This document shows, in pieces, positions 1 to 64,000 of a stretch of DNA of 64,000 nucleotides. The stretch spans positions 1 through 64,000 of the forward strand of contig JACQDL010000005.1 in NCBI GenBank assembly GCA_016201065.1, read 5' to 3'. Below the pieces are notes generated by a model. It was not told the DNA's origin. It ran no database searches and saw nothing but the letters and a program-made list of their open reading frames with translations. This DNA comes from Actinomycetota bacterium. Its GTDB lineage: Bacteria; Actinomycetota; Actinomycetes; Mycobacteriales; JACQDL01. Within the stretch, counting starts at the first letter, position 1; each line of letters opens with the position of its first letter. The translations under genes were made by a program, and so were the position numbers.

Positions 1-355
1 GACTCCCGGTGAAGATGATCTTTCGTAGGACCACCTTCATACCGGGGGTTCCGCGTCTTTTGTCGCACCCGCCCCGGCGTGTCGCACCACCACCCCAACA
101 ATCACACACAGTCACAACCGGTTACGCGGAATGCCTCATTCAGCATGACTACCCGTGCCTGCAACTGCGTCTCAACGCCAACGGCTACAACTATGCTTCG
201 TCAACGTCATGCAATCTCAGCTAGGGTCATCCGCAATCTCGGCCAGAATACTAAGGGGTGACTACCTTACTGGACTACCGCACCCATCCTGAACTGGGCG
301 GATGCAATTAATTGAGTCCACAAGCCAACATTTCCATTGGTACGAGGAGGCGAAC
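1..355. other. left-edge non-coding stretch
   Basis: I see no supportable gene here. The base composition is clearly less GC-rich than the rest of the window, and the short open frames show no coding character. The only clear signal is a GAGGAGG ribosome-binding site at 344-350, which belongs to the membrane-protein gene starting at 356. Together with the IS element that follows, this suggests acquired or eroded DNA. Confidence 0.4.
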
Positions 356-661
356 GTGACGATAGAGCGGCCTGTTGCGACTAGGTATCCCATGGCCGTC
401 GGTGTACCGAGAACCATCGGCATTCTGAGCCTGACGGCTGCGAGCGTAGTTTCGCTCGCTTTCCCCATCGTGACACCCCCGTTGGCGGCCTTGGGGTGTC
501 TTGCCGCCTACGTGCTGTGGCGCCGTTCGGGCAGCACCATCGCTCTTGTGTGCCTGATCGTATGCGGGTTGGCGCTCGTCGCGGGAGTCGCAATCGACAC
601 AACGTTGATCGCAGTCAGCCACACCACGCCAGTTGTCGGACCAGCGGTCCCGGCCCGGTAA
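356..661 (+). CDS. small two-helix membrane protein, unknown function
   Basis: This encodes about 101 residues. I chose the GTG at 356 because a strong GAGGAGG lies 5 nt upstream; an in-frame ATG further upstream (302) has no such site. After a short polar N-terminus there are two hydrophobic segments (roughly residues 20-50 and 60-85) separated by a WRRSGS turn, and the tail is short. No catalytic motif is visible. It stands alone, with lower-GC DNA on the left and the IS66 element on the right. It resembles the many small DUF-type actinobacterial membrane proteins, but I do not recognise a specific family. Confidence 0.5.
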   Translation: MTIERPVATRYPMAVGVPRTIGILSLTAASVVSLAFPIVTPPLAALGCLAAYVLWRRSGSTIALVCLIVCGLALVAGVAIDTTLIAVSHTTPVVGPAVPAR

Positions 662-807
662 GATCGGGCACATCCAGACAGGCAAGTTGACAGAGCGTCA
701 CACGGTCATCGTCGTGAATTCTCGTGATGGCCCTGATTAGGATTCGATTCTTGACCAGGGCCATCAGGCTGAAGTGAAGTGTTCCCGGTTCTGTGGACAC
801 CGATTTA

Positions 808-825
808 GTAACTATTCAGCTGGGG
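808..825 (+). repeat. IS66 left terminal inverted repeat
   Basis: This 18-bp end contains the core TTCAGCTG and pairs with 2470-2487 with three mismatches. It overlaps the last codons of the transposase. Confidence 0.75.
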
Positions 826-2405
826 TGAGGGCTGGTGGTAGCCAGGCTCCGGTGGTGAAGAGTTGATACAGGACGTCGAGGGTGTCTTGTCCCCATTTGG
901 TGGCGGTGTTGAGGTGGGAGTGGACGACGGCGAAGTCGGTGAGTCCTTGGAGGGTCCGCCACGCGCCACCGGAGGTGCGTTGCTGGATCTTGACGGGTCT
1001 GATGGCGCGTTCGGCGGTGTTGTTCGTGAACGGGGTGGTCAGGTCGGTGGCGAAGCGCAGGATCATGTCTTCGTAGCGGGTGAACCGGCGGATCAGGGTG
1101 CGGGCCTGGGTGGCCAGGGCTCCGGGTTGGTCGTGGTTGTCGATCGCGCCCCGGGCCAGCGCACCGTGGTAGTGGCTGCGGATCTGGGTCAGCACCGCAT
1201 CCGGGAGGTGGGTGGCGTCCACAGCGCGGGCCCGGTCGGCGGCCTGGTGGGCGTCCAGGAGGGTGTCGGCCATCGCCAACGCCCACAGTTGGGTGTGGGG
1301 GTCGGCATCGGACAGGGACCGTAGGTCCCGCAGCAGGTGCGCCGCGCACCAGGCGTGGATCGCGGGCAGGTGCGTGTACCCGCTGTACCCGTCGCGCATC
1401 AGGGTGCCGGTGAAGTCGGGTAGTACCCCACCGGCGTCGATATCGGCACCAGAGCGCCCCCCGACGTGCATCACGGTCAGGTACTCGGTGCACGCCACAT
1501 GCACGTACGACACCGCCCCGGCGGCCCGGGCACAGGTTTCATCGGCGTGCAGGAGCGGCGCGGTGCGCAGCATGTCCCGCAGGTGGGGTAAGAACCCGTC
1601 CTGGAGGAGGATCGCGGCCCGGTGACGGACACCTGCGACCCACCCGGTGGAGACCCGCACCCCACACATCGTGGCCAGCAACACCCTGGCCCGCCCGACC
1701 GGCAGGTAGTGCCCGCAGGTCAGCAACGCCACCAACGCCGACACCCGTGGCCCCAACCGCACCGGGGAACCCGGACGCAACACCACCACCAACCCCGCCT
1801 CACCACCAGCACCAACCCCAGTGCTGGACCCGGTGCCGGTGCCGGGGTTGACCGGCTCCACCGCACGCACCCCAGTGTCAGGGTCAGGCACGACGACGGG
1901 GTCGGGGTTGAGGGGGCGGGGCAGGTCGCTGGCCGTCGGGTCGTTGACATGCCCACACCCACACCGACGCGACACCAACTGGTACTCGTTCACCACCGGT
2001 GGCGGTGGCGCACAGGCATCAACGACCTGCCGGCGCACCCGCGCGGTCTCCACCGCACCCACCAGCGTCGCCTCGCACCGCCCACACCGCTGCGGGGCCA
2101 CCTCGAACACCGCATCCGCGTCATCGACCAGCCGCCGCGACACCGACACCGCCCCCGGCTGCTTACCCGCCCCCACGACCCGAACGGCTCCATGCGGACC
2201 GCTTCTTCGCCGGCTGCTTCAACCACGGCGCATCCGAGGACGGCGGACGCGAAGAGTTCGACGAGTCACTCCCGACCCGGCGCTCCAACTCAGACACCCG
2301 CAACCGCAACAACTCGATCGTCTCAGCCTGGGCCCCGATCGTCTCAGCCTGAAGGACCACCAACGCGAGCAACTCCTCGCGTGACATCCCCTCCACACCC
2401 GACAC
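812..2405 (-). pseudogene. IS66 transposase (TnpC type), frameshifted
   Basis: Two minus-strand frames make one transposase. The upstream frame (2405 to 2163) encodes the N-terminal coiled-coil with heptad-like leucines, then the typical RRVGSDSSNSSRPPSSD linker. The downstream frame (from about 2176 to 812) encodes the Cys-rich zinc-finger region (CGRC, RRCGCGH), the DDE core with HADET and DGYSGYTH, and the C-terminal NNTAERAIRPVK block. The frames meet at a run of five G (minus strand) near 2170-2175; removing one G would restore one protein of roughly 530 residues. IS66 transposases are not known for programmed frameshifting, so I call it a pseudogene, although a sequencing error or ribosomal slippage on the G run is possible. 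Confidence 0.75.
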
Positions 2406-2469
2406 CCCAAGATCGTGTCAGACCATCACCGAACCCAGCAAACCCCACCCAAAACGAAGATCAACTAGG

Positions 2470-2487
2470 CCACAGCTGAACAGCTAC
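2470..2487 (-). repeat. IS66 right terminal inverted repeat
   Basis: This is the partner of 808-825 with 15 of 18 positions identical, and it marks the outer end upstream of the transposase start. Confidence 0.75.
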
Positions 2488-3016
2488 CCCGCCCGTTGAT
2501 TGACGGTGAACCCCACGAACTGCCACCGGCCCCAGGCCGGGACCACAGCCAACAAGCGCAGTGCCCACCCGGGCCGGTCCAGTCAATAACCAGGCAAAAG
2601 CAGGCTTCCACACCGCCGGGCGGCCTCCCCGGCGAGGGAGTACTACAGGGGCGGTGGATTGCGGCGCTGCTCCGAGGCGAGGAGCCTCACTACGCCGGTA
2701 CAACGGCGCGGTAGGTGATCACAACCTCACTGTGCTTCCGCAGCTCAGGCACTGTCGCGGATGCTTCGCGGGCACTGCCGGGGGCACGAACCTGCGCGCT
2801 GGGGCGGGCTGCCTGGCTGACCGCGAATCCTGGTCAGCCAGTCCTCGATCTGAAGGCTCCCACCGGCGACCCATCCAGGACGGTCTAGGCGACCCGCCAG
2901 CCTACGAGCGCGCGACGTGGCGTTCGCGGGCTTCGGGAAGTCGCAGCTCAGGGCCGCGCACCACGGGCAGGGTGTTCTTATGCCGTAACCTCGTCTCCAC
3001 TCCGATTGATCACGAG
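2488..3016. other. gene-free stretch between IS66 and the copper island
   Basis: Several open frames cross this stretch on both strands, but none has a ribosome-binding site or a recognisable domain, and their predicted proteins are Arg/Gly/Pro-rich in the way GC-rich noise is. I found no tRNA or rRNA. Further on, the minus strand between about 3180 and 3100 reads as a short protein-like tail, which could be a relic of a lost gene. The stretch ends at the strong hairpin at 3017-3057. Confidence 0.4.
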
Positions 3017-3057
3017 AAAGGCCCTGGTCAGTGACCCACTCACCGACCGGGGCCTTT
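3017..3057. terminator. strong stem-loop terminator
   Basis: AAAGGCCCTGGTC (3017-3029) pairs with GACCGGGGCCTTT (3045-3057) apart from one mismatch, around a 15-nt loop. The A tract on the left and T tract on the right make it plausible in both directions. It closes the region left of the copper ABC permease gene. Confidence 0.7.
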
Positions 3058-3188
3058 GCCGTGCCGGGCGCCGTGTGCCCTTGCGTGCCAGATTCGTGCC
3101 AGATCACGCGGTGGGTCCGCCTCTCGCCTCCTCGATGAGCGCGTCCAGGGCTGCGTCGACCGCCTCGCCCGTCGGGATGGTGTGGCGG

Positions 3189-4685
3189 CTAGGGGCTGCG
3201 GGTCGGCGCGCTGGCGTGCCGGTAGGCGAGGGTGACGGCGACGGCCAGTGCGACGAGCCAGGCCAGGCCGACCAGCAGCGGTCGGGTTTCGTCGAACCCG
3301 CTGGTGAGGGCTCCGTCGATCAGGATGCGGGAGCCGCCGTAGCCGGGTAGCAGCCGGGACAGGGTGGTGGGTTCGGGGTTGAGCATCGGGCTTTGCGCGA
3401 TCCCGACGTCGAGGAAGGGCAGCAGGAACGCGACGAACACGCCGCCGACCCGGCCGAACATGGGCCCGAGGAGGGCACCGACGAGGGCGTAGGTGAACGC
3501 GGTCAGCAGGTTGGCGGCGGCGTAGGTCGGCCAGCGGGTGGCGTGGAAGACCATCGCAGTCGCGGCGAGGGATACCGCGGTGGCGGCGAGCGCGGCCACG
3601 GTGAGCGTGCCGAGCCGGGCGGTCAGCAGCGCGCCGGGGCGTAGCCCAGCGAGGGCGGCGCGGCGGTCGCTGTCGCGGCTGTCGAGCACGGTGAACAGGC
3701 CGACCAGCGCCGCGAGGGACGCGACCGCGATGGGTGCCATGGTGGCGCCATGCACGTCGGCCATGTTGAAGGTGCGCGCGGCTCGGCGGCCGTGCTCGGT
3801 GACGGTCAGCAGGATCGGCGCGTTGGGGGTGACCGCGTCGGCGGTGAGGATGAACACGACGGGGACGACGACGAACAGCACCCACAGGGCGGGGTTGCGC
3901 CGGGCGTCGCGCCACGCGGCGCGGCTGGCGGCGGCGAGCTGGGCGGCGATACCGCCGGGCCGCACCCGTCGGCGGAGGCGGGCGGTGCGGAGTCGTGCGG
4001 TGGTCAGCGCCCACGCGCCGGCCACGGCCGCGGCGGTCCAGGCCAGGGCCCAGCCGATGTCGCCGATCTGGCCGCCGTGCCCGGAGGGCAGGTCGACCAT
4101 CCAGAGGGTGACGAAGTGGGTGGGTAGGACGCGGGTGGCCAGCCAGTCCTTCGCGCCCATGGCGGGGCCGAAGAACACGTCGAGGATCCACACGAACAGA
4201 ATGACGACGGTGCCGTTGACCGGGTTGGGTACGGTCGCGCCGACCACGGCGCCGATGGCGAGGTAGATGACGGCGAACATGAGCGTACCGGCCACGACGC
4301 GGGCCGGGGCGTCGATGCCGCTGCGCGCGGAGAGGGCCGTGACGGCGACGGCGACGGCCAGCAGGGCCAGGATCAGCCCGGTGGCCAGCCGGGCGGCGAC
4401 GAGCCGGGCGGCCCGCAGCCCGGCGATGACGACCCTCCGGTCCGCGTCGCGGGTGGCGGCAGTCTGGAAGTACATGCCGATGGCGGCCAGGAACCCGGCC
4501 GCCCAGCCGGCGGTGGCGGTCTCCACGGCCGGGCCGCCGGGACCGCCGAGCAGCTTCGCGGCGTCGGCCATGGCGTCGGCGACCACGACGACGAACACCA
4601 CCGGCACGACGGCGAGCAGTAGCAGGTTCACCGGGTTGCGCACGTAGTCGGTGAGGAACCGGCGCACGAACACCAGGGTCGTCAT
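3189..4685 (-). CDS. ABC-2 type exporter permease, tandem-duplicated
   Basis: This 498-residue integral membrane protein is built of two similar halves (about 1-245 and 250-498). Each starts with an R-x-F/W-x-D-x-x-R-N-P helix entry (FLTDYVRNPVNLL and AWRDARRNPALWV) followed by six predicted helices. Each half also carries a copy of a D-(A/S)-D-R-R-x-x-(I/L)-A-G-L-R cytosolic loop. This is a fused pair of ABC-2 permease domains, so one polypeptide could form the whole membrane pore. The ATG overlaps the stop of the ATPase gene by 4 nt, so the two are translationally coupled. The substrate is unknown; a paired CsoR-type operator upstream suggests copper-responsive expression. Confidence 0.85.
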   Translation of the reverse strand: MTTLVFVRRFLTDYVRNPVNLLLLAVVPVVFVVVVADAMADAAKLLGGPGGPAVETATAGWAAGFLAAIGMYFQTAATRDADRRVVIAGLRAARLVAARLATGLILALLAVAVAVTALSARSGIDAPARVVAGTLMFAVIYLAIGAVVGATVPNPVNGTVVILFVWILDVFFGPAMGAKDWLATRVLPTHFVTLWMVDLPSGHGGQIGDIGWALAWTAAAVAGAWALTTARLRTARLRRRVRPGGIAAQLAAASRAAWRDARRNPALWVLFVVVPVVFILTADAVTPNAPILLTVTEHGRRAARTFNMADVHGATMAPIAVASLAALVGLFTVLDSRDSDRRAALAGLRPGALLTARLGTLTVAALAATAVSLAATAMVFHATRWPTYAAANLLTAFTYALVGALLGPMFGRVGGVFVAFLLPFLDVGIAQSPMLNPEPTTLSRLLPGYGGSRILIDGALTSGFDETRPLLVGLAWLVALAVAVTLAYRHASAPTRSP

Positions 4686-5377
4686 CGCGGCACCGCCTTG
4701 CCGTCCCGGACCGCGACGATGCGGTCGAAGCGGTCCTCGTCGACGACGAAGTGGCTGACGATCAGCACGCTGCGCCCGGCCTGGCGGCGCTGGGCGACCA
4801 GGCCCCAGAACTTCTGGTACGTGTCCCAGTCGAACCCAGCGTACGGCTCGTCCAGCAGCAGCACGTCCGGGTCGGCCAGCAGCGCCAGGCCGAGGTTGAG
4901 CTTGGCCATCGTGCCGCCGGAGAGCTGGTCGGCCCGGGTCTTGCCGTAGCGGGCGAATCCAAGCTGGTCGTAGATGGCCTGGCGGGCCGCCTTGGCGGCC
5001 TCGACGGTCATGCCGTAGGCGTGGCCGAACAGGTCGAAGTGCTCGTCGCAGGTCAGCCGCGGGTAGACGAGAGGTTCCTGTGGGCAGTAGCCCAACCGCC
5101 CGGTGTGGGTGACCGTGCCGGCGTCAGGGGCGAGCGCGCCGACAAGGATCTCCATCAGGGTGGACTTGCCGGATCCGTTCTCCCCGACGAGACCGACCAC
5201 CTCACCCGGCCGCAGCGTGAGGTCGGCGCCGAGCAGGACGGTGTTGCGGCGGCGTTGCGGCCACACTCCCCGCCGGTACGACTTGATGATCCCGGCCGCC
5301 GTCAGGACGATGGCGTCGGTTCCCACCGGTACTGTCGCTGGCGTGGCTGGCGCAACTGTCGTGCTGATGGCACTCAT
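4682..5377 (-). CDS. ABC transporter ATP-binding protein
   Basis: This 231-residue nucleotide-binding subunit pairs with the permease at 3189-4685. Visible motifs are Walker A GENGSGKST (65-73), Q-loop around YCPQEP (97-102), signature LSGGT (152-156), Walker B LLLDEP (173-178) and the switch His in VSHF (209). I chose the ATG at 5377 because GGAGGTGGGGAG lies just upstream; an in-frame extension to 5473 would run across the CsoR-type box. It is divergent from csoR. Together with the permease it should form an exporter; copper-linked efflux or envelope repair is inference from the operator context. Confidence 0.88.
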   Translation of the reverse strand: MSAISTTVAPATPATVPVGTDAIVLTAAGIIKSYRRGVWPQRRRNTVLLGADLTLRPGEVVGLVGENGSGKSTLMEILVGALAPDAGTVTHTGRLGYCPQEPLVYPRLTCDEHFDLFGHAYGMTVEAAKAARQAIYDQLGFARYGKTRADQLSGGTMAKLNLGLALLADPDVLLLDEPYAGFDWDTYQKFWGLVAQRRQAGRSVLIVSHFVVDEDRFDRIVAVRDGKAVPR

Positions 5378-5429
5378 CTCCCCACCTCCAGTGGTGGGTT
5401 CTTCCTGGCAACGACAGCCTCCACCGGCA

Positions 5430-5444
5430 TACCCCCAGGGGGTA
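5430..5444. promoter_or_regulatory. CsoR-type operator, perfect palindrome
   Basis: TACCCCCAGGGGGTA is a perfect 7+1+7 palindrome matching the known G/C-tract CsoR operator pattern. It lies just upstream of the ABC ATPase start on the minus strand. Confidence 0.75.
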
Positions 5445-5480
5445 GTGACGTGCGGCCCGCGGCGGTGGGCCACAAGTCCC

Positions 5481-5495
5481 TACCCACCCGGGGTA
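5481..5495. promoter_or_regulatory. CsoR-type operator, degenerate
   Basis: TACCCACCCGGGGTA keeps the TACCC/GGGTA arms but has a broken centre. It sits exactly 51 bp from the perfect box at 5430 and nearer to csoR. Confidence 0.6.
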
Positions 5496-5549
5496 TCCGG
5501 ACGCAGAGTGGGACGTGACCCACTGGGCGCGACGCGGAGGTGAGTGGGG

Positions 5550-5867
5550 ATGACCAGCACGCTGACCGGGCATGACGCGACGGCCGCGCCGGGCTACTCC
5601 GATCGTCGGTCGGATCACCTGCGGCGCCTGCACAAGATCGAAGGCCAGGTGCGTGGGATCGCCCACATGATCGAAGACGACCGGTACTGCATCGATGTGC
5701 TGACCCAGGTCAGCGCCGCCACCCGGGCACTGCAGCAGGTCGCCCTCGGCCTGCTCGACGACCACCTGCGTCACTGCGTGGTCGACGCCGCCCGCTCCAG
5801 TCCCGCCGAGGGCGAAGCCAAGCTCGACGAACTGGCCGGGACGCTGCGCCAGGCCCTACGTCTGTAG
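5550..5867 (+). CDS. csoR: CsoR-family copper-sensing repressor
   Basis: This 105-residue all-helical repressor has the family signature: RRLHKIEGQVRGI in helix 1 and the Cu(I) ligand set Cys47, His72 and Cys76, with the exact C-x24-H-x3-C spacing of mycobacterial CsoR. Apo-CsoR binds its operator and Cu(I) binding releases it. I chose the ATG at 5550, 9 nt after GGAGG; a GTG at 5544 is too close to that site. It is divergent from the ABC exporter across two CsoR-type boxes, so autoregulation together with exporter control is likely. The same kind of boxes also precede the copper ATPase at 7504. Confidence 0.9.
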   Translation: MTSTLTGHDATAAPGYSDRRSDHLRRLHKIEGQVRGIAHMIEDDRYCIDVLTQVSAATRALQQVALGLLDDHLRHCVVDAARSSPAEGEAKLDELAGTLRQALRL

Positions 5868-5923
5868 CCGGAAACCCGCCAGGGTGGCGCCCCTGCACGC
5901 GTGCCAGCAATGGAGGCAACCCG

Positions 5924-6364
5924 ATGAATGATCCGAGTCCAACCTCGTCCACCGTCGCCGGGCGTGGGCAGCGCGCTGTGACGGTCCGACCGGAGCCGGC
6001 CAGGAACGCGGCCGGGCGGCTGCGCGCGTGGTGGAGCGCGGTAGTCGGCCTCATCGGCGCCGTGGTCGGGTTGGCGCCGCACGTGCTGCACCACATCGGA
6101 CTGCTGGCTGGTACCGCGCTCATCGCCGGCGCGGGGGGCACAATGCTGTTCGGCGTCCTGGGCCTGGTCGCGTCGGTGCCGTTGCTGCGGCGGCTCCGGC
6201 GCCGGTTCGGTAGCTGGTGGGCCCCGGTGATCGGCCTTGTTGTGTTCGCCGTGATGTTCTCGGTGTCCACCTTCGTCGTCGGCCCTGCCATCAACAGCGG
6301 CGATGGGGCGCCCGGCGGCGGGCAGCCAAGCCCGTCGGTTGACCACAGCGGCCACCACGGCTGA
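5924..6364 (+). CDS. small membrane protein with His-rich tail, copper island
   Basis: This 146-residue protein has a polar N-terminus (1-38), three predicted helices (about 40-55, 57-88 and 98-122) and a periplasm-like tail ending DHSGHHG. The His-rich tail and two His near the first helix (APHVLHH) could bind metal. It follows csoR after 56 nt on the same strand, so co-expression is likely. I do not recognise the family. A role in copper handling is inferred from position and the His tail only. Confidence 0.6.
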   Translation: MNDPSPTSSTVAGRGQRAVTVRPEPARNAAGRLRAWWSAVVGLIGAVVGLAPHVLHHIGLLAGTALIAGAGGTMLFGVLGLVASVPLLRRLRRRFGSWWAPVIGLVVFAVMFSVSTFVVGPAINSGDGAPGGGQPSPSVDHSGHHG

Positions 6365-6526
6365 CACGGGGCCAGATGCGGAAACGTTGAGGCCCACGAG
6401 CTGCGGCGCCGAGTCGCTCCGGGGACGCCCGGCACGGCCAACAGGCCAGGCCCGCCGGGCATGTCTGCCGCCGGGTCCACATGGGCGCGAGGGCGCACCA
6501 TCACGCTGCGGTCTTCGGCAGGAACC

Positions 6527-7225
6527 TCACCGCGGCCTCTTCGCCGGCTCGGAGCCCACGCGCGGATCATGTCGGGCGACGCCGCGCGCCCGCGGTGTGC
6601 GCCGGCGCCGGGGCAGGAAGCCCGGGGTGGCGGCGGCGTAGGTCCGCCAGGAGTCACCGAACCGGGCGGCGACCTCACGCTCCTCCGCCCGCGCGAGCCG
6701 GGTGTAGACGAGGACCAGGATCGGGAACATGACGAGCGTGGGGATTGTCGGCCACTGCAACAGGAACCCGATCATGATGAGCAGGAACCCGTCGTACTGG
6801 GGGTGGCGCACCCGCACGTACGGGCCGGTGGTGGCCAGCCGGTTGGTGTGGGCGGCGTCGTGCAGCACCCGCCATGCGGCGGCAATCAGCCAGAACCCGC
6901 CGCCGATGAATGCGTAGCTGGCCAGGTGGAACGGCGACAGGTGCGGGTCGCCACCCCAGCCGATCAGGTCGTTGAACAGGTGCCCGCCGGAGTGCGTGGC
7001 CTGCAGGCCGGGGACCTTCGAGCCGAGCCAGCCCGACAGCAGGTAGACGGTCAGCGGGATGCCGTACATCTCGGTGAACAGTGCCACCAGGAACGCGGTG
7101 AACGCGCCCATCGCCCGCCAGTCCCGCCCGGTGCGGGGGTGGAAGAAGCTGGCCGCGAACGACGCGAACAACACCGTGTTGAGGATCACCAGGGGCCACA
7201 GCCCGTAGCCGGCGTCGGCGTCCAC
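6527..7225 (-). CDS. ICMT/PEMT-like integral membrane methyltransferase
   Basis: This 232-residue protein has about five hydrophobic segments and the C-terminal signature of isoprenylcysteine/phospholipid methyltransferases: [14 protein letters not shown] (about 135-150), then [19 protein letters not shown] and a TPGFLPR tail. The RHPQY and EE motifs form the SAM site in this family. The GTG start lies 1 nt after the stop of the DUF2933-like gene, so the two are translated together. Members of this family often sit in metal-resistance islands; the acceptor substrate is unknown. Confidence 0.8.
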
Positions 7226-7226
7226 A

Positions 7227-7349
7227 TCAACCGCCGTACCGGTCGGTCGGCGCGGCGTCGTCGCTGCCGCGCATGCCGCGCATCATGAACATCATCATCA
7301 GCGGGCAGGCCAGCGCGATGGCGTGCAGACCCCAGGGTTGGCGTTTCAT
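7227..7349 (-). CDS. DUF2933-like short membrane peptide
   Basis: This 40-residue protein contains one hydrophobic, Met-rich helix ([20 protein letters not shown]). The CPLMM segment and length resemble DUF2933 proteins that accompany heavy-metal ATPases. I chose the ATG at 7349 because AGGGGGAT lies just upstream. It is divergent from the copper ATPase, shares its paired CsoR-type boxes and is coupled to the methyltransferase downstream. The Met and Cys residues could be weak Cu(I) ligands. Confidence 0.65.
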
Positions 7350-7394
7350 GGCATCCCCCTTTCCATCGCGGGATACCTCCACCGTGCTCCCGGC

Positions 7395-7409
7395 TACCCC
7401 GGCCGGGTA
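7395..7409. promoter_or_regulatory. CsoR-type operator, degenerate
   Basis: TACCCCGGCCGGGTA has intact arms and a variant centre. It is the partner of the perfect box 51 bp away and lies nearer the minus-strand DUF2933-like gene. Confidence 0.6.
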
Positions 7410-7445
7410 TGGGCCAACGTCACGAGCGGCTGGACCGAAGGTCCC

Positions 7446-7460
7446 TACCCCCTGGGGGTA
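7446..7460. promoter_or_regulatory. CsoR-type operator, perfect palindrome
   Basis: TACCCCCTGGGGGTA is a perfect palindrome ending 43 nt before the ATPase GTG, a good position to block its promoter. Confidence 0.75.
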
Positions 7461-7503
7461 TATGCGCGAGAGGGTGATGGCGGACCCACCAAGGGAGGAC
7501 GCC

Positions 7504-9969
<2,466 letters not shown>

Positions 9970-10296
9970 CCGGCCGGTGGCAGGGTCAGGGCCCCGGCGT
10001 TGTTCCGGTTTGACGTGGATTAGTATTGTTTGCCCGGTTCGGCGCGCCGGGGTGCCGGCGAGCCGCCGCAGCAGCAGTTGCTCGTCGCTGGCGTCCAACC
10101 CGACCGGCATCACGACGGCCTCAGGGTGGTCGCATCCCCAACCAGTACGTCACTCACGGTACGTAGGCGCTCTCGGGGCGTTACGCCGTCCTTCATTCAC
10201 GTCGGTTCTTGTGACAGGGCCTACCCACGCGCCTGACCGACTACCTCACCCGCCGCCGCGTTAGCCGAACACGTCCGCGACCGGCAGCCTCGACGA
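9970..10296. other. gene-free stretch, possible gene relic
   Basis: No gene can be supported in these 327 nt. One minus-strand frame between about 10130 and 10000 reads protein-like (VVMPVGLDASDEQLLLRRLAG) but has no start, ribosome-binding site or recognisable family, so it may be a decayed gene. No strong hairpin follows the ATPase. Confidence 0.35.
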
Positions 10297-10695
10297 TCAA
10301 CCAGTAACGGCCGGCGTCAGGTCGGTGTGGACAAAATCGTTGCCCTTGAACAGCAGCGGCTCGCCGAGCTCCTTCGCCAGGGCGTAGGCGAAACAGTCCC
10401 CGAAATTGAGGCCGGCGGGATGGCCGCTGCCCTTGCCGAAGTCGCGATAGGCGTCCCGGGCGATCCGGGCCTGGGTTCCGGTGACCGGCTCGATGCGGAT
10501 CTCCGCGGTGGTAATGAGCTCATCGAAGCGACGGCTGACCACCGGATCCCGGACGCTGTCCATGACCACGGCGGCCTCCAGGAAGTTGGCAGCCGACATC
10601 CGACGATGCCCGGCCGCCTCGATCGCCTTGGCGCACGCAGCCGCCTCGGGTTCGGCACGAAGAATCGCGATCAACGCCGAGGTATCGATGATCAC
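10297..10695 (-). CDS. vapC: VapC-type PIN-domain toxin ribonuclease
   Basis: This 132-residue PIN-domain protein has the acidic residues of the metal site: Asp4 in [12 protein letters not shown], the Glu in NFLEAAVV and the Asp in [11 protein letters not shown]. VapC toxins cleave RNA, often tRNA or rRNA, and are neutralised by VapB. It overlaps the VapB gene by 4 nt (ATGA) as the second gene of the pair. The length is typical. Autoregulation by the VapBC complex is the usual mode in this family. Confidence 0.9.
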
Positions 10696-10946
10696 CTGGG
10701 CAGGCCCTTCTCGTCGTACAACAGGTCACCATGATCGGTCGTTCGGAGCGGCTCGGGCAGGCGACGGGCGGTGTCATCGCCGATGGCAAGCAGTCGATCA
10801 GCCAGACCAGTCCTACCGAGATGACGCACCCGATCAAGACGCTCCCGAACCGCCGCCGTCACCGCAGCGGTCTGGGTCTCACCGGTCAGTCGCGCCAGCT
10901 CCTGCACCAGTCGGTGAGTGTCTTCGTTCTTGATGTTGAGTCCCAT
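10692..10946 (-). CDS. vapB: VapB-type antitoxin
   Basis: This 84-residue antitoxin has an N-terminal [18 protein letters not shown] block and the [17 protein letters not shown] segment of the Rv0623-like VapB (PSK) family, followed by an acidic/polar tail that would embrace the toxin. It is the first gene of the operon, overlapping vapC by 4 nt. An AGGTATCCC stretch precedes the ATG. Confidence 0.88.
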
Positions 10947-11127
10947 GGGGATACCTTTCTACCCGCCTAGTGGGACCATGCTACCTCGCTGGTACCCGTC
11001 ACGATGAGCCTTCGCCGGTGCCGGCCGCAGGCTCACGGCCGGATTCCCAGTGCGCCCGGATCAGCCGTTCGAGCGCGGTGGTGTGCAGAGCCGGGTCACG
11101 AGTCCTTCTCGCGAGGACGCCCGGCGG

Positions 11128-13620
11128 CTATGCCGGTAGGACGACGTTGACCAGCTTCGGGGCCCGGACGATCACCTTGCTCGGCTCGGCGCCGCCGAGC
11201 AGTCCGGCGATGGTGTCCGTGCCCAGCGCCCGGTCGCGCAGGTCGTCCGCGCCGATCGAGGTAGGCACCTCGATCCGGCCACGCACCTTGCCATTGACCT
11301 GGATGACGCAGACGACGGTGTCCTCCGCCAGTAGGGCCGGCTCGGCCCGCGGCCACGGCGCCCTGCTCACCGTGTCCCCGGTCTCGACGGCGTGGCCGAG
11401 CTTGGACCAGCACTCCTCCGCGCAGTACGGGGCGAACAGGCTGAGCATGATCGCCAGTATCGTCGCGCCCTCGCGCACGGCCGGGTCGGCCGCACCCGGG
11501 CCCTGGTCAACCGCCTTGCGCAGCGCGTTGGTCAGCTCCATCAGGCGGGCGATCGCCACGTTGAACCGGTGGGTTTCCACCAGCTGGGTCGCCTCGTGCA
11601 CGGTCCGCGCGGTGACCCGCCGGACCTCCGTGTCGCCTTCCCCCCGGGTGGTCTCGGCGGCGCCGACCTCGCTGGCCAGCCGCCAGACCCGGGCGAGGAA
11701 CTTGCCCGACCCAGCCGGTGAGACGTCCGCCCAGTCGATGTCCTCGTCCGGCGGCCCTGCGAAGATCATGGTCAGCCGGACGGCATCAACCCCGTACTTG
11801 CGCAGTTCCTCGCCCAGGTCAACCAGGTTGCCCTTGGACTTGGACATGGATGCGCCGTTGAGGATCACCTGGCCCTGGTTGAGCAGCGCCTTGAACGGCT
11901 CGGTGAACTCGATCAGGCCCATGTCGTAGAGGGCCTTGGTGAAGAACCGGCTGTAGAGCAGATGCAGGATGGCGTGCTCGGCGCCACCGATGTACTGGTC
12001 GACCGGCATCCACTTGCGCAGTTCCGCCGGATCGAAGGGCCGCTGGTCGTCGTATGGCGAGACGAACCGCAGGTAGTACCAGGACGAGTCGACGAAGGTG
12101 TCCATCGTGTCGGTGTCACGATGCGCGTCGGCGCCACAGCGGGGGCACGCCACGTTGATCCATTCGGCAACCGACGCCAGCGGGGAGACGCCCTTGGGCC
12201 GCAGGTCCGCCCCGCTCAGCTCGGGTAGCCGGACCGGCAGCTGGTCCTCCGGGACCGGCACCTCGCCGCAGGTGGGACAGTGCACGATCGGAATCGGGCA
12301 ACCCCAGAACCGCTGCCGGGACAGCAACCAGTCGCGCAACCGGTAGCTGACCGTCGCGGCCCCGACCCCCCGTTCGGCCAGGATGTCGACGATCCGGCGG
12401 ATCGCATCGCCCTTGGTCAACCCGTCGATCGGCCCGGAGTTGACCAGGGTCCCCTCACCGGGGGTGGCCACCCCGGTCTGCGCGGGGTCGGGTGCCCCGG
12501 TGTCGACGACGACCCGCACCGGCAGGTCGAACTGGCGGGCGAAGTCCAGGTCCCGCTGGTCATGGGCCGGCACCGCCATGATCGCACCGGTGCCGTAGTC
12601 GGCCAGCACGTAGTCCGACGCCCACACCGGTATGCGCTCACCGTTGACCGGGTTGACCGCGTACCGACCCAGGAACACGCCGGTCTTGTCCCGGTCGGTC
12701 GACTGGCGCTCGATGTCCGACAGCCGCGCGACCTGCTCCAGGTACCCGGCCAGTTCCGCCCTTCGCTCGGGCGCGCACAGCTCATCGGCCAGCGCGGAGT
12801 CCGCCGCGACGACCATGAACGTCGCGCCGTACAGCGTGTCCGGCCGGCTGGTGAACACGGTGACCGGCTCCGTGCGGCCCTCGACGGCGAAGCTGACCCT
12901 GGCGCCCTCCGAGCGACCGATCCAGTTGCGCTGCATGGTCAGCACACGCTCGGGCCAGTGCCCTTCCAGCGCCGTCATGTCGTCCAGCAGCCGCTGCGCA
13001 TACTCGGTGATCTTGAAGTACCACTGGGTCAGGGACCGCTTGGTGACCGCGGTGCCGCACCGTTCGCAGCGTCCGCCGACCACCTGCTCGTTGGCCAGCA
13101 CGGTCTGGTCCTGCGGGCACCAGTTGACCGCACTTTCCTTCCGATAGGCCAGACCGCGTTCGAACATGCGCAGGAACAGCCATTGCGTCCACCGGTAGTA
13201 CCCCGGGTCCGAGGTGTGTAGGCGCATACTCCAGTCGAACGAGATGGCGTACCGCTTGAACGACTCCGCCTGCGTTTCTATATTCGCGTAAGTCCATTTT
13301 GCCGGATCGAGATCGCGTTTGATCGCAGCGTTCTCGGCGGGCAGGCCGAAGGAGTCCCATCCGACCGGGTGCAGCACTGCGTAGCCGCGCAGGACGTGGT
13401 ATCTGGCCACCACGTCACCGATGGCGAAGGCCTCGGCGTGCCCCATGTGCAGGTCACCGGACGGGTAGGCGAACATGTCCAGGACATACTTGCGCGGCCG
13501 GTCCGCCGGATACTCGCTGGCCCGAAACTGGTCAAGCTTCTCCCAGACCGGCAACCACCGGTCCTGGGCCGTGTGCCAGTCGTAGCGATCCCCGCCGCTC
13601 GGGGTTGACGTATCGCTCAT
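11128..13620 (-). CDS. leuS: leucyl-tRNA synthetase, shorter bacterial type
   Basis: This 830-residue enzyme charges tRNA-Leu. It has the HIGH motif as HMGH (58-61), the zinc-type CPQDQ...CERCGT region, the CP1 editing domain with TSRPDTLYG and the conserved Asp in [12 protein letters not shown], and the second class-I motif as SMSKSKGN (from about 591). I chose the ATG at 13620 (MSDTSTP) because GGACGGG precedes it; an upstream extension is Arg-rich. The housekeeping LeuRS of streptomycetes and micromonosporas, as I remember them, is about 950 residues with long insertions, so this may be a second copy. It has no translation-related neighbours here. Confidence 0.9.
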
Positions 13621-13774
13621 CGGGACCCGTCCTGTCCTGGTGCCGACCACGACTCGGCCTCGGTCGAATCGGCGCTCTCGTGTCAACTGTTTCGTGCCGC
13701 ACCAACGTGGCGGACAGTTGCTGATCTGTTGATCACGAATATCATACAGTGGCGCTCCGGTGAATTTGGCCGGG

Positions 13775-14767
13775 CTAGCTGCCGTGCTGGCCGAGGTGGT
13801 CGGCCCGGTAGTGGCCCGGGGCGCGGCCGATGGTCCGCTTGAACGCCCGGGCGAAGGCGAACTCGGAGTCGTAGCCCACCCGCTCTGCGATCTCCCGCAG
13901 CGGCGCTCGATGCTCCCGCAGCAGGCGGGCCGCGACCATCATCCGCCACGAGGTGACGTACGCCATCGGAGACTGGCCGGTCAGCTCGGTGAAACGGCGA
14001 CTGAACGTCGCACGCGAGGCGCCGACGGCGCGGGCGAGCGAAGGCACGGTCCAGGGACGGCCGGGCTCGCCGTGTATCAGCGCCAACGCGCCACCCACCA
14101 CGGGGTCGTAGAGCACGCGGACCCAGCCGCCGCAGGCCCGACTCTGCTCGGCGAGCCAGGCGCGCAGGATGTAGACGAACAGCAGGTCGACCAGGGACGC
14201 CACAACCGCCGGTGCCCCCGGATCGGCCCGCTCGACCTCGGCCGAGAGCAGGTCGACCGCGGCTGCCAGGCCGGTGCCCCGGGCCTGCCCCGCACGGATG
14301 TGCACGACGGGGGGCACCATGGTGGTGAGCGGGTGTCGAGGGCCAGGGTCCAGCAGGTACCCGCCGCAGAGCAGCCCGGTGGCCGGACCGACACCGTCGA
14401 GCACCAGCTCCGTTGGCGGCGCCTTCTCGAGCGGCCCCCCGATCAGCTCCGCGAGCGGTCGGACGGGGCGGCCGGGGGTGTCGACGAGTGCGTGTGCGAG
14501 TCCGGAGGAGACGAGCACGACGTCGCCCCGGGTGAGGTGGATCGGCTCGCCGGCCTCTGACACCAGCCAGCAGGCACCGGCAGTGACGACGTGGACGCTG
14601 GCGAACGCGCCGGCCGGGATGCTGATCCCCCATGGCGCGTGGAGCCGGGACCGGGAGTAGACGGCGGTGCCGCGGCGGGTGGCCGCCACCACATCGGCCA
14701 CGATGTCGGCGACCACGTCGCCCGAACGAACGGGAACCCTCGGCTGGGTGTGGGCGGGCGCGGCCAT
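13775..14767 (-). CDS. AraC-family transcriptional regulator with cupin-type sensor domain
   Basis: This 330-residue regulator has an N-terminal cupin_6-like domain (about 10-200, with [18 protein letters not shown] and [13 protein letters not shown]) and a C-terminal AraC DNA-binding domain with two helix-turn-helix units. The second carries the signature [22 protein letters not shown] near the C-terminus. I chose the ATG at 14767. It is divergent from an NmrA-like gene and an SDR, a common layout in which such regulators control redox or detoxification genes. The effector is unknown. Confidence 0.85.
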
Positions 14768-14887
14768 GCCGCAACTATAGCCAGCTGAGTCAATCGGATA
14801 TGTCTTCTCGACAAGTTGCCATGGCAAGGCTCGGTCCACCGCCGTACGGTCGAGTCGTCACGGAAGGCTCGACTACCGGAGGTTTGA

Positions 14888-15421
14888 GTGAGTTCGTCCG
14901 TCCTTGTCACCGGCGCGACCGGCAAGACCGGTCGCCGCCTGACGCCCCAGCTCGTCGAGCGCGGCGTCACCGTCCGTGCGGCCAGCCGCGATCCCGTACC
15001 GCCGAGCGCCGGCATGGAGCCGGTGCGCTTCGACTGGCTCGACGAGACCACCTACCCGGCCGCCCTGGACCGGGTACACGCGGCCTACCTCGTTGTCACC
15101 GACAACGCCATCGGACAGGCCGGGGCCTTCCTCATGACCGGGCCCGAGTCGCTCACGCTCGCCGAGGTCGCCGGGCACATCTCCGCGGCCGCCGGACGAC
15201 AGGTCCGCTACGTCGAGTCAGGGCCGGAGCCGATCCAGGAGGCCCTCATCGCTGCCGGCATCACGGCGGACTTCGCCGCGTACGTCGCCCAGCTCTACAC
15301 CGCCTCGGCCGGCTCCGGCGCGATGGCGGCCGTCACCGACGACGTCGCCGCCGTCACCGGCCGACCCCCGACTAGTTTCGCCAACTACGCGGCGGATGCA
15401 GCTGGAGCGTGGCTTCGATGA
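14888..15421 (+). CDS. NmrA-like NAD(P)-binding protein, internally shortened
   Basis: This 177-residue protein starts with a Rossmann motif VLVTGATGKTGRRL (5-18) and ends with the C-terminal half of NmrA/NAD(P)H-binding proteins (GPESLTLAEVAGHIS and onward). Usual family members have about 280 residues. The sequence jumps from HAAYLVV (near 64) to TDNAIGQAG, losing the central roughly 100 residues. The frame stays open, so this is an in-frame deletion. Loss of the central fold makes activity doubtful. GGAGG precedes the GTG start. It overlaps the SDR gene by 4 nt and is divergent from the AraC gene. Confidence 0.7.
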   Translation: MSSSVLVTGATGKTGRRLTPQLVERGVTVRAASRDPVPPSAGMEPVRFDWLDETTYPAALDRVHAAYLVVTDNAIGQAGAFLMTGPESLTLAEVAGHISAAAGRQVRYVESGPEPIQEALIAAGITADFAAYVAQLYTASAGSGAMAAVTDDVAAVTGRPPTSFANYAADAAGAWLR

Positions 15422-16170
15422 CCTCTCCCACTTCACCTCCTGTCGCGCTCATCACCGGAGGCACCACCGGAATCGGCCTGGCCACGGCACGCGTGCTGCA
15501 CGCCCAGGGGTTCGCGGTCCTCATCACCGGCCGGAATCCCGACACCCTCGCCGCCGCGCGTCGCACGCTCCCCGATGACGTCGTCGTGTTCCGCGCCGAC
15601 GCCCGCTCTCCGGCCGACGCCGAGCAGGTCGGCGCCGAACTCCAGCGACGGTTCGGCAAGGTCGACGTCGCCTTCCTCAACGCCGGCATCGGACGGTTCA
15701 CGCCGCTTGACTCCGCCGACGAGAACCTCTACGACGAGCTCTTCGACATCAACGTCAAAGGTCAGTTCTTCACCCTGCAGAAGATCCTGCACCTGCTCGG
15801 CGAGGGCAGCTCCGTGATCTTCAACAGCTCTGTCTTCGCCACGAAGGGCGCCCCGAACTGGTCGGTCTACAGCGCGACCAAGGGCGCGCTCGTGTCACTG
15901 GCCCGCTCGCTGGCCATCGAGCTCGCACCGAGGAAGATCCGCGTCAACTCGATCAGTCCCGGCCCGATCGAGACGCCGGCCCTCAGCAAGGCCGGCCTTC
16001 CCGCGGACCAGATGGATCAGGTGAAGGAAGGTTTCGCGGGCATGGTGCCCATGCAGCGGTTCGGCTCCGACGACGAGGTCGCCCGCGCGGTCGCCTTCCT
16101 CGCCTCGTCCGCGGCCAGCTACATCACCGGATCGAACCTCGTCGTCGACGGCGGCTTCGGCGCGGGCTAG
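15418..16170 (+). CDS. short-chain dehydrogenase/reductase
   Basis: This classical SDR of 250 residues has the coenzyme motif TGGTTGIGLA, the NAG motif (LNAGIG), catalytic Ser in FNSSVF, YSATKGA (Tyr-x3-Lys) and the C-terminal ITGSNLVVDGGF. An Arg in TGRNPDT suggests NADPH preference. I chose the ATG at 15418 because it overlaps the stop of the preceding gene (ATGA). The substrate cannot be inferred; the AraC/NmrA neighbourhood suggests small-molecule reduction under AraC control. Confidence 0.88.
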   Translation: MTSPTSPPVALITGGTTGIGLATARVLHAQGFAVLITGRNPDTLAAARRTLPDDVVVFRADARSPADAEQVGAELQRRFGKVDVAFLNAGIGRFTPLDSADENLYDELFDINVKGQFFTLQKILHLLGEGSSVIFNSSVFATKGAPNWSVYSATKGALVSLARSLAIELAPRKIRVNSISPGPIETPALSKAGLPADQMDQVKEGFAGMVPMQRFGSDDEVARAVAFLASSAASYITGSNLVVDGGFGAG

Positions 16171-16227
16171 CGGGAGTGTGGCGGGCGCCGGAAGCGGGGT
16201 GCTCCGGCCACCGACGAGCACCTGAAA

Positions 16228-16258
16228 CCCGGCCGGCTCCGGTCCGGAGCCGGCCGGG
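16228..16258. terminator. bidirectional terminator between convergent genes
   Basis: Two 15-nt arms, 16228-16242 and 16244-16258, are perfectly complementary around a single base. The palindrome sits between the SDR and aldehyde dehydrogenase stops. Confidence 0.75.
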
Positions 16259-16263
16259 TCGGG

Positions 16264-17700
16264 TCAGAGGTCGAGGCCGGTGAGCACCATCACCCGCGGG
16301 TAGGTGTAGTCCTCCATCGCGTACCGGACCCCCTCCCGGCCGGTCCCGGACTCCTTCACCCCGCCGTAGGGCATCTGGTCGGCCCGGTACGACGGCACGT
16401 CGCCGATCACCAGCCCGCCGACCTCCAGCTCCCGGTGCGCCCGGAACGCCGTGGTGACATCGCGGGTGAACACCCCGGCCTGCAACCCGTACGGCGAGTC
16501 GTTGATCCGCATCAGCCCCTCGGCCACGGACTCCACCGGCTCCACGGTGAGCACCGGACCGAAGACCTCCCGGCAGGACACCTTCGCGTCGTGTGGCGTC
16601 TCGACCAACACGGTCGGGGGGTAGGACGAGCCGTCCGGGTCACCGCCAACCAGCACCCGGGCGCCGGCCTGCACGGCCTCGCCGACCCACTCCGCCACCC
16701 GTTGCGCGGCGGCCACGCTGATCAGCGGACCGACGTCGGTCCGCTCGTCGGCCGGGTCGCCGACCCGCAGCGCCCGCACCGCCGCGACGATCGCGGCGAG
16801 GGTGGCCTCGTAGACCGGCCGCTCGACCAGGACCCGCTGCACCGAGATGCAGGACTGGCCCGCCTGGTAGTTGGCGAACGTCGCGATCCGGCCGGCCGCG
16901 AAGTCGACATCCGCGTCGGCGCAGACCAGCACCGCCGCGTTTCCGCCGAGCTCCAGCGTGACGTGCTTGCGCGGCACGGCCGCCCTGATCTGCCAGCCCA
17001 CCGCGTCGGAGCCGGTGAAGGAGATCACCGGCAGCCGCGGGTCCGCGACCAGCGGGGCCATCCGGTCGTTCGGCACCGGCAGCACCGACCACGATCCGGC
17101 CGGCAGCTCGGTCTCGGCCAGCAGCTCGCCGAGGAGCAGCGCCGACAGCGGGGTCGCCGGCGCCGGCTTGACCACGATCGGGGCGCCCGCCGCGATCGCC
17201 GGCGCGACCTTGTGCGCGACGAGGTTGAGCGGGAAGTTGAACGGCGTGATGCCGAGCACCGGCCCGTAGGGGAACCGCCGCACCACCGCCAGCCGCCCGG
17301 CCGCGGCCGGGTCGGTGTCCAGCCGCTGCAGTTCCCCGGAGAACCGGCGCGCCTCCCCGGCGGCCCAGCGGAACGTCGAGACGGCGCGGGTGACCTCGAT
17401 CCGGGCCCACCGCAGCGGCTTGCCGCTCTCCGCGGTGATCAGCTCGGCGATCTCCGCGGCCCGCTCGCCGATCCGGTCGCTGAGGTGATCCAGCGCGGCC
17501 GCGCGGGCGTACGCCGGCAGCGCCGCGGTCGCCGCCCGCGCCGCCGCGGCAGCGGCCACCGCCTCCTCGACCTGGACCGGGGTGGGCAGCCAGACCGCGC
17601 CGAGGCTGGAGCCGTCGTACGGCCGGCGCACCGCAAGGACATCCTCGCCGGTCGCCGGGCGACCAGCGAGCCAGAACGGGCGGGCACTGGTCACCTGCAC
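16264..17700 (-). CDS. NAD(P)-dependent aldehyde dehydrogenase
   Basis: This 478-residue ALDH has ITPFNFPLNL, the cofactor segment KPAPATPLSA, FTGSDAVGW, catalytic Glu in ELGGN and catalytic Cys284 in GQSCISVQR, followed by EVFGPVLTVEP. It is divergent from a GABA-type aminotransferase across 118 nt, so it probably oxidises the aldehyde made by transamination, such as succinic semialdehyde or another omega-oxo acid. The QSC context (rather than GQVC) and the compact 478 residues resemble the glyceraldehyde-3-phosphate/phosphonoacetaldehyde-type ALDH branch, so the exact substrate is open. Confidence 0.87.
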   Translation of the reverse strand: MQVTSARPFWLAGRPATGEDVLAVRRPYDGSSLGAVWLPTPVQVEEAVAAAAAARAATAALPAYARAAALDHLSDRIGERAAEIAELITAESGKPLRWARIEVTRAVSTFRWAAGEARRFSGELQRLDTDPAAAGRLAVVRRFPYGPVLGITPFNFPLNLVAHKVAPAIAAGAPIVVKPAPATPLSALLLGELLAETELPAGSWSVLPVPNDRMAPLVADPRLPVISFTGSDAVGWQIRAAVPRKHVTLELGGNAAVLVCADADVDFAAGRIATFANYQAGQSCISVQRVLVERPVYEATLAAIVAAVRALRVGDPADERTDVGPLISVAAAQRVAEWVGEAVQAGARVLVGGDPDGSSYPPTVLVETPHDAKVSCREVFGPVLTVEPVESVAEGLMRINDSPYGLQAGVFTRDVTTAFRAHRELEVGGLVIGDVPSYRADQMPYGGVKESGTGREGVRYAMEDYTYPRVMVLTGLDL

Positions 17701-17818
17701 GTCACCTCCAAGACTTCACGGTCCATGATCACAACGAAATCCGCAGCAGAAAGCGTCTACGCCGTTCAATTTCGACAGGCTATCGTGTGCACGACGCCGG
17801 AAACAGTGTGAGGATGTC

Positions 17819-19192
17819 ATGACACGAGACCTTCCAGAAGCGCCGCCCGGACCCGGCGGCCCGGCGCTGCCACAACACCGCCGGCTGGTGACAGCGATCC
17901 CTGGTCCACGATCGACGGAGCTGCTCGCCCGGCGCACCGCCGCCGTGCCACCTGGCGTGAGCACGGTACTGCCGGTGTTCATCGAGCGGGCCGGCGGCGG
18001 CATCCTCCTCGACGTCGACGGCAACTCGCTGATCGACTTCGGCTCCGGCATCGCGGTGACCAGCGTCGGCAACAGCGCGCCGCGGGTGGTGGCCCGGGTC
18101 ACCGACCAGGTGGCCCGGTTCACCCACACCTGCGCGATGGTCACCCCGTACGAGTCCTACATCGCGGTCTGCGAGGCGCTGAACCGGCTCACCCCGGGTG
18201 AGCACGAGAAGCGCTCGATGCTGGTGAGCTCCGGCGCGGAGGCGGTGGAGAACGCCGTCAAGATCGCCCGCTCGTACACCGGGCGGCCGGCGGTCGTCGC
18301 CTTCGAGCACGGCTACCACGGCCGGACCCTGCTCACGATGACGCTCACCGCCAAGAACCTCCCGTACAAGCACCGCTTCGGACCGTACGCGCCGGAGGTC
18401 TACCGGATGCCGATGGCCTACCCGTTCCGCTGGCCGACCGGGCCGGACCGGTGTGCCGAGGAGGCCCTGGCCACGACCATCGAGGCGATCGAGGTCCAGC
18501 TCGGCGCCGACCAGGTCGCCGCGATCGTCATCGAACCCATCCAGGGCGAGGGCGGCTTCATCGTCCCCGCCCCCGGCTTCCTGCCGGGGCTGGCCGACTA
18601 CTGCGCCGCGCACGGCATCGTGCTCATCGCCGACGAGATCCAGACCGGCTTCGCCCGGACCGGGCAGATGTTCGCCAGCGAGCACGAGGGGATCGTCCCC
18701 GACCTGGTCACCACCGCGAAGGGCATCGCCGGCGGCCTGCCGCTGGCCGGCGTCACCGGCCGTGCGGAGATCATGGACTCGGTGCACGTCGGCGGGCTCG
18801 GCGGCACCTACGGCGGCAACCCGCTGGCCTGCGAGGCGGCGCTCGGCGCGATCGAGACGATCGAGGCCGACGACCTCTGTGGCCGGGCCCGGCACATCGA
18901 GGAGGTCATGCTCCCCCGGCTGCGCGCGCTGGCGGCGCGCCACGGCGTGGTCGGCGAGGTGCGGGGCCGTGGCGCGATGCTCGCGGTCGAGCTGGTCGCC
19001 GGACCGGGCGACAAGACGCCGAACCCGACCGCCACCGCCGAGGTGGCCCGGCGCTGCCACGCCGCGGGGCTGCTCGTGCTCACCTGCGGCACCTACCGGA
19101 ACGTGCTGCGGTTCCTGCCACCGCTGGTGATCGACGACGCCCTGCTGCTCGACGGGCTCGACGTCCTCGACCGCGCCTTCGAGGCGCTGTGA
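17819..19192 (+). CDS. gabT: 4-aminobutyrate aminotransferase
   Basis: This 457-residue PLP enzyme (class III) has the GABA-transaminase pattern: SSGAEAVENAVKIARSYTGR, FEHGYHGRTLLTMTLT, IEPIQGEGGF, ADEIQTGFARTG and the PLP-binding Lys301 in TTAKGIAGGLP. It converts GABA and 2-oxoglutarate to succinic semialdehyde and glutamate. The downstream aminotransferase GTG overlaps its stop codon. It is divergent from an aldehyde dehydrogenase, which fits a GABA shunt. Confidence 0.9.
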   Translation: MTRDLPEAPPGPGGPALPQHRRLVTAIPGPRSTELLARRTAAVPPGVSTVLPVFIERAGGGILLDVDGNSLIDFGSGIAVTSVGNSAPRVVARVTDQVARFTHTCAMVTPYESYIAVCEALNRLTPGEHEKRSMLVSSGAEAVENAVKIARSYTGRPAVVAFEHGYHGRTLLTMTLTAKNLPYKHRFGPYAPEVYRMPMAYPFRWPTGPDRCAEEALATTIEAIEVQLGADQVAAIVIEPIQGEGGFIVPAPGFLPGLADYCAAHGIVLIADEIQTGFARTGQMFASEHEGIVPDLVTTAKGIAGGLPLAGVTGRAEIMDSVHVGGLGGTYGGNPLACEAALGAIETIEADDLCGRARHIEEVMLPRLRALAARHGVVGEVRGRGAMLAVELVAGPGDKTPNPTATAEVARRCHAAGLLVLTCGTYRNVLRFLPPLVIDDALLLDGLDVLDRAFEAL

Positions 19193-20571
19193 GCGGCGGG
19201 GACGGGGTGCGCTCCGGCACCACCGTCGACCGGCACCGGCTGGCCGAGCTGGCTACCCGCGAGCGGGACCGGTTCGCCGCCGCGCACCCCCGCTCCGCCG
19301 AGCTGTTCGCGCAGGCCAGCACGTCGATGCCGGGTGGCGTACCGATGAGCTGGATGAGCAAGTGGGCCGGGCCGTTCCCGGTCTTCGTGGACACCGCCCA
19401 GGGCGCCCACTTCTCCTGCGTCGACGGGCACGACTACGTCGACCTGTGTCTGGGCGACACCGGCGCGATGGCCGGCCACAACCCGGCCGCCACCGTCCGT
19501 GCGGTCACCGAGCAGCTCGGCCGGGGCATCACCCTGATGCTCCCCACCGAGGATGCGGTCGCCGTCGGCGCCGAGCTGCAACGCCGCTTCGCGCTGCCGT
19601 ACTGGCAGTTCACCCTGTCCGCCACCGACGCCAACCGGCACGCCATCCGCTACGCCCGGCACGTCACCGGCCGCCCGAAGATCGCCGTCTTCGACCACTG
19701 CTACCACGGCAGCGTCGACGAGAGCTTCGCCACCCTCGACGACGCCGGCCACACCGTCGCCCGTCGCGGCAACATCGGACCGCCCGTGCCGCTGGACGCC
19801 ACCACTGTCGTGGTGCCCTTCAACGACCTGCCGGCGCTGGAGCGGGCCCTGGCCGCCGGTGACGTGGCCTGCGTGCTCGCCGAGCCGGCGATGACGAACA
19901 TCGGGATCATCCTGCCCGACCCCGGCTACCACGCCGCGCTGCGCAAGCTGACCCGCCGCCACGGCAGCTGGCTGATCATCGACGAGACGCACACGCTGTG
20001 CGCCGGGCCGGGCGGCTACAGCCGCGCGCACGACCTCGACCCGGACGTGCTCGTCGTCGGCAAGGCGATCGGCGGTGGCATCCCGGCGGCGGCGTTCGGG
20101 ATGACACACGAGCTCACCGAGCGGGTACGCCGGTCGGTGGAGCTGGAGGACATCGACGTCGGCGGGGTCGGCGGCACCCTCGCCGGCAACGCGCTGTCGC
20201 TGGCCGCGATCCGGGCCACCCTCACCGAGGTGCTCACCGAGGAGGCGTTCGACCGGATGCTGCCGCTGGGTGCGCGGTGGGCCAACGGGGTGGCCGCGGT
20301 GATCGCCGCGCACGATCTGCCGTGGCACGTCAGCCGGCTCGGCTGCCGGGCCGAGTACGGGTTCGCCGCCGAGCCGCCCCGCACCGGTGCCGAGGCCGCC
20401 GCCAGCGACGACTTCGAGCTACAGCAGTTCCTGCACCTGTACGCGCACAACCGGGGTTTGCTGCTCACCCCGTTCCACAACATGGCCCTGATGTCGCCGG
20501 ACACCACCGCCGATGACGTCGACGCCCACACGGCGATGCTCGCCGACTGCGTCGCCGAGCTGACCGGTTGA
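19189..20571 (+). CDS. class-III aminotransferase, glutamate-1-semialdehyde mutase-like
   Basis: This 460-residue PLP enzyme has FTLSATDANRHAIRYARHVTGR, FDHCYHGSVDES, a DETHTL metal/PLP segment and Lys292 in VVGKAIGGGIPAAAFG, a pattern closer to glutamate-1-semialdehyde aminomutase than to GABA transaminase. The GTG at 19189 overlaps the gabT stop by 4 nt. The variant T-D-A-N-R (usually SGTEA) and the DETHT motif occur in a subgroup of uncharacterised omega-aminotransferases. It probably acts with GabT on an amine or omega-amino acid; the substrate is not known. Confidence 0.83.
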   Translation: MSGGDGVRSGTTVDRHRLAELATRERDRFAAAHPRSAELFAQASTSMPGGVPMSWMSKWAGPFPVFVDTAQGAHFSCVDGHDYVDLCLGDTGAMAGHNPAATVRAVTEQLGRGITLMLPTEDAVAVGAELQRRFALPYWQFTLSATDANRHAIRYARHVTGRPKIAVFDHCYHGSVDESFATLDDAGHTVARRGNIGPPVPLDATTVVVPFNDLPALERALAAGDVACVLAEPAMTNIGIILPDPGYHAALRKLTRRHGSWLIIDETHTLCAGPGGYSRAHDLDPDVLVVGKAIGGGIPAAAFGMTHELTERVRRSVELEDIDVGGVGGTLAGNALSLAAIRATLTEVLTEEAFDRMLPLGARWANGVAAVIAAHDLPWHVSRLGCRAEYGFAAEPPRTGAEAAASDDFELQQFLHLYAHNRGLLLTPFHNMALMSPDTTADDVDAHTAMLADCVAELTG

Positions 20572-20635
20572 CACCCCGAGCTGGCCGGCAGACCACGACG
20601 GATCCGCCGGTCGGTGACACGCCCTGAACACCGCA

Positions 20636-21631
20636 CTAGCGACTGTGGTCGACCGGTGGAGGCAGCGATGGGGGACCCGACCGCGCGACCGCCGCCACTT
20701 CGGTCGCACAGCCCCAGGAGAGGGTGACGCCCGCGCCGCCATGTCCGTAGTTGTGGATCACCCGGGCACCGTTGACAGTCTGCTGCGCGACGCGGACCCG
20801 GGGACGGGTGGGTCGTAGGCCAACCCGGTGGTCGATGACGGGGGCGTCGCGGAGGCGTGGCTCGATGCCGGCGCATCGGGCCACGATGGCGGCGGCTGTC
20901 GCGGGATCGGGTTTGCGGCTCCAGGCCCCGGGTTGGGCGGTACCGCCCAGGATCACGGTGTCGCCGTGGGGGCAGTAGTGCAGCAGGTCGGGCGAGAGAC
21001 CCGTGTCCTCGGAGAAGTGCTCGGTGATGCCGGGGTTCGCGACCACGACGAGCTGTCCTCGGACGGGTGTGAGATCGACGTCGTGAACGAGGTCGCGGGA
21101 GCCCATGCCGGTGCAGTTGACCACGATTGGCGCTACGCCGGTCGCCTCGTTGATGGAGTTGACGCGCCGGATCTCGATATGGCCGCCTGCCTCGGTGAAC
21201 CGCCGTTCGAGGTAGCCCAGGTAGGTCGGCATGTCGACGACGGGCGCGGTGAACCGCCAGCCGGTGGTGAACCCGTCCGGCAGCTCGCTGGCCTCGCAGA
21301 TGCGGAACCCGTCGAGCTGGTGACCCCACTCGGGCGGTTCGGTCGGGGTGCGGGACGCCTCGACGCCTGAGACGAGCCGGACGCCGGTCGCCGGATCTTT
21401 GGCGAGCTGCTGCAGCACCTCCAGCGTCTCAGCGCTCCAGACGCGGACCCGGTCAACGGGCTCGACGCGGTACGGGCCCCACATCGCCCCGGCGGCAACC
21501 GAGGTGGTGGCCTGTGCGGGCTCGGCGGTCCAGATCCGTACCCGCATACCCAGCTCGGCGAGGCAGATCGCGGTGGTCAGGCCCGTGACGCCGGCACCGA
21601 CGATCAGCGTGTCGAGACTGGTGCGGTCCAC
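20636..21631 (-). CDS. FAD-dependent D-amino-acid oxidase
   Basis: This 331-residue flavoprotein has the dinucleotide motif LIVGAGVTGLTTAICLAE at the N-terminus, the DAAO segments AGAMWGPYR and NCTGMGSRDL, and a C-terminal HNYGHGGAGVTLSWGCA close to the family signature. I chose the GTG at 21631, which lies inside the 3' end of the regulator gene (28-nt overlap). The usual reaction oxidises D-amino acids to 2-oxo acids with H2O2. It is on the opposite side of the regulator from the biosynthetic operon and may supply or remove an amino-acid intermediate. Confidence 0.85.
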   Translation of the reverse strand: MDRTSLDTLIVGAGVTGLTTAICLAELGMRVRIWTAEPAQATTSVAAGAMWGPYRVEPVDRVRVWSAETLEVLQQLAKDPATGVRLVSGVEASRTPTEPPEWGHQLDGFRICEASELPDGFTTGWRFTAPVVDMPTYLGYLERRFTEAGGHIEIRRVNSINEATGVAPIVVNCTGMGSRDLVHDVDLTPVRGQLVVVANPGITEHFSEDTGLSPDLLHYCPHGDTVILGGTAQPGAWSRKPDPATAAAIVARCAGIEPRLRDAPVIDHRVGLRPTRPRVRVAQQTVNGARVIHNYGHGGAGVTLSWGCATEVAAVARSGPPSLPPPVDHSR

Positions 21632-23076
21632 GGCTTCGACCGTAGCTGTCGCGTCGGCTGTCGGGCCAGTGCGGTCTCCAGTTCGGGGAGGAGATCGGCC
21701 ACAGCCTGGTTGCGTTTGCGGCGCCGCATCTCCCCGGCGAGGGTGCTCAGAAGCGCGACGCTGCGGGGTGAACGGACCTGGTCGAGCCGCGGCAGGGCCA
21801 TCCGGACGGCGGCGCAGGCGTCGTCGAGCTTGCCGTGGGCGGTGTAGCCGAGGGCGAGCCATGCGCCCTCGTAGAGCGCGCGCCGCTGGTAGGGCTCGTT
21901 GGGGTGACGGGCGTAGGCACCGGTGCGGAGCAGCGCCTCGCCCTTGCGGAGAAGCGCCCGCCCATCGGTGGCTGCGCCGTTCGCGACCGTCTGGCGGCCG
22001 GCGAGGATCATGGCGTATCCGGCTTGGCAGTCGAGATGGTTGTCAGTGAGGTAGTACATCCAGGCGGGATCACGGTCGGGTTGCCGGACGGCGAGGCGCT
22101 CGCGGGCCCGCGACCAGGCGCGCTCGCAGTCATCGACCCTACCGGCGGCGGCATTGGCGTAGGCGAGTCGGGACAGCACGGATGCCTGGACGCTTGGGGT
22201 GGACCGGTCAGCGGTGCGCCATGCGGCGGCGCCGAGGGTCAGGCCGTCGGCAGTGTCACCGAGGGAGGCGGCCTGGAAGGCCAGATCGGCGAGGATGTGC
22301 GCTTCCATCGCACGGTAGCCGGCATCGCGGGCAGCGCGTAGTCCGGTGAAGAAGTACCGCTGGGCCAAGCCTTGCTGGTCGGCGTCGAACGCCTTCCAAC
22401 CGGCCAGTTGGGTGAGGTCGGCGAGGGCAACCAGCAGCCGGCGGGTGGTGGCGTCGGTGTTGCCGCCCTCACGTAGGACCAGCAGCACGGCGCGGACCTG
22501 GGCGCCGACGTAGCTGAGACCGGCGGCACCGCCGCGTTCGTCGTCAAGCAGCTGGAGGCGCGGGATGCTGGCCTCGATCTGGTCGACCAGCGGATCGTCG
22601 GCTGACGCGGCGGCGGACATTCCGCCGCTGGCGTGGTCCTGGGCGCCGAGGTAGGCGCTGACGGCATGGATGAGCGTGGCGCCGGATACCGAGAGGAAGA
22701 TTCGGCGATCCACGAGCCCCCCTAGCAGCCAGTCCTCGGCGATGAGCATGGTGGTGTGGAGGTTCCATGGCCCGTCCATGCCGGCGCTGGCTGGCAGGAC
22801 CAGTGTCGCCTCGACCGTGCCTGTCAGCCCGGGCCAGAGGTCCGTGACGGTGATCACACGGCCAATGTGCCTGGAGATCGTGTATGCGGTGAGGGCAGGC
22901 AACGGCGTACGGGGGACGCCTCCGGCGTCGCGCCAGTAGTAGGGCGCGGTCTCGGCGAGGGTGCCTGGTCCGAACAGCCGGTTCATCTCCCGGGCGAGGG
23001 TTCGGGGGGTGAGTCCCGCTTCGACCAGGTGGGCGGTAAGGGTGTGGTTGGACCGGTCTGTTGTGGCCACTGCCAT
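21604..23076 (-). CDS. large cytoplasmic regulator with N-terminal HTH and TPR-like C-terminus
   Basis: This 490-residue protein begins with a helix-turn-helix-like segment (LTAHLVEAGLTPRTLAREMN, then PYYWRDAGGVPR) and continues in an Ala/Leu-rich helical repeat region (about 190-480) typical of TPR-containing actinobacterial regulators. I chose the ATG at 23076 because GGGAGGAGCGA lies just upstream. It is divergent from the radical SAM operon across 195 nt and overlaps the D-amino-acid oxidase gene, so it is the likely pathway-specific regulator of both. The signal it reads is unknown. Confidence 0.75.
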   Translation of the reverse strand: MAVATTDRSNHTLTAHLVEAGLTPRTLAREMNRLFGPGTLAETAPYYWRDAGGVPRTPLPALTAYTISRHIGRVITVTDLWPGLTGTVEATLVLPASAGMDGPWNLHTTMLIAEDWLLGGLVDRRIFLSVSGATLIHAVSAYLGAQDHASGGMSAAASADDPLVDQIEASIPRLQLLDDERGGAAGLSYVGAQVRAVLLVLREGGNTDATTRRLLVALADLTQLAGWKAFDADQQGLAQRYFFTGLRAARDAGYRAMEAHILADLAFQAASLGDTADGLTLGAAAWRTADRSTPSVQASVLSRLAYANAAAGRVDDCERAWSRARERLAVRQPDRDPAWMYYLTDNHLDCQAGYAMILAGRQTVANGAATDGRALLRKGEALLRTGAYARHPNEPYQRRALYEGAWLALGYTAHGKLDDACAAVRMALPRLDQVRSPRSVALLSTLAGEMRRRKRNQAVADLLPELETALARQPTRQLRSKPWTAPVSTR

Positions 23077-23271
23077 TCGCTCCTCCCACCGGGTTGACCG
23101 CAGGTACCGAGAAGGTAACGGCTCGTAGTAGTCGATGCGAGCCGACATTGACGCATTTGACGGATCCGCCCCCTCCCCTGCGCGGGTGCTTCGCGGTGTG
23201 CTGGAGACCCCCGCCGGCGTACCGCCGATGGCTGCGCCGGTGGGCGGTCCGACAAAGGGTGGAGGCGGGAG

Positions 23272-24225
23272 ATGCATACCTCAACGACGGCACAGGCGAG
23301 CGTCCCGTGGGAGTGGGAGTTTGACTGGCACCTGACGAACCGGTGCGACTTCTTCTGCGAGTACTGCCACCCGCAGATCCGGTACGTGCTCAACCGCGGG
23401 CGCCTCGACGAACCCGCTCCAGAGCTTGTCGTGCAACGCTTCGACGAGCTGGACCGGGTATGCCTGGTGCACATGTCAGGCGGCGAGCCGTTCCTGTTCC
23501 CCGCCTTCGTCGAGCTGTGCGAGGGCCTGACCAGCCGGCACTTCATCAGCATCAACACCAACCTCGCCTCCGACGACGTGGCGGCGTTCGCCGCGCGGGT
23601 ACCCGCCGAGCGGGTCACCAAGATCGTCGCAGCGATCCACCAGTCGGAGCGGCAGATGCGGGGACTGTCGCTGGGCGCCTACGCCCGCAACTACGCCGCA
23701 CTGCGCCACGGCGGCTTCGACGTGACCGCACTGTATGTCCTGTACCCACCGCTGCTCGCCGGCCTAGCCGACGACTTGGACCGGCTGCGGTCGCTGGGGG
23801 TCGACCACATCCGCGCGAAGGTGTTCAAGGGCGTGTACCAGGGTGTGCGTTACCCGGAGGGTTACACCGCTGACCAGAAGATGATCGTGCTGGCCAACTC
23901 CGGCGAGTACGCGTTCAACCGCCCCTACCTCGACGGAATGCTGTCCTTCCGTGGCCAGGCATGCACCGCCGGAGTGACCTCGTTCAAGGTGACCGTCACC
24001 GGTGACGTACGCCGTTGCGCGTCAGTGCCATCCGGCTACGGCAACCTCTACGACGGCACGTTCCGGCCCCGACAGGGCAACGAGCCCTGCCCGGCGAAGC
24101 GAGTTCTGGTCCTGTCGCAGTGCCTGTCGTACCTCGTCGATCCGCCGGTCCACCCCGAGCTGGGCGTCGAGCCGAACGACTTGTCGTCGTCCCACGAAGG
24201 CCATTCCCGAAAGGCGCTCTCATGA
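23272..24225 (+). CDS. radical SAM enzyme with C-terminal Cys-rich region
   Basis: This 317-residue enzyme has the CxxxCxxC cluster motif with Cys25, Cys29 and Cys32 (NRCDFFCEYC), SGGEP at 69-73 for SAM binding, and four further Cys at 231, 249, 273 and 284 that could hold an auxiliary Fe-S cluster as in twitch/SPASM proteins. GGAGGCGGGAG precedes the ATG. It is the first gene of a seven-gene operon and overlaps the next gene by 4 nt. It should generate a 5'-deoxyadenosyl radical; the substrate is unknown. The next gene encodes a SAM-making enzyme, which would feed it. Confidence 0.87.
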   Translation: MHTSTTAQASVPWEWEFDWHLTNRCDFFCEYCHPQIRYVLNRGRLDEPAPELVVQRFDELDRVCLVHMSGGEPFLFPAFVELCEGLTSRHFISINTNLASDDVAAFAARVPAERVTKIVAAIHQSERQMRGLSLGAYARNYAALRHGGFDVTALYVLYPPLLAGLADDLDRLRSLGVDHIRAKVFKGVYQGVRYPEGYTADQKMIVLANSGEYAFNRPYLDGMLSFRGQACTAGVTSFKVTVTGDVRRCASVPSGYGNLYDGTFRPRQGNEPCPAKRVLVLSQCLSYLVDPPVHPELGVEPNDLSSSHEGHSRKALS

Positions 24226-25472
24226 GGATCGCGGTTCACCGCGCCTGCGTCGACCCGGACCGACTGCCATTCGACGCCGCCGAACGGAAGGGCATCGGAC
24301 ACCCTGACAGCCTCGCCGACCTGGTCGCTGACACGTTCTCCCACCGGTACTCGACCTGGAGTCGCCACCGGTTCGGAGCCATCCCCAACCACTGGGTGGA
24401 CAAAGTTACCCTGGTCGGCGCTGCGGCCGAGGTGACCTTCGGCGGTTTCGACATCCACAAGCCAGTCGACTGCTACCTCTTCGGCAAGATCACCGACCGG
24501 GTCGGGTCGACACCGGTACCTGTCGAGGAAATCTTCGGTGAGGTCATCGCCAACGTGCTGCCGACGGCGTTGGGCGACGGCCGCATCCTCGACCACGTCC
24601 GGCTGCACGTCAACAACACCTCCGGCATCGCGGTCGACCACGACGCCCGGTTCTACCGGCCCCAAGCGGCCGAGGATGTCGCGACCGTGCTCGCGGTTGA
24701 GTCGGTCGCCAACGACACGGTCCTCTGCACCGGCGCTGGCCGCCGAGGATTCGCCGCCGACCTCGCCGTGGGCCTGGAACGCTGGATCACCGGCGCGGAG
24801 TTCCAGCGCATGACGCCGGCGGTGGGCACCGACGTGAAGATCATGGTGGTGCGGGTCGGGTCAGTCGTGGACGTGACGGCCGCCGTGCCGTTCCACCCGG
24901 AGGTCGTCGGCTCGTGGAAGGCGTACCGGGGTTGTCTCGCCGACGTGCGGGTGGCGATCTCCGCCGAGCTGAAGTCACTGCTCGATCAGGATCCGAGGGC
25001 CCGCGATGTCACCGGCCTGTCGTTGTCGCTGAACACCAAGGACACTCCTGGCCGGGGCTACCTCGCCCCGTTCGGTACGTCCCTGGGCAAGGGCGACTGT
25101 GGCGCGGTAGGGCGCGGCAACCGCTACAGCGGTGCCATCGAGCCACTGAGACCGGCGAGTTGCGAGGCGCCAGCGGGCAAGAACCCGGTCCACCATGCGG
25201 GGAAGATCTACACCGCCGTCGCGGCCGAGGCGGCACGGCTGATTCTGGTCGAGACGTCGGTCTACGCGGAGGTGACCATCGCCGCTCGCAACGGTGGCCA
25301 GCTCGGCGACCCGGCGCACGTCCTGGTGTCACTGGAGCGGGATGTCGACACCGCGACGATGACGGCGGTCGAGCAGATCGTGCGCGGCTGTGTCGCGGGT
25401 GCGGCCGACTACTCCAACCGTTTCCTGGCGACCGATCCGCTCACCCTGTTCCGTGAAGGAGCCCATCCGTGA
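24222..25472 (+). CDS. archaeal-type methionine adenosyltransferase
   Basis: This 416-residue protein matches the archaeal AdoMet synthetase family (PF01941), not bacterial MetK. I see AERKGIGHPDSLADLVAD near the N-terminus, HWVDKVTLVGAAAEVTFGG, ANDTVLCTGAG, PAVGTDVKIMVVRVG, and the C-terminal GAVGRGNRYSG and EAPAGKNPVHHAGKIY blocks. The family makes SAM from methionine and ATP. The ATG overlaps the radical SAM stop (ATGA) and its stop overlaps the methyltransferase GTG. A cluster-borne SAM synthetase beside a radical SAM enzyme and two methyltransferases would secure SAM supply, or could make a SAM analogue. Activity is inferred from motifs. Confidence 0.85.
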   Translation: MRIAVHRACVDPDRLPFDAAERKGIGHPDSLADLVADTFSHRYSTWSRHRFGAIPNHWVDKVTLVGAAAEVTFGGFDIHKPVDCYLFGKITDRVGSTPVPVEEIFGEVIANVLPTALGDGRILDHVRLHVNNTSGIAVDHDARFYRPQAAEDVATVLAVESVANDTVLCTGAGRRGFAADLAVGLERWITGAEFQRMTPAVGTDVKIMVVRVGSVVDVTAAVPFHPEVVGSWKAYRGCLADVRVAISAELKSLLDQDPRARDVTGLSLSLNTKDTPGRGYLAPFGTSLGKGDCGAVGRGNRYSGAIEPLRPASCEAPAGKNPVHHAGKIYTAVAAEAARLILVETSVYAEVTIAARNGGQLGDPAHVLVSLERDVDTATMTAVEQIVRGCVAGAADYSNRFLATDPLTLFREGAHP

Positions 25473-26125
25473 CGAATGCGGTCCTTCCCGAGACACACCG
25501 CCGGCACCTGGCGACGCTTCGGGGCATGCCTGCGGTCCTCGACGCCGAGGGGCTGCGCATCGGCCACGAGTTCGTGATGTTCTTCGCCGAGGCGGAGCTG
25601 ATGCACGGACACGCCACCCGGCTCACCGAGGGCATCGCCCGGCCGGACGTGCTGGAGGTCGGCCTTGGCCTGGCCGTGTTCGCCGAGCAGCTCAGACCCC
25701 ATCGTGTCGGGTCGTACACCGCGGTCGAACCGCACCCCGGCGTCGCCCGGCTGGCCCGCCAACGGGTGCTTGACACCTTCGATCCACCCCCGGTGGTACT
25801 CACCGAGCCGTGGCAGCTCCTGACGTTCCCCATCGGCGCCTACGACGTGATCATGTACGACACCTGGCCACCGGACGGCCACGCCGACAGGGACTTCGCC
25901 ACCTTTGTCGCGCACGTGGCCATCCCGTGCCTACGACCGGGCGGCCGGTTCAGCTTCTTCCACAGCGGCGACACGGTCAACGCAGCCCGCCAGCAGGTCC
26001 TCGACCAGTACTTCGCCGGGTGGGCCGTCCATCCGTACACCATGCCGGCCGCGCTCATGCCGCCGCACTGGACGAAACCGACCCGCGACTTCCTGATCCC
26101 GATCGCCACGAAAGGGAGCGCCTGA
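25469..26125 (+). CDS. class-I SAM-dependent methyltransferase
   Basis: This 218-residue protein has a Rossmann SAM site (DVLEVGLGLAVFAEQL, about 60-76), an acidic second strand (YTAVEPHPGV) and MYDTWPPDG, where the methyl acceptor site usually lies. The pattern VLEVGLGL with AVEPH resembles guanidinoacetate/arginine N-methyltransferases, which would suggest a guanidine or amine acceptor, but I would not name one. It overlaps the methionine adenosyltransferase gene by 4 nt and is followed after 1 nt by the oxygenase gene. Confidence 0.78.
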   Translation: MTNAVLPETHRRHLATLRGMPAVLDAEGLRIGHEFVMFFAEAELMHGHATRLTEGIARPDVLEVGLGLAVFAEQLRPHRVGSYTAVEPHPGVARLARQRVLDTFDPPPVVLTEPWQLLTFPIGAYDVIMYDTWPPDGHADRDFATFVAHVAIPCLRPGGRFSFFHSGDTVNAARQQVLDQYFAGWAVHPYTMPAALMPPHWTKPTRDFLIPIATKGSA

Positions 26126-26126
26126 C

Positions 26127-26885
26127 ATGCCATCGCCTTTCACGTCGCCCATCCCGGCCCACCGGCGGGAACATTTCGCCACCGACGGGTTTCTCGTCCT
26201 ACCCGACCTCGTGGCACCCGGCACCGTTGAGGCGCTACGTGCCGATGCCGATGCCGTGCTGGTACGCCGGCTGTCCGAGATGGCCGTGACGCGGACCCTG
26301 GACCCGCGGGTGACGTGGTGGCGTCTGCCGTCTGGCCGCCCGTACGTACTGAAGATCAAGCCGGTGGTCGATCTCGCGCCCACCGCAGCGGCGGTCGCCT
26401 ACGGGGAGGTGCTGAGCACGCTGGCGGCCGACCTGCTGGGCGCACGGCCCCGGCTGATGGAGGACAAGTTCATATACAAGCAGGTGGTCGACGTCACCGG
26501 TGGTTGGGCGGAGTTGCCGGTCCTCGGCGAAGAAGTGCGCAAGCACACCGACGCCGTCTACTTCCACGCCCGTGGATACCAGCGGGTCCTCACCGTCGCG
26601 GTGTGCCTGGACTCCTGTACCGAGCAGGCCGGCGCTATTCGGGTCTGGCCGAGAAGCCACCAGCGCGCCGTCGAGATGATCGCCACCGACTGCCAGGGCC
26701 CGGTCGTGCCGGACACCCGAGCCCCCGACGCTGAGGCTGTCACCCTGGTAACGGAACCCGGCACGGTGCTGCTTTGGGACGCGGCGCTGGTGCACGGCAG
26801 TGGCCCCAACGTCTCCGGCAACCCGCGCCGGCTGCTGGTCCTGGGCTACGCCCCGACCGGCCCGGACAGCGGTGAGCCGCAGTGA
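26127..26885 (+). CDS. PhyH-type Fe(II)/2-oxoglutarate oxygenase
   Basis: This 252-residue oxygenase has the family start REHFATDGFLVLPDLV, the iron ligands His140 and Asp142 in KHTDAVYF, distal His223 in LVHGSGPN, and Arg234/235 for the 2-oxoglutarate carboxylate. All catalytic residues are present. Such enzymes hydroxylate or desaturate small molecules, including carrier-free amino acids and peptides. It is in the middle of the coupled operon: 1 nt after the methyltransferase and overlapping the SDR gene (GTGA). Confidence 0.85.
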   Translation: MPSPFTSPIPAHRREHFATDGFLVLPDLVAPGTVEALRADADAVLVRRLSEMAVTRTLDPRVTWWRLPSGRPYVLKIKPVVDLAPTAAAVAYGEVLSTLAADLLGARPRLMEDKFIYKQVVDVTGGWAELPVLGEEVRKHTDAVYFHARGYQRVLTVAVCLDSCTEQAGAIRVWPRSHQRAVEMIATDCQGPVVPDTRAPDAEAVTLVTEPGTVLLWDAALVHGSGPNVSGNPRRLLVLGYAPTGPDSGEPQ

Positions 26886-27865
26886 AGATCCTCATGCTCG
26901 GCGGAACCCGCTTCGTCGGTCGCCACATCGTGTCCGAGTGCCTGGCCCGCGGTGACGACGTGACCGTGCTGTACCGGGGCCGCTCGCCCTCGCCGTTCGC
27001 CGGGCTCGCCCGGCACGTCCGTACCGACCGGCGTGCTCCCACCGACGAAGCCAGAGTCGTGCTCGCCGAGCCGTGGGATGCGGTGATCGACACTAGCGCC
27101 ACCGATGTCGACGACCTCCACCCGGTCCTGCCCACGCTCGGTGAGCTTGGCGGGTACGTACTGGTGTCGACGTGCGGGGTGTACCGCCGTGCCACCGGTG
27201 GTGCCGTGCTGACCGAGCGATCGCCGACCATCGTGGCCGACGCATCGCATCCCGCGAGGGCGTCGGCCACCCGCAAACTGCGCTGCGAGCGATATCTGCG
27301 CCGCCGCCTCGACCGGATCGGGGTGCCACCGCTGATCGCCCGACTCGGTCTGGTCATCGGCCAGTACGACGACAGTGACCGCCTCGCGTACTGGCTGGAC
27401 CGCGCCCTGCGCGGTGGTGAGGTATTGGTCCCGATGGATCCCGAGCAGCCGATCCAGCTCGTTGACGCCACCGACGTGGCCCGCTTCCTTCGACACGCGG
27501 TCGACGAACATCTGTCCGGCGTAGTAAACGTGGTCGGGCCGCGCACCACCGCGCGGGACCTGCTCGACACGGTCCTGACCCACGACGGACGACCGACCAC
27601 GCTGTGCTGGGTAGGCGAGGACTTCGCCCTGGCCAACGGAGTGCGACCCTGGACCGAGGTCCCGCTGTGGCTGCCCACGACCAGCCCCGAGCGGTCACTG
27701 ATGTCGGTGGGGAGCACCCGCACCGAGACCACCGCCCTGGCCCACCGGCCGCTCGACGAAACCATCACCGACTGCCTCGCCTGGCAGGAGCTGCGCCGTG
27801 GCTGGTCACAGCGCTGGCTGGACCACACCCGCGAGCAGTACCTGCTGCACCAGTGGCAGGGCTGA
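26882..27865 (+). CDS. extended SDR (NAD-dependent epimerase-like) lacking the catalytic Tyr
   Basis: This 327-residue protein has an N-terminal Rossmann motif LGGTRFVGRHI (6-16) and the strand VLVSTCGVYRR. At the usual YxxxK site it reads S-A-T-R-K (128-132): Lys132 is kept but the Tyr is Ser. The remainder (RLGLVIGQYDDSDRLAYWLDR, IQLVDATDVARF) fits atypical extended SDRs. The missing Tyr could mean a non-redox or binding role, or another residue in its place. It is the fifth gene of the operon, with 6 nt to the FkbM gene. Confidence 0.75.
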   Translation: MKILMLGGTRFVGRHIVSECLARGDDVTVLYRGRSPSPFAGLARHVRTDRRAPTDEARVVLAEPWDAVIDTSATDVDDLHPVLPTLGELGGYVLVSTCGVYRRATGGAVLTERSPTIVADASHPARASATRKLRCERYLRRRLDRIGVPPLIARLGLVIGQYDDSDRLAYWLDRALRGGEVLVPMDPEQPIQLVDATDVARFLRHAVDEHLSGVVNVVGPRTTARDLLDTVLTHDGRPTTLCWVGEDFALANGVRPWTEVPLWLPTTSPERSLMSVGSTRTETTALAHRPLDETITDCLAWQELRRGWSQRWLDHTREQYLLHQWQG

Positions 27866-27871
27866 GCCACT

Positions 27872-28495
27872 GTGCTGCCCTACACGCAACCGGAGCCGTT
27901 CCACTCCCAATGGGGCGAGGACCGCTGGCTCGTCGAGCATCTCAACGTCCCCCGGGCAGGAGTCTTCGTTGACGTCGGCGCTGGTGACGGCGTCCACGGC
28001 CGCAACACCCTGCACTTCGAGAACCTGGGCTGGAGCGGGCTGTGCGTGGACGCCGACCCTCGCAACCACAAACCCCTACGCCGACGCCGTTGCGCGGTGG
28101 ACACCCACGCCATCTCAACCACTCCAGGCCGGCGGCCGTTCGGCATGTATACCCACAAGCCGTCCTGGTCGGGACTACGCCGCGGGGGCACCGACTACCG
28201 GGCGATCCTCGTCGAATGCCGCCCGCTGGAAGCTCTCCTGGGCACGTGGCGCATCGACCGGATCGACCTGCTCAGCATCGACGTCGAAGGCACCGAACTC
28301 GACGTCTGGGACTCCTTCGACCACGCCCGCCACCAACCCTCCGTCGTGATCGTCGAGTTCGACGACCACCACCCAGGTCGGCACCGCCGTACCATCCAGC
28401 ACCACCTCGGCCACGATACGTACCGGTTGATCCACGAGACCCCGGCGAATCTGATCCTCCAACGGGCCGACCGGCCCTGGCGCCCACGCCGATGA
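27872..28495 (+). CDS. FkbM-family methyltransferase
   Basis: This 207-residue protein has the FkbM features: SQWGEDRWL near the start, FVDVGAGDGVHGRNTLHFE (32-50, SAM site), GWSGLCVDADPR and IDLLSIDVEGTELDVW. The family usually methylates hydroxyls or carboxylates of secondary metabolites and glycans. The GTG start follows the SDR by 6 nt and the stop overlaps the ATP-grasp ATG. It is slightly shorter than usual members (about 230-280). Confidence 0.82.
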   Translation: MLPYTQPEPFHSQWGEDRWLVEHLNVPRAGVFVDVGAGDGVHGRNTLHFENLGWSGLCVDADPRNHKPLRRRRCAVDTHAISTTPGRRPFGMYTHKPSWSGLRRGGTDYRAILVECRPLEALLGTWRIDRIDLLSIDVEGTELDVWDSFDHARHQPSVVIVEFDDHHPGRHRRTIQHHLGHDTYRLIHETPANLILQRADRPWRPRR

Positions 28496-29871
28496 CACAG
28501 TCGATCACCGACCTGCTGCCCGGCGACAGGATCATCGTCGTCTGCGGCCGGGCCGATGACGCCCACGCCTGGCGCAGCCTGTTCGGTCCCGACCGGTGCC
28601 TGGCCGTCGCGCTCGACGAAGCGCCGCCCGAGAGGCGGGTCGCGCCCCTACGAGGCGCCTCCGACCATCTGGCGTGGCAGCACCGGGCCATTGCCGGGCT
28701 GGACGGCTCCGGCTGGCTCGCCCAGGCAGCGGATGCCTTCGACCCCGACCACACCGCCATGCTGGTGTTGCCCGACCCACTAGACCCAGCCCGGGTGGGT
28801 GACCGGCGCCAGATCGGGAGTCGGCACGCAGCCTGGCGGCACTTTGAGGACAAGACCGTGGTCGACACCCTCTGGGACGCCATCGGAGTACGCCGAACCC
28901 GATCCATCACCACGGACTACCTGCCCGACCTGGGCGCCCTGGGCATGTTGGTCGACGGCGGCAGCGGGGTCGTGTGCTCCTTCCAACCCGTCGGCGCGGG
29001 TCCGGCGGCGGGAGGCGACGGCATCTGGTGGTGGCGTCACGGCCAACCCCCAGCGGCTATGCCTACCGCCGGGCCAGGTGCCTGGCGGGTCCGGCTGATG
29101 CCTCTTCTGGAGGGGGTGCCGGTCCGCCTGCACGGCCTGGTGCTGACGCACCACGTCGTGGCGTTCCCGCCCATGGAGATCGTGACGCTGCCACGGCCGG
29201 ACCACGGCACACTCATGTACGCTGGCACCGTGCCGGCCCTCGGCCACCGTCCTGACCTGCTCGCGCAGACGAAGCACCTCGGCGCCGGGCTACGCGGTCA
29301 ACTCGGCTACCGTGGCGGGTTTTCCGTCGATGGCGTCCTTACCGTCGAGGGCTTCCGGCCCACCAACTTCAACGCGCGGCTCACCTCGGCCATGGAAGGA
29401 GCCCGCTCCGAGCTACGGGTAGTGCTGCACTCGGTCAACCTCTTGGCACGGGACGGGACAGACCTCAAGCCCACGGTTGTCGAACGCCTCGCGGAGCAGG
29501 TGTTCGACAACCGTGAGGAGTACACGCTGTACGGCGCGGCCACGTGTGTCGGTGCTGGAAAGCCCCGACACGTCGCGGTCCGCTGGGCGGGCCGCAGCCG
29601 GCTCGTCGTCGCCGACGGACCGCACGCCGACGGCCGACTGGAGGTGACCCCCTCCGTTCGGGGTTGGCTGCTGACCGCCACCCTGACCGTGGCCCGGCTT
29701 CCGCTGGGCCGTCCGGTCGGAAGGTTCGCGCCCGAGATCTTCCGGCTCAGCGACCGGATACTCGGGACCGCCTTCGGCAACCTCGCTTCCCCGTTCGGCA
29801 TCTGCACCACTCATGTGCCAGCGCCGCGAGTTGGCACGGATTCGGTCGAGGCGCGTGCCCGCCCCACGTAG
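28492..29871 (+). CDS. ATP-grasp-like ligase
   Basis: This 459-residue protein shows ATP-grasp features in order: an N-terminal pre-ATP region (about 1-110), AWRHFEDKTVVDTLWDAIGV where the first ATP Lys lies, a Gly-rich loop (GAGPAAGGDG), RLMPLLEGVPVRLHGLVL and the C-terminal GYRGGFSVDGVLTVEGF followed by NFNARL in place of the usual N-x-R Mg motif (E-x-N-P-R). The replaced Pro and Glu are unusual. The family forms amide, ester or thioester bonds with ATP and acyl-phosphate intermediates. It overlaps the FkbM gene and is the last of the operon, 5 nt from the convergent gltX stop. Confidence 0.72.
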   Translation: MTQSITDLLPGDRIIVVCGRADDAHAWRSLFGPDRCLAVALDEAPPERRVAPLRGASDHLAWQHRAIAGLDGSGWLAQAADAFDPDHTAMLVLPDPLDPARVGDRRQIGSRHAAWRHFEDKTVVDTLWDAIGVRRTRSITTDYLPDLGALGMLVDGGSGVVCSFQPVGAGPAAGGDGIWWWRHGQPPAAMPTAGPGAWRVRLMPLLEGVPVRLHGLVLTHHVVAFPPMEIVTLPRPDHGTLMYAGTVPALGHRPDLLAQTKHLGAGLRGQLGYRGGFSVDGVLTVEGFRPTNFNARLTSAMEGARSELRVVLHSVNLLARDGTDLKPTVVERLAEQVFDNREEYTLYGAATCVGAGKPRHVAVRWAGRSRLVVADGPHADGRLEVTPSVRGWLLTATLTVARLPLGRPVGRFAPEIFRLSDRILGTAFGNLASPFGICTTHVPAPRVGTDSVEARARPT

Positions 29872-29876
29872 CGCGG

Positions 29877-31280
29877 TCAGCTCATGCGGTCGAGGGCGGC
29901 CCGCAGGCGGGCCATGGTTCGCTCACGCCCGAGGATCTCGATCGACTCGAACAGCGGCAGCCCGACGGTGCGACCGGTGACCGCCACCCGCACCGGGGCC
30001 TGCACCTTGCCCAGCTTCAGCCCGCGCACGGCGCCGACCGCCTCCAGCGCCGCCTTCAACGGCTCGGCGCGCCACTCGACCGACCTGTACGCCTCCGCCA
30101 CCGCACCCAACAACCCGGAGGCGTCAGCGTTCATCGCCTTCTCCCACGCGGCGTCGTCAGCCGGCGGCTCGTCGAGGAACAGGAAGTCAACCATCGGCAC
30201 GACCTCCGACAGCACCGCCACACGCGTCTGCGCCAGCCCTGCGACTGCGGCGAAGACGCCCTCCTCGTACGCCTCAGGCCGCCACGGGGTGCTGTCGCCG
30301 TGAAGCCACGGCTTACACGCCTCGACAAACCCGTCAACCGACAGTGCCCGGATGTAGTGGCCGTTGAACGCACGCAGCTTCTTCACATCGAAGAACGTCG
30401 GAGACGGGTTGACATCCTCCAGCCGGAACTCGGCCACGATGGCATCCCACGGTACGATTTCTCGATCGCCTGAGGGCGCCCACCCGAGCAACATCAGGTA
30501 GTTGCGGATCGCCTCGGCCAAGTATCCGTCGGCGCGGAAATCCTCCAACGCCACCCGGTCCCGCCGCTTGGACAGCTTCTGCCGCTTCTCGTTGACCAGG
30601 ATCGGTGCGTGCACCCACACGGGAGGCTCGGCGCCGAGCGCCTCCCACAGCAACTGCTGCTTCGGCGCGTTGGACAGGTGCTCCTCCGCCCGAATCACGT
30701 GCGTGATGCCCATGACCATGTCGTCGACGACGTTGGCCAGCAGGAACACCGGCGACCCGTCGCTCCGCGCGATCACGAAGTCCTCGATCAGCGCGTTCTC
30801 GAACGCCGGCTTGCCTCGCACCAGGTCGACGACGACCGTCGTCCCCTCCTTCGGGGTACGGAACCGCACGGCCCGACCGTCCCCCCCGCCCAGTGCGCGA
30901 TCGCGGCAGAAGCCGTCATACCCCTTGTGCTCACTACCAGTACGGGCTATGACCTGGTCACGGGTGCATTCACAGTAGTAGGCAAGGCCGACGGTGAGCA
31001 GCCGGCTGATGGCGGCCCGGTGGTCTTGTACGTAGTCCGACTGAAACAGCGGCCCCTCGTACTCATCCGGTCCGATCCCCAACCAGGCCATCGCGTCGAG
31101 GATTCCCCGCACCCACTCAGGCCGGCTGCGCGCCGCGTCCGTGTCCTCAATCCGCAACACCAGCGTCCCGCCCGACTGCCGCGCCAGCACCCAATTGAAC
31201 AGAACGGAGCGGGCATTGCCGACATGGAACATCCCCGTCGGCGAGGGCGCGAAACGAACACGAAGCTCGGACTTGGTCAC
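29877..31280 (-). CDS. gltX: glutamyl-tRNA synthetase, HVGN type
   Basis: This 467-residue class-I enzyme has [16 protein letters not shown] (HIGH as HVGN, 19-22), [11 protein letters not shown], a zinc-type CEC...YDGFC region, and KLSKR (235-239). It makes Glu-tRNA. Actinomycete housekeeping GltX usually reads NPHVGLVRT with a longer insert, so this is a divergent type and may be an extra copy. It is convergent with the biosynthetic operon, 5 nt from its end. Glu-tRNA-using pathways sometimes carry their own gltX, but a housekeeping role is equally possible. Confidence 0.88.
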
Positions 31281-31424
31281 GGATCACAGACTACCGACTC
31301 CGCCACAGCGGCCGGTGCCGACGTTCGGCACGTCCGCCTGGCGACCCTCACACCTGAGGGCAGGCGCTGGTCCGGCCCGAGCAGTTGGCACCGGCACGCT
31401 GGGTAGTCACGCCGGCGTCCAGCA

Positions 31425-32720
31425 CTACCGGTCCCATCCGTCCCGCAACGCGTCGAGGTCGGTGGCGGCGGAGAGACCCGGTGCGGAGCCGATGAGCCCC
31501 TCCAGCGGCTGTCGCTGCTGCTCGCGCAGCCCCCATGGGGAGCCGTAGTCGCTGAGCAGCTCCAGGAACGGCACCGCGTCGAACGCCTCCGGGCCGAGCA
31601 CCCCGGTGCCCCGCCAGGTGCCGGCGGCCAGCAGCTCCAGCGCGACGACCGGGTTCACGGCCGTCTGCCAGGCCACCGCCTGGGTGCCGTACTCAGCCAT
31701 CGACCACTCGTTGTCGACGACGTGATACAGGTACGTCGAGCGCGGCGCACCATCGGTACCAGTGCCGCGCACCCAGGTGCCGGCGCAGGTCCGCCCGGTC
31801 ATCGCCGCGCCCAACGTCGCCGGGTCGGGCAGGCACGCGGCGACCACGTCCCGGGGCGAGACCTCCACCCCACCGACCCGCACCGGAACGGCCGAGTCCA
31901 GACCGAGCGCGTGCAGGGTCTTCAGCACCCCGATGAACTCCTCGCCCAGCCCGTACTTGAAGGTGACCCGCTCGGCCGCCACCCAGCGCGGGACCAGCAG
32001 CACCTCCTCGTGCTCGACGTTCACGCACTCCACCGGCCCGATGCCCGCGGGGAAGTCGAACACCTCCGGCTCGGAGAACGGCTCGGTGGTGTACCAGCCC
32101 CGGTCCCGCTGGTAGATCACCGGCGGGTTGAGGCACTCCTCGATCGTGGTCCAGATCGAGAACGTCGGGGCGAAGGCGTGCCCGGCCACCTCCAGGTTCG
32201 CACCGTCCCGCACCCCGATCTCGGCGATCTCGCTGAACAGGTGGTCGGCGGCGTACCGGGCGAAGACGTCGGACAGCCCCGGCTCGACCCCCATCCCCAC
32301 CAGCGCGAGCCGGCCCGCCGCCTGCCACTCCTCGGCCCGCGCGAACTGCAGGTCACCGAGCTTGACCCCGGTCAGCTCGTGGGGACGCTCCGGGTGCGGC
32401 GTGGACAGCGACATCGCCATGTCCAGGTAGTCGACCCCGGCCTCCAGCGCGGCACCGAACAGCGGCATCACGAACCGCGGGTCGGTGGCGTTGAGCAGCA
32501 CGTCGCACCGGTGCTCGCGGAGCAGCGCGGTGACCGCGGCGCGGTCCGCGGCGTCCACCCGCGCGGCGACGAACCGCCGGTCACCGGTCGCGGCGGCCAC
32601 CCGCTGCGCCCGGGCCAGGTCGTGGTCGGCGACGACCATGTGGTCGACGAAGTCACGCCGGACCGCGATCCCGGTGATCGCGGACCCCACGGCGCCGGCC
32701 CCCAGCAGGAGTACACGCAC
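31425..32720 (-). CDS. saccharopine-dehydrogenase-like oxidoreductase
   Basis: This 431-residue protein has an N-terminal NAD(P) motif LLLGAGAVGSAITG, LLNATDPRFVMPLFGAALEAGVDYLDMA, GMGVEPGLSDVFARYA and a C-terminal part with YHVVDNEWSMAEYGTQAVAWQT, as in saccharopine dehydrogenase (Lys-forming) and homospermidine-type synthases. I chose the GTG at 32720, preceded by GGGTGGAAGG. It is divergent from an amino-acid permease and sits in an amine-catabolic region, so it may oxidise or reduce a secondary amine between an amino acid and an oxo acid. The substrate is not proven. Confidence 0.8.
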   Translation of the reverse strand: MRVLLLGAGAVGSAITGIAVRRDFVDHMVVADHDLARAQRVAAATGDRRFVAARVDAADRAAVTALLREHRCDVLLNATDPRFVMPLFGAALEAGVDYLDMAMSLSTPHPERPHELTGVKLGDLQFARAEEWQAAGRLALVGMGVEPGLSDVFARYAADHLFSEIAEIGVRDGANLEVAGHAFAPTFSIWTTIEECLNPPVIYQRDRGWYTTEPFSEPEVFDFPAGIGPVECVNVEHEEVLLVPRWVAAERVTFKYGLGEEFIGVLKTLHALGLDSAVPVRVGGVEVSPRDVVAACLPDPATLGAAMTGRTCAGTWVRGTGTDGAPRSTYLYHVVDNEWSMAEYGTQAVAWQTAVNPVVALELLAAGTWRGTGVLGPEAFDAVPFLELLSDYGSPWGLREQQRQPLEGLIGSAPGLSAATDLDALRDGWDR

Positions 32721-32846
32721 CCTTCCACCCCCATCGCTTCGATGGAAATCGTTGCTCGCGAGCGAATTCTTCTCGGAATCACTTGTCCGTGGCAAGGAAA
32801 GCTGCGATAAACGCAACAGCCATCCGGCCGACGAGAGGAGCGGGTC

Positions 32847-34478
32847 ATGACCGCGTCTGCCACTGCCCCCGAACGCACGCCTGGCCACCCGGCCGGCGAG
32901 AAGGGTCTGAAGTCCGGGGCGCTGGGCCTGCTGTCCGGCATCGTGATCGGGGTTGCCTCCACGGCTCCCGCCTACAGCCTGGCCGCGACGCTGGCGCTCG
33001 TGGTCGGCGTCGTCGGACTGCAAGCACCATCGGTCGTGGTGCTCGCCTTCGTCCCGATGCTGTTCGTCGCGATCGGCTACCAGCAGCTGAACAAGGTCGA
33101 GCCGGACTGCGGCACGACGTTCACCTGGGCGACCAGGGCGTTCGGCCCGAAGATGGGCTGGCTGGGCGGCTGGGGAGTCGTCGCCGCCGACGTGCTGGTC
33201 ATGTCCAGCCTCGCCCAGGTCGCCGGCCAGTACTTCTTCCTGCTCTTCGACGCCAAGGGCATCGGTACCGACGCCACGAGCCCGTGGGTGCTGCTGGTCG
33301 GCGTGATCTGGATCGTGCTGATGACCTACATCTGCTTCCGCGGCATCGAGGTCTCGGCGAGGTTCCAGAAGGTGCTGCTGAGCATCGAGGTCGTCATGCT
33401 CGTCGTGCTCGCGGTGACGGCGCTGGTCAGGGTGTACGGCGGCGGCCCGCCGGCCGGCTCGGTCCACCCGTCGCTGTCGTGGTTCAACCCGCTCCACATC
33501 GGGTCGGTCACCGAGTTCGCGGGCGGCGTGCTGCTGATGCTGTTCATCTACTGGGGCTGGGACACCGCGGTCGCTGTCAACGAGGAGACCGCCAACCGGA
33601 CCCGCACCCCCGGCATCGCCGCGGTGGTCTCCACCGTGCTGCTGCTCGCGACGTACGTCGTGGTGACCGTTGCCGCGCTGTCCTTCGCCGGCATCGGGGA
33701 CAGCGGGATCGGCCTGAACAACCCGGAGCACTCGGCCGACGTGCTCTCCGTCCTCGGCAACGCGGTCTTCGGCGACTCCGGGATCGGCACCGTGCTGTCC
33801 CGGCTGCTGATCCTCATGGTGCTCAGCTCGGCGGCCGCCTCCACCCAGACCACCATCCTGCCGACCGCCCGGACCACCCTGTCGATGGCGGTCCACAAGG
33901 CGCTGCCGGCCGCGTTCGCCAGGATCCACCACCGCCACCTCACCCCGGCCACGTCGACCATCGCGATGGGCACGATCTCGGCCGTGCTGTACGCGGCGCT
34001 GAACTTCGTGTCCTCCGGCAACATCATCGGCGACTCGGTGTCCGCACTCGGCATGATGATCGCCTTCTACTACGACCTCACCGGGTTCGCCTGCGCCTGG
34101 TACTTCCGGCACCAGCTCGGCAACAGCCTCAAGGACCTGATGCTCAAGGGGGTCCTGCCGGCGCTCGGCGGCGTGATGCTGCTGCTCGCTCTCACCCGCA
34201 GCATCTACGACGACTGGGACCCGGTGAACTCCAACACCTCGTGGACCGTGCCGTTCCCGCCGCACTGGCAGGTCGGTGGCGTGTTCGTGCTCGGTGTGGG
34301 CACGGCCATCCTCGGCGTGGTGCTGATGTTCCTCTGGAAGGCGATGGCCCCGGGATTCTTCAACGGCGAGACCCTCACCAGGGGCACGCCGGTCCCGGTC
34401 CCGGTCACCTCCGACGGCCCGCCGGTCGGCGGGATCGCGACCAACCCACCAGCGGAGGCGGCCGGCGAGCCGGTCTGA
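32847..34478 (+). CDS. APC-family amino acid/polyamine permease
   Basis: This 543-residue integral membrane protein has about 12 predicted helices, an APC start (GIVIGVASTAPAYSLAATLA), PDCGTTFTWATRAFGPKMGWLGGWG and ETANRTRTPGIAA. The family imports amino acids, GABA or polyamines by H+ symport. Strong AGAGGAGCG precedes the ATG. It is divergent from the saccharopine-dehydrogenase-like gene and followed by a long hairpin, so it is transcribed alone. The neighbours suggest GABA, putrescine or a similar amine as cargo. Confidence 0.85.
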   Translation: MTASATAPERTPGHPAGEKGLKSGALGLLSGIVIGVASTAPAYSLAATLALVVGVVGLQAPSVVVLAFVPMLFVAIGYQQLNKVEPDCGTTFTWATRAFGPKMGWLGGWGVVAADVLVMSSLAQVAGQYFFLLFDAKGIGTDATSPWVLLVGVIWIVLMTYICFRGIEVSARFQKVLLSIEVVMLVVLAVTALVRVYGGGPPAGSVHPSLSWFNPLHIGSVTEFAGGVLLMLFIYWGWDTAVAVNEETANRTRTPGIAAVVSTVLLLATYVVVTVAALSFAGIGDSGIGLNNPEHSADVLSVLGNAVFGDSGIGTVLSRLLILMVLSSAAASTQTTILPTARTTLSMAVHKALPAAFARIHHRHLTPATSTIAMGTISAVLYAALNFVSSGNIIGDSVSALGMMIAFYYDLTGFACAWYFRHQLGNSLKDLMLKGVLPALGGVMLLLALTRSIYDDWDPVNSNTSWTVPFPPHWQVGGVFVLGVGTAILGVVLMFLWKAMAPGFFNGETLTRGTPVPVPVTSDGPPVGGIATNPPAEAAGEPV

Positions 34479-34483
34479 CCCGG

Positions 34484-34527
34484 CCCCTGGGCCAACCACC
34501 GCCCCTGGCCGGTGGTTGGCCCAGGGG
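34484..34527. terminator. long bidirectional terminator
   Basis: Arms 34484-34501 and 34510-34527 are an 18-bp perfect inverted repeat around an 8-nt loop, between the convergent permease and aldehyde dehydrogenase stops. Confidence 0.8.
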
Positions 34528-34536
34528 CGTGGTCGC

Positions 34537-35967
34537 TCAGCTCTCGATGTTGCTCATCACATGCTTGATCCGGGTGTAGTCCTCCAGACCGTAGATCGAC
34601 AGGTCCTTGCCGTACCCGGACTGGTTGAAGCCCCCGTGCGGCATCTCGGCGACGATCGGGATGTGGGTATTGATCCACACGCAGCCAAAGTCCAGCCGCC
34701 TGGCCATCCGCATCGCCCGGCCGTGGTCCTTGGTCCAGACCGACGAGGCCAGCCCGTACTGCACGCCGTTGGCGGCACGCACGGCGGCGTCCTCATCGGT
34801 GAACCGCTGCACGCTGATCACCGGGCCGAAGACCTCCTGCTGGCTCATTTCGTCGTCCTGGTGCAGCCCGGACACGACGGTCGGTGCGAAGAAGTACCCG
34901 CGGTCCCCCACCCGCTGGCCGCCGGCCGCGACCGTCGCGTGGTCGGGCAACCGGTCCAGGAAGCCGCCGACCCGGGTCAGCTGGCTGGCGTTGTTCAGCG
35001 GCCCGAACAGCGCGTCGGCGTTGTCCGGCGGGCCGGTGACGGTGCCCCGGGCCTGCTCGGCGAGCGCGGCGACCAGGTCGTCGTACACGCCGGGGCCGGC
35101 GAGCACCCGGGTGGCGGCGGTGCAGTCCTGGCCGGCGTTGAAGTAGCCGGCGATCGCGATCGCCTCTGCGGCCGCGGCGATGTCGGCGTCGTCGAAGACC
35201 ACCACCGGGGCCTTGCCGCCCAGCTCCAGGTGCACCCGCCTGAGTCCGGCCGCCGCGGCGGTGGCGACCTCCATCCCGGCCCGCACGCTGCCGGTCACCG
35301 ACGCCATCGCCGGGATCGGGTGCGCGACCAGGGCCCGGCCGGTGTCCCGGTCACCGCAGACCACGTTGAAGACCCCCGGCGGGAGGAACTCCGCCATCAC
35401 CTCGGCCATCAGGGCGGTGGTCACCGGCGTGGTGTCCGACGGCTTGAGCACGACGGTGTTGCCGGCGGCGATCGCCGGCGCCCACTTCCAGACCGCCATC
35501 ATCATCGGGTAGTTCCACGGCGTGACCTGCGCGCAGACGCCGATCGGCTCGCGCCGGACGTAGGACGTGTGTCCGGCCATGTACTCCCCGGCCGAGCGCC
35601 CCTCCAGGCAGCGGGCCGCGCCGGCGAAGAACCGGATCTGGTCGACCATCGGCGGGATCTCCTCGTCGAGGGTCAGCTGTACCGGCTTGCCGGTGTTCTG
35701 CGACTCGGCGGCCACGAACTCCCCGGCCCGCGCCTCGATCGCGTCGGCGATCCGCAGCAGGGCGAGGCTGCGCCGCGACGGTGTGGCGTCCCGCCAGCCG
35801 GGGAACGCCTCCGCCGCGGCCCGCACGGCGCGGTCGACATCGGTCGCCCCGGACAAGGCAGCGATGCCGAACGTCTCGCCGGTCGACGGGTCCACCAGCT
35901 CGGTGGTGCGACCGTCGTCGGCAGCCTGGGCCCGGCCACCGACAAAGTTGGTGACAGCACGTGTCAT
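34537..35967 (-). CDS. gamma-aminobutyraldehyde dehydrogenase-like ALDH
   Basis: This 476-residue ALDH has VTPWNYPMMMAVWKWAPAIAAGN, KPSDTTPVT, VTGSVRAG, Glu in ELGGKAP and catalytic Cys282 in GQDCTAATR, then EVFGPVISVQ. The QDCTA context is that of PatD/PuuC-like gamma-aminobutyraldehyde dehydrogenases (GABA from the putrescine-derived aldehyde). I chose the ATG at 35967 because GAGGAGAG precedes it. It is divergent from the AsnC regulator, whose partner aminotransferase could make the aldehyde. Confidence 0.86.
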   Translation of the reverse strand: MTRAVTNFVGGRAQAADDGRTTELVDPSTGETFGIAALSGATDVDRAVRAAAEAFPGWRDATPSRRSLALLRIADAIEARAGEFVAAESQNTGKPVQLTLDEEIPPMVDQIRFFAGAARCLEGRSAGEYMAGHTSYVRREPIGVCAQVTPWNYPMMMAVWKWAPAIAAGNTVVLKPSDTTPVTTALMAEVMAEFLPPGVFNVVCGDRDTGRALVAHPIPAMASVTGSVRAGMEVATAAAAGLRRVHLELGGKAPVVVFDDADIAAAAEAIAIAGYFNAGQDCTAATRVLAGPGVYDDLVAALAEQARGTVTGPPDNADALFGPLNNASQLTRVGGFLDRLPDHATVAAGGQRVGDRGYFFAPTVVSGLHQDDEMSQQEVFGPVISVQRFTDEDAAVRAANGVQYGLASSVWTKDHGRAMRMARRLDFGCVWINTHIPIVAEMPHGGFNQSGYGKDLSIYGLEDYTRIKHVMSNIES

Positions 35968-36122
35968 CGCCTGGCTCTCCTCGGTGACTCGGACGGGCCG
36001 GGTATCCCCGGAGTGCGGTATTCGCAAGAATGTGATGCTACGGCAAGGGAATCAACACCCATAGGCATGGTATAGAACTGATTCACTTGCAAACAGGGGC
36101 CACAAGGCGCCACGATCAACGG

Positions 36123-36608
36123 GTGAGTCACCAGTCTGCCAGCCCAGACCGTGAGGTGCCGTTCGTCCTCGACGACGTCGCCCGGCGGATCATCGAGCAG
36201 CTCCAGGAGGACGGGCGCCGCTCCTACGCCTCGATCGCAAGCAGCGTCGGCATGTCCGAGGCGGCGGTCCGGCAGCGGGTCCAGCGGCTGCTTGAGGCCG
36301 GCGTGATGCAGATCGTCGCGGTCACCGACCCGCTGACCCTCGGGTTCAGCCGGCAGGCGATGATCGGCGTCCGGGTCGACGGCGACCTCCGGCGGGTCGC
36401 CGAGGAGCTCGCCCAGCTCGACGAGGTCGACTACGTCGTGATCACCGCCGGCTACTTCGACATCCTGATCGAGGTGGTCTGCGAGGACGATGACCGGCTG
36501 CTCACGCTGCTCAACGACGGCGTCCGCGCGGTGGACGGCGTCCGCGAGACCCAGACGCTGATGTACCTGCGGCTGGTCAAGCAGACCTACTCCTGGGGGA
36601 CACGATGA
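36123..36608 (+). CDS. Lrp/AsnC-family regulator
   Basis: This protein of about 161 residues has an N-terminal winged HTH (DDVARRIIEQLQEDGRRSYASIA, then SEAAVRQRVQRLLE) and a C-terminal RAM domain (MIGVRVDGDL, VDYVVITAGYFDILIEVVC). I prefer the GTG at 36123, which gives the usual family length; no clear ribosome-binding site exists, so the mRNA may be nearly leaderless. A start upstream at 36087 is possible. It overlaps the aminotransferase gene by 4 nt and is divergent from the aldehyde dehydrogenase, so it probably controls both in response to an amino acid or amine. Confidence 0.85.
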   Translation: MSHQSASPDREVPFVLDDVARRIIEQLQEDGRRSYASIASSVGMSEAAVRQRVQRLLEAGVMQIVAVTDPLTLGFSRQAMIGVRVDGDLRRVAEELAQLDEVDYVVITAGYFDILIEVVCEDDDRLLTLLNDGVRAVDGVRETQTLMYLRLVKQTYSWGTR

Positions 36609-38011
36609 CCGTCACACCGCCCGGCCTGGACACCGACCCGGTGCCACCAGGGAGGACCGATCTCGCCGCCACCGCCCGCGACCACCTGTGGCTGCACTTC
36701 ACCCGGATGTCGTCGTACGCCAAGAACCCGGTCCCGGTGATCGTCCGCGGCGAGGGCCCCTACATCTGGGACTCGCACGGCCACCGTTACCTGGACGGCC
36801 TGTCCGGGCTGTTCGTGGTCCAGGCCGGCCACGGCCGGACCGAGCTGGCCGAGGCGGCGTACAAGCAGGCCTCCCAGCTCGCCTACTTCCCGCTCTGGTC
36901 CTACGCCCACCCGCAGGCCATCGAGCTGGCCGACCGCCTCGCCGACCTCGCGCCGGGTGACCTGAACCGGGTGTTCTTCACCACCGGCGGCGGCGAGGCC
37001 GTGGAGACGGCGTGGAAGCTCGCCCGGCAGTACTTCGCGCTGCGGGGCAAGCCAACGAAGTACAAGGTGATCAGCCGCGCAGTCGCCTACCACGGCACCA
37101 CGATGGGCGCGCTGTCCATCACCGGCATCCCGGCCGCGAAGACCGCGTTCGAGCCGCTGGTGCCCGGCGCCTTCAAGGTGCCGAACACGAACTTCTACCG
37201 CGCCCCCGAGCACGGCGACGACATCGAGGCCTTCGGCCGGTGGGCCGCCGATGCGATCGGGCACACCATCGAGGCGGAGGGGCCGGACACGGTCGCCGCG
37301 GTGTTCCTGGAGCCGGTGCAGAACTCCGGTGGCTGCTTCCCGCCGCCGCCCGGCTACTTCGACCGGGTCCGCGAGATCTGCGACGCCCATGACGTGCTGC
37401 TCGTCTCCGACGAGGTGATCTGCGCGTTCGGCCGGCTCGGCGAGTGGTTCGGCGCGACCCGGTACGGCTACCAGCCGGACATCATCACCTGCGCCAAGGG
37501 GATGACGTCGGGCTACTCCCCGATCGGGGCGGCGATCACCACCGACCGGGTGATGGAGCCGTTCCTGACCGGCCACAACAGCTTCCCGCACGGCTTCACC
37601 TTCGGTGGCCACCCGGTCTCCGCCGCGGTGGCGTTGGCGAACATCGACATCCTGGAGCGGGAAGACCTCAACGGGAACGTCCGGCGCAACGAGGCCGGCT
37701 TCCGGGCCACCCTGGAGAAGCTGACCGACCTGCCGATCGTCGGCGAGGTGCGCGGCGACGGCTACTTCTACGGCATCGAGCTGGTCAAGGACAAGCAGAC
37801 CAAGCAGACCTTCGACGGCGACGAGTCCGAGCGACTGCTGCGCGGGTTCCTCTCCCGGGCGCTGTTCGAGGCCGGGCTGTACTGCCGGGCCGACGACCGC
37901 GGCGACCCGGTCATCCAGCTCGCTCCGCCACTCAGCTGCGAGCAGTCGCACTTCGACGAGATCGAGCAGATCCTCCGGTCGGTGCTCACCGAGGCCTGGT
38001 CCCGGATCTGA
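36605..38011 (+). CDS. class-III omega-aminotransferase (putrescine/diamine type)
   Basis: This 468-residue PLP enzyme has the N-terminal LWLHFTRMSSY, GHRYLDGLSGLFVVQAGHGR, FFTTGGGEAVETAWKLARQY, AYHGTTMGAL, EPVQNSGGCFPPP, SDEVICAFGRLGEWFG and PLP-binding Lys298 in TCAKGMTSGYSPIGA, the pattern of pyruvate-dependent putrescine or beta-alanine aminotransferases (SpuC-like). It overlaps the AsnC gene. With the divergent aldehyde dehydrogenase it would form a diamine-to-GABA route that feeds GabT. Confidence 0.86.
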   Translation: MTVTPPGLDTDPVPPGRTDLAATARDHLWLHFTRMSSYAKNPVPVIVRGEGPYIWDSHGHRYLDGLSGLFVVQAGHGRTELAEAAYKQASQLAYFPLWSYAHPQAIELADRLADLAPGDLNRVFFTTGGGEAVETAWKLARQYFALRGKPTKYKVISRAVAYHGTTMGALSITGIPAAKTAFEPLVPGAFKVPNTNFYRAPEHGDDIEAFGRWAADAIGHTIEAEGPDTVAAVFLEPVQNSGGCFPPPPGYFDRVREICDAHDVLLVSDEVICAFGRLGEWFGATRYGYQPDIITCAKGMTSGYSPIGAAITTDRVMEPFLTGHNSFPHGFTFGGHPVSAAVALANIDILEREDLNGNVRRNEAGFRATLEKLTDLPIVGEVRGDGYFYGIELVKDKQTKQTFDGDESERLLRGFLSRALFEAGLYCRADDRGDPVIQLAPPLSCEQSHFDEIEQILRSVLTEAWSRI

Positions 38012-38034
38012 GCGGGGTCCCGGATCTGAGCGGG
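37999..38034. repeat. 18-bp perfect tandem duplication at a stop codon
   Basis: GTCCCGGATCTGAGCGGG occurs twice head to tail (37999-38016 and 38017-38034). The first copy contains the aminotransferase stop TGA, the second repeats it outside the gene. Confidence 0.9.
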
Positions 38035-38048
38035 ACCGCTACCCGACA

Positions 38049-38083
38049 CCGGTACGGCGCCGCTTGCGACGGCGCCGTACCGG
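38049..38083. terminator. stem-loop terminator
   Basis: CCGGTACGGCGCCG (38049-38062) pairs perfectly with 38070-38083 around a 7-nt loop, between the convergent aminotransferase and Sel1-repeat genes. Confidence 0.75.
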
Positions 38084-38093
38084 CGGGCACGAC

Positions 38094-38885
38094 CTACCAG
38101 CTGCCCGACCCGGCTCCGGCCTGACCGGTGGCCGCGGGCGCGCCGTACCGGTCGTCACCGCGCGCGTTCCACGGGCCGCTGCCATAGCCGCCGGTGTTCC
38201 ACGGGCCGCTGCCGTAGCCCTCCCTCGGGTCGGGCAGCTCGTCCTGCCACGAAGGGCCGCCGTGCCGCCGGGAGCCGCCACCCGGGTAGGAGCTGTGGTC
38301 GGGCTCCGACCGCGCATCCCGGTACGGCGCCGACGAGTACTCCGGACCATCCGAACGCCGGGAATCCTGATACCCCGCCTGGTAACCACCCTGCTCGGCC
38401 CGGTCCCCCCGCCGCACCGGTGGCGGCGCCGGCCTCGGGCTCGGCACGCTCCGCCGAGCCGCCTCCCGGGTGACCCACTCCACCGCCCGCGGGTTACCGG
38501 CCTGCGCCGCGGCCCGGATCCACCCCTCACCATCCTGCTGGTAGCCAGTGCGCACGAGCAGCTCGCCAAGGTTGAACATGCCCTGCGCGTTGCCCCGCTG
38601 CGCCGCCTGACCCCACCACTGCACGGCGTTCACCACATCGCCCTGCTCGTCGTACACCGCGCCGAGGAAATTCATGGCGCTATCGTCACCGGCCTCCGCC
38701 GCCCTGGTCAGCCAACCCGCCGCACTCCGGCCGTTCCCACTCTCCGCATGGTAGAGGCCGAGCATGGTCATGGCCCGGATATGTCCGTCGTTGGCGGCAA
38801 TCTGGAGCCACTGGCGAGCCCCTTCGGTGTCGCCGGTGCGGATCAGCATGAGGGCATGGTGGAACGCTTGAGAATCGGCAGCCAA
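38094..38885 (-). CDS. Sel1/TPR-repeat protein with low-complexity tail
   Basis: This 263-residue protein has four Sel1-like repeats (about 1-145; AMTMLGLYHAESG, AMNFLGAVYDEQGD and GMFNLGELLVRTG are similar units) and a Gly/Pro/Ser/Tyr-rich tail with a repeated GYGSGPWN motif near the C-terminus. Sel1 repeats bind proteins and often act as scaffolds. There is no signal peptide. It has no obvious operon partner, and the specific role is unknown. Confidence 0.75.
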   Translation of the reverse strand: MAADSQAFHHALMLIRTGDTEGARQWLQIAANDGHIRAMTMLGLYHAESGNGRSAAGWLTRAAEAGDDSAMNFLGAVYDEQGDVVNAVQWWGQAAQRGNAQGMFNLGELLVRTGYQQDGEGWIRAAAQAGNPRAVEWVTREAARRSVPSPRPAPPPVRRGDRAEQGGYQAGYQDSRRSDGPEYSSAPYRDARSEPDHSSYPGGGSRRHGGPSWQDELPDPREGYGSGPWNTGGYGSGPWNARGDDRYGAPAATGQAGAGSGSW

Positions 38886-38999
38886 GGCCGCCTCCCATCA
38901 CGGGGCCAGGTGTTACCAGCGGGTTCAGGGGGCGCTTGAAATGGTGCCATGGATCGGGTCGATAGTCGTAGTCCTCGACGAGATCTGTCGGCCCATTCG

Positions 39000-39935
39000 T
39001 CACCCAGCGGCCTCGGTGACCGCTGGCATCCGCATACGCCGCGCCCGTTTCATACCACTAACGGATAGGATGGTCAAAGCGAGCCAGACAAATGAGAACC
39101 CGAGCCACCGGGCTGGCGGCATCGTCTCGTGGACGACCAGCACACCAACGCCGAACTGCAACACCGGCGTGACGTACTGGAGCAGACCGAGCGTGGTGAG
39201 GGCCAGCCGCCCCACCGCGGCGGAGAAGAGCAACAGCGGCACGGCGGTCACCGGACCGGCCAGCGCGAGCAGCACGGTGTTGGCCGGCGACACATGGCCG
39301 AAGGCGAGCTGCCCACCCGACTCCAGAATGCCCAGGTACACCAGGGCCGGCACGGCGAGCACGGCGGTCTCGACGGCGAGGCTATCGACGGCGCCCGCCC
39401 CGGCTGACTTCTTCGCCAGCCCGTAGAGGCCGAAGCTGCCGGCGAGCACGAACGCGAGGTACGGCGGCCGGCCGTAGTCGACGGTGAGCACCACACACGC
39501 GGCCGCACCGATCCCGATCGCCAACCACTGCACCGGCCGCAGCCGCTCATCCAGGATCACGACGCCCAGCAGCACGGTCACCAGCGGGTTGATGAAGTAT
39601 CCGAGCGATGTCTCGACGACCTGGCCGTGGTTGACACCCCAGATGTAGGTGCCCCAGTTGATCGCGATCAGCACCGCCCCGCCGCCGAGCGTCGCCAGCG
39701 CGCGCGGGCGACCCCAGAGGGCGCGCAGCCTGCCCCGGCGATGCCGGCCGGCGGCAACGAGGACCAGCACGACGGCCAGCGTCCACACCACCCGGTGGGC
39801 GAGGATCTCCACCGCACCGGCGGGCCTCAGCAGCGGCCAGTAGAGCGGGAACGCGCCCCAGATCCCGTAGGCGCCCAGGCCGAAGAGCAGCCCCTGCTGG
39901 TGGTTCGTCGGCTGGCCGTGCCTGCGGTCCGTCAC
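39000..39935 (-). CDS. rarD: RarD-like EamA-family transporter
   Basis: This 311-residue membrane protein has ten predicted helices in two EamA halves. The N-terminal YGIWGAFPLYWPLLRPAG, VEILAHRVVW, INWGTYIWGVNHGQVVETSLGYFINPL and LQYVTPVLQFGVGVLV match the RarD family (drug/metabolite transporter superfamily). The cargo of RarD proteins is not established. It ends close to the korB gene but is on the same strand downstream of it, so it may be read through. Confidence 0.85.
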   Translation of the reverse strand: MTDRRHGQPTNHQQGLLFGLGAYGIWGAFPLYWPLLRPAGAVEILAHRVVWTLAVVLVLVAAGRHRRGRLRALWGRPRALATLGGGAVLIAINWGTYIWGVNHGQVVETSLGYFINPLVTVLLGVVILDERLRPVQWLAIGIGAAACVVLTVDYGRPPYLAFVLAGSFGLYGLAKKSAGAGAVDSLAVETAVLAVPALVYLGILESGGQLAFGHVSPANTVLLALAGPVTAVPLLLFSAAVGRLALTTLGLLQYVTPVLQFGVGVLVVHETMPPARWLGFSFVWLALTILSVSGMKRARRMRMPAVTEAAG

Positions 39936-39938
39936 AGC

Positions 39939-41015
39939 TCAGGCCGGTACGGTCCAGGTGTCCTTGCCACGCAGCAACGTGCCCAGGTCACCCGGCCGAT
40001 GCTGGGTGGCGCGCGCGATCTGGGCCCGGACCTCGTCGTCGTAGACCGGGCGGCTCACCGACCGCAGCACCCCGATCGGGGTGTACCGGAGGTCACCCAC
40101 TCCGAGCCTGGACAACCCGAAGGCGTACGTCGGGTCGGCCTGGTACGCATCGTGCACGACGATCGCCGGGTCATCATCGGGTACGCCCTCCACGACCCGC
40201 AGCTCGCCGGTGGCCAGGTCACGCAGGACCACCAGCCGGCCGTCGGTGCCGAACCGCAGCGGTTGGCCGTGCTCCAGCCGGATCACCGACTCCCCCCGCA
40301 CCCCCGGCTCCTTGAGCAGGTCGAATGCACCGTCGTTGAAGATGTTGCAGTTCTGGTAGATCTCCACCAAGGCGGTGCCCCGGTGCGCGGCGGCCGCGCG
40401 CAGCACCGAGGTCAGGTGCTTGCGGTCGGAGTCGATGGTCCTGGCCACGAACGTCGCCCCCGCGCCCAGCGCCAGGGAGAGCGGGTCGAACGGCTCGTCC
40501 ACCGACCCGAACGGTGAGGACTTCGTGATCTTTCCGACCTCGGAGGTGGGCGAGTACTGGCCCTTGGTGAGGCCGTAGATCCGGTTGTTGAACAGCAAGA
40601 TCTTCAGGTTCACGTTGCGGCGCAGCGAGTGGATCAGGTGGTTGCCGCCGATCGACAGCGCGTCGCCGTCGCCGGTGGCCACCCACACCGACAGGTCCGG
40701 CCGGGTGGTGGCGAGCCCGGTCGCGATGGCCGGCGCCCGACCGTGGATGGAGTGCATCCCGTAGGTGTTGAGGTAGTACGGGAAGCGGGAGGAGCAGCCA
40801 ATGCCGGAGATGAAGACGATGTTCTCCCGGCGTACCCCGAGCTCGGGCAGGAAACCCTGCACCGCAGCCAGGATCGCGTAGTCCCCGCACCCCGGGCACC
40901 AGCGCACCTCCTGGTCGCTCTTGAAGTCCCTGGCCCGCAGCGTCCCCTCGACGCGGGGCACCCCGAACACTGACCGGAACCCCTCGGCCGACGGGTCGTC
41001 GACGAGATCAACCAC
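39939..41015 (-). CDS. korB: 2-oxoacid:ferredoxin oxidoreductase beta subunit
   Basis: This 358-residue TPP-binding subunit has WCPGCGDYAIL (Cys pair of the Fe-S cluster), GIGCSSRFPYYL, the TPP motif ATGDGDALSIGGNH and NNRIYGLTKGQYSPTS. With KorA it oxidatively decarboxylates 2-oxoglutarate to succinyl-CoA, reducing ferredoxin. The start overlaps the korA stop by 8 nt, so expression is coupled. Confidence 0.92.
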   Translation of the reverse strand: MVDLVDDPSAEGFRSVFGVPRVEGTLRARDFKSDQEVRWCPGCGDYAILAAVQGFLPELGVRRENIVFISGIGCSSRFPYYLNTYGMHSIHGRAPAIATGLATTRPDLSVWVATGDGDALSIGGNHLIHSLRRNVNLKILLFNNRIYGLTKGQYSPTSEVGKITKSSPFGSVDEPFDPLSLALGAGATFVARTIDSDRKHLTSVLRAAAAHRGTALVEIYQNCNIFNDGAFDLLKEPGVRGESVIRLEHGQPLRFGTDGRLVVLRDLATGELRVVEGVPDDDPAIVVHDAYQADPTYAFGLSRLGVGDLRYTPIGVLRSVSRPVYDDEVRAQIARATQHRPGDLGTLLRGKDTWTVPA

Positions 41016-42882
41016 CGGTGATCACTCCCTTGAGCAGGTCGGCCAGCTCCTCGGCCTGGAACGGCATCCCCCGCACCTTGTGGTAGCCGTACACGTCGAC
41101 CAGGAACCGGGCCCGCAGCAGCAGGGCCAGCTGGCCGAGGTTCATCTCCGGCACGACGACCCGGTCGTAGTGGTGCAGCACCTCACCGAGGCCGGGCGGG
41201 AACGGGTTGAGGTGCCGCAGATGTGCCTGCGCGATGTCCAACCCCTCCCCGCGGACCCGGCGGCAGGCCGCCCCGATCGGGCCATACGTCGACCCCCACC
41301 CGAGCACCAGCACCCGGGCCTGCCCGGAGGGGTCGTCGACCTCGACGGGCGACAGGCTGCCCGCGATGCCATCCACCTTCGCCTGGCGGAGCCGGACCAT
41401 CCGGTCATGGTTGTCCGGATCGTAGGAGACCTCGCCGGTCCGGTCGGCCTTCTCGATGCCGCCGATGCGGTGCTCCAGGCCAGGGGTGCCGGGCACCGCC
41501 CACGGCCGGGCGAGCGTCTCCGGATCGCGCAGGTAGGGCAGGAACCCGCCGTCGTCGCCGTTCGGCCCGGTCGCGAACTCCGGCCGCAGGTCGGGCAGCG
41601 ACTCCACGTCCGGGATCCGCCACGGCTCGGACCCGTTGGCGAGGGCACCGTCGGAGAGCAGAATGACCGGCGTCCGGTAGGTCAGCGCGATCCGGGCCGC
41701 TTCCAGCGCGGTGTCGAAGCAGTCCGCTGGCGACCGTGGGGCGACCACCGGTACGGGTGCCTCGCCGTTGCGGCCGAACATCGCCTGGAGCAGGTCGGCC
41801 TGCTCGGTCTTCGTCGGCAGCCCGGTGGACGGCCCGCCCCGCTGTACGTCACAGACCAGCAGCGGAAGCTCCAGCGCCACACCGAGCCCGATCGTCTCCG
41901 ACTTCAGCGCCAACCCCGGTCCGGACGTGGTCGTCACCGCGAGCGCGCCGCCGAAGGCCGCCCCCAGGGCAGCGCCGATGCCGGCGATCTCGTCCTCGGC
42001 CTGGACCGTGTACACGTTGAAGGCCTTCTGCCGGGCCAGCTCGTGCAGCACATCGCTGGCCGGCGTGATCGGGTAGGAGCCGAGGAACAGCGGCAGGCCG
42101 CTGCGCTCACCCGCCGCGATCAGGCCGTAGGCCAGCGCCAGGTTGCCGGAAATGTTGCGGTAGGCGCCCGGCCTGAGTGCGGCCGGCTTGACCTCGTAGC
42201 GGACCGCGAAGTCCTCGGTGGTCTCGCCGTAGTTCCACCCCGCCTTGAACGCGGCCAGGTTCGCCGCCAACAGCGCCGGCCGGTCACCGAACTTCGCCGT
42301 CAGGTACTCCAGCGTCGACTCGGTCGGCCGGTGGAACAGCCAGGAGACCAGTCCCAGCGCGAACATGTTCTTCGCCCGGGCGGCATCCTTGCGACCCACC
42401 TCGCCGGCACTGTCGGGACCCTCGGCGGCCTGCCTGACCGCGTCCACCGTGAGCTGGGTCAGATCCACCGGATGCACGTGGTAGGACTGCAGCGAGTCAT
42501 CCTCCAGCGGGTTGCTGGTGTACTCGGCCCGTTGCAGGTTGCGCGGGGAGAAGTCGTGGGTGTCGACGATGATCGTGGTGCCCGGCCTCAGGTCCGCCAG
42601 GTTGGCCTTCAGGGCCGCTGGGTTCATCGCCACCAGCACGTCCGGCCGGTCGCCGGAGGTGAGGATGTCGTAGTTGGCGAAGTGCACCTGGAACGACGAC
42701 ACCCCGGGAAGGGTGCCGGCGGGGGCCCGGATCTCGGCCGGAAAGTTCGGCAAGGTCGACACATCGTTGCCGAAGACGGCGGTCTCCGCGGTGAACCGGT
42801 CGCCGGTGAGCTGCATCCCGTCACCTGAGTCACCCGCGAACCGAATCACCACCCGGTCAAGCTGCATGACCTCTTTGGTCAC
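41008..42882 (-). CDS. korA: 2-oxoacid:ferredoxin oxidoreductase, fused gamma-alpha subunit
   Basis: This 624-residue protein has an N-terminal gamma domain (VVIRFAGDSGDGMQLTGDRF, PAEIRAPAGTLPGVSSFQVH) and an alpha domain (GSYPITPASDVLHELARQ, VQAEDEIAGIGAALGAAFGGALAVTTTSGPG, SDGALANGSEPW). I chose the GTG at 42882 because GAGGAGG lies 9 nt upstream; an ATG 15 nt further in is the alternative. The fused form is typical of actinobacterial KorA. In these bacteria KorAB partly replaces 2-oxoglutarate dehydrogenase. Confidence 0.9.
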   Translation of the reverse strand: MTKEVMQLDRVVIRFAGDSGDGMQLTGDRFTAETAVFGNDVSTLPNFPAEIRAPAGTLPGVSSFQVHFANYDILTSGDRPDVLVAMNPAALKANLADLRPGTTIIVDTHDFSPRNLQRAEYTSNPLEDDSLQSYHVHPVDLTQLTVDAVRQAAEGPDSAGEVGRKDAARAKNMFALGLVSWLFHRPTESTLEYLTAKFGDRPALLAANLAAFKAGWNYGETTEDFAVRYEVKPAALRPGAYRNISGNLALAYGLIAAGERSGLPLFLGSYPITPASDVLHELARQKAFNVYTVQAEDEIAGIGAALGAAFGGALAVTTTSGPGLALKSETIGLGVALELPLLVCDVQRGGPSTGLPTKTEQADLLQAMFGRNGEAPVPVVAPRSPADCFDTALEAARIALTYRTPVILLSDGALANGSEPWRIPDVESLPDLRPEFATGPNGDDGGFLPYLRDPETLARPWAVPGTPGLEHRIGGIEKADRTGEVSYDPDNHDRMVRLRQAKVDGIAGSLSPVEVDDPSGQARVLVLGWGSTYGPIGAACRRVRGEGLDIAQAHLRHLNPFPPGLGEVLHHYDRVVVPEMNLGQLALLLRARFLVDVYGYHKVRGMPFQAEELADLLKGVITGG

Positions 42883-43090
42883 CGACGAGGACCTCCTCGA
42901 CGCTTGGACGCGACTCCGCGCCCAGTTGGGTGGCGGCCCGCCACCGTGGCCAGCGTGCGCGCCTCGGACGCGCCGCGCCGGCGGGTCCGGCCGCTTCGCC
43001 CCGATCCTATGCCGATTGCCGGGCGAGATGGACCGACTGGCGACCCGCCACACCCAGGTCCTCGGTCACCGGCGCTGGCCGACCGGTATA

Positions 43091-43103
43091 GCGTAAGTTA
43101 CGC
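43091..43103. promoter_or_regulatory. operator-like palindrome
   Basis: GCGTAAGTTACGC is a perfect 6+1+6 palindrome in the divergent region between korA and the metallopeptidase gene, of the size TetR-type repressors bind. No cognate regulator gene is adjacent. Confidence 0.35.
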
Positions 43104-43154
43104 GTTTCGTCCCGCCGCCTAGACTTCCCCTGACCGGACCGGAATGGGAGGACG

Positions 43155-44525
43155 ATGACAACGCCGCCCGAACCGTTCCCGGTCCGTCCACGGCGACGTG
43201 GCGTCCTGGTCACCGTGCTGCTCGCCATCGTCGCGCTGGCCACCCTGGCGGTGCCGATCACCGCCCAGGGGCCGGGCACGCTCGCCAGGATCGTCGGTGG
43301 GCCGGCCGGCCGGTGGCCGGGTCTGGCGCAGGCGGATGCCTCCGGCCACCGACCCGGCGCCCGCGAGTTCACCACCGGTGACGTGGCCGACCTGCTGGAC
43401 CGGTACGCCGACGGGATCCGCCGGAGGGACCTGCCCGCCGTCCTCACCGCGGTGGACCCGACCCGGGCGGCGCTCGTGGTCGCCCAGCGCCGGCTCTTCG
43501 CCAACCTCCGGCAGGTCGGGCTGACGACGTTCGCCTACCTTCCGGTCGATGTGGTCCCGCCACGGCCGGACCCCGGTCACCCCGGCCGGTACACGACCGG
43601 CACGGCGCGAGCCTGGCGGCTGATGCAGATCCGGGGCGTCGACCCGCATCCCGCGGCGCAGAACTTCCAGGTCGGGCTGGGCGTGCGGGGCGACCATCTG
43701 GTCATCCAGGGCCTCGCCCCGGTGACCGGTCCGACCGGCAACCGGCAACCGTCACCGTGGGACGCCAACGCGCTGCAGGTGCTCCGGAGCGGGCATGTGC
43801 TGGTCGCCGGCACGGCGGACGTTGCCGGCCAGCTCTCCGCCGTCGCGGCGGACGCCGAGGCGGCCATCGCCGACGCCGGCCCCTGCTGGCCGGCCGCCTG
43901 GCAGCACACGTTCACCATCTTCGCCACGGGTGACCGGCGGGCCTTCAACACCTGGTTCCGCAGCCAGTTCACCAACACCGAGTTCATCGGGTTCGAGGTC
44001 GGCCTCCCGGTGGTGGACGGCAGCGGTGAGGTGGTAGCCGGCCAGGAGGCCGGCATCCCCCAGGTCGTCATCGACCTCCCCCGAGCGCAGCGGGCCGCGC
44101 TCGGCGTGCGCAAGCTGCTGGAGCACGAGCTGACCCACGCCGCCTCGGGGACGCAGCGCAACGCCAGCACCGAGACCTGGGCCATCGAGGGGTACGCCGA
44201 CTTCGTCGCCTTCCACAACGGCACCCTGCGGCAGGCCGAACGGGGTGGGGCGGCCTACCAGAAGTACCACTCCACCGGCGGACTCCGCGTCGTCCTCCCC
44301 GCCAACGAGGACTTCTACGGCAAGAACGCGCCCGTCAACTACGACCTGGCGTTCCTCCTCTTCTGGTACCTCGACCAGCGCTACGGCCAGGCCGCCGTGA
44401 CCGACTTCTTCCAGGGCGCGAACCGTGGCGGCGACGCCGCGGCGACCCTCCAGGAGCGGTTCCACATCACGCTGGCCCAGTTCCTCCGGGACTGGTCGGC
44501 CTGGACCTTCCAGCAGCTGCGCTGA
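43155..44525 (+). CDS. membrane-anchored gluzincin-type metallopeptidase
   Basis: This 456-residue protein begins with a basic stretch and one hydrophobic segment (about 15-37), then an NTF2-like domain-sized region with a tandem RYADGIRRRDLPAVL. The peptidase part has HELTH (HExxH, His324, Glu325, His328) and the third ligand Glu345 in WAIEGYADF, with Asp349 after it, as in M1-like and Peptidase_MA proteins. The active site should lie outside the cytoplasm. Good AGGACG spacing supports the ATG. The substrate is unknown; it is divergent from korA. Confidence 0.75.
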   Translation: MTTPPEPFPVRPRRRGVLVTVLLAIVALATLAVPITAQGPGTLARIVGGPAGRWPGLAQADASGHRPGAREFTTGDVADLLDRYADGIRRRDLPAVLTAVDPTRAALVVAQRRLFANLRQVGLTTFAYLPVDVVPPRPDPGHPGRYTTGTARAWRLMQIRGVDPHPAAQNFQVGLGVRGDHLVIQGLAPVTGPTGNRQPSPWDANALQVLRSGHVLVAGTADVAGQLSAVAADAEAAIADAGPCWPAAWQHTFTIFATGDRRAFNTWFRSQFTNTEFIGFEVGLPVVDGSGEVVAGQEAGIPQVVIDLPRAQRAALGVRKLLEHELTHAASGTQRNASTETWAIEGYADFVAFHNGTLRQAERGGAAYQKYHSTGGLRVVLPANEDFYGKNAPVNYDLAFLLFWYLDQRYGQAAVTDFFQGANRGGDAAATLQERFHITLAQFLRDWSAWTFQQLR

Positions 44526-44603
44526 GCGGATGTTCCCGCGGCTCGGCCGGGCCGACCCGGCCACCACCGCACCAGGTCGGGCTGAGGTCCTACGATCTGT
44601 GGC

Positions 44604-44963
44604 ATGCGTGGCTGGGGCACCGTGGGAACGCTGCTGCTGGTGGGCATCGGGTTCGTCCTGGTGGCCCTCTGGGTCAACCGGCTGGTGCGGCCCGACCGGG
44701 CCCGCGGCGCGGCCCTGACGAGCTACGAATGCGGGGTCGACCCGGTCGGGACCGGCTGGGTCCAGGCCCACATCCGGTACTACGCCTACGCCTTCATGTA
44801 TGTGATCTTCGCCGTCGAGGCGATCTTCCTGTTCCCCTGGGCGACGGTGTTCGTCCGCCCCGAGCTCGGTGCCGCCGCGCTCGTGGAGATGGGCATCTTC
44901 GTCGTGCTGCTCGCGCTGGGCCTGCTGTACGCCTGGCGCAAGCGGGTGCTCACCTGGGTGTGA
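44604..44963 (+). CDS. nuoA: NADH-quinone oxidoreductase subunit A-like
   Basis: This 119-residue subunit has three predicted helices and the NuoA loop YECGVDPVGTGWVQAHIRYYAYAF, followed by IFAVEAIFLFPWA. The conserved ECG, FxVEAxFLFPWA and acidic residues are intact. A TACGAT -10-like box lies just upstream of the ATG with almost no leader. It is the first of four Complex I genes; D, E, F, G, I-N are absent from this locus. Confidence 0.9.
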   Translation: MRGWGTVGTLLLVGIGFVLVALWVNRLVRPDRARGAALTSYECGVDPVGTGWVQAHIRYYAYAFMYVIFAVEAIFLFPWATVFVRPELGAAALVEMGIFVVLLALGLLYAWRKRVLTWV

Positions 44964-45019
44964 TCCAGCGCCGGCAGGTTACGGCGCAGGGCGTGATCCA
45001 GCGCCGATAGGCTGCGAGT

Positions 45020-45583
45020 GTGGCACGCGACGTGGTATTGCCCGACCCGGTCAAGTTCGTCCTGAACTGGGGTCGACGCTACAGCCTGTGGGTGTTCAAC
45101 TTCGGCCTGGCCTGCTGCGCGATCGAGTTCATCGCCGCCTCGATGTCCCGGCACGACTTCATCCGGCTGGGCGTGATCCCGTTCGCGCACAGCCCACGGC
45201 AGGCCGACCTGATGGTCGTCTCGGGCACGGTCACCGACAAGATGGCGCCAGCGGTGAAGCGGCTCTACGACCAGATGCCGGAGCCGAAGTACGTGATCAG
45301 CTTCGGTTCCTGCGCGAACTGCGGCGGACCGTACTGGGACTCCTACTGCGTCACCAAGGGCGTCGACCAGCTCATTCCGGTGGATGTCTACGTGCCCGGC
45401 TGCCCGCCACGCCCGGAGGCCCTGCTCCAGGGCATCCTGCGGCTCCAGGACAAGATCGCGGCCGAGGAGCTGGTGCTCCGCGGCGGTGCCCGGCCGCCCC
45501 TGCCACCCGACCCGGCGGCGCGGTACACCGCCCCGCTCATCCAGCCGGTCCAGCCGCTCACCCAGCCGGATACCGCCCGATGA
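45020..45583 (+). CDS. nuoB: NADH-quinone oxidoreductase subunit B-like
   Basis: This 187-residue subunit keeps all N2 cluster ligands: Cys32 and Cys33 (LACCAIEF), Cys98 in GSCANCGG and Cys128 in VPGCPPRPE. The C-terminus is Pro-rich and longer than needed. The GTG start is preceded by TAGGCT at -10 distance, suggesting its own leaderless promoter. The stop overlaps the nuoC ATG by 4 nt. Confidence 0.92.
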
Positions 45584-46170
45584 CGCCCGAGGAGGTCGGC
45601 GCGCGCCTGGTCGCCCTGCTCGGTGCGGCGACCACGTTCGAGGTGGCCTTCGGCCAGCTGCACGTCGACGTGCCGGCGACCGAATGGCTGGCGGCCGCGC
45701 GGGCCGCCCGGGACGACGAGGCGCTGGCCCTCGGCTACTTCGACTGGCTGACCGGGGTGGACGAGCTCGACGCGTTCGCGATCGTCGCGCACCTGTACTC
45801 GCTCGGTCACCGCCACCACGTCCTGCTGCGGACCCGGGTGGACCGGGCGCAGCCACAGGTGGCGTCGCTGGTCGAGCTCTACCCCGGCGCGGGGTGGCAC
45901 GAGCGGGAGACGTTCGAGATGTTCGGCGTGCACTTCGCCGGGCACCCGGACCTCCGGCCGCTGCTGCTGCCGGACGGGTTCGAGGGGCACCCGCTGCGCA
46001 AGGACTTCGTGCTTGCCGCCCGGGTGGCCAAGCCGTGGCCGGGGGCCAAGGAGCCCGGCGAGTCCGAGCACGGCGCACCGAGCCGGCGCCGGGTCCGACC
46101 ACCCGGGGTCCCGGACCCGGCCGAGTGGGGACCAGACGCCACCGGACGGGAGGCCGGCACCGATGCCTGA
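45580..46170 (+). CDS. nuoC: NADH-quinone oxidoreductase subunit C-like
   Basis: This 196-residue protein has the NuoC pattern [59 protein letters not shown]. It bridges the peripheral arm in Complex I. The length and conserved blocks are normal. It overlaps nuoB and nuoH, so A-B-C-H are transcribed as one group. Confidence 0.9.
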
Positions 46171-47119
46171 GATCGTGCAGCTGGCCATCAAGGTGGTCGG
46201 CGTGCTCGCCGCGTTCCTGCTGCTGCCGCTGCTGATCGGCCAGACCGAGCACAAGGTGATGGCGCACATGCAGGGCCGGCTCGGCCCGATGTACGCCGGC
46301 GCCTTCCACGGGTGGGCACAGCTGGTGGCCGACGCGGTGAAGTTCGTCCAGAAGGAGGAGATCGTGCCGGCCGCCGCCGACCGGGCCGTGTTCCGGCTGG
46401 CCCCGGTGGTGGCGCTGCTGCCCTACCTGCTGGTGCTCGTCGTCGTCCCGCTGGGTCCCGGCACGGTCGCCGAGAAGCTGGACACCGGGTTGTTCTACGC
46501 GCTGGCGGTCACCGGGGTCGGCGTGCTCGGCATGCTGATGGGGGCCTGGGCGTCCGGGAGCAAGTACTCGCTGATCGGCGGCCTGCGCGGCGCCGGACAG
46601 CTGCTCGCCTACGAGCTACCGCTGGTGCTCGCCTCGGCGTCGGTGGCGATGGCCGCTGGCACGCTGTCGCTGACCGGGATCGTCACGGCGTGGCGGCCGT
46701 GGTGGCTGGTCTGGCAGCTCCCGGCCGCGGTGGTGTTCTTCGTGGCCGGGCTCGCCGAGATCAGGCGGCCGCCCTTCGACATGCCGTTGGCGGAGTCCGA
46801 GCTGGTCTTCGGCTACCTCACCGAGTACACCGGGCTGCGCTTCGCCCTGTTCCTGCTCGCCGAGTACGCCGGCATCGTGGTCATCAGCGCGCTGACCGTG
46901 GTGCTGTTCCTCGGCGGCTGGCGCGGACCGCTGCTGCCCGGGCCGGCGTGGACCCTGATCAAGATTTTCGGGCTGGCCCTCGTCGTGATCTGGGTCCGGG
47001 TGGCGTTCCCCCGGCTCCGCGAGGACCAGCTCCAGCGGCTGGCCTGGCTCGGGCTGGTCCCCGTGGCCCTGGGGCAGCTCCTCCTGACCGGCGTCGTGCG
47101 CTGGTGGATCGCCAGCTAG
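46163..47119 (+). CDS. nuoH: NADH-quinone oxidoreductase subunit H-like
   Basis: This 318-residue membrane subunit has about eight helices and the NuoH/Complex I signatures QGRLGPMYAGAFHGWAQLVADAVKFVQKEE, the E/D quinone-cavity loop EIRRPPFDMPLAESELVFGYLTEYTG and the C-terminal R-P-R-R-ED. The residues of the quinone funnel are kept. The next gene in a usual nuo operon is I; here an rtcB gene follows instead. Confidence 0.92.
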   Translation: MPEIVQLAIKVVGVLAAFLLLPLLIGQTEHKVMAHMQGRLGPMYAGAFHGWAQLVADAVKFVQKEEIVPAAADRAVFRLAPVVALLPYLLVLVVVPLGPGTVAEKLDTGLFYALAVTGVGVLGMLMGAWASGSKYSLIGGLRGAGQLLAYELPLVLASASVAMAAGTLSLTGIVTAWRPWWLVWQLPAAVVFFVAGLAEIRRPPFDMPLAESELVFGYLTEYTGLRFALFLLAEYAGIVVISALTVVLFLGGWRGPLLPGPAWTLIKIFGLALVVIWVRVAFPRLREDQLQRLAWLGLVPVALGQLLLTGVVRWWIAS

Positions 47120-47190
47120 CGGGGCACCGAAAACCCGTGGGACCGCACAGCCGGGATCGATAGCATCGGGTCAGCCCCGAGGAGTCCCCG

Positions 47191-48348
47191 ATGCCGGCAA
47201 TGGTCGCCCCGGACACCCTGTCCTGGGCATCAGACATCGAACCGGAGACCGTTGCCCAGGCCGCCCGCACGGCGCGCCTGCCGATCGTCGCCGGGCACGT
47301 CGCGCTGATGCCCGACGCGCACATCGGCATCGGCGCGACCATCGGGTCGGTGATCCCGACCAAGGACGCGATCATCCCGGCCGCGGTCGGGGTGGACATC
47401 GGCTGCGGCATGATCGCCACCGAGACCGATCTGACCGCCGCCGAGCTGCCGGCCGACCTCACCCGGGTGATGCCGCTGCTGGAGGCGCGGATCCCGGCCG
47501 GTGTCGGCAAGGGGCACCGGCACGCCGCGACCGCCGACAGCGCGCTGGCCGCCCTCGGCCGGCCGGCCACGGGCCTGACCCTCAAGCAGGAACGCACGGC
47601 CGCCACCCAGTTCGGCACGCTCGGCTCCGGCAACCACTTCGTCGAGATCTGCCTGGACGAGCACGACCGGGTGTGGACGGTGCTGCATTCCGGCTCCCGC
47701 GGGATCGGCAACCAGCTCGCCACCGCACACATCAGGCTGGCCAAGGAGCTCGCCGGGCGTTGGCACATCCCGCTGGAGGACCCGAACCTGGCGTACCTCA
47801 TCGCTGGGACGACCGAGTTCGACACCTACATCGCCGACATGGTGTGGGCCCAGCGGTACGCGATGGGATCGCGGGCCCGGATGGCCGACGAGGTCAACCG
47901 GACCCTGTTCGAGGCGACCGGCCACGGTGCCGAGATCCGCCGGATCAACTGCCACCACAACTTCACCCAGCGGGAGCGGCACGGCGGTCGGGACCTGTGG
48001 ATCACCCGCAAGGGTGCGATCAAGGCAGCGGTCGGTGACGAAGGGGTGATCCCGGGCTCGATGGGCACCCGCTCCTACATCGTCACCGGCCTGGGCAACA
48101 CCGCCGCGTACGCCTCGTGCTCGCACGGCGCCGGACGCCGGTTGTCGCGCACCGCCGCCAAGCACCGGCTCAGCGTGACCTCCCTCCGGGTCGCGATGGC
48201 CGGCCGGACCTGGAACGCCGACCGGGCGGAGGCGCTCCTGGACGAGCACCCGGACGCGTACAAGGACATCGACACCGTGATGGCCGACCAGACCGATCTG
48301 GTGACGGTCCAGCACACGCTGCGTCAGGTCGTCAACTACAAGGGCTGA
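47191..48348 (+). CDS. rtcB: RtcB-type RNA ligase
   Basis: This 385-residue ligase has MPDAHIGIGATIG near the start, GVDIGCGM, SGNHFVEICLDE, LHSGSRGIGN, INCHHNFTQRE and the guanylated His in ASCSHGAGRRLSR, all metal- and GMP-binding residues of RtcB. It joins RNA ends with 2',3'-cyclic phosphate or 3'-phosphate and 5'-OH. GAGGAG precedes the ATG, and TAGCAT lies at a -10 position. It follows nuoH without an archease gene, which is common in bacteria. Confidence 0.93.
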   Translation: MPAMVAPDTLSWASDIEPETVAQAARTARLPIVAGHVALMPDAHIGIGATIGSVIPTKDAIIPAAVGVDIGCGMIATETDLTAAELPADLTRVMPLLEARIPAGVGKGHRHAATADSALAALGRPATGLTLKQERTAATQFGTLGSGNHFVEICLDEHDRVWTVLHSGSRGIGNQLATAHIRLAKELAGRWHIPLEDPNLAYLIAGTTEFDTYIADMVWAQRYAMGSRARMADEVNRTLFEATGHGAEIRRINCHHNFTQRERHGGRDLWITRKGAIKAAVGDEGVIPGSMGTRSYIVTGLGNTAAYASCSHGAGRRLSRTAAKHRLSVTSLRVAMAGRTWNADRAEALLDEHPDAYKDIDTVMADQTDLVTVQHTLRQVVNYKG

Positions 48349-48360
48349 CCGGACGAGGGG

Positions 48361-49029
48361 TCAGCCGAGTCCGAGAACCCTCTCGGCAGTGGTCCAGTCC
48401 GCCGCCATCGCGTGCTGTGCCAGCGCGAGCGGGACCTTTCCGGCACAGACCGCCCTGCGTACCGCGTTCTCGATCCGATCCTTCGGGTTCGGGATCGGAC
48501 CGGGCTCCGGCCAGAGGTTGCTGACGTCGCTGGACCCGCCCAGCTCAAGCGGCACGAGGTGGTCGAGCTCGTTGACCCCGGTGACACCGTAGGCGGACAT
48601 CAGCACCTTCTTGACCCGGTTGGTCTCCGACGAGAACGGTCGGATCAGCGTGGTCCACCCTGACCGGCAGATCGTCGTCGCGATCGTCGCCTGCGTCACC
48701 GCAGGGTCGAGCCGCCCGGGCGTGCACGACGGGTCCGGCAGCGGGTCACCACCGGAATGGCGCAGGACGCAGCGCGCCGGCACACCGCCGGTGACGTGCT
48801 GGCGCACCGTGGTCGGTGTCCCGGCCGGCACCCCAGAGGACGCCGTGGATGCCGCGGTGGCTGACCCTGCCCGCGCGGCCGACCCGGAGGAGGTCCCCGC
48901 CGGAGCGCATCCGGCGAGCACGGCGGCGGCGAGCAGCCACCGCCCGGCCGAACCCGACCACCCCCGGCGGGAGCGGGGCCGGACCTGGGTACGGACACCG
49001 GCAAGGACCTCGTCAGGCTCGGGCACCAC
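48361..49029 (-). CDS. secreted lipoprotein with HNH-type domain
   Basis: This 222-residue protein has a signal sequence with a lipobox (LLAAAVLAGC, Cys about 41), a Ser/Ala/Thr linker and a C-terminal domain with VNELDHLVPLELGGSSDVSNLWPEP (about 157-181), the His and Asn spacing of HNH endonucleases (DH-x2-P, L-G-G, N-L). A lipid-anchored nuclease outside the membrane is the simplest reading. It is convergent with rtcB. Nuclease activity is inferred, not shown. Confidence 0.72.
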   Translation of the reverse strand: MVPEPDEVLAGVRTQVRPRSRRGWSGSAGRWLLAAAVLAGCAPAGTSSGSAARAGSATAASTASSGVPAGTPTTVRQHVTGGVPARCVLRHSGGDPLPDPSCTPGRLDPAVTQATIATTICRSGWTTLIRPFSSETNRVKKVLMSAYGVTGVNELDHLVPLELGGSSDVSNLWPEPGPIPNPKDRIENAVRRAVCAGKVPLALAQHAMAADWTTAERVLGLG

Positions 49030-49093
49030 CGCAGCGTATCGGGCGCGGCCCGGCCGGGGTGGCCGCCCGGCCGGGGCGGGCTACGGTGAGGCC

Positions 49094-49561
49094 GTGATCG
49101 AACCGAACGAGTTGGCTCACCGCTGCGCGGCGACCCTGTACGCGCGGGACGCCGCATCACAGCACCTCGGCATCACGATCTCCGGTGTGGCGCCCGGACA
49201 GGCCACCGCCCGGATGCGGATCACCGAGACCATGCTCAACGGGCACGGGGTCGCCCACGGCGGATACCTGTTCCTCCTCGCCGACACGGCGTTCGCGTTC
49301 GCCTGCAACAGCCGCGGCCCCGTGACGGTGGCCGCCGGCGCCGAGATGGTGTTCGTGACACCGGCCACGCTCGGCGACGAGCTGGTGGCCACCGCCACGG
49401 AACGGGTCCGGTACGGCCGAAGTGGGGTCTCCGACGTCACCGTCCACCGGGCCGACGGCACGGTGATCGCGGAGTTCCGGGGGCGTAGCCGCAGCCGCAC
49501 CGGCTCCGTGCTCGACGCCACACCGCCGGCCGGGGTCCACGCCGACCCGCCATCGGGCTAG
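49094..49561 (+). CDS. paaI: PaaI-type hotdog thioesterase
   Basis: This 155-residue protein has NGHGVAHGGYLFLLADTAFAFACNSRG, the hotdog acyl-CoA thioesterase core with the Asp in LADTAFAFA, and FVTPATLGDELVATA. PaaI hydrolyses phenylacetyl-CoA-type and hydroxyphenylacetyl-CoA thioesters. The GTG at 49094 is the start because the hotdog fold begins there. No other paa genes are here, so it may have a general clean-up role. Confidence 0.85.
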   Translation: MIEPNELAHRCAATLYARDAASQHLGITISGVAPGQATARMRITETMLNGHGVAHGGYLFLLADTAFAFACNSRGPVTVAAGAEMVFVTPATLGDELVATATERVRYGRSGVSDVTVHRADGTVIAEFRGRSRSRTGSVLDATPPAGVHADPPSG

Positions 49562-49788
49562 GGCCGCACCGGGGCCGGTGCCGAACTCGGGTGCACGCCG
49601 GTGCATGCGGCGGCCCGAGCCTGGGTATCAGGTCGACGTCCGTGGGCACCGGAGCCCGCCACGGCGTGTAGTCCGTGCGTCCGGTCAGCTTGCCGGCGCG
49701 TGGCCTGGCGACGAGTCTGGCAACGACGGGCAGCTCACATGGTGAGTGGGCCGCTGGTCCGCTCGCTGAGCCTTGACCGACGGAGGAC

Positions 49789-50424
49789 TCAGTGCACGTC
49801 GTCCTCGGCCCAGATACCAGTTGCCGAATCGTACCGAGCGGTGCCGAGCACGGCCCCGGTCGGGTCGAAGACGGTCGCCCGGTCGGCGCGGCCATCCGCG
49901 TCGGAGTCCGTGAAGGCGACCGTGGTGCCGTCGGATCGTTCGGCCAGCGTCGCGGTCCCCCCTCGGCCATCGGCTCCGGTCATCGGGACGGACGACCAGG
50001 AGCCGCCGGCCGGCTGCGGGTCACCGCCGAGCACGGTGCCGAGACCGGGGAGGAGGTCGCCCACCGCCGGGTCCTCGACCCAACGGCCTGCCGCCTCGTC
50101 CCAGTGCACCGTGTCGATGACCCGCCCGGCATCGTCCAGCAGGGCCGCGCGATCGGCGGTCCCATCATGATCGACATCGCTCACCGCGAGCCGGAGGCCG
50201 CGCGGATCGGTCACGAACCCGGTCTCGTCCCGCCCGTCGCGATCAAGATCGAGTGTCGCGCTCACCCGCACCTCGTGTCCGCCGAGCTCCACCGTGATCG
50301 CCTCCCCGTCGCCGATCGCGATCCCGAGCTCGCCGCCGAGTCCACCCGCGGAGCCGTCCTGGTGCGCGACGACGCCATCAGCCGCCGCGACGCTGCCGAG
50401 CCCGGCTCCCTCGTTGCCATCCAT
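49789..50424 (-). CDS. protein with DxDxDG calcium-type repeats
   Basis: This 211-residue protein has at least three loops of the form D-x-D-x-D-G-x-x-D: DLDRDGRDE, DVDHDGTADR and DSDADGRADR, each followed by a hydrophobic strand and DDA/FDPTG turn. This matches the DUF6802-like and dockerin-type calcium loop in some actinobacterial secreted or surface proteins, but no signal peptide is visible. I chose the ATG at 50424 because GGGGAGG lies 8 nt upstream. It is divergent from the peptide gene at 50664. Confidence 0.65.
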   Translation of the reverse strand: MDGNEGAGLGSVAAADGVVAHQDGSAGGLGGELGIAIGDGEAITVELGGHEVRVSATLDLDRDGRDETGFVTDPRGLRLAVSDVDHDGTADRAALLDDAGRVIDTVHWDEAAGRWVEDPAVGDLLPGLGTVLGGDPQPAGGSWSSVPMTGADGRGGTATLAERSDGTTVAFTDSDADGRADRATVFDPTGAVLGTARYDSATGIWAEDDVH

Positions 50425-50544
50425 CAGCCCAGCCTCCCCGCGTCGGTCCCGCGATCTGCGCTCCAGGCTACGGCGCAGGGCGGTGGTTCCGCTGCCCTCC
50501 ACAGGCCCCGGAGGGAGGTCCCACGATCGAGCGAACGTGGCATC

Positions 50545-50617
50545 AGACTGGCTAACCGCCGCCAGTCTTGTGTACCGTGAGTCACGTACAGAAACGGACC
50601 TTCGCCCTATATGGGCG
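50545..50617. promoter_or_regulatory. cluster of inverted repeats ahead of the peptide gene
   Basis: Three inverted repeats lie in 73 bp: AGACTGGC/GCCAGTCT (50545-50568, 8-nt loop), TGTACCGTGAGTCACGTACA (50571-50590; 9-bp arms if one C is bulged) and CGCCCTATATGGGCG (50603-50617). They precede a small ORF and are less GC-rich than surrounding DNA. They could be operators or mRNA leader structures. Confidence 0.45.
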
Positions 50618-50663
50618 TAATTTGTCCTGCTCATAGCCGGTTCTACCGAATGGAGAGACCAAA

Positions 50664-50741
50664 ATGTCACAGACAGTAATTGCTACCGATGTGACCCCAG
50701 GTGCCCTGTGGGGCTACACCTCCGGCGCTCTGTGGGGGTAG
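50664..50741 (+). CDS. 25-aa peptide with duplicated GALWG motif
   Basis: An ATG preceded by TGGAGAG (8 nt) opens 25 codons that end TPGALWGYTSGALWG before TAG; the motif P/S-G-A-L-W-G occurs twice, 8 residues apart. The nucleotide sequence uses less GC-biased codons at its 5' end and differs from noise because the two repeats are identical at protein level. It lies 132 nt upstream of the GGDEF-EAL gene on the same strand and after a dense inverted-repeat region. It could be a signal or RiPP-type peptide, a leader peptide, or coincidence. I have no family name. Confidence 0.5.
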   Translation: MSQTVIATDVTPGALWGYTSGALWG

Positions 50742-50873
50742 TCGACCCACGACGCGGCGAGCGCCTTCGCCGCCTCCTCGCTGACGGGGATCCCTCGGCC
50801 GCCGCTATCCGCAAGCGCTCCCGCCATTGCCGTGGCACCATGGGCACGGCATGACTCCGGTGGGTGGAGGGTC

Positions 50874-53411
50874 ATGGAAGCGGCGGCGGGATCTCCCCTC
50901 TCGGTCTCCAGACGACGAACGTGGTGGCTGACGGCGGCCATCGCGGCGCCTTCGATCGCCGCCTGGACGCTGCACCCGCTGCTGCGCGTCAGTGGAGGGT
51001 CACTCACCGCCAGTGCCGCGATCGTGGCGCTCTACGTCGTCGTCGACCTGGTCCCGGTGCGGTTGGAGATCCGCCGGCAAACGTGGTTGTTCAGCCTGGC
51101 CGAGACCCCGATGGTGGTCGGGTTGTTCCTGCTCCAGCCCGCCAGCCTGCTCGGCGCACGACTGCTGGCGATGTTGGTCGTCTTCACCATCAGGCGCACG
51201 TTCGCGCTCCACAAGCAGGCCCTCAACGTCGCCGTCGTGCAGCTGGAGGTCGGCATCGCCTGCCTGGTCTTCGTGACCCTCGGCGACCGGGTGCCCACCG
51301 ATCCACTGAACTGGCTGGCCGCGGGTGCGGCCGCGTTCACCGCCGTGATGGCCGGCGCGGGTTGTGTCTACGCGGCGATCTCGCTTGCCCAGGGCCGGCC
51401 TTCGGGTCGCCAGACGGTCGTCATGCTGGCACAGGCGTTCACCTTCGCGCCGTTCAGCGCGGGGCTCGGACTGATGATCGCCCTGATGGTCGCGGTGAGT
51501 CCCTGGGCGGTGTTGCTGGCCGCGACGACCTTCGCGTTCATCGCTGCCGGCTTCCGCGCGTACGCCCGCGTGCTGCGGCGACACGAGAGCCTCGAGAACA
51601 CCTACCGGTACAGCCGGTTCCTGGAAGAGAACCGCGGGGCGACCGAGGCACTGGCCGCGGGGCTGGATCGGGTCCGTGACCTGCTCAACGCGACCACCGG
51701 CCTGATCATGCTCACCGAGGCCGACGCGCCGCCCATCGTGGCCTGGTCGACCGCGGACACCGCACGGCCCAGCCGGCCGGAGCCGCCGGACCCGCAGGAC
51801 CCCTTCGCGGTCCGATGCCGCACCGACCAGCGCGGGCTGCGGGTCAACAGCAAGACCGGCACCGAGCAGGACAGGCAGGCGCTGCAGGCCCGCGGAGCGA
51901 CCGAGATCATCGCGGTCCCGCTGCGGTTCGGCCGCGACGTGCGTGGGCATCTGGAGCTGTGGGACCGGCAGAGCGCGCAGGCCTCCTTCACCGACGACGA
52001 TCTCCAGTTCCTCGGCAACCTGGCCAGCCACCTGGCCGCCGCGATCGAGAACGACCGGCTGGTGGAGCGGCTACGACACGCGGCCTACCACGACCGGTTG
52101 ACCGGGCTGCCCAACCGCGAGCAGTTCGCCCGGTCCGTGGACCAGGCGATCGCCGACGCGCGGCGCACCGGTGGGCTGGTCGCGGTCCTGCTCCTCGACC
52201 TCGACTCGTTCAAGGACATCAACGATGCGCTCGGCCACGACTACGGTGACGATCTGCTGGTGATGATCAGCCAGCGGCTGCGGGAGCAGACCTCGGAGCA
52301 GGATGTCGTGGCCCGGATGGGGGCCGACGAGTTCGCCGTGCTGTGCCCGGTGACCGACATGGCCGCGGCCCTGGCCCGGGCCGAGGCGCTGCGCGAGACG
52401 CTGGCCGCCGGCTACCCGCTGGCCGGACTCGCCGTCGAGGTGTCGGTCTCGGTCGGCGTGACGATCGCACCGGACCATGCCCAGAGCGCCGGGGCCCTGA
52501 TGCAACGGGCCGACGTCGCCCTCAACCACACGAAGAGCACCGGCCGGCGGGTCACCGGCTACCTGCCAAGCATGGACCAGGCCACGATGCACCGGCTGCA
52601 TCTGGTGACCCAGCTCCGGGAGGCCATCAAGAACGGCCAGATCCAGGTCCTCTACCAGCCCAAGATCGCGCTGGCCAGCCGGGACCTGGTCGGGGTGGAG
52701 GCCCTGGTCCGGTGGCAGCATCCGCAGCACGGCCAGGTCATGCCGGACCAGTTCGTGCCGCTTGCCGAGCACACCGGCCTCATCGACCTGCTCACCGACC
52801 ACGTCCTGCGCACCTCACTCGGCCAGTGCCGGAGCTGGCTGGACCGGGGAACCAGGATCGGCGTCGCCGTCAACCTCAGCGTTCGCAGCCTGCTGGAGAC
52901 GAGCTTCGCCGAGCGGATCGCGGCCATCCTCGCCGAGTACGACGTGCCGCCCGAGCTGCTCACCTTCGAGATCACCGAGAACAACGTGATGACCGACAAG
53001 GAGCGGACCCTCCCGGTGCTGGACGAGCTCCACCGGCTCGGCGTGCAGCTGTCCATCGACGACTTCGGGACCGGCTACTCCTCGCTGGCCTACCTGCGGC
53101 GTCTCCCGGTCGACGAGGTGAAGATCGACAAGGACTTCGTGCTCACCATGGGCACGGACCTCGGGGACATGGCCGTGGTGCGGGCCATCGTGGAGCTCGG
53201 TCGCAGCCTCAGCCTGCGGGTCGTCGCCGAGGGGGTGGAGGACGAGCTGGCCCGGGACCTGCTCTCCAGCATGGAGTGCGAGGTCATCCAGGGCTTCATG
53301 GTGAGCCGGGCGCTGTCGGCGAAGCGGTTGGAGGCATGGCTGATGGCGCGCACCGCGCTGGGCCCCGAGATCCCCGGGCTGCGCGGGCGTCGACCGCAGC
53401 TGGCCGGCTAG
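50874..53411 (+). CDS. membrane GGDEF-EAL cyclic-di-GMP protein
   Basis: This 845-residue protein has an N-terminal membrane region (about 1-230, seven helices), a GAF-like domain (about 250-400), a GGDEF domain with RMGADEFAVL (G-A-D-E-F, 483-487) and an EAL domain with GVEALVRW (609-611), NLS, FEITENN, DDFGTGYSSLAYLRR, KIDKDFV and EGVE. EAL residues are all present, so phosphodiesterase activity is likely. The GADEF replaces GGDEF, so diguanylate cyclase activity is uncertain. I chose the ATG at 50874 because GGTGGAGGG precedes it. It controls c-di-GMP levels in response to membrane or ligand signals. Confidence 0.9.
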   Translation: MEAAAGSPLSVSRRRTWWLTAAIAAPSIAAWTLHPLLRVSGGSLTASAAIVALYVVVDLVPVRLEIRRQTWLFSLAETPMVVGLFLLQPASLLGARLLAMLVVFTIRRTFALHKQALNVAVVQLEVGIACLVFVTLGDRVPTDPLNWLAAGAAAFTAVMAGAGCVYAAISLAQGRPSGRQTVVMLAQAFTFAPFSAGLGLMIALMVAVSPWAVLLAATTFAFIAAGFRAYARVLRRHESLENTYRYSRFLEENRGATEALAAGLDRVRDLLNATTGLIMLTEADAPPIVAWSTADTARPSRPEPPDPQDPFAVRCRTDQRGLRVNSKTGTEQDRQALQARGATEIIAVPLRFGRDVRGHLELWDRQSAQASFTDDDLQFLGNLASHLAAAIENDRLVERLRHAAYHDRLTGLPNREQFARSVDQAIADARRTGGLVAVLLLDLDSFKDINDALGHDYGDDLLVMISQRLREQTSEQDVVARMGADEFAVLCPVTDMAAALARAEALRETLAAGYPLAGLAVEVSVSVGVTIAPDHAQSAGALMQRADVALNHTKSTGRRVTGYLPSMDQATMHRLHLVTQLREAIKNGQIQVLYQPKIALASRDLVGVEALVRWQHPQHGQVMPDQFVPLAEHTGLIDLLTDHVLRTSLGQCRSWLDRGTRIGVAVNLSVRSLLETSFAERIAAILAEYDVPPELLTFEITENNVMTDKERTLPVLDELHRLGVQLSIDDFGTGYSSLAYLRRLPVDEVKIDKDFVLTMGTDLGDMAVVRAIVELGRSLSLRVVAEGVEDELARDLLSSMECEVIQGFMVSRALSAKRLEAWLMARTALGPEIPGLRGRRPQLAG

Positions 53412-53478
53412 TGAACTGGTTTTTGTGGCCGGGCCACGGTTGTGTACCCTGGCCTGGCGCTTCAGGGCGCACAGATTG

Positions 53479-53551
53479 GCCCTCTTAGCTCAGTCGGCAG
53501 AGCGTCTCCATGGTAAGGAGAAGGTCTAGGGTTCGATTCCCTAAGAGGGCT
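53479..53551 (+). tRNA. tRNA-Thr (GGT)
   Basis: A complete cloverleaf has 7-bp acceptor arms GCCCTCT/AGAGGGC, a TTCGATT T loop and a 7-nt anticodon loop ATGGTAA with GGT. A genomic CCA follows (53552-53554). Confidence 0.95.
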
Positions 53552-53610
53552 CCACGCCGGTCGCGAGACCGGCGGCGCGGCGGGTGCGGGTCCACCGCGG
53601 TCCGCCGTAC

Positions 53611-53683
53611 GGCGGAGTAGCTCAGGCGGTAGAGCAAGCGGCTCATAATCGCTGTGTCGCCGGTTCGAGTCCGGCCTCCGCTA
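53611..53683 (+). tRNA. tRNA-Met (CAT, elongator-like)
   Basis: The acceptor stem GGCGGAG/CTCCGCT (one G-T pair), anticodon loop CTCATAA and T loop TTCGAGT are present. The paired 1-72 end marks it as an elongator rather than an initiator. Confidence 0.9.
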
Positions 53684-53757
53684 CCGAGGCACCCGGCCAG
53701 CCGGGTGCCTGTAATGCCCGCGGGCTCCCCGAGCCCCCAGAGGAAAGGCACTCCACC

Positions 53758-53922
53758 GTGGCTGCCACCGACGTTCGGCCAAAGATCACCATGGCCTGCC
53801 AGGAGTGCAAGCACCGCAACTACATCACCCGCAAGAACCGCCGCAACGACCCTGACCGCATGGAGCTGAAGAAGTTCTGCCCGAACTGCCGGACCCACCG
53901 GGTTCACCGCGAGACTCGCTGA
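53758..53922 (+). CDS. rpmG: ribosomal protein bL33
   Basis: This 54-residue protein has two zinc-type Cys pairs, CQEC and CPNC, and [24 protein letters not shown], as in C+ type L33. AGAGGAAAGG precedes the GTG. It follows two tRNA genes, in the usual actinomycete order. Confidence 0.95.
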
Positions 53923-53930
53923 CCCGGTCG

Positions 53931-54386
53931 ATGACGGTCAGCCCGGAGTTTGTCGGACGCTCCTACCCGCCGACCGCACCGTACGAGGTGTGCCGGGAGA
54001 AGATCCGGGAGTTCGCCGATGCGATCGGCGATCCGAACCCGGCCTTCCGGGACCCGCAGTCGGCCCGCGATCTCGGCCATCTCGATGTGATCGCACCGCC
54101 GACATTTCCGGTGATCGTGTCGTTCCTGGCCACCCGCGGCGTCATCGAAGACCCGGACCTCGGCATCGACTACAGCCGGGTCGTGCACGGTGAGCAGCGC
54201 TTCAGCTACACCCGGCCGGTGCGGGCGGGCGACCGCCTGGTCGGCGTCGCCAGCGTGACCAGCGTCCGCCGCGCCGCCGGCAACGACCTGATCAGCACGG
54301 GCGTCGAGGTGTCCACCGCCGAGGGTGAGCCGGTGGTCACGGTCCACTCCACGATCGTCGTGCGCGGCATCGCGCAGGAGCGCTGA
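53931..54386 (+). CDS. HadA-like MaoC-domain dehydratase
   Basis: This 151-residue protein has the UPF0336/HadA pattern: FADAIGDPNPAFRDPQSARDLGHLDVIAPPTFPVIV, HGEQRFSYTRPVRAGD and VVTVHSTIVVR. In mycobacteria HadA pairs with HadB as the (3R)-hydroxyacyl-ACP dehydratase of FAS-II; in this family the HadA-type chain lacks the catalytic His/Asp and supports the partner. It is followed after 4 nt by the HadB-like gene. Confidence 0.88.
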   Translation: MTVSPEFVGRSYPPTAPYEVCREKIREFADAIGDPNPAFRDPQSARDLGHLDVIAPPTFPVIVSFLATRGVIEDPDLGIDYSRVVHGEQRFSYTRPVRAGDRLVGVASVTSVRRAAGNDLISTGVEVSTAEGEPVVTVHSTIVVRGIAQER

Positions 54387-54390
54387 GCGG

Positions 54391-54819
54391 ATGGCGGCCC
54401 GGATCGCCTACGCCGACGTCGAGATCGGCACGGAGCTGCCGGAACGGCGGTTCCCGATCCGCCGGGAGGACCTGATCCGGTACGCCGGCGCCTCCGGCGA
54501 CTTCAACCCGATCCACTGGAACGAACGGTTCGCCACCAGCGTGGGCCTCCCCGACGTCATCGCGCACGGGATGCTCACGATGGCGGAGGCGGCCCGCGTG
54601 ATCACCGACTGGGCCGGCGACCCGGGAGCCCTCGTCGACTACGGCGTGCGCTTCGCCAAGCCGGTCGTGGTGCCCAACGACGAGCATGGCGCCGAGCTCG
54701 TGGTGGGCGGCACGGTCGTGGACAAGCTGGACCGGATGCGGGTCGCGGTCGACCTGACCGCCCGTTCCGGTGGGGACAAGGTGCTGGCCAGGGCGCGCGC
54801 CGTCGTCCAGCTCTGCTGA
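54391..54819 (+). CDS. HadB-like MaoC dehydratase
   Basis: This 142-residue hotdog protein has YAGASGDFNPIHWNERFATSVGLPDVIAHGMLTMAEAA, where Asp and His of the MaoC/hydratase-2 active site (D-x-N-P-I-H) are present. It is probably the catalytic partner of the HadA-like protein just upstream in a type-II fatty-acid dehydration step. The arrangement rpmG-hadA-hadB is conserved across many actinomycetes. Confidence 0.9.
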   Translation: MAARIAYADVEIGTELPERRFPIRREDLIRYAGASGDFNPIHWNERFATSVGLPDVIAHGMLTMAEAARVITDWAGDPGALVDYGVRFAKPVVVPNDEHGAELVVGGTVVDKLDRMRVAVDLTARSGGDKVLARARAVVQLC

Positions 54820-54845
54820 GCCAGCGGGTCGGCTATCTTCGCCGC

Positions 54846-56270
54846 ATGCGTACCGGCCCGGCCGTCACGGCCGCCCTCCTGCTGGCCATGGTGCTCACCG
54901 CCTGCGGTGACTCCGGCACCGGCCGACCCGGACCGGCGCCGCAGGCCCGGCCATCGGCCTCGGCCAGCCGGGCGAACTGCCCGGACCGGTACGCCGAGCC
55001 GGACCCGAACCGGCCGCGGATCACCCTCGCCTTCGACGTCACCGACGACCTGACCACGGTGACCGGCACCGAGCGGGTCAGCTTCCGTCCGGACCTGCCG
55101 GTGCACGAGGTGGTGTTCCGGCTCACCGGCAACGACCCGAGCTCCTACCCCTCGGGAACGGCAGTCACGGTCCAGCGGGCGAGCGCCAGCGTGGGTGCGG
55201 CGGCCACCACCACGATGCGGTTCGAGCGGGCCGGGGCGGCGGCCGGCAGCCAGGGCGGGCTGCTCGTCCTGCCGCTGGACCGGGAGGTCCCGGCCGGGCA
55301 GGAGGTGACCGCCACGGTCGGGTTCACCCTCACCCTCGGCGGGACCGGGTTCGACCGTTTCGGGCGAATCGACCGGTTCGCCTGGTTCGGGTCGGCCCAA
55401 CCCCTGCTGGCGTGGCAGCGGGAGGTCGGCTGGCACCGGGAGGATCTGGCCCGCTACATCGGGGAGAGCGCGACGAGCGAGGCGGCGAACGTCGATCTCA
55501 CCGTCACCGCGCCCGGCTGGGCCACGGTGATGACCAGCGGTCGGCAGGATCCACCCACACCAGCCGACCGCGGTCGTCGCCGGTGGCACGCCAGCGCCCC
55601 CACCGCGCGGGATGTCAGCGTTGCGCTCGGTCGCTTCGCCCTCACCCGGGAGACGGTTGCCGGCACCGAGCTCACCGTCGGGGCCGCTGACGCATCCACC
55701 GCGCGGCAGGCGCTGGCCGAGCTGGCTCGTGCGGTGCGGGAGCTGTCCGCCCGGTTCGGCCCGTTCCCCTTCCCCGCGCTGAACGTGAGTGTCCTGCCGT
55801 CGGGGGGCGGTGGCATCGAGTACCCGGGCTCGATCCTGCTGTTCGGGAGCTCGCGGGTGGTCGACGTGCACGAGACCGCGCACCAATGGTTCTACGGTCT
55901 CGTCGGGGACAACCAGGCCCGCGATCCCTGGCTGGACGAGGCCTTCGCCACCTACGCCGAGGGGTTGGCCAACGGCGACGCTGGCGGCACCGACCAGCCC
56001 GATCCCGGCGGACCGGGGTCCGGCCGGGTCGGCGCCGGGATCAACGACTTCCCGACCTCGGAGGCCTACTTCGGCACCGTCTACGGCAAGGGCGCTGCGG
56101 CCCTGCGCAGGGCACGGGCTCAGGCCGGGGCGGCGGCGTTCGACGCCGCGATCCGCTGCTACACCAACGCCAACGCCTGGCGGATCGCCCGACCGGCCGA
56201 CCTGGCCAGCGCCCTCGGCGACTTACCGTCCGCGCTCGCCGCGCTACGCCGGGCCGGCGCCCTGAGCTGA
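54846..56270 (+). CDS. M1-like lipoprotein metallopeptidase
   Basis: This 474-residue lipoprotein has a signal peptide with lipobox LTAC (Cys about 20), an N-terminal beta region like aminopeptidase N, and VHETAHQWFYGLVGDN with HExxH (His342, Glu343, His346) and the third zinc ligand Glu365 in WLDEAFATYAE. The GxMEN exopeptidase motif is replaced by GGGIEYPG, so substrate range may differ from aminopeptidase N. It should act outside the membrane. Confidence 0.85.
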   Translation: MRTGPAVTAALLLAMVLTACGDSGTGRPGPAPQARPSASASRANCPDRYAEPDPNRPRITLAFDVTDDLTTVTGTERVSFRPDLPVHEVVFRLTGNDPSSYPSGTAVTVQRASASVGAAATTTMRFERAGAAAGSQGGLLVLPLDREVPAGQEVTATVGFTLTLGGTGFDRFGRIDRFAWFGSAQPLLAWQREVGWHREDLARYIGESATSEAANVDLTVTAPGWATVMTSGRQDPPTPADRGRRRWHASAPTARDVSVALGRFALTRETVAGTELTVGAADASTARQALAELARAVRELSARFGPFPFPALNVSVLPSGGGGIEYPGSILLFGSSRVVDVHETAHQWFYGLVGDNQARDPWLDEAFATYAEGLANGDAGGTDQPDPGGPGSGRVGAGINDFPTSEAYFGTVYGKGAAALRRARAQAGAAAFDAAIRCYTNANAWRIARPADLASALGDLPSALAALRRAGALS

Positions 56271-56353
56271 GACCGGGCCTGCCCCGAGGTGACCTGGCCG
56301 GCCCGGACCTGGCCGGACCTGACCTGGCCGGCGCGGCGCGGCGCGGCCGGGCG

Positions 56354-57559
56354 CTAGCGGGCCTCTGACAGCAGATCCCCCAGCCGGGTGATGCCCTTGA
56401 CAAGATCTTCGTCGGAGAGGGCGTAGGACAGCCGGAAGTACCCGGCCGTGCCGAACGCCTCGCCCGGCACGACGGCCACCTCGGCCTCCTCCAGCACCAG
56501 CTCGGCAAGCTCGGCGGAGGTTTGCGGGGTCCGGCCGCGCAGCGAGCGCCCGAGGAGCTGCCGGACGCTGGGGTAGACGTAGAACGCGCCCTGTGGTTCC
56601 GGGCAGGCCAGGCCCGGGATCTCGTTCAACATCCGGACGATGGTCTGCCGGCGCCGGTCGAAGGCGATCCGCATCCGGGCGACCGCGGTGAGCTCGCCCG
56701 ACACCGCGGCGAGCGCCGCGACCTGGGAGACGTTGGCGACATTGGAGGTGGCATGGGACTGGAGGTTGGTCGCCGCCGTGACCACGTCGGCCGGGCCGAT
56801 CAGCCAGCCGACCCGCCAGCCGGTCATGGCGTAGGTCTTGGCCACACCGTTGAGCACGACGCAGGTGCCGGCCAGCTCCGGCACGGCCACCGGCATCGAC
56901 ACCGCGCGGGCCACGCCGTAGACGAGGTGCTCGTAGATCTCGTCGGTGACCACCCAGACACCCCGGTCCACCGCCCACCGGCCGATCGCCGCGACCTGCT
57001 CGGGCGGGTAGACGGCCCCGGTCGGGTTGGAGGGTGAACAGAACAGCAGCACCTTGGTGCGCGCGGTCCGGGCCGCCTCAAGCTGGTCCACCGTGGCCAG
57101 GTAGCCGCCGGCCTCATCGGTCGGCACCACCACCGGCACACCGCCCGCGAGCGCGATCGCCTCCGGGTAGGTCGTCCAGTACGGCGACGGGAGCAGCACC
57201 TCGTCACCGGGGTCGAGCAGCGTGGCGAACGCCTCGTACACGGCCTGCTTGCCACCGTTGGTCACGAGCACCTGCGAGGACTGCACGGCGTAGCCGGAGT
57301 CACGCAGGGTCTTCGCCGCGACCGCCGCACGGAGCTCGGGCAGACCGGCGGCGGGGGTGTAGCGGTGGTACCGGGGCTGTCCGCAAGCCTCGACCGCGGC
57401 CTGGACGATGTGCTCCGGGGTCGGGAAGTCGGGCTCGCCGGCGCCGAAGCCGATCACCGGCCGCCCGGCGGCCTTGAGCGCCTTCGCCCTGGTGTCCACC
57501 GCGAGGGTGGCCGACTCGGTGATGCCACCGATCCGTGCCGAGATGCGATTGGCTGCCAT
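56354..57559 (-). CDS. aspC: class-I aspartate-type aminotransferase
   Basis: This 401-residue PLP enzyme starts [46 protein letters not shown] and has [47 protein letters not shown], the PLP Lys in [16 protein letters not shown], and [14 protein letters not shown]. This is the bacterial subgroup Ib aspartate/prephenate aminotransferase. The genomic position before tRNA-Trp and secE is typical. Confidence 0.93.
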
Positions 57560-57715
57560 GTCTGAAGTGTCGCAGAGCCCTCGGGCGCCGGGTCGCCGAC
57601 TCCCGGCCCCGTTTGGGCGATCGCGCCGGGTGTCCGTACACTGCCTTGTCTGGGGTCGTACTGCCCCGGTCCTGCCGTGGTCGCTGCACCGCGGCGGGTC
57701 CGGCAGTCACCCCGG

Positions 57716-57788
<73 letters not shown>

Positions 57789-57866
57789 CCGCGCTGCGGG
57801 CTGCCGCAACGACAGGTTGGTGCCCGCGTCACGGCGCATCGTGACGCAGACGGAGGAGAGGATCGC

Positions 57867-58127
57867 GTGACGCAGACCCGCGGGGACGCGACCACCGCAC
57901 CCAAGGCGACCACCAAGGCCGCCGTCGGCACCCGCCGGGGACCGTTCGCCCGGCTCGGTCGGTTCTTCCGCGAGGTCGTCGCCGAGCTGAGCAAGGTGAT
58001 CTGGCCCTCCCGCAAGGAGCTGGTCACCTACACCGTGGTCGTGGTCGTGTTCGTCACGATCATGGTCACCCTGGTGTCCGGTCTCGACCTCCTGTTCGCC
58101 AAGGGTGTGCTGCTGGTCTTCGGCTAG
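57867..58127 (+). CDS. secE: preprotein translocase subunit SecE
   Basis: This 86-residue subunit has the amphipathic segment RFFREVVAELSKVIWPSRKELVTYT and one C-terminal transmembrane helix (VVVVVFVTIMVTLVSGLDLLF). GGAGGAG precedes the GTG. SecE clamps SecY in the Sec translocon. It is followed by nusG. Confidence 0.95.
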   Translation: MTQTRGDATTAPKATTKAAVGTRRGPFARLGRFFREVVAELSKVIWPSRKELVTYTVVVVVFVTIMVTLVSGLDLLFAKGVLLVFG

Positions 58128-58181
58128 CCACACCCGACCACACCGCACGACCGACGTACCCCGAGGAAAGAGAGCCAGCGC

Positions 58182-58919
58182 GTGCCCGAGTTCGACCAGA
58201 CCAGCAACTCCGTCGAGGAGGAGCGGCCGGCACTGCCCGGCGAGCCGGCCGGCGCCGACGGTGCCGCCGTGGTCGACGGCAGCGGGGCCACCGACAGCGG
58301 GGCCACCGACAGCGGGGCCACCGTGCCTGCCATCGATGCCGAGATCGACCCGATGGTCGAGCTGCGCGCGCTGCTCCGGCAGCAGCCCGGCGACTGGTAT
58401 GTGGTGCACTCCTACGCGGGGTACGAGAACAAGGTCAAGACCAACCTGGAGACCCGGATCACGTCCCTCGACATGGAGGACTACATCTACCAGGTCGAGG
58501 TGCCCACCGAAGAGGTCACCGAGGTCAAGAACGGCAAACGACAAACCGTCCAGCGCAAGGTCTACCCGGGCTACATCCTGGTCCGGATGGACCTCAACGA
58601 CGAGTCGTGGGGCGCGGTCCGCAACACCCCTGGCGTCACCGGGTTCGTGGGCGCGACATCCCGACCGTCACCGCTGTCACTGGACGAGGTCGTGAAGATC
58701 CTCGCTCCAGCGGTGGCGAAGAAGACCGAAAAGCCGCAGGTCCGGGTCGTCGACTTCGAGGTTGGCGAGTCGGTCACCGTGATGGACGGGCCGTTCGCGA
58801 CCCTGCCGGCCACGATCAACGAGATCAACCCCGAACAGCAGAAGCTCAAGGTGCTGGTCTCGATCTTCGGTCGGGAGACGCCGGTGGAGCTGTCCTTCAG
58901 CCAGGTGTCCAAGATCTAG
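58182..58919 (+). CDS. nusG: transcription termination/antitermination factor NusG
   Basis: This 245-residue protein has an acidic N-terminal extension, an NGN domain ([51 protein letters not shown]) and a KOW domain ([22 protein letters not shown]). The extension includes a threefold 15-nt repeat coding for GATDS (58281-58323). NusG links RNA polymerase with Rho and ribosomes. Confidence 0.95.
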
Positions 58920-58977
58920 GCAGGCCGCTACCCACTCCGGCGTGCCGCACGCCGCACCCGAACGAGGAAGAACCAGG

Positions 58978-59415
58978 ATGCCTCCGAAGAAGAAGCGAAA
59001 GATCACCGCGCTGATCAAGCTCCAGATCCGGGCCGGGCAGGCGACGCCGGCTCCGCCGGTCGGTCCCGCGCTGGGCCAGCACGGCGTCAACATCATGGAG
59101 TTCTGCAAGCAGTACAACGCCGCGACCGAAGCCCAGCGTGGCGACGTGATCCCGGTCGAGATCACCGTGTACGACGACCGGTCGTTCACCTTCGTCACCA
59201 AGACCCCACCGGCCGCCCGGCTGCTGCTCAAGGCCGCTGGCGTGGAGAAGGGCAGCGGGGAGCCGCACAAGACCAAGGTCGCCACGGTGAGCCGCGACCA
59301 GGTCCGGCAGATCGCCCAGCAGAAGCTGGACGACCTCAACGCCCACGACGTCGACCAGGCCGAGAAGATCATCGCTGGTACGGCCCGGTCGATGGGGATC
59401 ACCGTCAGGGACTGA
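58978..59415 (+). CDS. rplK: ribosomal protein uL11
   Basis: This 145-residue protein starts [17 protein letters not shown] and has [29 protein letters not shown] and the C-terminal [13 protein letters not shown]. It binds 23S rRNA at the GTPase centre. GAAGAACCAGG precedes the ATG. Confidence 0.96.
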
Positions 59416-59478
59416 CCGCCGCACCGGCAGGACGTGGGAGGGCCAGCGCTGGCCCGCCAAGACCACAGGAGGAACGGA

Positions 59479-60201
59479 ATGAAGCGCAGCAAGGCGTACC
59501 GCAAGGCGTCGGAGCTGGTGGACCACGACGCGGTCTACCTGCCGATGGAGGCCGCCCGGCTGGTCAAGGAGACCTCACCGACGAAGTTCGACGGCACCGT
59601 CGAGGTCGCGCTCCGGCTCGGCGTCGACCCCCGCAAGGCCGACCAGATGGTCCGCGGCACGGTGAACCTGCCGCACGGCACCGGCAAGACCGCCCGCGTG
59701 ATCGTGTTCGCGACCGGCGAGAAGGCCGCTGAGGCGGATGCCGCCGGGGCCGACGCGGTCGGCTCGGAGGACCTCGTCGCCCGCATCCAGGGTGGCTGGC
59801 TGGACTTCGACGCCGCGATCGCCACGCCCGACCAGATGGCGAAGGTGGGCCGGATCGCCCGGGTGCTCGGGCCGCGTGGCCTGATGCCGAACCCGAAGAC
59901 CGGCACGGTCACCATGGACGTGGCCAAGGCGGTCGCCGACATCAAGGGCGGCAAGATCAGCTTCCGGGTCGACAAGCAGGCGAACCTGCACGTGGTCATC
60001 GGCCGGGCCAGCTTCGCCGCGACCCAGCTCGTCGAGAACTACGCCGCGGCGCTCGACGAGGTGCTGCGGGCGAAGCCCTCGACGGCCAAGGGCAGGTACC
60101 TGCGGAAGGTGACCTTCAGCTCGACCATGGGCCCAGGCATCCAGGTCGACCCGAACCGCACCCGCAACCTGCTCGCGGAGGACGCGCCTACCGGCGGCTG
60201 A
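59479..60201 (+). CDS. rplA: ribosomal protein uL1
   Basis: This 240-residue protein has [51 protein letters not shown] and GKISFRVDK, as in bacterial L1. GGAGGAACGG precedes the ATG at 59479. L1 also represses its own operon by binding mRNA in other bacteria; the rplK-rplA spacer is 63 nt. Confidence 0.96.
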
Positions 60202-60203
60202 GG

Positions 60204-61355
60204 TCAGCCCCAGACCGGCTGTGGCTGGTCCCGCCGGGTCGGGTCGGGGCCGTCGTACTCGCGGATCGTCCGGTACCGGGTGTCCCGCTCGACGGGGCGG
60301 AAGCCGGCGTCGCGGATCAGCTCAAGCAGGTCGGCGCGGTGCATGGTGGTCGGCGTACCGTACTGGTCGGCGTCGTGGGTGATCTTGTATTCGACGACCG
60401 AGCCGTCCAGGTCGTCGACGCCGAAGTTCAGGGAGAGCTGGGCCGTCGACAACCCGTGCATGACCCAGAAGCACTTGAGGTGATCGACGTTGTCCAACAG
60501 CAGCCGGGACACCGCGAAGGTCTTCAGCGCTTCGGCGGGTGTGGCCATCTCGGTGCGGTCCTGCAGCCGGTTGCGCGGGTCACGGACCGCGTCATGCTGG
60601 TAGCGCAGCGGGATGAAGACGATGAACCCGCCGGTCTCGTCCTGGAGGTCGCGCAGCCGGAGCACATGGTCGACCCGATGCCGTGGCTCCTCGATATGCC
60701 CATAGAGCATGGTCGCCGGCGTACGCAGGCCCTTGCCGTGGGCGAGCCGGTGAATCCGTGACCAGTCCTCCCAGTGGGTCTCGTGGTCCACGATCTGCTT
60801 CCGGATCTCCCAGTCGAAGATCTCCGCGCCGCCTCCGGTGAGGGACTCCAGGCCGGCGTCGATCAGCTCGTCCAGGATCGCCTCCGCGGACAGCCCGGAG
60901 ATCCGCTCGAACCAGTGGATCTCCGTGGCGGTAAAGGCCTTGAGCGCCACACCCGGCAGCGCCGCCTTCAGCTCCCGCAACACCCGCGGGTAGTACCGCC
61001 ACGGCAGCGTCGGATGCAGGCCGTTCACGATGTGCAGCTCGGTGATCTCCTCCGGCTCCATCTGCCGGGCCAGCCGGACGGCTTCCTCGGCCCGCATGGT
61101 GTAGGCGTCGGCCTCGCCGGGCTTGCGCTGGAAGGAACAGTAGGCACAGGAGGCGCTGCACACATTGGTGAGGTTCAGGTGCCGGTTGACGTTGAAGACG
61201 ACCCGGTCACCGTTCTTCGCCGTACGCACCGAGTGCGCCAACCCGCCGAGCCAGGAAAGGTCGGTGCAGCCGTACAGCTCCACCCCGTCGTCGAAACTCA
61301 ACCGCTCGCCCGCGGCGACCTTGGCCTCGATCTCCTGCCTGCGACGTGCATCCAT
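60204..61355 (-). CDS. mqnE: aminofutalosine synthase MqnE
   Basis: This 383-residue radical SAM enzyme has CxxxCxxC with Cys66, Cys70 and Cys73 (CSASCAYCSF) and the MqnE pattern LTGGGAEIFDWEIRKQI and TATMLYGHIEEPRHRVDH. It joins SAM and 3-[(1-carboxyvinyl)oxy]benzoate in the futalosine route to menaquinone. It is convergent with rplA, 2 nt apart. Its presence indicates the futalosine pathway in this organism. Confidence 0.93.
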   Translation of the reverse strand: MDARRRQEIEAKVAAGERLSFDDGVELYGCTDLSWLGGLAHSVRTAKNGDRVVFNVNRHLNLTNVCSASCAYCSFQRKPGEADAYTMRAEEAVRLARQMEPEEITELHIVNGLHPTLPWRYYPRVLRELKAALPGVALKAFTATEIHWFERISGLSAEAILDELIDAGLESLTGGGAEIFDWEIRKQIVDHETHWEDWSRIHRLAHGKGLRTPATMLYGHIEEPRHRVDHVLRLRDLQDETGGFIVFIPLRYQHDAVRDPRNRLQDRTEMATPAEALKTFAVSRLLLDNVDHLKCFWVMHGLSTAQLSLNFGVDDLDGSVVEYKITHDADQYGTPTTMHRADLLELIRDAGFRPVERDTRYRTIREYDGPDPTRRDQPQPVWG

Positions 61356-61440
61356 GCCAGCGAGCTTACGGCCACCGTCGACCGAACCTCGCGCCCATCG
61401 GGCAGACTATGCGTGGGTTTCCGAGACGGTCGAGGGGCGA

Positions 61441-62037
61441 ATGGACGACAGCATGTCGACCACCAGGGCACTGCTCACACGCGCCAGTGGCGGACAGCAA
61501 GAGGCGTGGAACGAGCTCGTTCGGCGGCACACCAACCTGCTGTGGTCGATCGCGCGGTCCTTCCGGCTCGACCAGGCCGACGCGGCCGACGCCGTCCAGA
61601 CGACGTGGTTGCGCCTGGTCGAGCACCTGGATCGGGTGCAGGACCCCGACCGGCTGGTGGGCTGGCTGGCCACCACGGTGCGCCGCGAATGCCTACGGAT
61701 CAAGCGGATCCGCGACCGGGAACGCCCGCAGTCGTACGACGACCCCCCGTTCGAGATCCCCGACCCGGCCGAACCGCTCGACGCCAAGCTGCTCCGGGAC
61801 GAGAGCTACGCGACGCTCTGGCATGCCTTCGCCGGGATGCCGGAGCACTGCCAACGCCTGCTCCGCGTGCTGATGAGCAGTCCGCCACCGAGCTATGACA
61901 CGGTATCGGCCGCGCTCCAGATGCCGGTCGGCAGCATCGGACCGACCAGGAAACGGTGCCTGGCACGGCTCCGGTCACTGTTCGGTCGACACGACTGCCT
62001 GCCCAGCCAGGCGCCGACCGCGGAGAGAGAGTCATGA
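61441..62037 (+). CDS. ECF-like sigma factor
   Basis: This 198-residue protein has a region 2 pattern AWNELVRRHTNLLWSIARSFRLDQADAADAVQTTWLRLVEHLDRV and a region 4 (HCQRLLRVLMSSPPPSYDTVSAALQMPVGSIGPTRKRCLARLRSLF). It should recruit RNA polymerase to a specific promoter set. GTCGAGGGGCGA precedes the ATG. The stop overlaps the next ATG by 4 nt, so both proteins are made together. Confidence 0.9.
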   Translation: MDDSMSTTRALLTRASGGQQEAWNELVRRHTNLLWSIARSFRLDQADAADAVQTTWLRLVEHLDRVQDPDRLVGWLATTVRRECLRIKRIRDRERPQSYDDPPFEIPDPAEPLDAKLLRDESYATLWHAFAGMPEHCQRLLRVLMSSPPPSYDTVSAALQMPVGSIGPTRKRCLARLRSLFGRHDCLPSQAPTAERES

Positions 62038-62495
62038 ACGACATCGACGACGAGGTCACCCTCGCGCAGCTGCGTGCCCTGGCCGAGGAGTTCGACCCGG
62101 TGCCGGAGCTGGTGCTGGAGACCGCGATGGCGGCGTTCACCCTGCGCAAGCTGGACGCGGAGCTGGTTGAGCTGATCGGCGACTCCTACGACCAGCCAGC
62201 CGAGTCGGTTGTCGTCCGCTCGACCGGCACCCTCGACGTCCGGATGCTGTCCTTCCGGGTCGGGCTGCTCAGCCTGGAGCTCCAGGTGACCGCGCGGGGT
62301 GCCCGGCGCAAGCTCGTCGCCCAGGTCGAGGGGGTCCGGCTCGTCAACGCGCGGATCGAGACCGGCGGATCCACCCGCGACCTCGCCTACGACGACGGGG
62401 TGTTGGTCGCCGAGGACGTGCCAGCTGGACCGATCCGGTTCCGGTTGACGACCGACACGGGTGGATCGTTCCTGACCAGCTGGGTCCTGATCTAA
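62034..62495 (+). CDS. 153-aa protein coupled to a sigma factor, unknown
   Basis: This protein has an acidic helical N-terminus (DIDDEVTLAQLRALAEEFDPVPELVLETAMAAFTLR, then LDAELVELIGDSYDQ) and a beta-rich C-terminus (about 70-153) like a small Ig/carboxypeptidase-regulatory fold. There is no membrane segment or zinc anti-sigma motif. Coupling to the ECF-like sigma gene suggests a regulator or effector of it. Such pairs often precede CHAT or TPR genes in actinomycetes, from general knowledge; I cannot test it here. Confidence 0.65.
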   Translation: MNDIDDEVTLAQLRALAEEFDPVPELVLETAMAAFTLRKLDAELVELIGDSYDQPAESVVVRSTGTLDVRMLSFRVGLLSLELQVTARGARRKLVAQVEGVRLVNARIETGGSTRDLAYDDGVLVAEDVPAGPIRFRLTTDTGGSFLTSWVLI

Positions 62496-62576
62496 CGCCG
62501 GCAGGCGACCGTGTGGGTGGGCCGGCGGCCCGCCCACACGGTCGCGACAGCGCGCTCCCCGTCAGCACGCTCCCCG

Positions 62577-62735
62577 TCAGCTCGGTGGGGCCTCGCCGGC
62601 CGTGGGGTCCGCCGGCTCGGTGGCCGGCGTCTCACTGTCGTCCTCGGGTTGGACCAGCTGCTCGGGCGTCGCTCCGGACAACGTTGTCGCTGCCACGGTG
62701 GGTGGCTCGTCGTTCGGATGGTAGCGCGGTGGCAT
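62577..62735 (-). CDS. 52-aa acidic peptide, unknown
   Basis: The minus-strand ATG at 62735 opens 52 codons (MPPRYHPNDEPPTVAATT, then TPEQLVQPEDDSETPATEPA) rich in Pro, Glu, Asp and Thr. AAGGGAACG precedes the start. The composition suggests a disordered protein. It lies between the sigma-linked gene and the LuxR-type regulator. No family is recognised. Confidence 0.45.
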   Translation of the reverse strand: MPPRYHPNDEPPTVAATTLSGATPEQLVQPEDDSETPATEPADPTAGEAPPS

Positions 62736-62860
62736 GATCGTTCCCTTCCGTCGGGTGGACAGGCCGGCCTGGACTCTGTCGGACATCGATCTACCACACC
62801 GGGATCTGCCGGCCCGCCGTTTCGGCGCATTGCCGCCCGGCCGCGTGATGTCGAATGGGC

Positions 62861-63514
62861 TCAGATCAACCCTTGCCGGACCGCGAAGGCAACGGCGTGC
62901 GTCCGGTTCCGCAGCTGGAACCGGGTCACCAGGTCATGGATGGCGTTCTTGATCGTCCGCTCGGAGTAGGCGAGCTGCCGAGCGATCTCCCGGGTGCTGC
63001 ACCCGTCGGCGAGCAGCCGGAGCACGGTCAGCTCGCGCTGGGTCAGACCGCCGAACGTCAGACCGGCGGTGGGCACCGACCGCGGCACACGGCCGCCGAC
63101 CTGATGCAGCAGCCGGCCCAGCAGATCCGGCGGCAGGTGTCCGTCGCCGGTCGCCGCGGCCCGGATGGCGGTGAGGAGCCGCTCCGGGGTCGCCTCGCCC
63201 CGGCGTACGATCGCCGCGACACCCGCCTCCACCGCGGCCAACACCGCGCCCCCGTCGACGGCGGTGGCGACGAGCACCACGCGGGTGGCCCCGCCGGCGG
63301 CGATCGTCCGGATCTGCTGGGCGACATCGGCGTCGACGGGATCTGCGACGACCACGACAACGTCGGCCGCGGAGGACCCGGAGGGAAGGACTTCGAGATC
63401 GTGGTAGCACCGGAGCTGGCTGGCGACTCCCGCTTCGGATACCGGGTCGCCGCCGCGCACCACGACACGGACCGGGCTGGCTGTCACCGGGCTGGCTGTC
63501 ACCGGGCTGGTCAT
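62861..63514 (-). CDS. NarL/LuxR-type response regulator with degenerate receiver
   Basis: This 217-residue protein has an N-terminal receiver-like domain (about 10-130) in which acidic phospho-acceptor residues are poorly kept (DVVVVVADPVDAD), and a C-terminal LuxR HTH (LTQRELTVLRLLADGCSTREIARQLAYSERTIKNAIHDLVTRF). The N-terminus carries a SPVTASPVTASPV repeat. I chose the ATG at 63514. It is divergent from the TPR gene at 63610, so it may regulate it. A ligand or partner input is more likely than phosphorylation. Confidence 0.82.
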   Translation of the reverse strand: MTSPVTASPVTASPVRVVVRGGDPVSEAGVASQLRCYHDLEVLPSGSSAADVVVVVADPVDADVAQQIRTIAAGGATRVVLVATAVDGGAVLAAVEAGVAAIVRRGEATPERLLTAIRAAATGDGHLPPDLLGRLLHQVGGRVPRSVPTAGLTFGGLTQRELTVLRLLADGCSTREIARQLAYSERTIKNAIHDLVTRFQLRNRTHAVAFAVRQGLI

Positions 63515-63609
63515 CTGCTGAGTCCCCTCGTCCACTACCTCGCTGGGGTAGAGAGCGGACCGCGGCGGCCACTGATACACCCGCGGACCGGCGAGTCCGG
63601 ATCCACCCG

Positions 63610-64000
63610 GTGACGGCGACCGAGCTGGCCGACGAGGCGCACCGGATGATCGGCGTGGCCCCCCGACGGGCCCTGCGCCTGGCCGACGACGCGATCCGGG
63701 CCGCGGGCGCCGCGAACGACCTGCCGACCCGGGCGCAGGCACTGCGGGCCCGCGGCCGCGCCCACCGCGAGCTGGGCGACCTGGACCGGGCGCTCAGCGA
63801 GCTCCGCCAGTCGGTGCGGGTAGCGGAGTCCGCCCGGTCCACCGCGGTCGCCTCGCAGGCCCGGATGAGCCTCGCCTACGTGCTGCTCGAACGGGGCCAC
63901 ACCACCCGAGCGCTGCGGTCGGCCGAGCAGGCGGTCCACGGGCTGCGGGGGACGGCGGCGGCCCACGCCCTGATGCAGCAGGGCCTGCTCTACCAGCGCT
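63610..64000 (+). CDS. TPR-repeat protein, 5' part only
   Basis: The GTG at 63610 opens a frame that runs off the window end after 130 codons. It encodes TPR-like helical pairs (RALRLADDAIRAAGAANDL, LGDLDRALSELRQSVRVAES, RGHTTRALRSAEQAVHGLRG). The sequence up to the edge suggests a large protein, of the type that in actinomycetes may end in a CHAT peptidase domain, but that part is outside the window. It is divergent from the LuxR-type gene. Confidence 0.6.
   Translation, partial: MTATELADEAHRMIGVAPRRALRLADDAIRAAGAANDLPTRAQALRARGRAHRELGDLDRALSELRQSVRVAESARSTAVASQARMSLAYVLLERGHTTRALRSAEQAVHGLRGTAAAHALMQQGLLYQR

Follow-up and report, generated by a model that had tools for sequence, protein, structure and literature searches.

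Self-resistance through a duplicate aminoacyl-tRNA synthetase is known for mupirocin (MupM), borrelidin, indolmycin and albomycin, but none of these compounds is known to target glutamyl-tRNA synthetase (GluRS) and their enzymology is unrelated to that of the locus described here. In connection with obafluorin, the biosynthetic cluster contains obaO, an extra, inhibitor-resistant copy of the threonyl-tRNA synthetase (ThrRS) that the product targets, and duplicate-synthetase self-resistance has also been noted for other synthetase-targeting products (PMC10619133). The cluster in our window (the whole stretch of 64,000 nucleotides analysed) likewise has an extra synthetase, for which resistance is predicted; however, obafluorin is a beta-lactone directed against ThrRS, whereas here the synthetase is GluRS, and Pfam and NCBIfam searches of the window cluster genes found no NRPS or PKS assembly-line modules. 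Adenosine-bearing synthetase inhibitors such as the Microcin C and agrocin-type adenylate mimics would fit the action that we infer for the product, a likeness that extends to this inferred action only, since the window cluster contains no recognised MccB-type enzyme or precursor peptide. Among the open-access papers searched, the GluRS inhibitor that came up is Glu-AMS, a synthetic-type adenylate mimic (PMC4393105), and none describes a natural-product cluster directed against this enzyme. We consider it probable that the locus is a horizontally mobile cluster whose predicted product acts as an inhibitor on the ATP/adenylate site of GluRS, and that the GluRS gene converging on the operon encodes a resistant duplicate of the target.

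An earlier note on this DNA had described a seven-gene, same-strand operon within positions 20636-29871, and we recovered every gene and every junction that it listed. On the plus strand lie genes for a radical SAM enzyme with additional C-terminal cysteines (rSAM, 23272..24225; Pfam Radical_SAM, E 9e-11), an archaeal-type methionine adenosyltransferase that belongs to a distinct subfamily (MAT, 24222..25472; PF01941, E 1e-60), a guanidinoacetate-N-methyltransferase-like methyltransferase (MT, 25469..26125), a PhyH-family Fe(II)/2OG oxygenase (26127..26885; Pfam PhyH, E 1e-24), an accessory extended SDR or epimerase-like protein that has lost its catalytic Tyr (26882..27865; Pfam Epimerase), an FkbM-family methyltransferase (27872..28495; TIGR01444 above cut-off) and a divergent ATP-grasp ligase (28492..29871). 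The genes are tightly coupled: the rSAM/MAT and MAT/MT junctions are 4-nt overlaps (ATGA and GTGA, respectively), MT and PhyH are separated by 1 nt, PhyH/SDR and FkbM/ATP-grasp overlap by 4 nt, and the SDR/FkbM gap is 6 nt. Pfam matches were obtained to Radical_SAM, AdoMet_Synthase (PF01941), PhyH, Epimerase, FkbM and DAO. As for the extent of the cluster, the genes between 20636 and 29871 are real, but the end was placed too early, as the unit reaches 31280: a full-length second GluRS gene with an HVGN signature (29877..31280, minus strand; TIGR00464), the predicted immunity gene, converges on the operon 5 nt from the ATP-grasp gene. The divergent TPR regulator and D-amino-acid oxidase were likewise present on the minus strand, as an NsdA-family protein (21604..23076; NCBIfam NF053720, E 1.4e-63) and an FAD-dependent D-amino-acid oxidase/ThiO-like oxidase (20636..21640; Pfam DAO, E 5e-41), but neither belongs to the core, both being missing from many loci. 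The SDR gene is optional in the same way. The oxidase, an accessory gene, is confined to the window subclade (L047-L049, L053, L132, L134, L137, L139), within which regulator copies are 71-80% identical. The regulator ORF as called encodes 557 amino acids and overlaps the rSAM start; its start is likely the ATG near 23076. The conserved core showed no gene for a dedicated exporter, a point against the GluRS-inhibitor reading given above.

The rSAM protein scores above the Pfam cut-off and has the CX3CX2C motif, which is invariant in eight aligned homologues together with C231, C249, C273 and C284; these C-terminal cysteines may form a twitch-like auxiliary cluster. In its AF2 model the C-terminal cysteine region has a pLDDT of about 30 and the C-terminal half is too poor for a structure search, and comparison with PDB sequences gave weak matches or none; identity across loci is 66-83%. 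The MT belongs to the same sequence family as guanidinoacetate N-methyltransferase (GAMT; profile match to GAMT structures, E 6e-11) and shares its YDTxP motif, E41 and D131 of YDTWP being invariant among homologues, but its C-terminal part has diverged from that of GAMT. The H(T/S)D motif of PhyH is kept in all loci that have the gene, the DVEG motif of FkbM is invariant across loci, and in most SDR homologues SATRK replaces YxxxK. The last protein of the operon had no match in Pfam, NCBIfam or PDB sequences, and we therefore turned to an AF2 model (pLDDT 66) and Foldseek. All leading matches were ATP-grasp-fold enzymes, many with a probability of about 1.0, including GAR synthetase, PurK, Ddl and L-amino-acid ligases (E 3e-6 to 1e-3), so that its name derives from the fold, and the model identifies the ORF at 28492-29871 as a predicted ATP-grasp-fold enzyme. 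A small modified amino-acid or peptide-like product, as the earlier note had it, is possible given the ATP-grasp, GAMT-like and PhyH enzymes.

The rSAM, MAT, MT, PhyH, FkbM and ATP-grasp genes recur together with GluRS in 25 loci besides the window, in hosts including Salinispora, Micromonospora, Rhizocola, Actinomadura, Actinocorallia and Acrocarpospora, and the window gene set is therefore beyond chance. Gene neighbourhoods in relatives, proposed earlier as a check of co-conservation, thus keep the set together in different surroundings, and the lack of co-conservation that the earlier note had named as refuting its reading was not seen; no flanking genes are common to the window and the other cluster loci beyond weak family-level matches, as expected for an inserted or mobile unit. 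Genes of GABA and aminobutyraldehyde catabolism lie on both sides of the cluster in the window, bearing out the description of a split amine-catabolism region, and an insertion into that region would fit these flanks. The cluster spreads horizontally among soil and marine actinobacteria, and its distribution is patchy: within one family, 22 of the 355 genomes have it. A tblastn search of plasmids with rSAM gave no match, 395 class-wide genomes yielded only distant matches to other rSAM families, and a sample of one unrelated genus was negative (0/248). The reading of the locus as a compact biosynthetic cluster is supported, and no published match to this exact set came up in the open-access full texts searched.

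The GluRS at the end of the operon scores 399 bits against the TIGR00464 cut-off of 290, and is full length with HIGH and KMSKS-type motifs. Another GluRS copy is found at C52 in the window genome. Each producer checked encodes two full-length GluRS proteins, no more and no fewer, the second lying outside the cluster; the exception is M. qiuiae, whose cluster breaks off at the end of a contig. In four close relatives that lack the cluster, a single GluRS gene is present. The fourth residue of the HIGH signature is Gly (HVGG) in 31/31 housekeeping copies, compared with Asn (HVGN) in 25 of the 26 cluster copies and Ser (HVGS) in the remaining one, from locus L103. No other column of the alignment is changed in every one of the four lineages of cluster GluRS, although the HIGH-signature site also varies naturally elsewhere, being Leu in the aligned M. 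tuberculosis GluRS. Within the same family, HVGN GluRS occurs in 21/22 cluster genomes versus 11/333 other genomes. The cluster GluRS is, in short, a second copy of the putative target that sits in the cluster, is kept with the biosynthetic genes and is altered in its active site. Phylogenetic comparison indicates that GluRS was recruited into clusters more than once. A single clade of cluster copies is rejected (p-AU 3e-11, lnL -215), and the L103 copy is the sister of its own genome's housekeeping copy (support 100/99). For the Rhizocola/G736 copies, an origin separate from that of the main clade is preferred, though not significantly so (p-AU 0.094), and the secure independent origins are therefore fewer than four. 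An ArgRS gene adjoins GluRS in five loci. We considered this ArgRS as a second target copy but rejected the idea: ArgRS of this type is also present where the cluster is missing and at other genomic positions, and the copies adjoining GluRS retain unaltered HIGH residues.

A conceivable use for an extra GluRS would be biosynthetic, feeding the pathway with glutamyl-tRNA or with activated glutamate, much as the seryl-tRNA synthetase VlmL acts in valanimycin biosynthesis and glutamyl-tRNA serves class I lanthipeptide dehydratases. The gene is linked as tightly as the biosynthetic genes, and the operon of loci L101-L103 carries a second, degenerate GluRS-like protein, both of which would suit such a role. 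We nevertheless regard it as unlikely, because the cluster families include neither a tRNA-dependent transferase nor a LanB or PEARL-type enzyme (Pfam and NCBIfam detected no LanB/PEARL dehydratase or ligase among the window cluster genes), no tRNA-Glu gene lies beside the cluster in the eight loci scanned, and recurrent substitution at a single position of the HIGH signature would not be expected of a mere supplier. Moreover, GluRS remains intact in eroded clusters whose biosynthetic genes are fragmentary or lost. Of the HVGN copies in the 11 non-cluster genomes, ten are intact GluRS and seven nest among cluster copies, and three loci (L250, L252 and L255) retain pieces of ATP-grasp, FkbM or SDR genes. 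The stand-alone copies of L249, L251 and L253, by contrast, have no biosynthetic remnants, which counts against the self-resistance reading. The stand-alone HVGN copies in 11 genomes, together with the opposite orientation of GluRS in nearly all loci, could instead mean that the metabolite is unrelated to GluRS, which would be a passenger or a metabolic adaptation (e.g., to altered glutamate or SAM pools). This seems improbable to us, as the linkage persists across families, with different flanks and in at least two cluster types, and recruitment happened more than once. Still more remote is the idea that the genes serve ordinary primary metabolism or catabolism and simply continue the amine-catabolism region next to them: the flanks themselves do encode such catabolism, but the other cluster loci do not share them, and the patchy distribution argues against it.

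The MAT raises a question of chemistry. It is a superfamily member (PF01941 above the gathering cut-off) with the fold and the GHPD, GRGNR and GKNP motifs of canonical archaeal methionine adenosyltransferase (PDB 7p82, 4hpv), but its score of 245 bits falls short of the equivalog cut-off of 481 bits, at about half the NCBIfam threshold for a true methionine adenosyltransferase, and a separate housekeeping metK exists. Canonical LHHN.DK/Q is PNHWVDK in the subfamily, and SAExGD(D/E)G is SLGKGDCG. The resulting motifs, NHWVDK and GTSLGKGDCG, are absent from canonical MATs and common to L101-L103, a second cluster type (MAT/sulfatase-superfamily/pseudo-GluRS, as opposed to rSAM/ATP-grasp) that has nothing in common with the window type beyond the unusual MAT and an altered GluRS. 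The MAT could simply boost SAM without adenosyl input, the pharmacophore being an arginine- or glutamate-like amino acid joined by the ATP-grasp enzyme. We take this as a serious possibility, if somewhat short of an even chance: rSAM, the GAMT-like MT and FkbM all use SAM, the MT keeps its presumed guanidine-binding Glu and Asp, and ArgRS neighbours GluRS in the five loci mentioned above. It is compatible with self-resistance, but L101-L103 have a MAT of the same subfamily, linked to an altered GluRS, without rSAM, MT, PhyH, FkbM or ATP-grasp. This linkage argues that the adenosyl moiety matters; because MAT is the sole biosynthetic gene common to both altered-GluRS cluster types, the product would carry an adenosyl group and is probably derived from SAM or adenosine. 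A bolder version, which we put forward only tentatively, is a GluRS-directed antibiotic on a MAT-made S-adenosyl scaffold, with the SAM analogue of the non-canonical MAT as pharmacophore instead of cofactor and at least two cluster types converging on target and immunity residue.

A spare GluRS repeatedly altered at one critical spot suggests a product that poisons GluRS. Under this preferred reading of a GluRS inhibitor with self-resistance, the specialised MAT would supply the adenosyl group, tailoring may involve rSAM chemistry, guanidine or amine N-methylation, hydroxylation and O-methylation, and the ATP-grasp ligase would join the product to an amino acid. The compound, which may mimic glutamyl-adenylate, would attack the housekeeping GluRS at its ATP/adenylate site, and the HVGN or HVGS duplicate would protect the producer. 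If this is true, it predicts for a compound not yet characterised which enzyme it hits, which gene confers resistance and even which residue does so; such a compound would be made from genes carried by cultured strains, two Salinispora species among them. HVGN-type GluRS would then also be a handle to find further such clusters, and the system an example of convergent evolution of immunity.

The earlier note's seven-gene operon is present, with genes for a radical SAM protein (rSAM; 23272-24225), a MAT (24222-25472), a methyltransferase (25469-26125), a PhyH oxygenase (26127-26885), an SDR (26882-27865), an FkbM methyltransferase (27872-28495) and an ATP-grasp protein (28492-29871); they overlap by 4 nt at four junctions, with gaps of 1 and 6 nt at the remaining two. 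Pfam and NCBIfam matched the assigned families except for the ATP-grasp protein, for which we found no family at the sequence level and which was assigned by the fold of an AlphaFold2 model (pLDDT 66, pTM 0.62), whose leading Foldseek matches were throughout GAR synthetase, PurK, Ddl and L-amino-acid ligases. We place the small methyltransferase in the guanidinoacetate N-methyltransferase (GAMT) family (E 6e-11), and Glu41 and the Asp of YDTWP, which from GAMT structures we take to be guanidine-binding residues, are retained and invariant. An ordinary metK exists in the genome, separate from the cluster MAT. The extent first given to the cluster held for the operon and left out the gene adjoining the ATP-grasp gene, namely a complete, convergent glutamyl-tRNA synthetase (GluRS) gene 5 nt past it (29877-31280; TIGR00464, 399 bits against a cut-off of 290). 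Another GluRS, 67% identical, lies on a different contig.

Querying 84,980 species genomes with the MAT recovered the cluster from Salinispora mooreana, S. cortesiana, Micromonospora qiuiae, M. radicis, Rhizocola hellebori, Actinomadura harenae, Actinocorallia sp. and Acrocarpospora corrugata; a match in Patescibacteria was an unrelated MAT and not the cluster. Among 355 genomes of the family holding genome G095, Salinispora and Micromonospora included, 22 carry the cluster, five being the same strains as in the MAT scan. The rSAM, MAT, methyltransferase, PhyH, FkbM and ATP-grasp genes occur in this order at 25 loci besides the window, a few of which are split or truncated by contig ends. At every locus not so truncated, GluRS comes after the ATP-grasp gene, on the strand opposite to the cluster everywhere except in Actinomadura, while the SDR, the NsdA-type regulator and the D-amino-acid oxidase are each found in subsets only. 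Since the remaining window genes share at most three weak family-level matches with other cluster loci and the gene set is conserved, the unit spans about 20.6-31.3 kb and moves as a single block. GABA/aldehyde catabolism and aminobutyraldehyde catabolism genes border it on its two sides in the window, and these flanks are consistent with insertion. The right end of the window (53479-64000) is ordinary core chromosome, with tRNA-Thr, tRNA-Met and tRNA-Trp genes and, by eye, ribosomal-protein/NusG-like genes. We also noted a ~1.6 kb insert interrupting the ATP-grasp gene of S. mooreana (L047:15200-16835), which is uninterrupted in S. cortesiana, and, in one genome (G804), an additional rSAM copy (L153; partial, 75%) lying ~33 kb away from the intact cluster.

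In all the cluster-bearing genomes searched there are exactly two full-length GluRS genes, one inside the cluster and the other outside it, except in M. qiuiae, whose cluster is truncated at a contig end; close relatives that lack the cluster have a single copy (4/4). In class I synthetases the HIGH signature makes contact with ATP. When 26 cluster copies were aligned with 31 housekeeping copies, the residue after HVG in this signature was Gly in all 31 housekeeping copies, Asn in 25 cluster copies and Ser in one, and this was the sole column where all four cluster lineages differed from an invariant housekeeping residue. A tree resolves these lineages as a main clade (21 copies), a Rhizocola/G736 pair nested among housekeeping copies as part of their clade, a G385/G180 pair, and the G251 copy, which is sister to the housekeeping gene of the same genome (100/99). 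A single origin for all cluster copies was rejected (p-AU 3e-11), while joining the main clade and the Rhizocola pair was not (p-AU 0.094). There were at least two recruitments of GluRS converging on the same residue, and three or four are more likely. Five loci have an arginyl-tRNA synthetase (ArgRS) gene separating the ATP-grasp gene from that for GluRS (L053:13141-14871, and the corresponding place in L131, L132, L134 and L137). Like GluRS, ArgRS is a class Ib synthetase that requires tRNA for activation (PMC7916415). The same ArgRS type is present in genomes without the cluster as well, and the HIGH residues of the cluster-adjacent copies are unaltered.

In an independent scan, HVGN-coding DNA occurred in 32 of the 355 family genomes, comprising 21 of the 22 with the cluster and 11 of the 333 others (Fisher p 7e-25, relatedness of genomes ignored). 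The GluRS gene is intact in 10 of these 11, and seven of the 10 stand-alone copies branch among cluster copies; at L258 the HVGN copy is itself broken. L250, L252 and L255 have an intact GluRS gene beside which FkbM, SDR or ATP-grasp genes survive only in pieces. The retention of GluRS while the biosynthetic genes decay fits immunity better than a role in biosynthesis. The three remaining intact stand-alone genes, at L249, L251 and L253, form a group of their own in unrelated neighbourhoods, and we recognised no biosynthetic remnants beside them. Separately, the stand-alone HVGN gene at L248:8121-10288 adjoins a gene that, by eye, resembles one for a creatininase (the main cluster has a GAMT-like enzyme), and G095, a Micromonospora-family genome without the cluster, holds degenerate fragments resembling the cluster GluRS (L191; G095:C1:4742194-4742626).

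A second, minimal cluster type (L101:4552-9393; L102:4783-9833; L103:4726-9566) encodes a MAT, a sulfatase-superfamily enzyme and a degenerate GluRS-like protein from which both HIGH and KMSKS are missing; its convergent GluRS has either HVGN or HVGS. The MAT of this type is of the same subfamily as that of the window type (44-45% identical). In both types LHHN.DK/Q is changed to PNHWVDK within an otherwise conserved motif and SAExGD(D/E)G to SLGKGDCG (I for C in one member), while GHPD, GRGNR and GKNP are retained. Because MAT is the sole biosynthetic gene common to both types, its product, an adenosyl compound, probably belongs to the pharmacophore, which would agree with the predicted immunity substitution lying in the ATP-binding signature of GluRS.

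We infer the following order of steps, substrates and product. MAT would make SAM or a SAM analogue; the rSAM enzyme, the GAMT-like N-methyltransferase, the PhyH oxygenase and the FkbM methyltransferase would construct or tailor a unit derived from an amino acid, and the ATP-grasp ligase would form an amide. The product would occupy the ATP/adenylate site of GluRS and block the housekeeping enzyme, while the cluster copy with HVGN would still charge tRNA-Glu, in the same way as the resistant synthetase ObaO keeps working in the case of obafluorin (PMC10619133). Full-text searches of open-access papers gave no description of this cluster, and one may exist in a subscription journal. Immunity by target duplication is already known in principle; both the gene set and the targeting of GluRS appear to be new.

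Follow-up and report, generated by a model that had tools for sequence, protein, structure and literature searches.

Besides albomycin, which is considered below, immunity by duplication of the target aminoacyl-tRNA synthetase (aaRS) is known for mupirocin and borrelidin. We know of no case of natural-product self-resistance based on glutamyl-tRNA synthetase (GluRS), and a search of open-access texts found no literature on GluRS self-resistance or on clusters of the type described here. In the albomycin system, the nucleoside SB-217452 resembles seryl-adenylate, and immunity is given by SerRS2/AbmK, a second seryl-tRNA synthetase that is encoded with the biosynthetic cluster and is divergent from the housekeeping copy (PMC9032320). 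The locus studied here likewise carries a second, divergent aaRS. It differs from such systems in that the aaRS, whose part in resistance is a prediction, is GluRS, recruited several times, and in that a methionine adenosyltransferase (MAT)-type enzyme is present.

The MAT-type enzyme has its closest described counterparts in archaea. In the MAT of Pyrococcus furiosus (pfMAT), SAM is contacted by H59, N61, D141, L142 and D280 from one chain and by H30, D198 (also given as D168) and Y268 from the other chain (PMC8727953). Below we compare these enzymes with a MAT encoded in the window, that is, the whole analyzed stretch of 64,000 nucleotides. The gene belongs to a small cluster of natural-product genes at about 23.3-31.3 kb. 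The analysis suggests that this cluster makes an undescribed adenosine-based antibiotic against GluRS and carries its own immunity. We propose that a known fold and a known immunity logic are joined here in a new combination and directed to a new target.

The MAT gene and its operon

The cluster and the regulator-like gene at its head comprise the following features:
21604-23277, minus strand: divergent TPR/XRE-type regulator-like protein, divergently oriented at the operon head, start codon uncertain
23272-24225, plus strand: radical SAM enzyme with CxxxCxxC and conserved C-terminal cysteines (PF04055, 42.7 bits)
24222-25472, plus strand: archaeal-family MAT with a remodelled methionine pocket, motif PNHWVDK (PF01941, 207 bits; structure matches; pfMAT residue mapping; clade support 100/100)
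25469-26125, plus strand: class I methyltransferase similar to guanidinoacetate N-methyltransferase (GAMT structures, E 7e-11 with an 11-sequence profile and 2e-6 with the single sequence)
26127-26885, plus strand: Fe(II)/2-oxoglutarate dioxygenase of the PhyH family (PF05721, 88 bits)
26882-27865, plus strand: NAD-dependent epimerase/dehydratase-like protein, accessory (PF01370, 54.5 bits)
27872-28495, plus strand: FkbM-family methyltransferase (PF05050, 53.7 bits; TIGR01444 above cut-off)
28492-29868, plus strand: divergent ATP-grasp ligase (PreAtp-grasp proteins matched by hhalign with a profile built from 13 sequences, 95.6% probability, E 1.2e-8)
29877-31280, minus strand: second GluRS, complete, HIGH motif HVGN, proposed immunity copy, convergent with the operon (TIGR00464, 399 bits vs cut-off 290)

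The MAT open reading frame has an ATG start and encodes 416 aa. PF01941 is its only Pfam match (E 5.7e-61, 207 bits against a cut-off of 27, covering profile positions 19-380 of 395), and the Pfam search gave no match to PF00438, a domain of bacterial MetK. It also matches the NCBIfam equivalogs for archaeal MAT at 245 bits vs the cut-off of 481, and hence is a true yet divergent member of PF01941. The AlphaFold model (pLDDT 92.6) is nearest to the MATs of Pyrococcus, Sulfolobus and Methanocaldococcus (TM 0.84-0.85, E about 1e-35), with bacterial MetK far lower in the same search (E about 1e-13). The enzymes of P. furiosus (6s81), S. solfataricus (4k0b) and M. jannaschii (7p83) share with the window MAT the fold, the full-length domain, the ATP-side residues and the GRGN and GKNP motifs, whereas the identity in the structure alignment is just 27-28%. 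Thus the first-pass annotation, which had described an archaeal-type MAT in a bacterial operon and named PF01941 rather than bacterial MetK, is borne out. So is its placing of the gene between genes for a radical SAM enzyme and methyltransferases, on both sides of which it saw translational coupling: the upstream overlap is 4 nt (ATGA) and the downstream one also 4 nt (GTGA). The source genome (assembly of 3.65 Mb in 65 contigs, 97.8% complete) contains one PF01941 gene, that of the window, and one normal MetK (PF00438) on another contig, C22.

Key residues of the neighboring enzymes are conserved. Radical SAM cysteines C25, C29, C32, C231, C249, C273 and C284 are invariant in an 11-sequence alignment, and the profile of this protein is weakly similar to viperins and MoaA in PDB. 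The HxD...H motif and the arginine of the dioxygenase (H140, D142, H223, R234) are invariant in five aligned sequences. The ATP-grasp-like protein has no Pfam or NCBIfam family match and its structure prediction from five sequences reached pLDDT of 49.5; its assignment rests instead on the profile comparison, where the match covers the GYRGGFSVDGILT..N.R core. The regulator-like protein has no Pfam domain above the cut-off; its homologues in the nearest clusters (L174, L175, L177-L182) lie at the equivalent position and are 69-79% identical over 423-540 aa, and that of L195 is distant (26% identity). No dedicated transporter was found, which is a point against the reading proposed here. Just past the second GluRS lies a 1024-aa ORF (31425-34499, minus strand) whose C-terminal half resembles saccharopine dehydrogenase/carboxynorspermidine synthase; it is outside the cluster as bounded by relatives.

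Substitutions in the methionine pocket

The residues known to contact SAM were mapped onto 13 members of the window MAT clade in alignment A9. Positions H59, N61, D141, L142 and D280 are occupied by N, W, D, H and D, respectively, and H30, D198 and Y268 (pfMAT numbering) are kept. In addition, E277, A278 and D281 are replaced by G, K and C. The check for loss of catalytic residues thus gave a divided result: the ATP/catalytic side (H30, D198, Y268, D280) is conserved in the window MAT and throughout its clade, and part of the methionine side (H59, N61, L142) is changed clade-wide, the sides being assigned from the E. coli equivalents given in PMC8727953 and not from a ligand-bound model. H59 and N61 are kept in the archaeal and other bacterial rows of A9 and, outside the clade, in all but three sequences of a larger PF01941 alignment. 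These three (L042, L043, L062), from candidate phyla and an alphaproteobacterium, have R and M there and may represent another pocket variant. On the tree, the clade is actinobacterial and splits off with 100/100 support on a long branch of 1.45 changes per column.

Relatives were collected by a contig scan of genomes and by whole-protein searches. PNHWVDK was itself among the fetching patterns of the scan, and many of the named loci came that way; hence its invariance in these loci partly reflects how they were chosen. Searches with the whole protein, free of this bias, agree on PNHWVDK with the exception of L203, a basal divergent member with PNHSADK. L203 has no GluRS and, judging by eye, has carbamoyltransferase-type neighbors, so the link to GluRS described below is a property of the PNHWVDK group.

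The first-pass annotation had offered two roles for the enzyme, dedicated SAM supply or synthesis of a SAM analogue for the neighboring enzymes. Ordinary SAM supply to the radical SAM enzyme and methyltransferases would agree with the presence of three SAM-using enzymes in the operon and with the retained ATP-side residues. We nevertheless consider this role unlikely, given that the genome has MetK, that SAM-contact residues are replaced on the methionine side (H59N, N61W, L142H), and that one of the two cluster types (type B, below) retains MAT and GluRS without any of the SAM-using genes of the other. Synthesis of a SAM analogue, or of some other adenosylated compound, agrees better with these observations. 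Judging by these substitutions, the enzyme probably acts on something other than methionine.

Two cluster types linked to GluRS

The expanded set comprises 33 PNHWVDK loci (L174-L202 and L204-L207), some from genomes shared with the motif-pattern scan. All of them fall into two cluster types, 23 loci into type A and 10 into type B. In type A, to which the window cluster belongs along with those of Rhizocola, Micromonospora, Actinocorallia and others, the gene order is radical SAM, MAT, methyltransferase, PhyH, epimerase (optional), FkbM, ATP-grasp, with GluRS last. The order of the first three genes is common to every type A relative, whereas their exact overlap is not (the spacing between the radical SAM and MAT genes varies from -4 to +20 nt). 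The epimerase-like gene is present in L174, L175, L177-L182, L192 and L193 and absent from L176, L183-L191, L194, L195 and L197. Type B, found in Nocardiopsis, Streptomonospora, Actinorugispora and Murinocardiopsis, consists of MAT, an STM4013 hydrolase and a degenerate GluRS-like protein, again followed by GluRS. Since the two types have just MAT and GluRS in common, their products may differ.

A whole or partial GluRS gene is present in 32 of the 33 loci, the fetched stretch of the remaining one (L181) stopping short of its position. It is convergent with the operon everywhere except L194, where the direction is the same. No GluRS was seen within the stretches read around canonical-pocket actinobacterial MATs of the same families (L208-L213, L020-L026). 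We are therefore nearly certain that GluRS belongs to the cluster.

Several further observations concern decayed or more distant loci. The GluRS-like protein of type B (L033-L038, about 12100-13550) retains neither the HIGH nor the KMSKS motif, for which reason it was dropped as a candidate second adenylating ligase. In L195 (G771) and L197 (G757) the MAT gene has an in-frame TGA or is split over two frames, due to decay or sequencing error, but the other type A genes are still there and so is the HVGN GluRS. No close relatives were found in viral contigs, and plasmid matches, all below 60% identity and in other contexts, were discarded. A third PF01941 context, seen in Streptomyces and also on linear plasmids (L148, L149, L022), has no aaRS; its gene order is glycosyltransferase, MAT, sugar isomerase, Gfo/Idh, carbamoyltransferase, NUDIX.

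The gene neighborhoods bear on the possibility of an anti-phage locus, chemical or of the abortive-infection kind, where, upon infection, the MAT product would stop GluRS, with the second copy as the antidote. Some type B loci (L035-L038) seem, by eye, to adjoin restriction-like or helicase/ATPase genes, and the radical SAM gene is weakly viperin-like. On the other hand, PADLOC applied to the cluster proteins yielded weak partial viperin and mad2 matches and no defence system, type A loci were not seen in islands of the restriction/helicase kind, and the five to six tailoring genes of type A are typical of metabolite biosynthesis. We regard a defence function as very improbable and return to an antibiotic cluster with immunity.

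One more group of actinobacterial loci is similar to the window in that an archaeal-family MAT adjoins a duplicated aaRS. In L023-L026, a PF01941 MAT lies next to a second seryl-tRNA synthetase (SerRS; L023:7614-10854 and equivalents). It is a second copy in all four genomes: the MAT-adjoining copies are 76-78% identical to that of L023, and the housekeeping ones just 38-41%. Unlike the window, these loci have the canonical HHN pocket, SerRS in place of GluRS, and other neighbors, namely a histidine phosphatase and, in some loci, an APH-like kinase and glycosyltransferases. This hints that aaRS inhibitors tied to MAT genes may be more widespread.

The second GluRS and the proposed product

The second GluRS, absent from the first-pass annotation, is the best clue to the purpose of the cluster. 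Exactly two GluRS genes were found in each of the 14 clade genomes searched, whereas among 55 further genomes of the class with a GluRS match just 4 have two (Fisher p 2e-11). In the source genome, the housekeeping copy, located on contig C52, is 67% identical to the cluster copy (GluRS2) and has HVGG at the HIGH motif. Comparison of 14 pairs of cluster and housekeeping proteins revealed one column in the whole protein that separates all of them, residue 22, which closes the ATP-binding HIGH motif. It is N in 13 cluster copies and S in one, and G in all 14 housekeeping copies; in a non-redundant set of 31 cluster copies, 29 have N and 2 have S. The change from G to N takes two base substitutions, given the codons AAC/AAT vs GGN. 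The catalytic motifs of GluRS2 (HVG, KLSKR) are intact.

A single clade of cluster copies was rejected (AU p=2.7e-10), and the cluster copy of genome G250 groups with the housekeeping GluRS of the same genome. Recruitment of GluRS therefore took place repeatedly, which is what target-duplication immunity predicts. On a 62-sequence GluRS tree built with the HIGH site masked, the cluster label requires at least six changes and the non-G state five. Clear independent acquisitions by cluster copies number two only, N in Nocardiopsidaceae and S in G250/G1020; the N of the Micromonospora-like and Actinocorallia-like copies may be of older date. In an independent-pairs sign test all three informative pairs agree, a number too small for significance. 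Moreover, N and S are not exclusive to clusters: the only GluRS found in L162 and L169 has HVGN in one and HVGS in the other, and hence these residues are tolerated in a normal GluRS. In L155 and L156, genomes without such a MAT cluster, an orphan HVGN GluRS exists beside an HVGG copy, which is what one expects of an immunity gene. In L154 and L157, a second GluRS of the HVGG type lies next to two radical SAM-like genes, in a cluster that looks unrelated.

GluRS2 could instead be biosynthetic, supplying Glu-tRNA(Glu) as an activated glutamate donor, with MAT still making the adenosyl unit. All its catalytic motifs and the anticodon domain are kept, and aminoacyl-tRNA-dependent peptide bond formation in other pathways provides a precedent. 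However, none of the cluster proteins was recognized as a tRNA-dependent transferase (PEARL/LanB, Fem, GNAT, cyclodipeptide synthase), and orphan HVGN copies exist without the cluster. Besides, the housekeeping GluRS could give Glu-tRNA, and separate recruitments with one ATP-site change would then be hard to explain. A donor role seems improbable to us; we favor GluRS2 as an immunity copy, with reasonable though not high confidence.

From the family and fold of MAT, the pocket substitutions, the linkage, the GluRS copy number and the HIGH-site difference we infer a substrate, product, target and immunity as follows. In MAT, a non-methionine nucleophile would attack ATP at C5', yielding a 5'-deoxyadenosyl building block. 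Tailoring of this adenosyl unit or its partner may then fall to the dioxygenase, the radical SAM enzyme and two methyltransferases, and the ATP-grasp ligase would add an amino acid, for which glutamate is the natural guess. The product would block the adenylate site of GluRS, perhaps by acting as a stable mimic of glutamyl-adenylate; this target is proposed by analogy with albomycin, and an adenosine-transferring enzyme in the cluster fits it. GluRS2, altered at the ATP-binding HIGH motif, would sustain translation in the producer, as SerRS2 does for albomycin. For the reading as a whole (non-methionine MAT, GluRS-inhibitor cluster, GluRS2 immunity) we see about even chances. That the product is a glutamyl-adenylate mimic is a more tentative suggestion, and slightly more tentative still is the full scheme in which a MAT-fold enzyme adenosylates a non-methionine nucleophile and thereby forms the warhead of a natural glutamyl-adenylate mimic, with target-duplication immunity by GluRS.

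If true, this would name the target for an undescribed cluster family of Micromonosporaceae, Nocardiopsidaceae, Thermomonosporaceae and the window's own lineage. GluRS would join the aminoacyl-tRNA synthetases that have an inhibitor of natural origin together with a resistant duplicate, and the SAM-synthetase fold would have gained a new biosynthetic role, the making of a product other than SAM. If the SerRS-linked branch is also real, aaRS inhibitors built by MAT would form a broader family.
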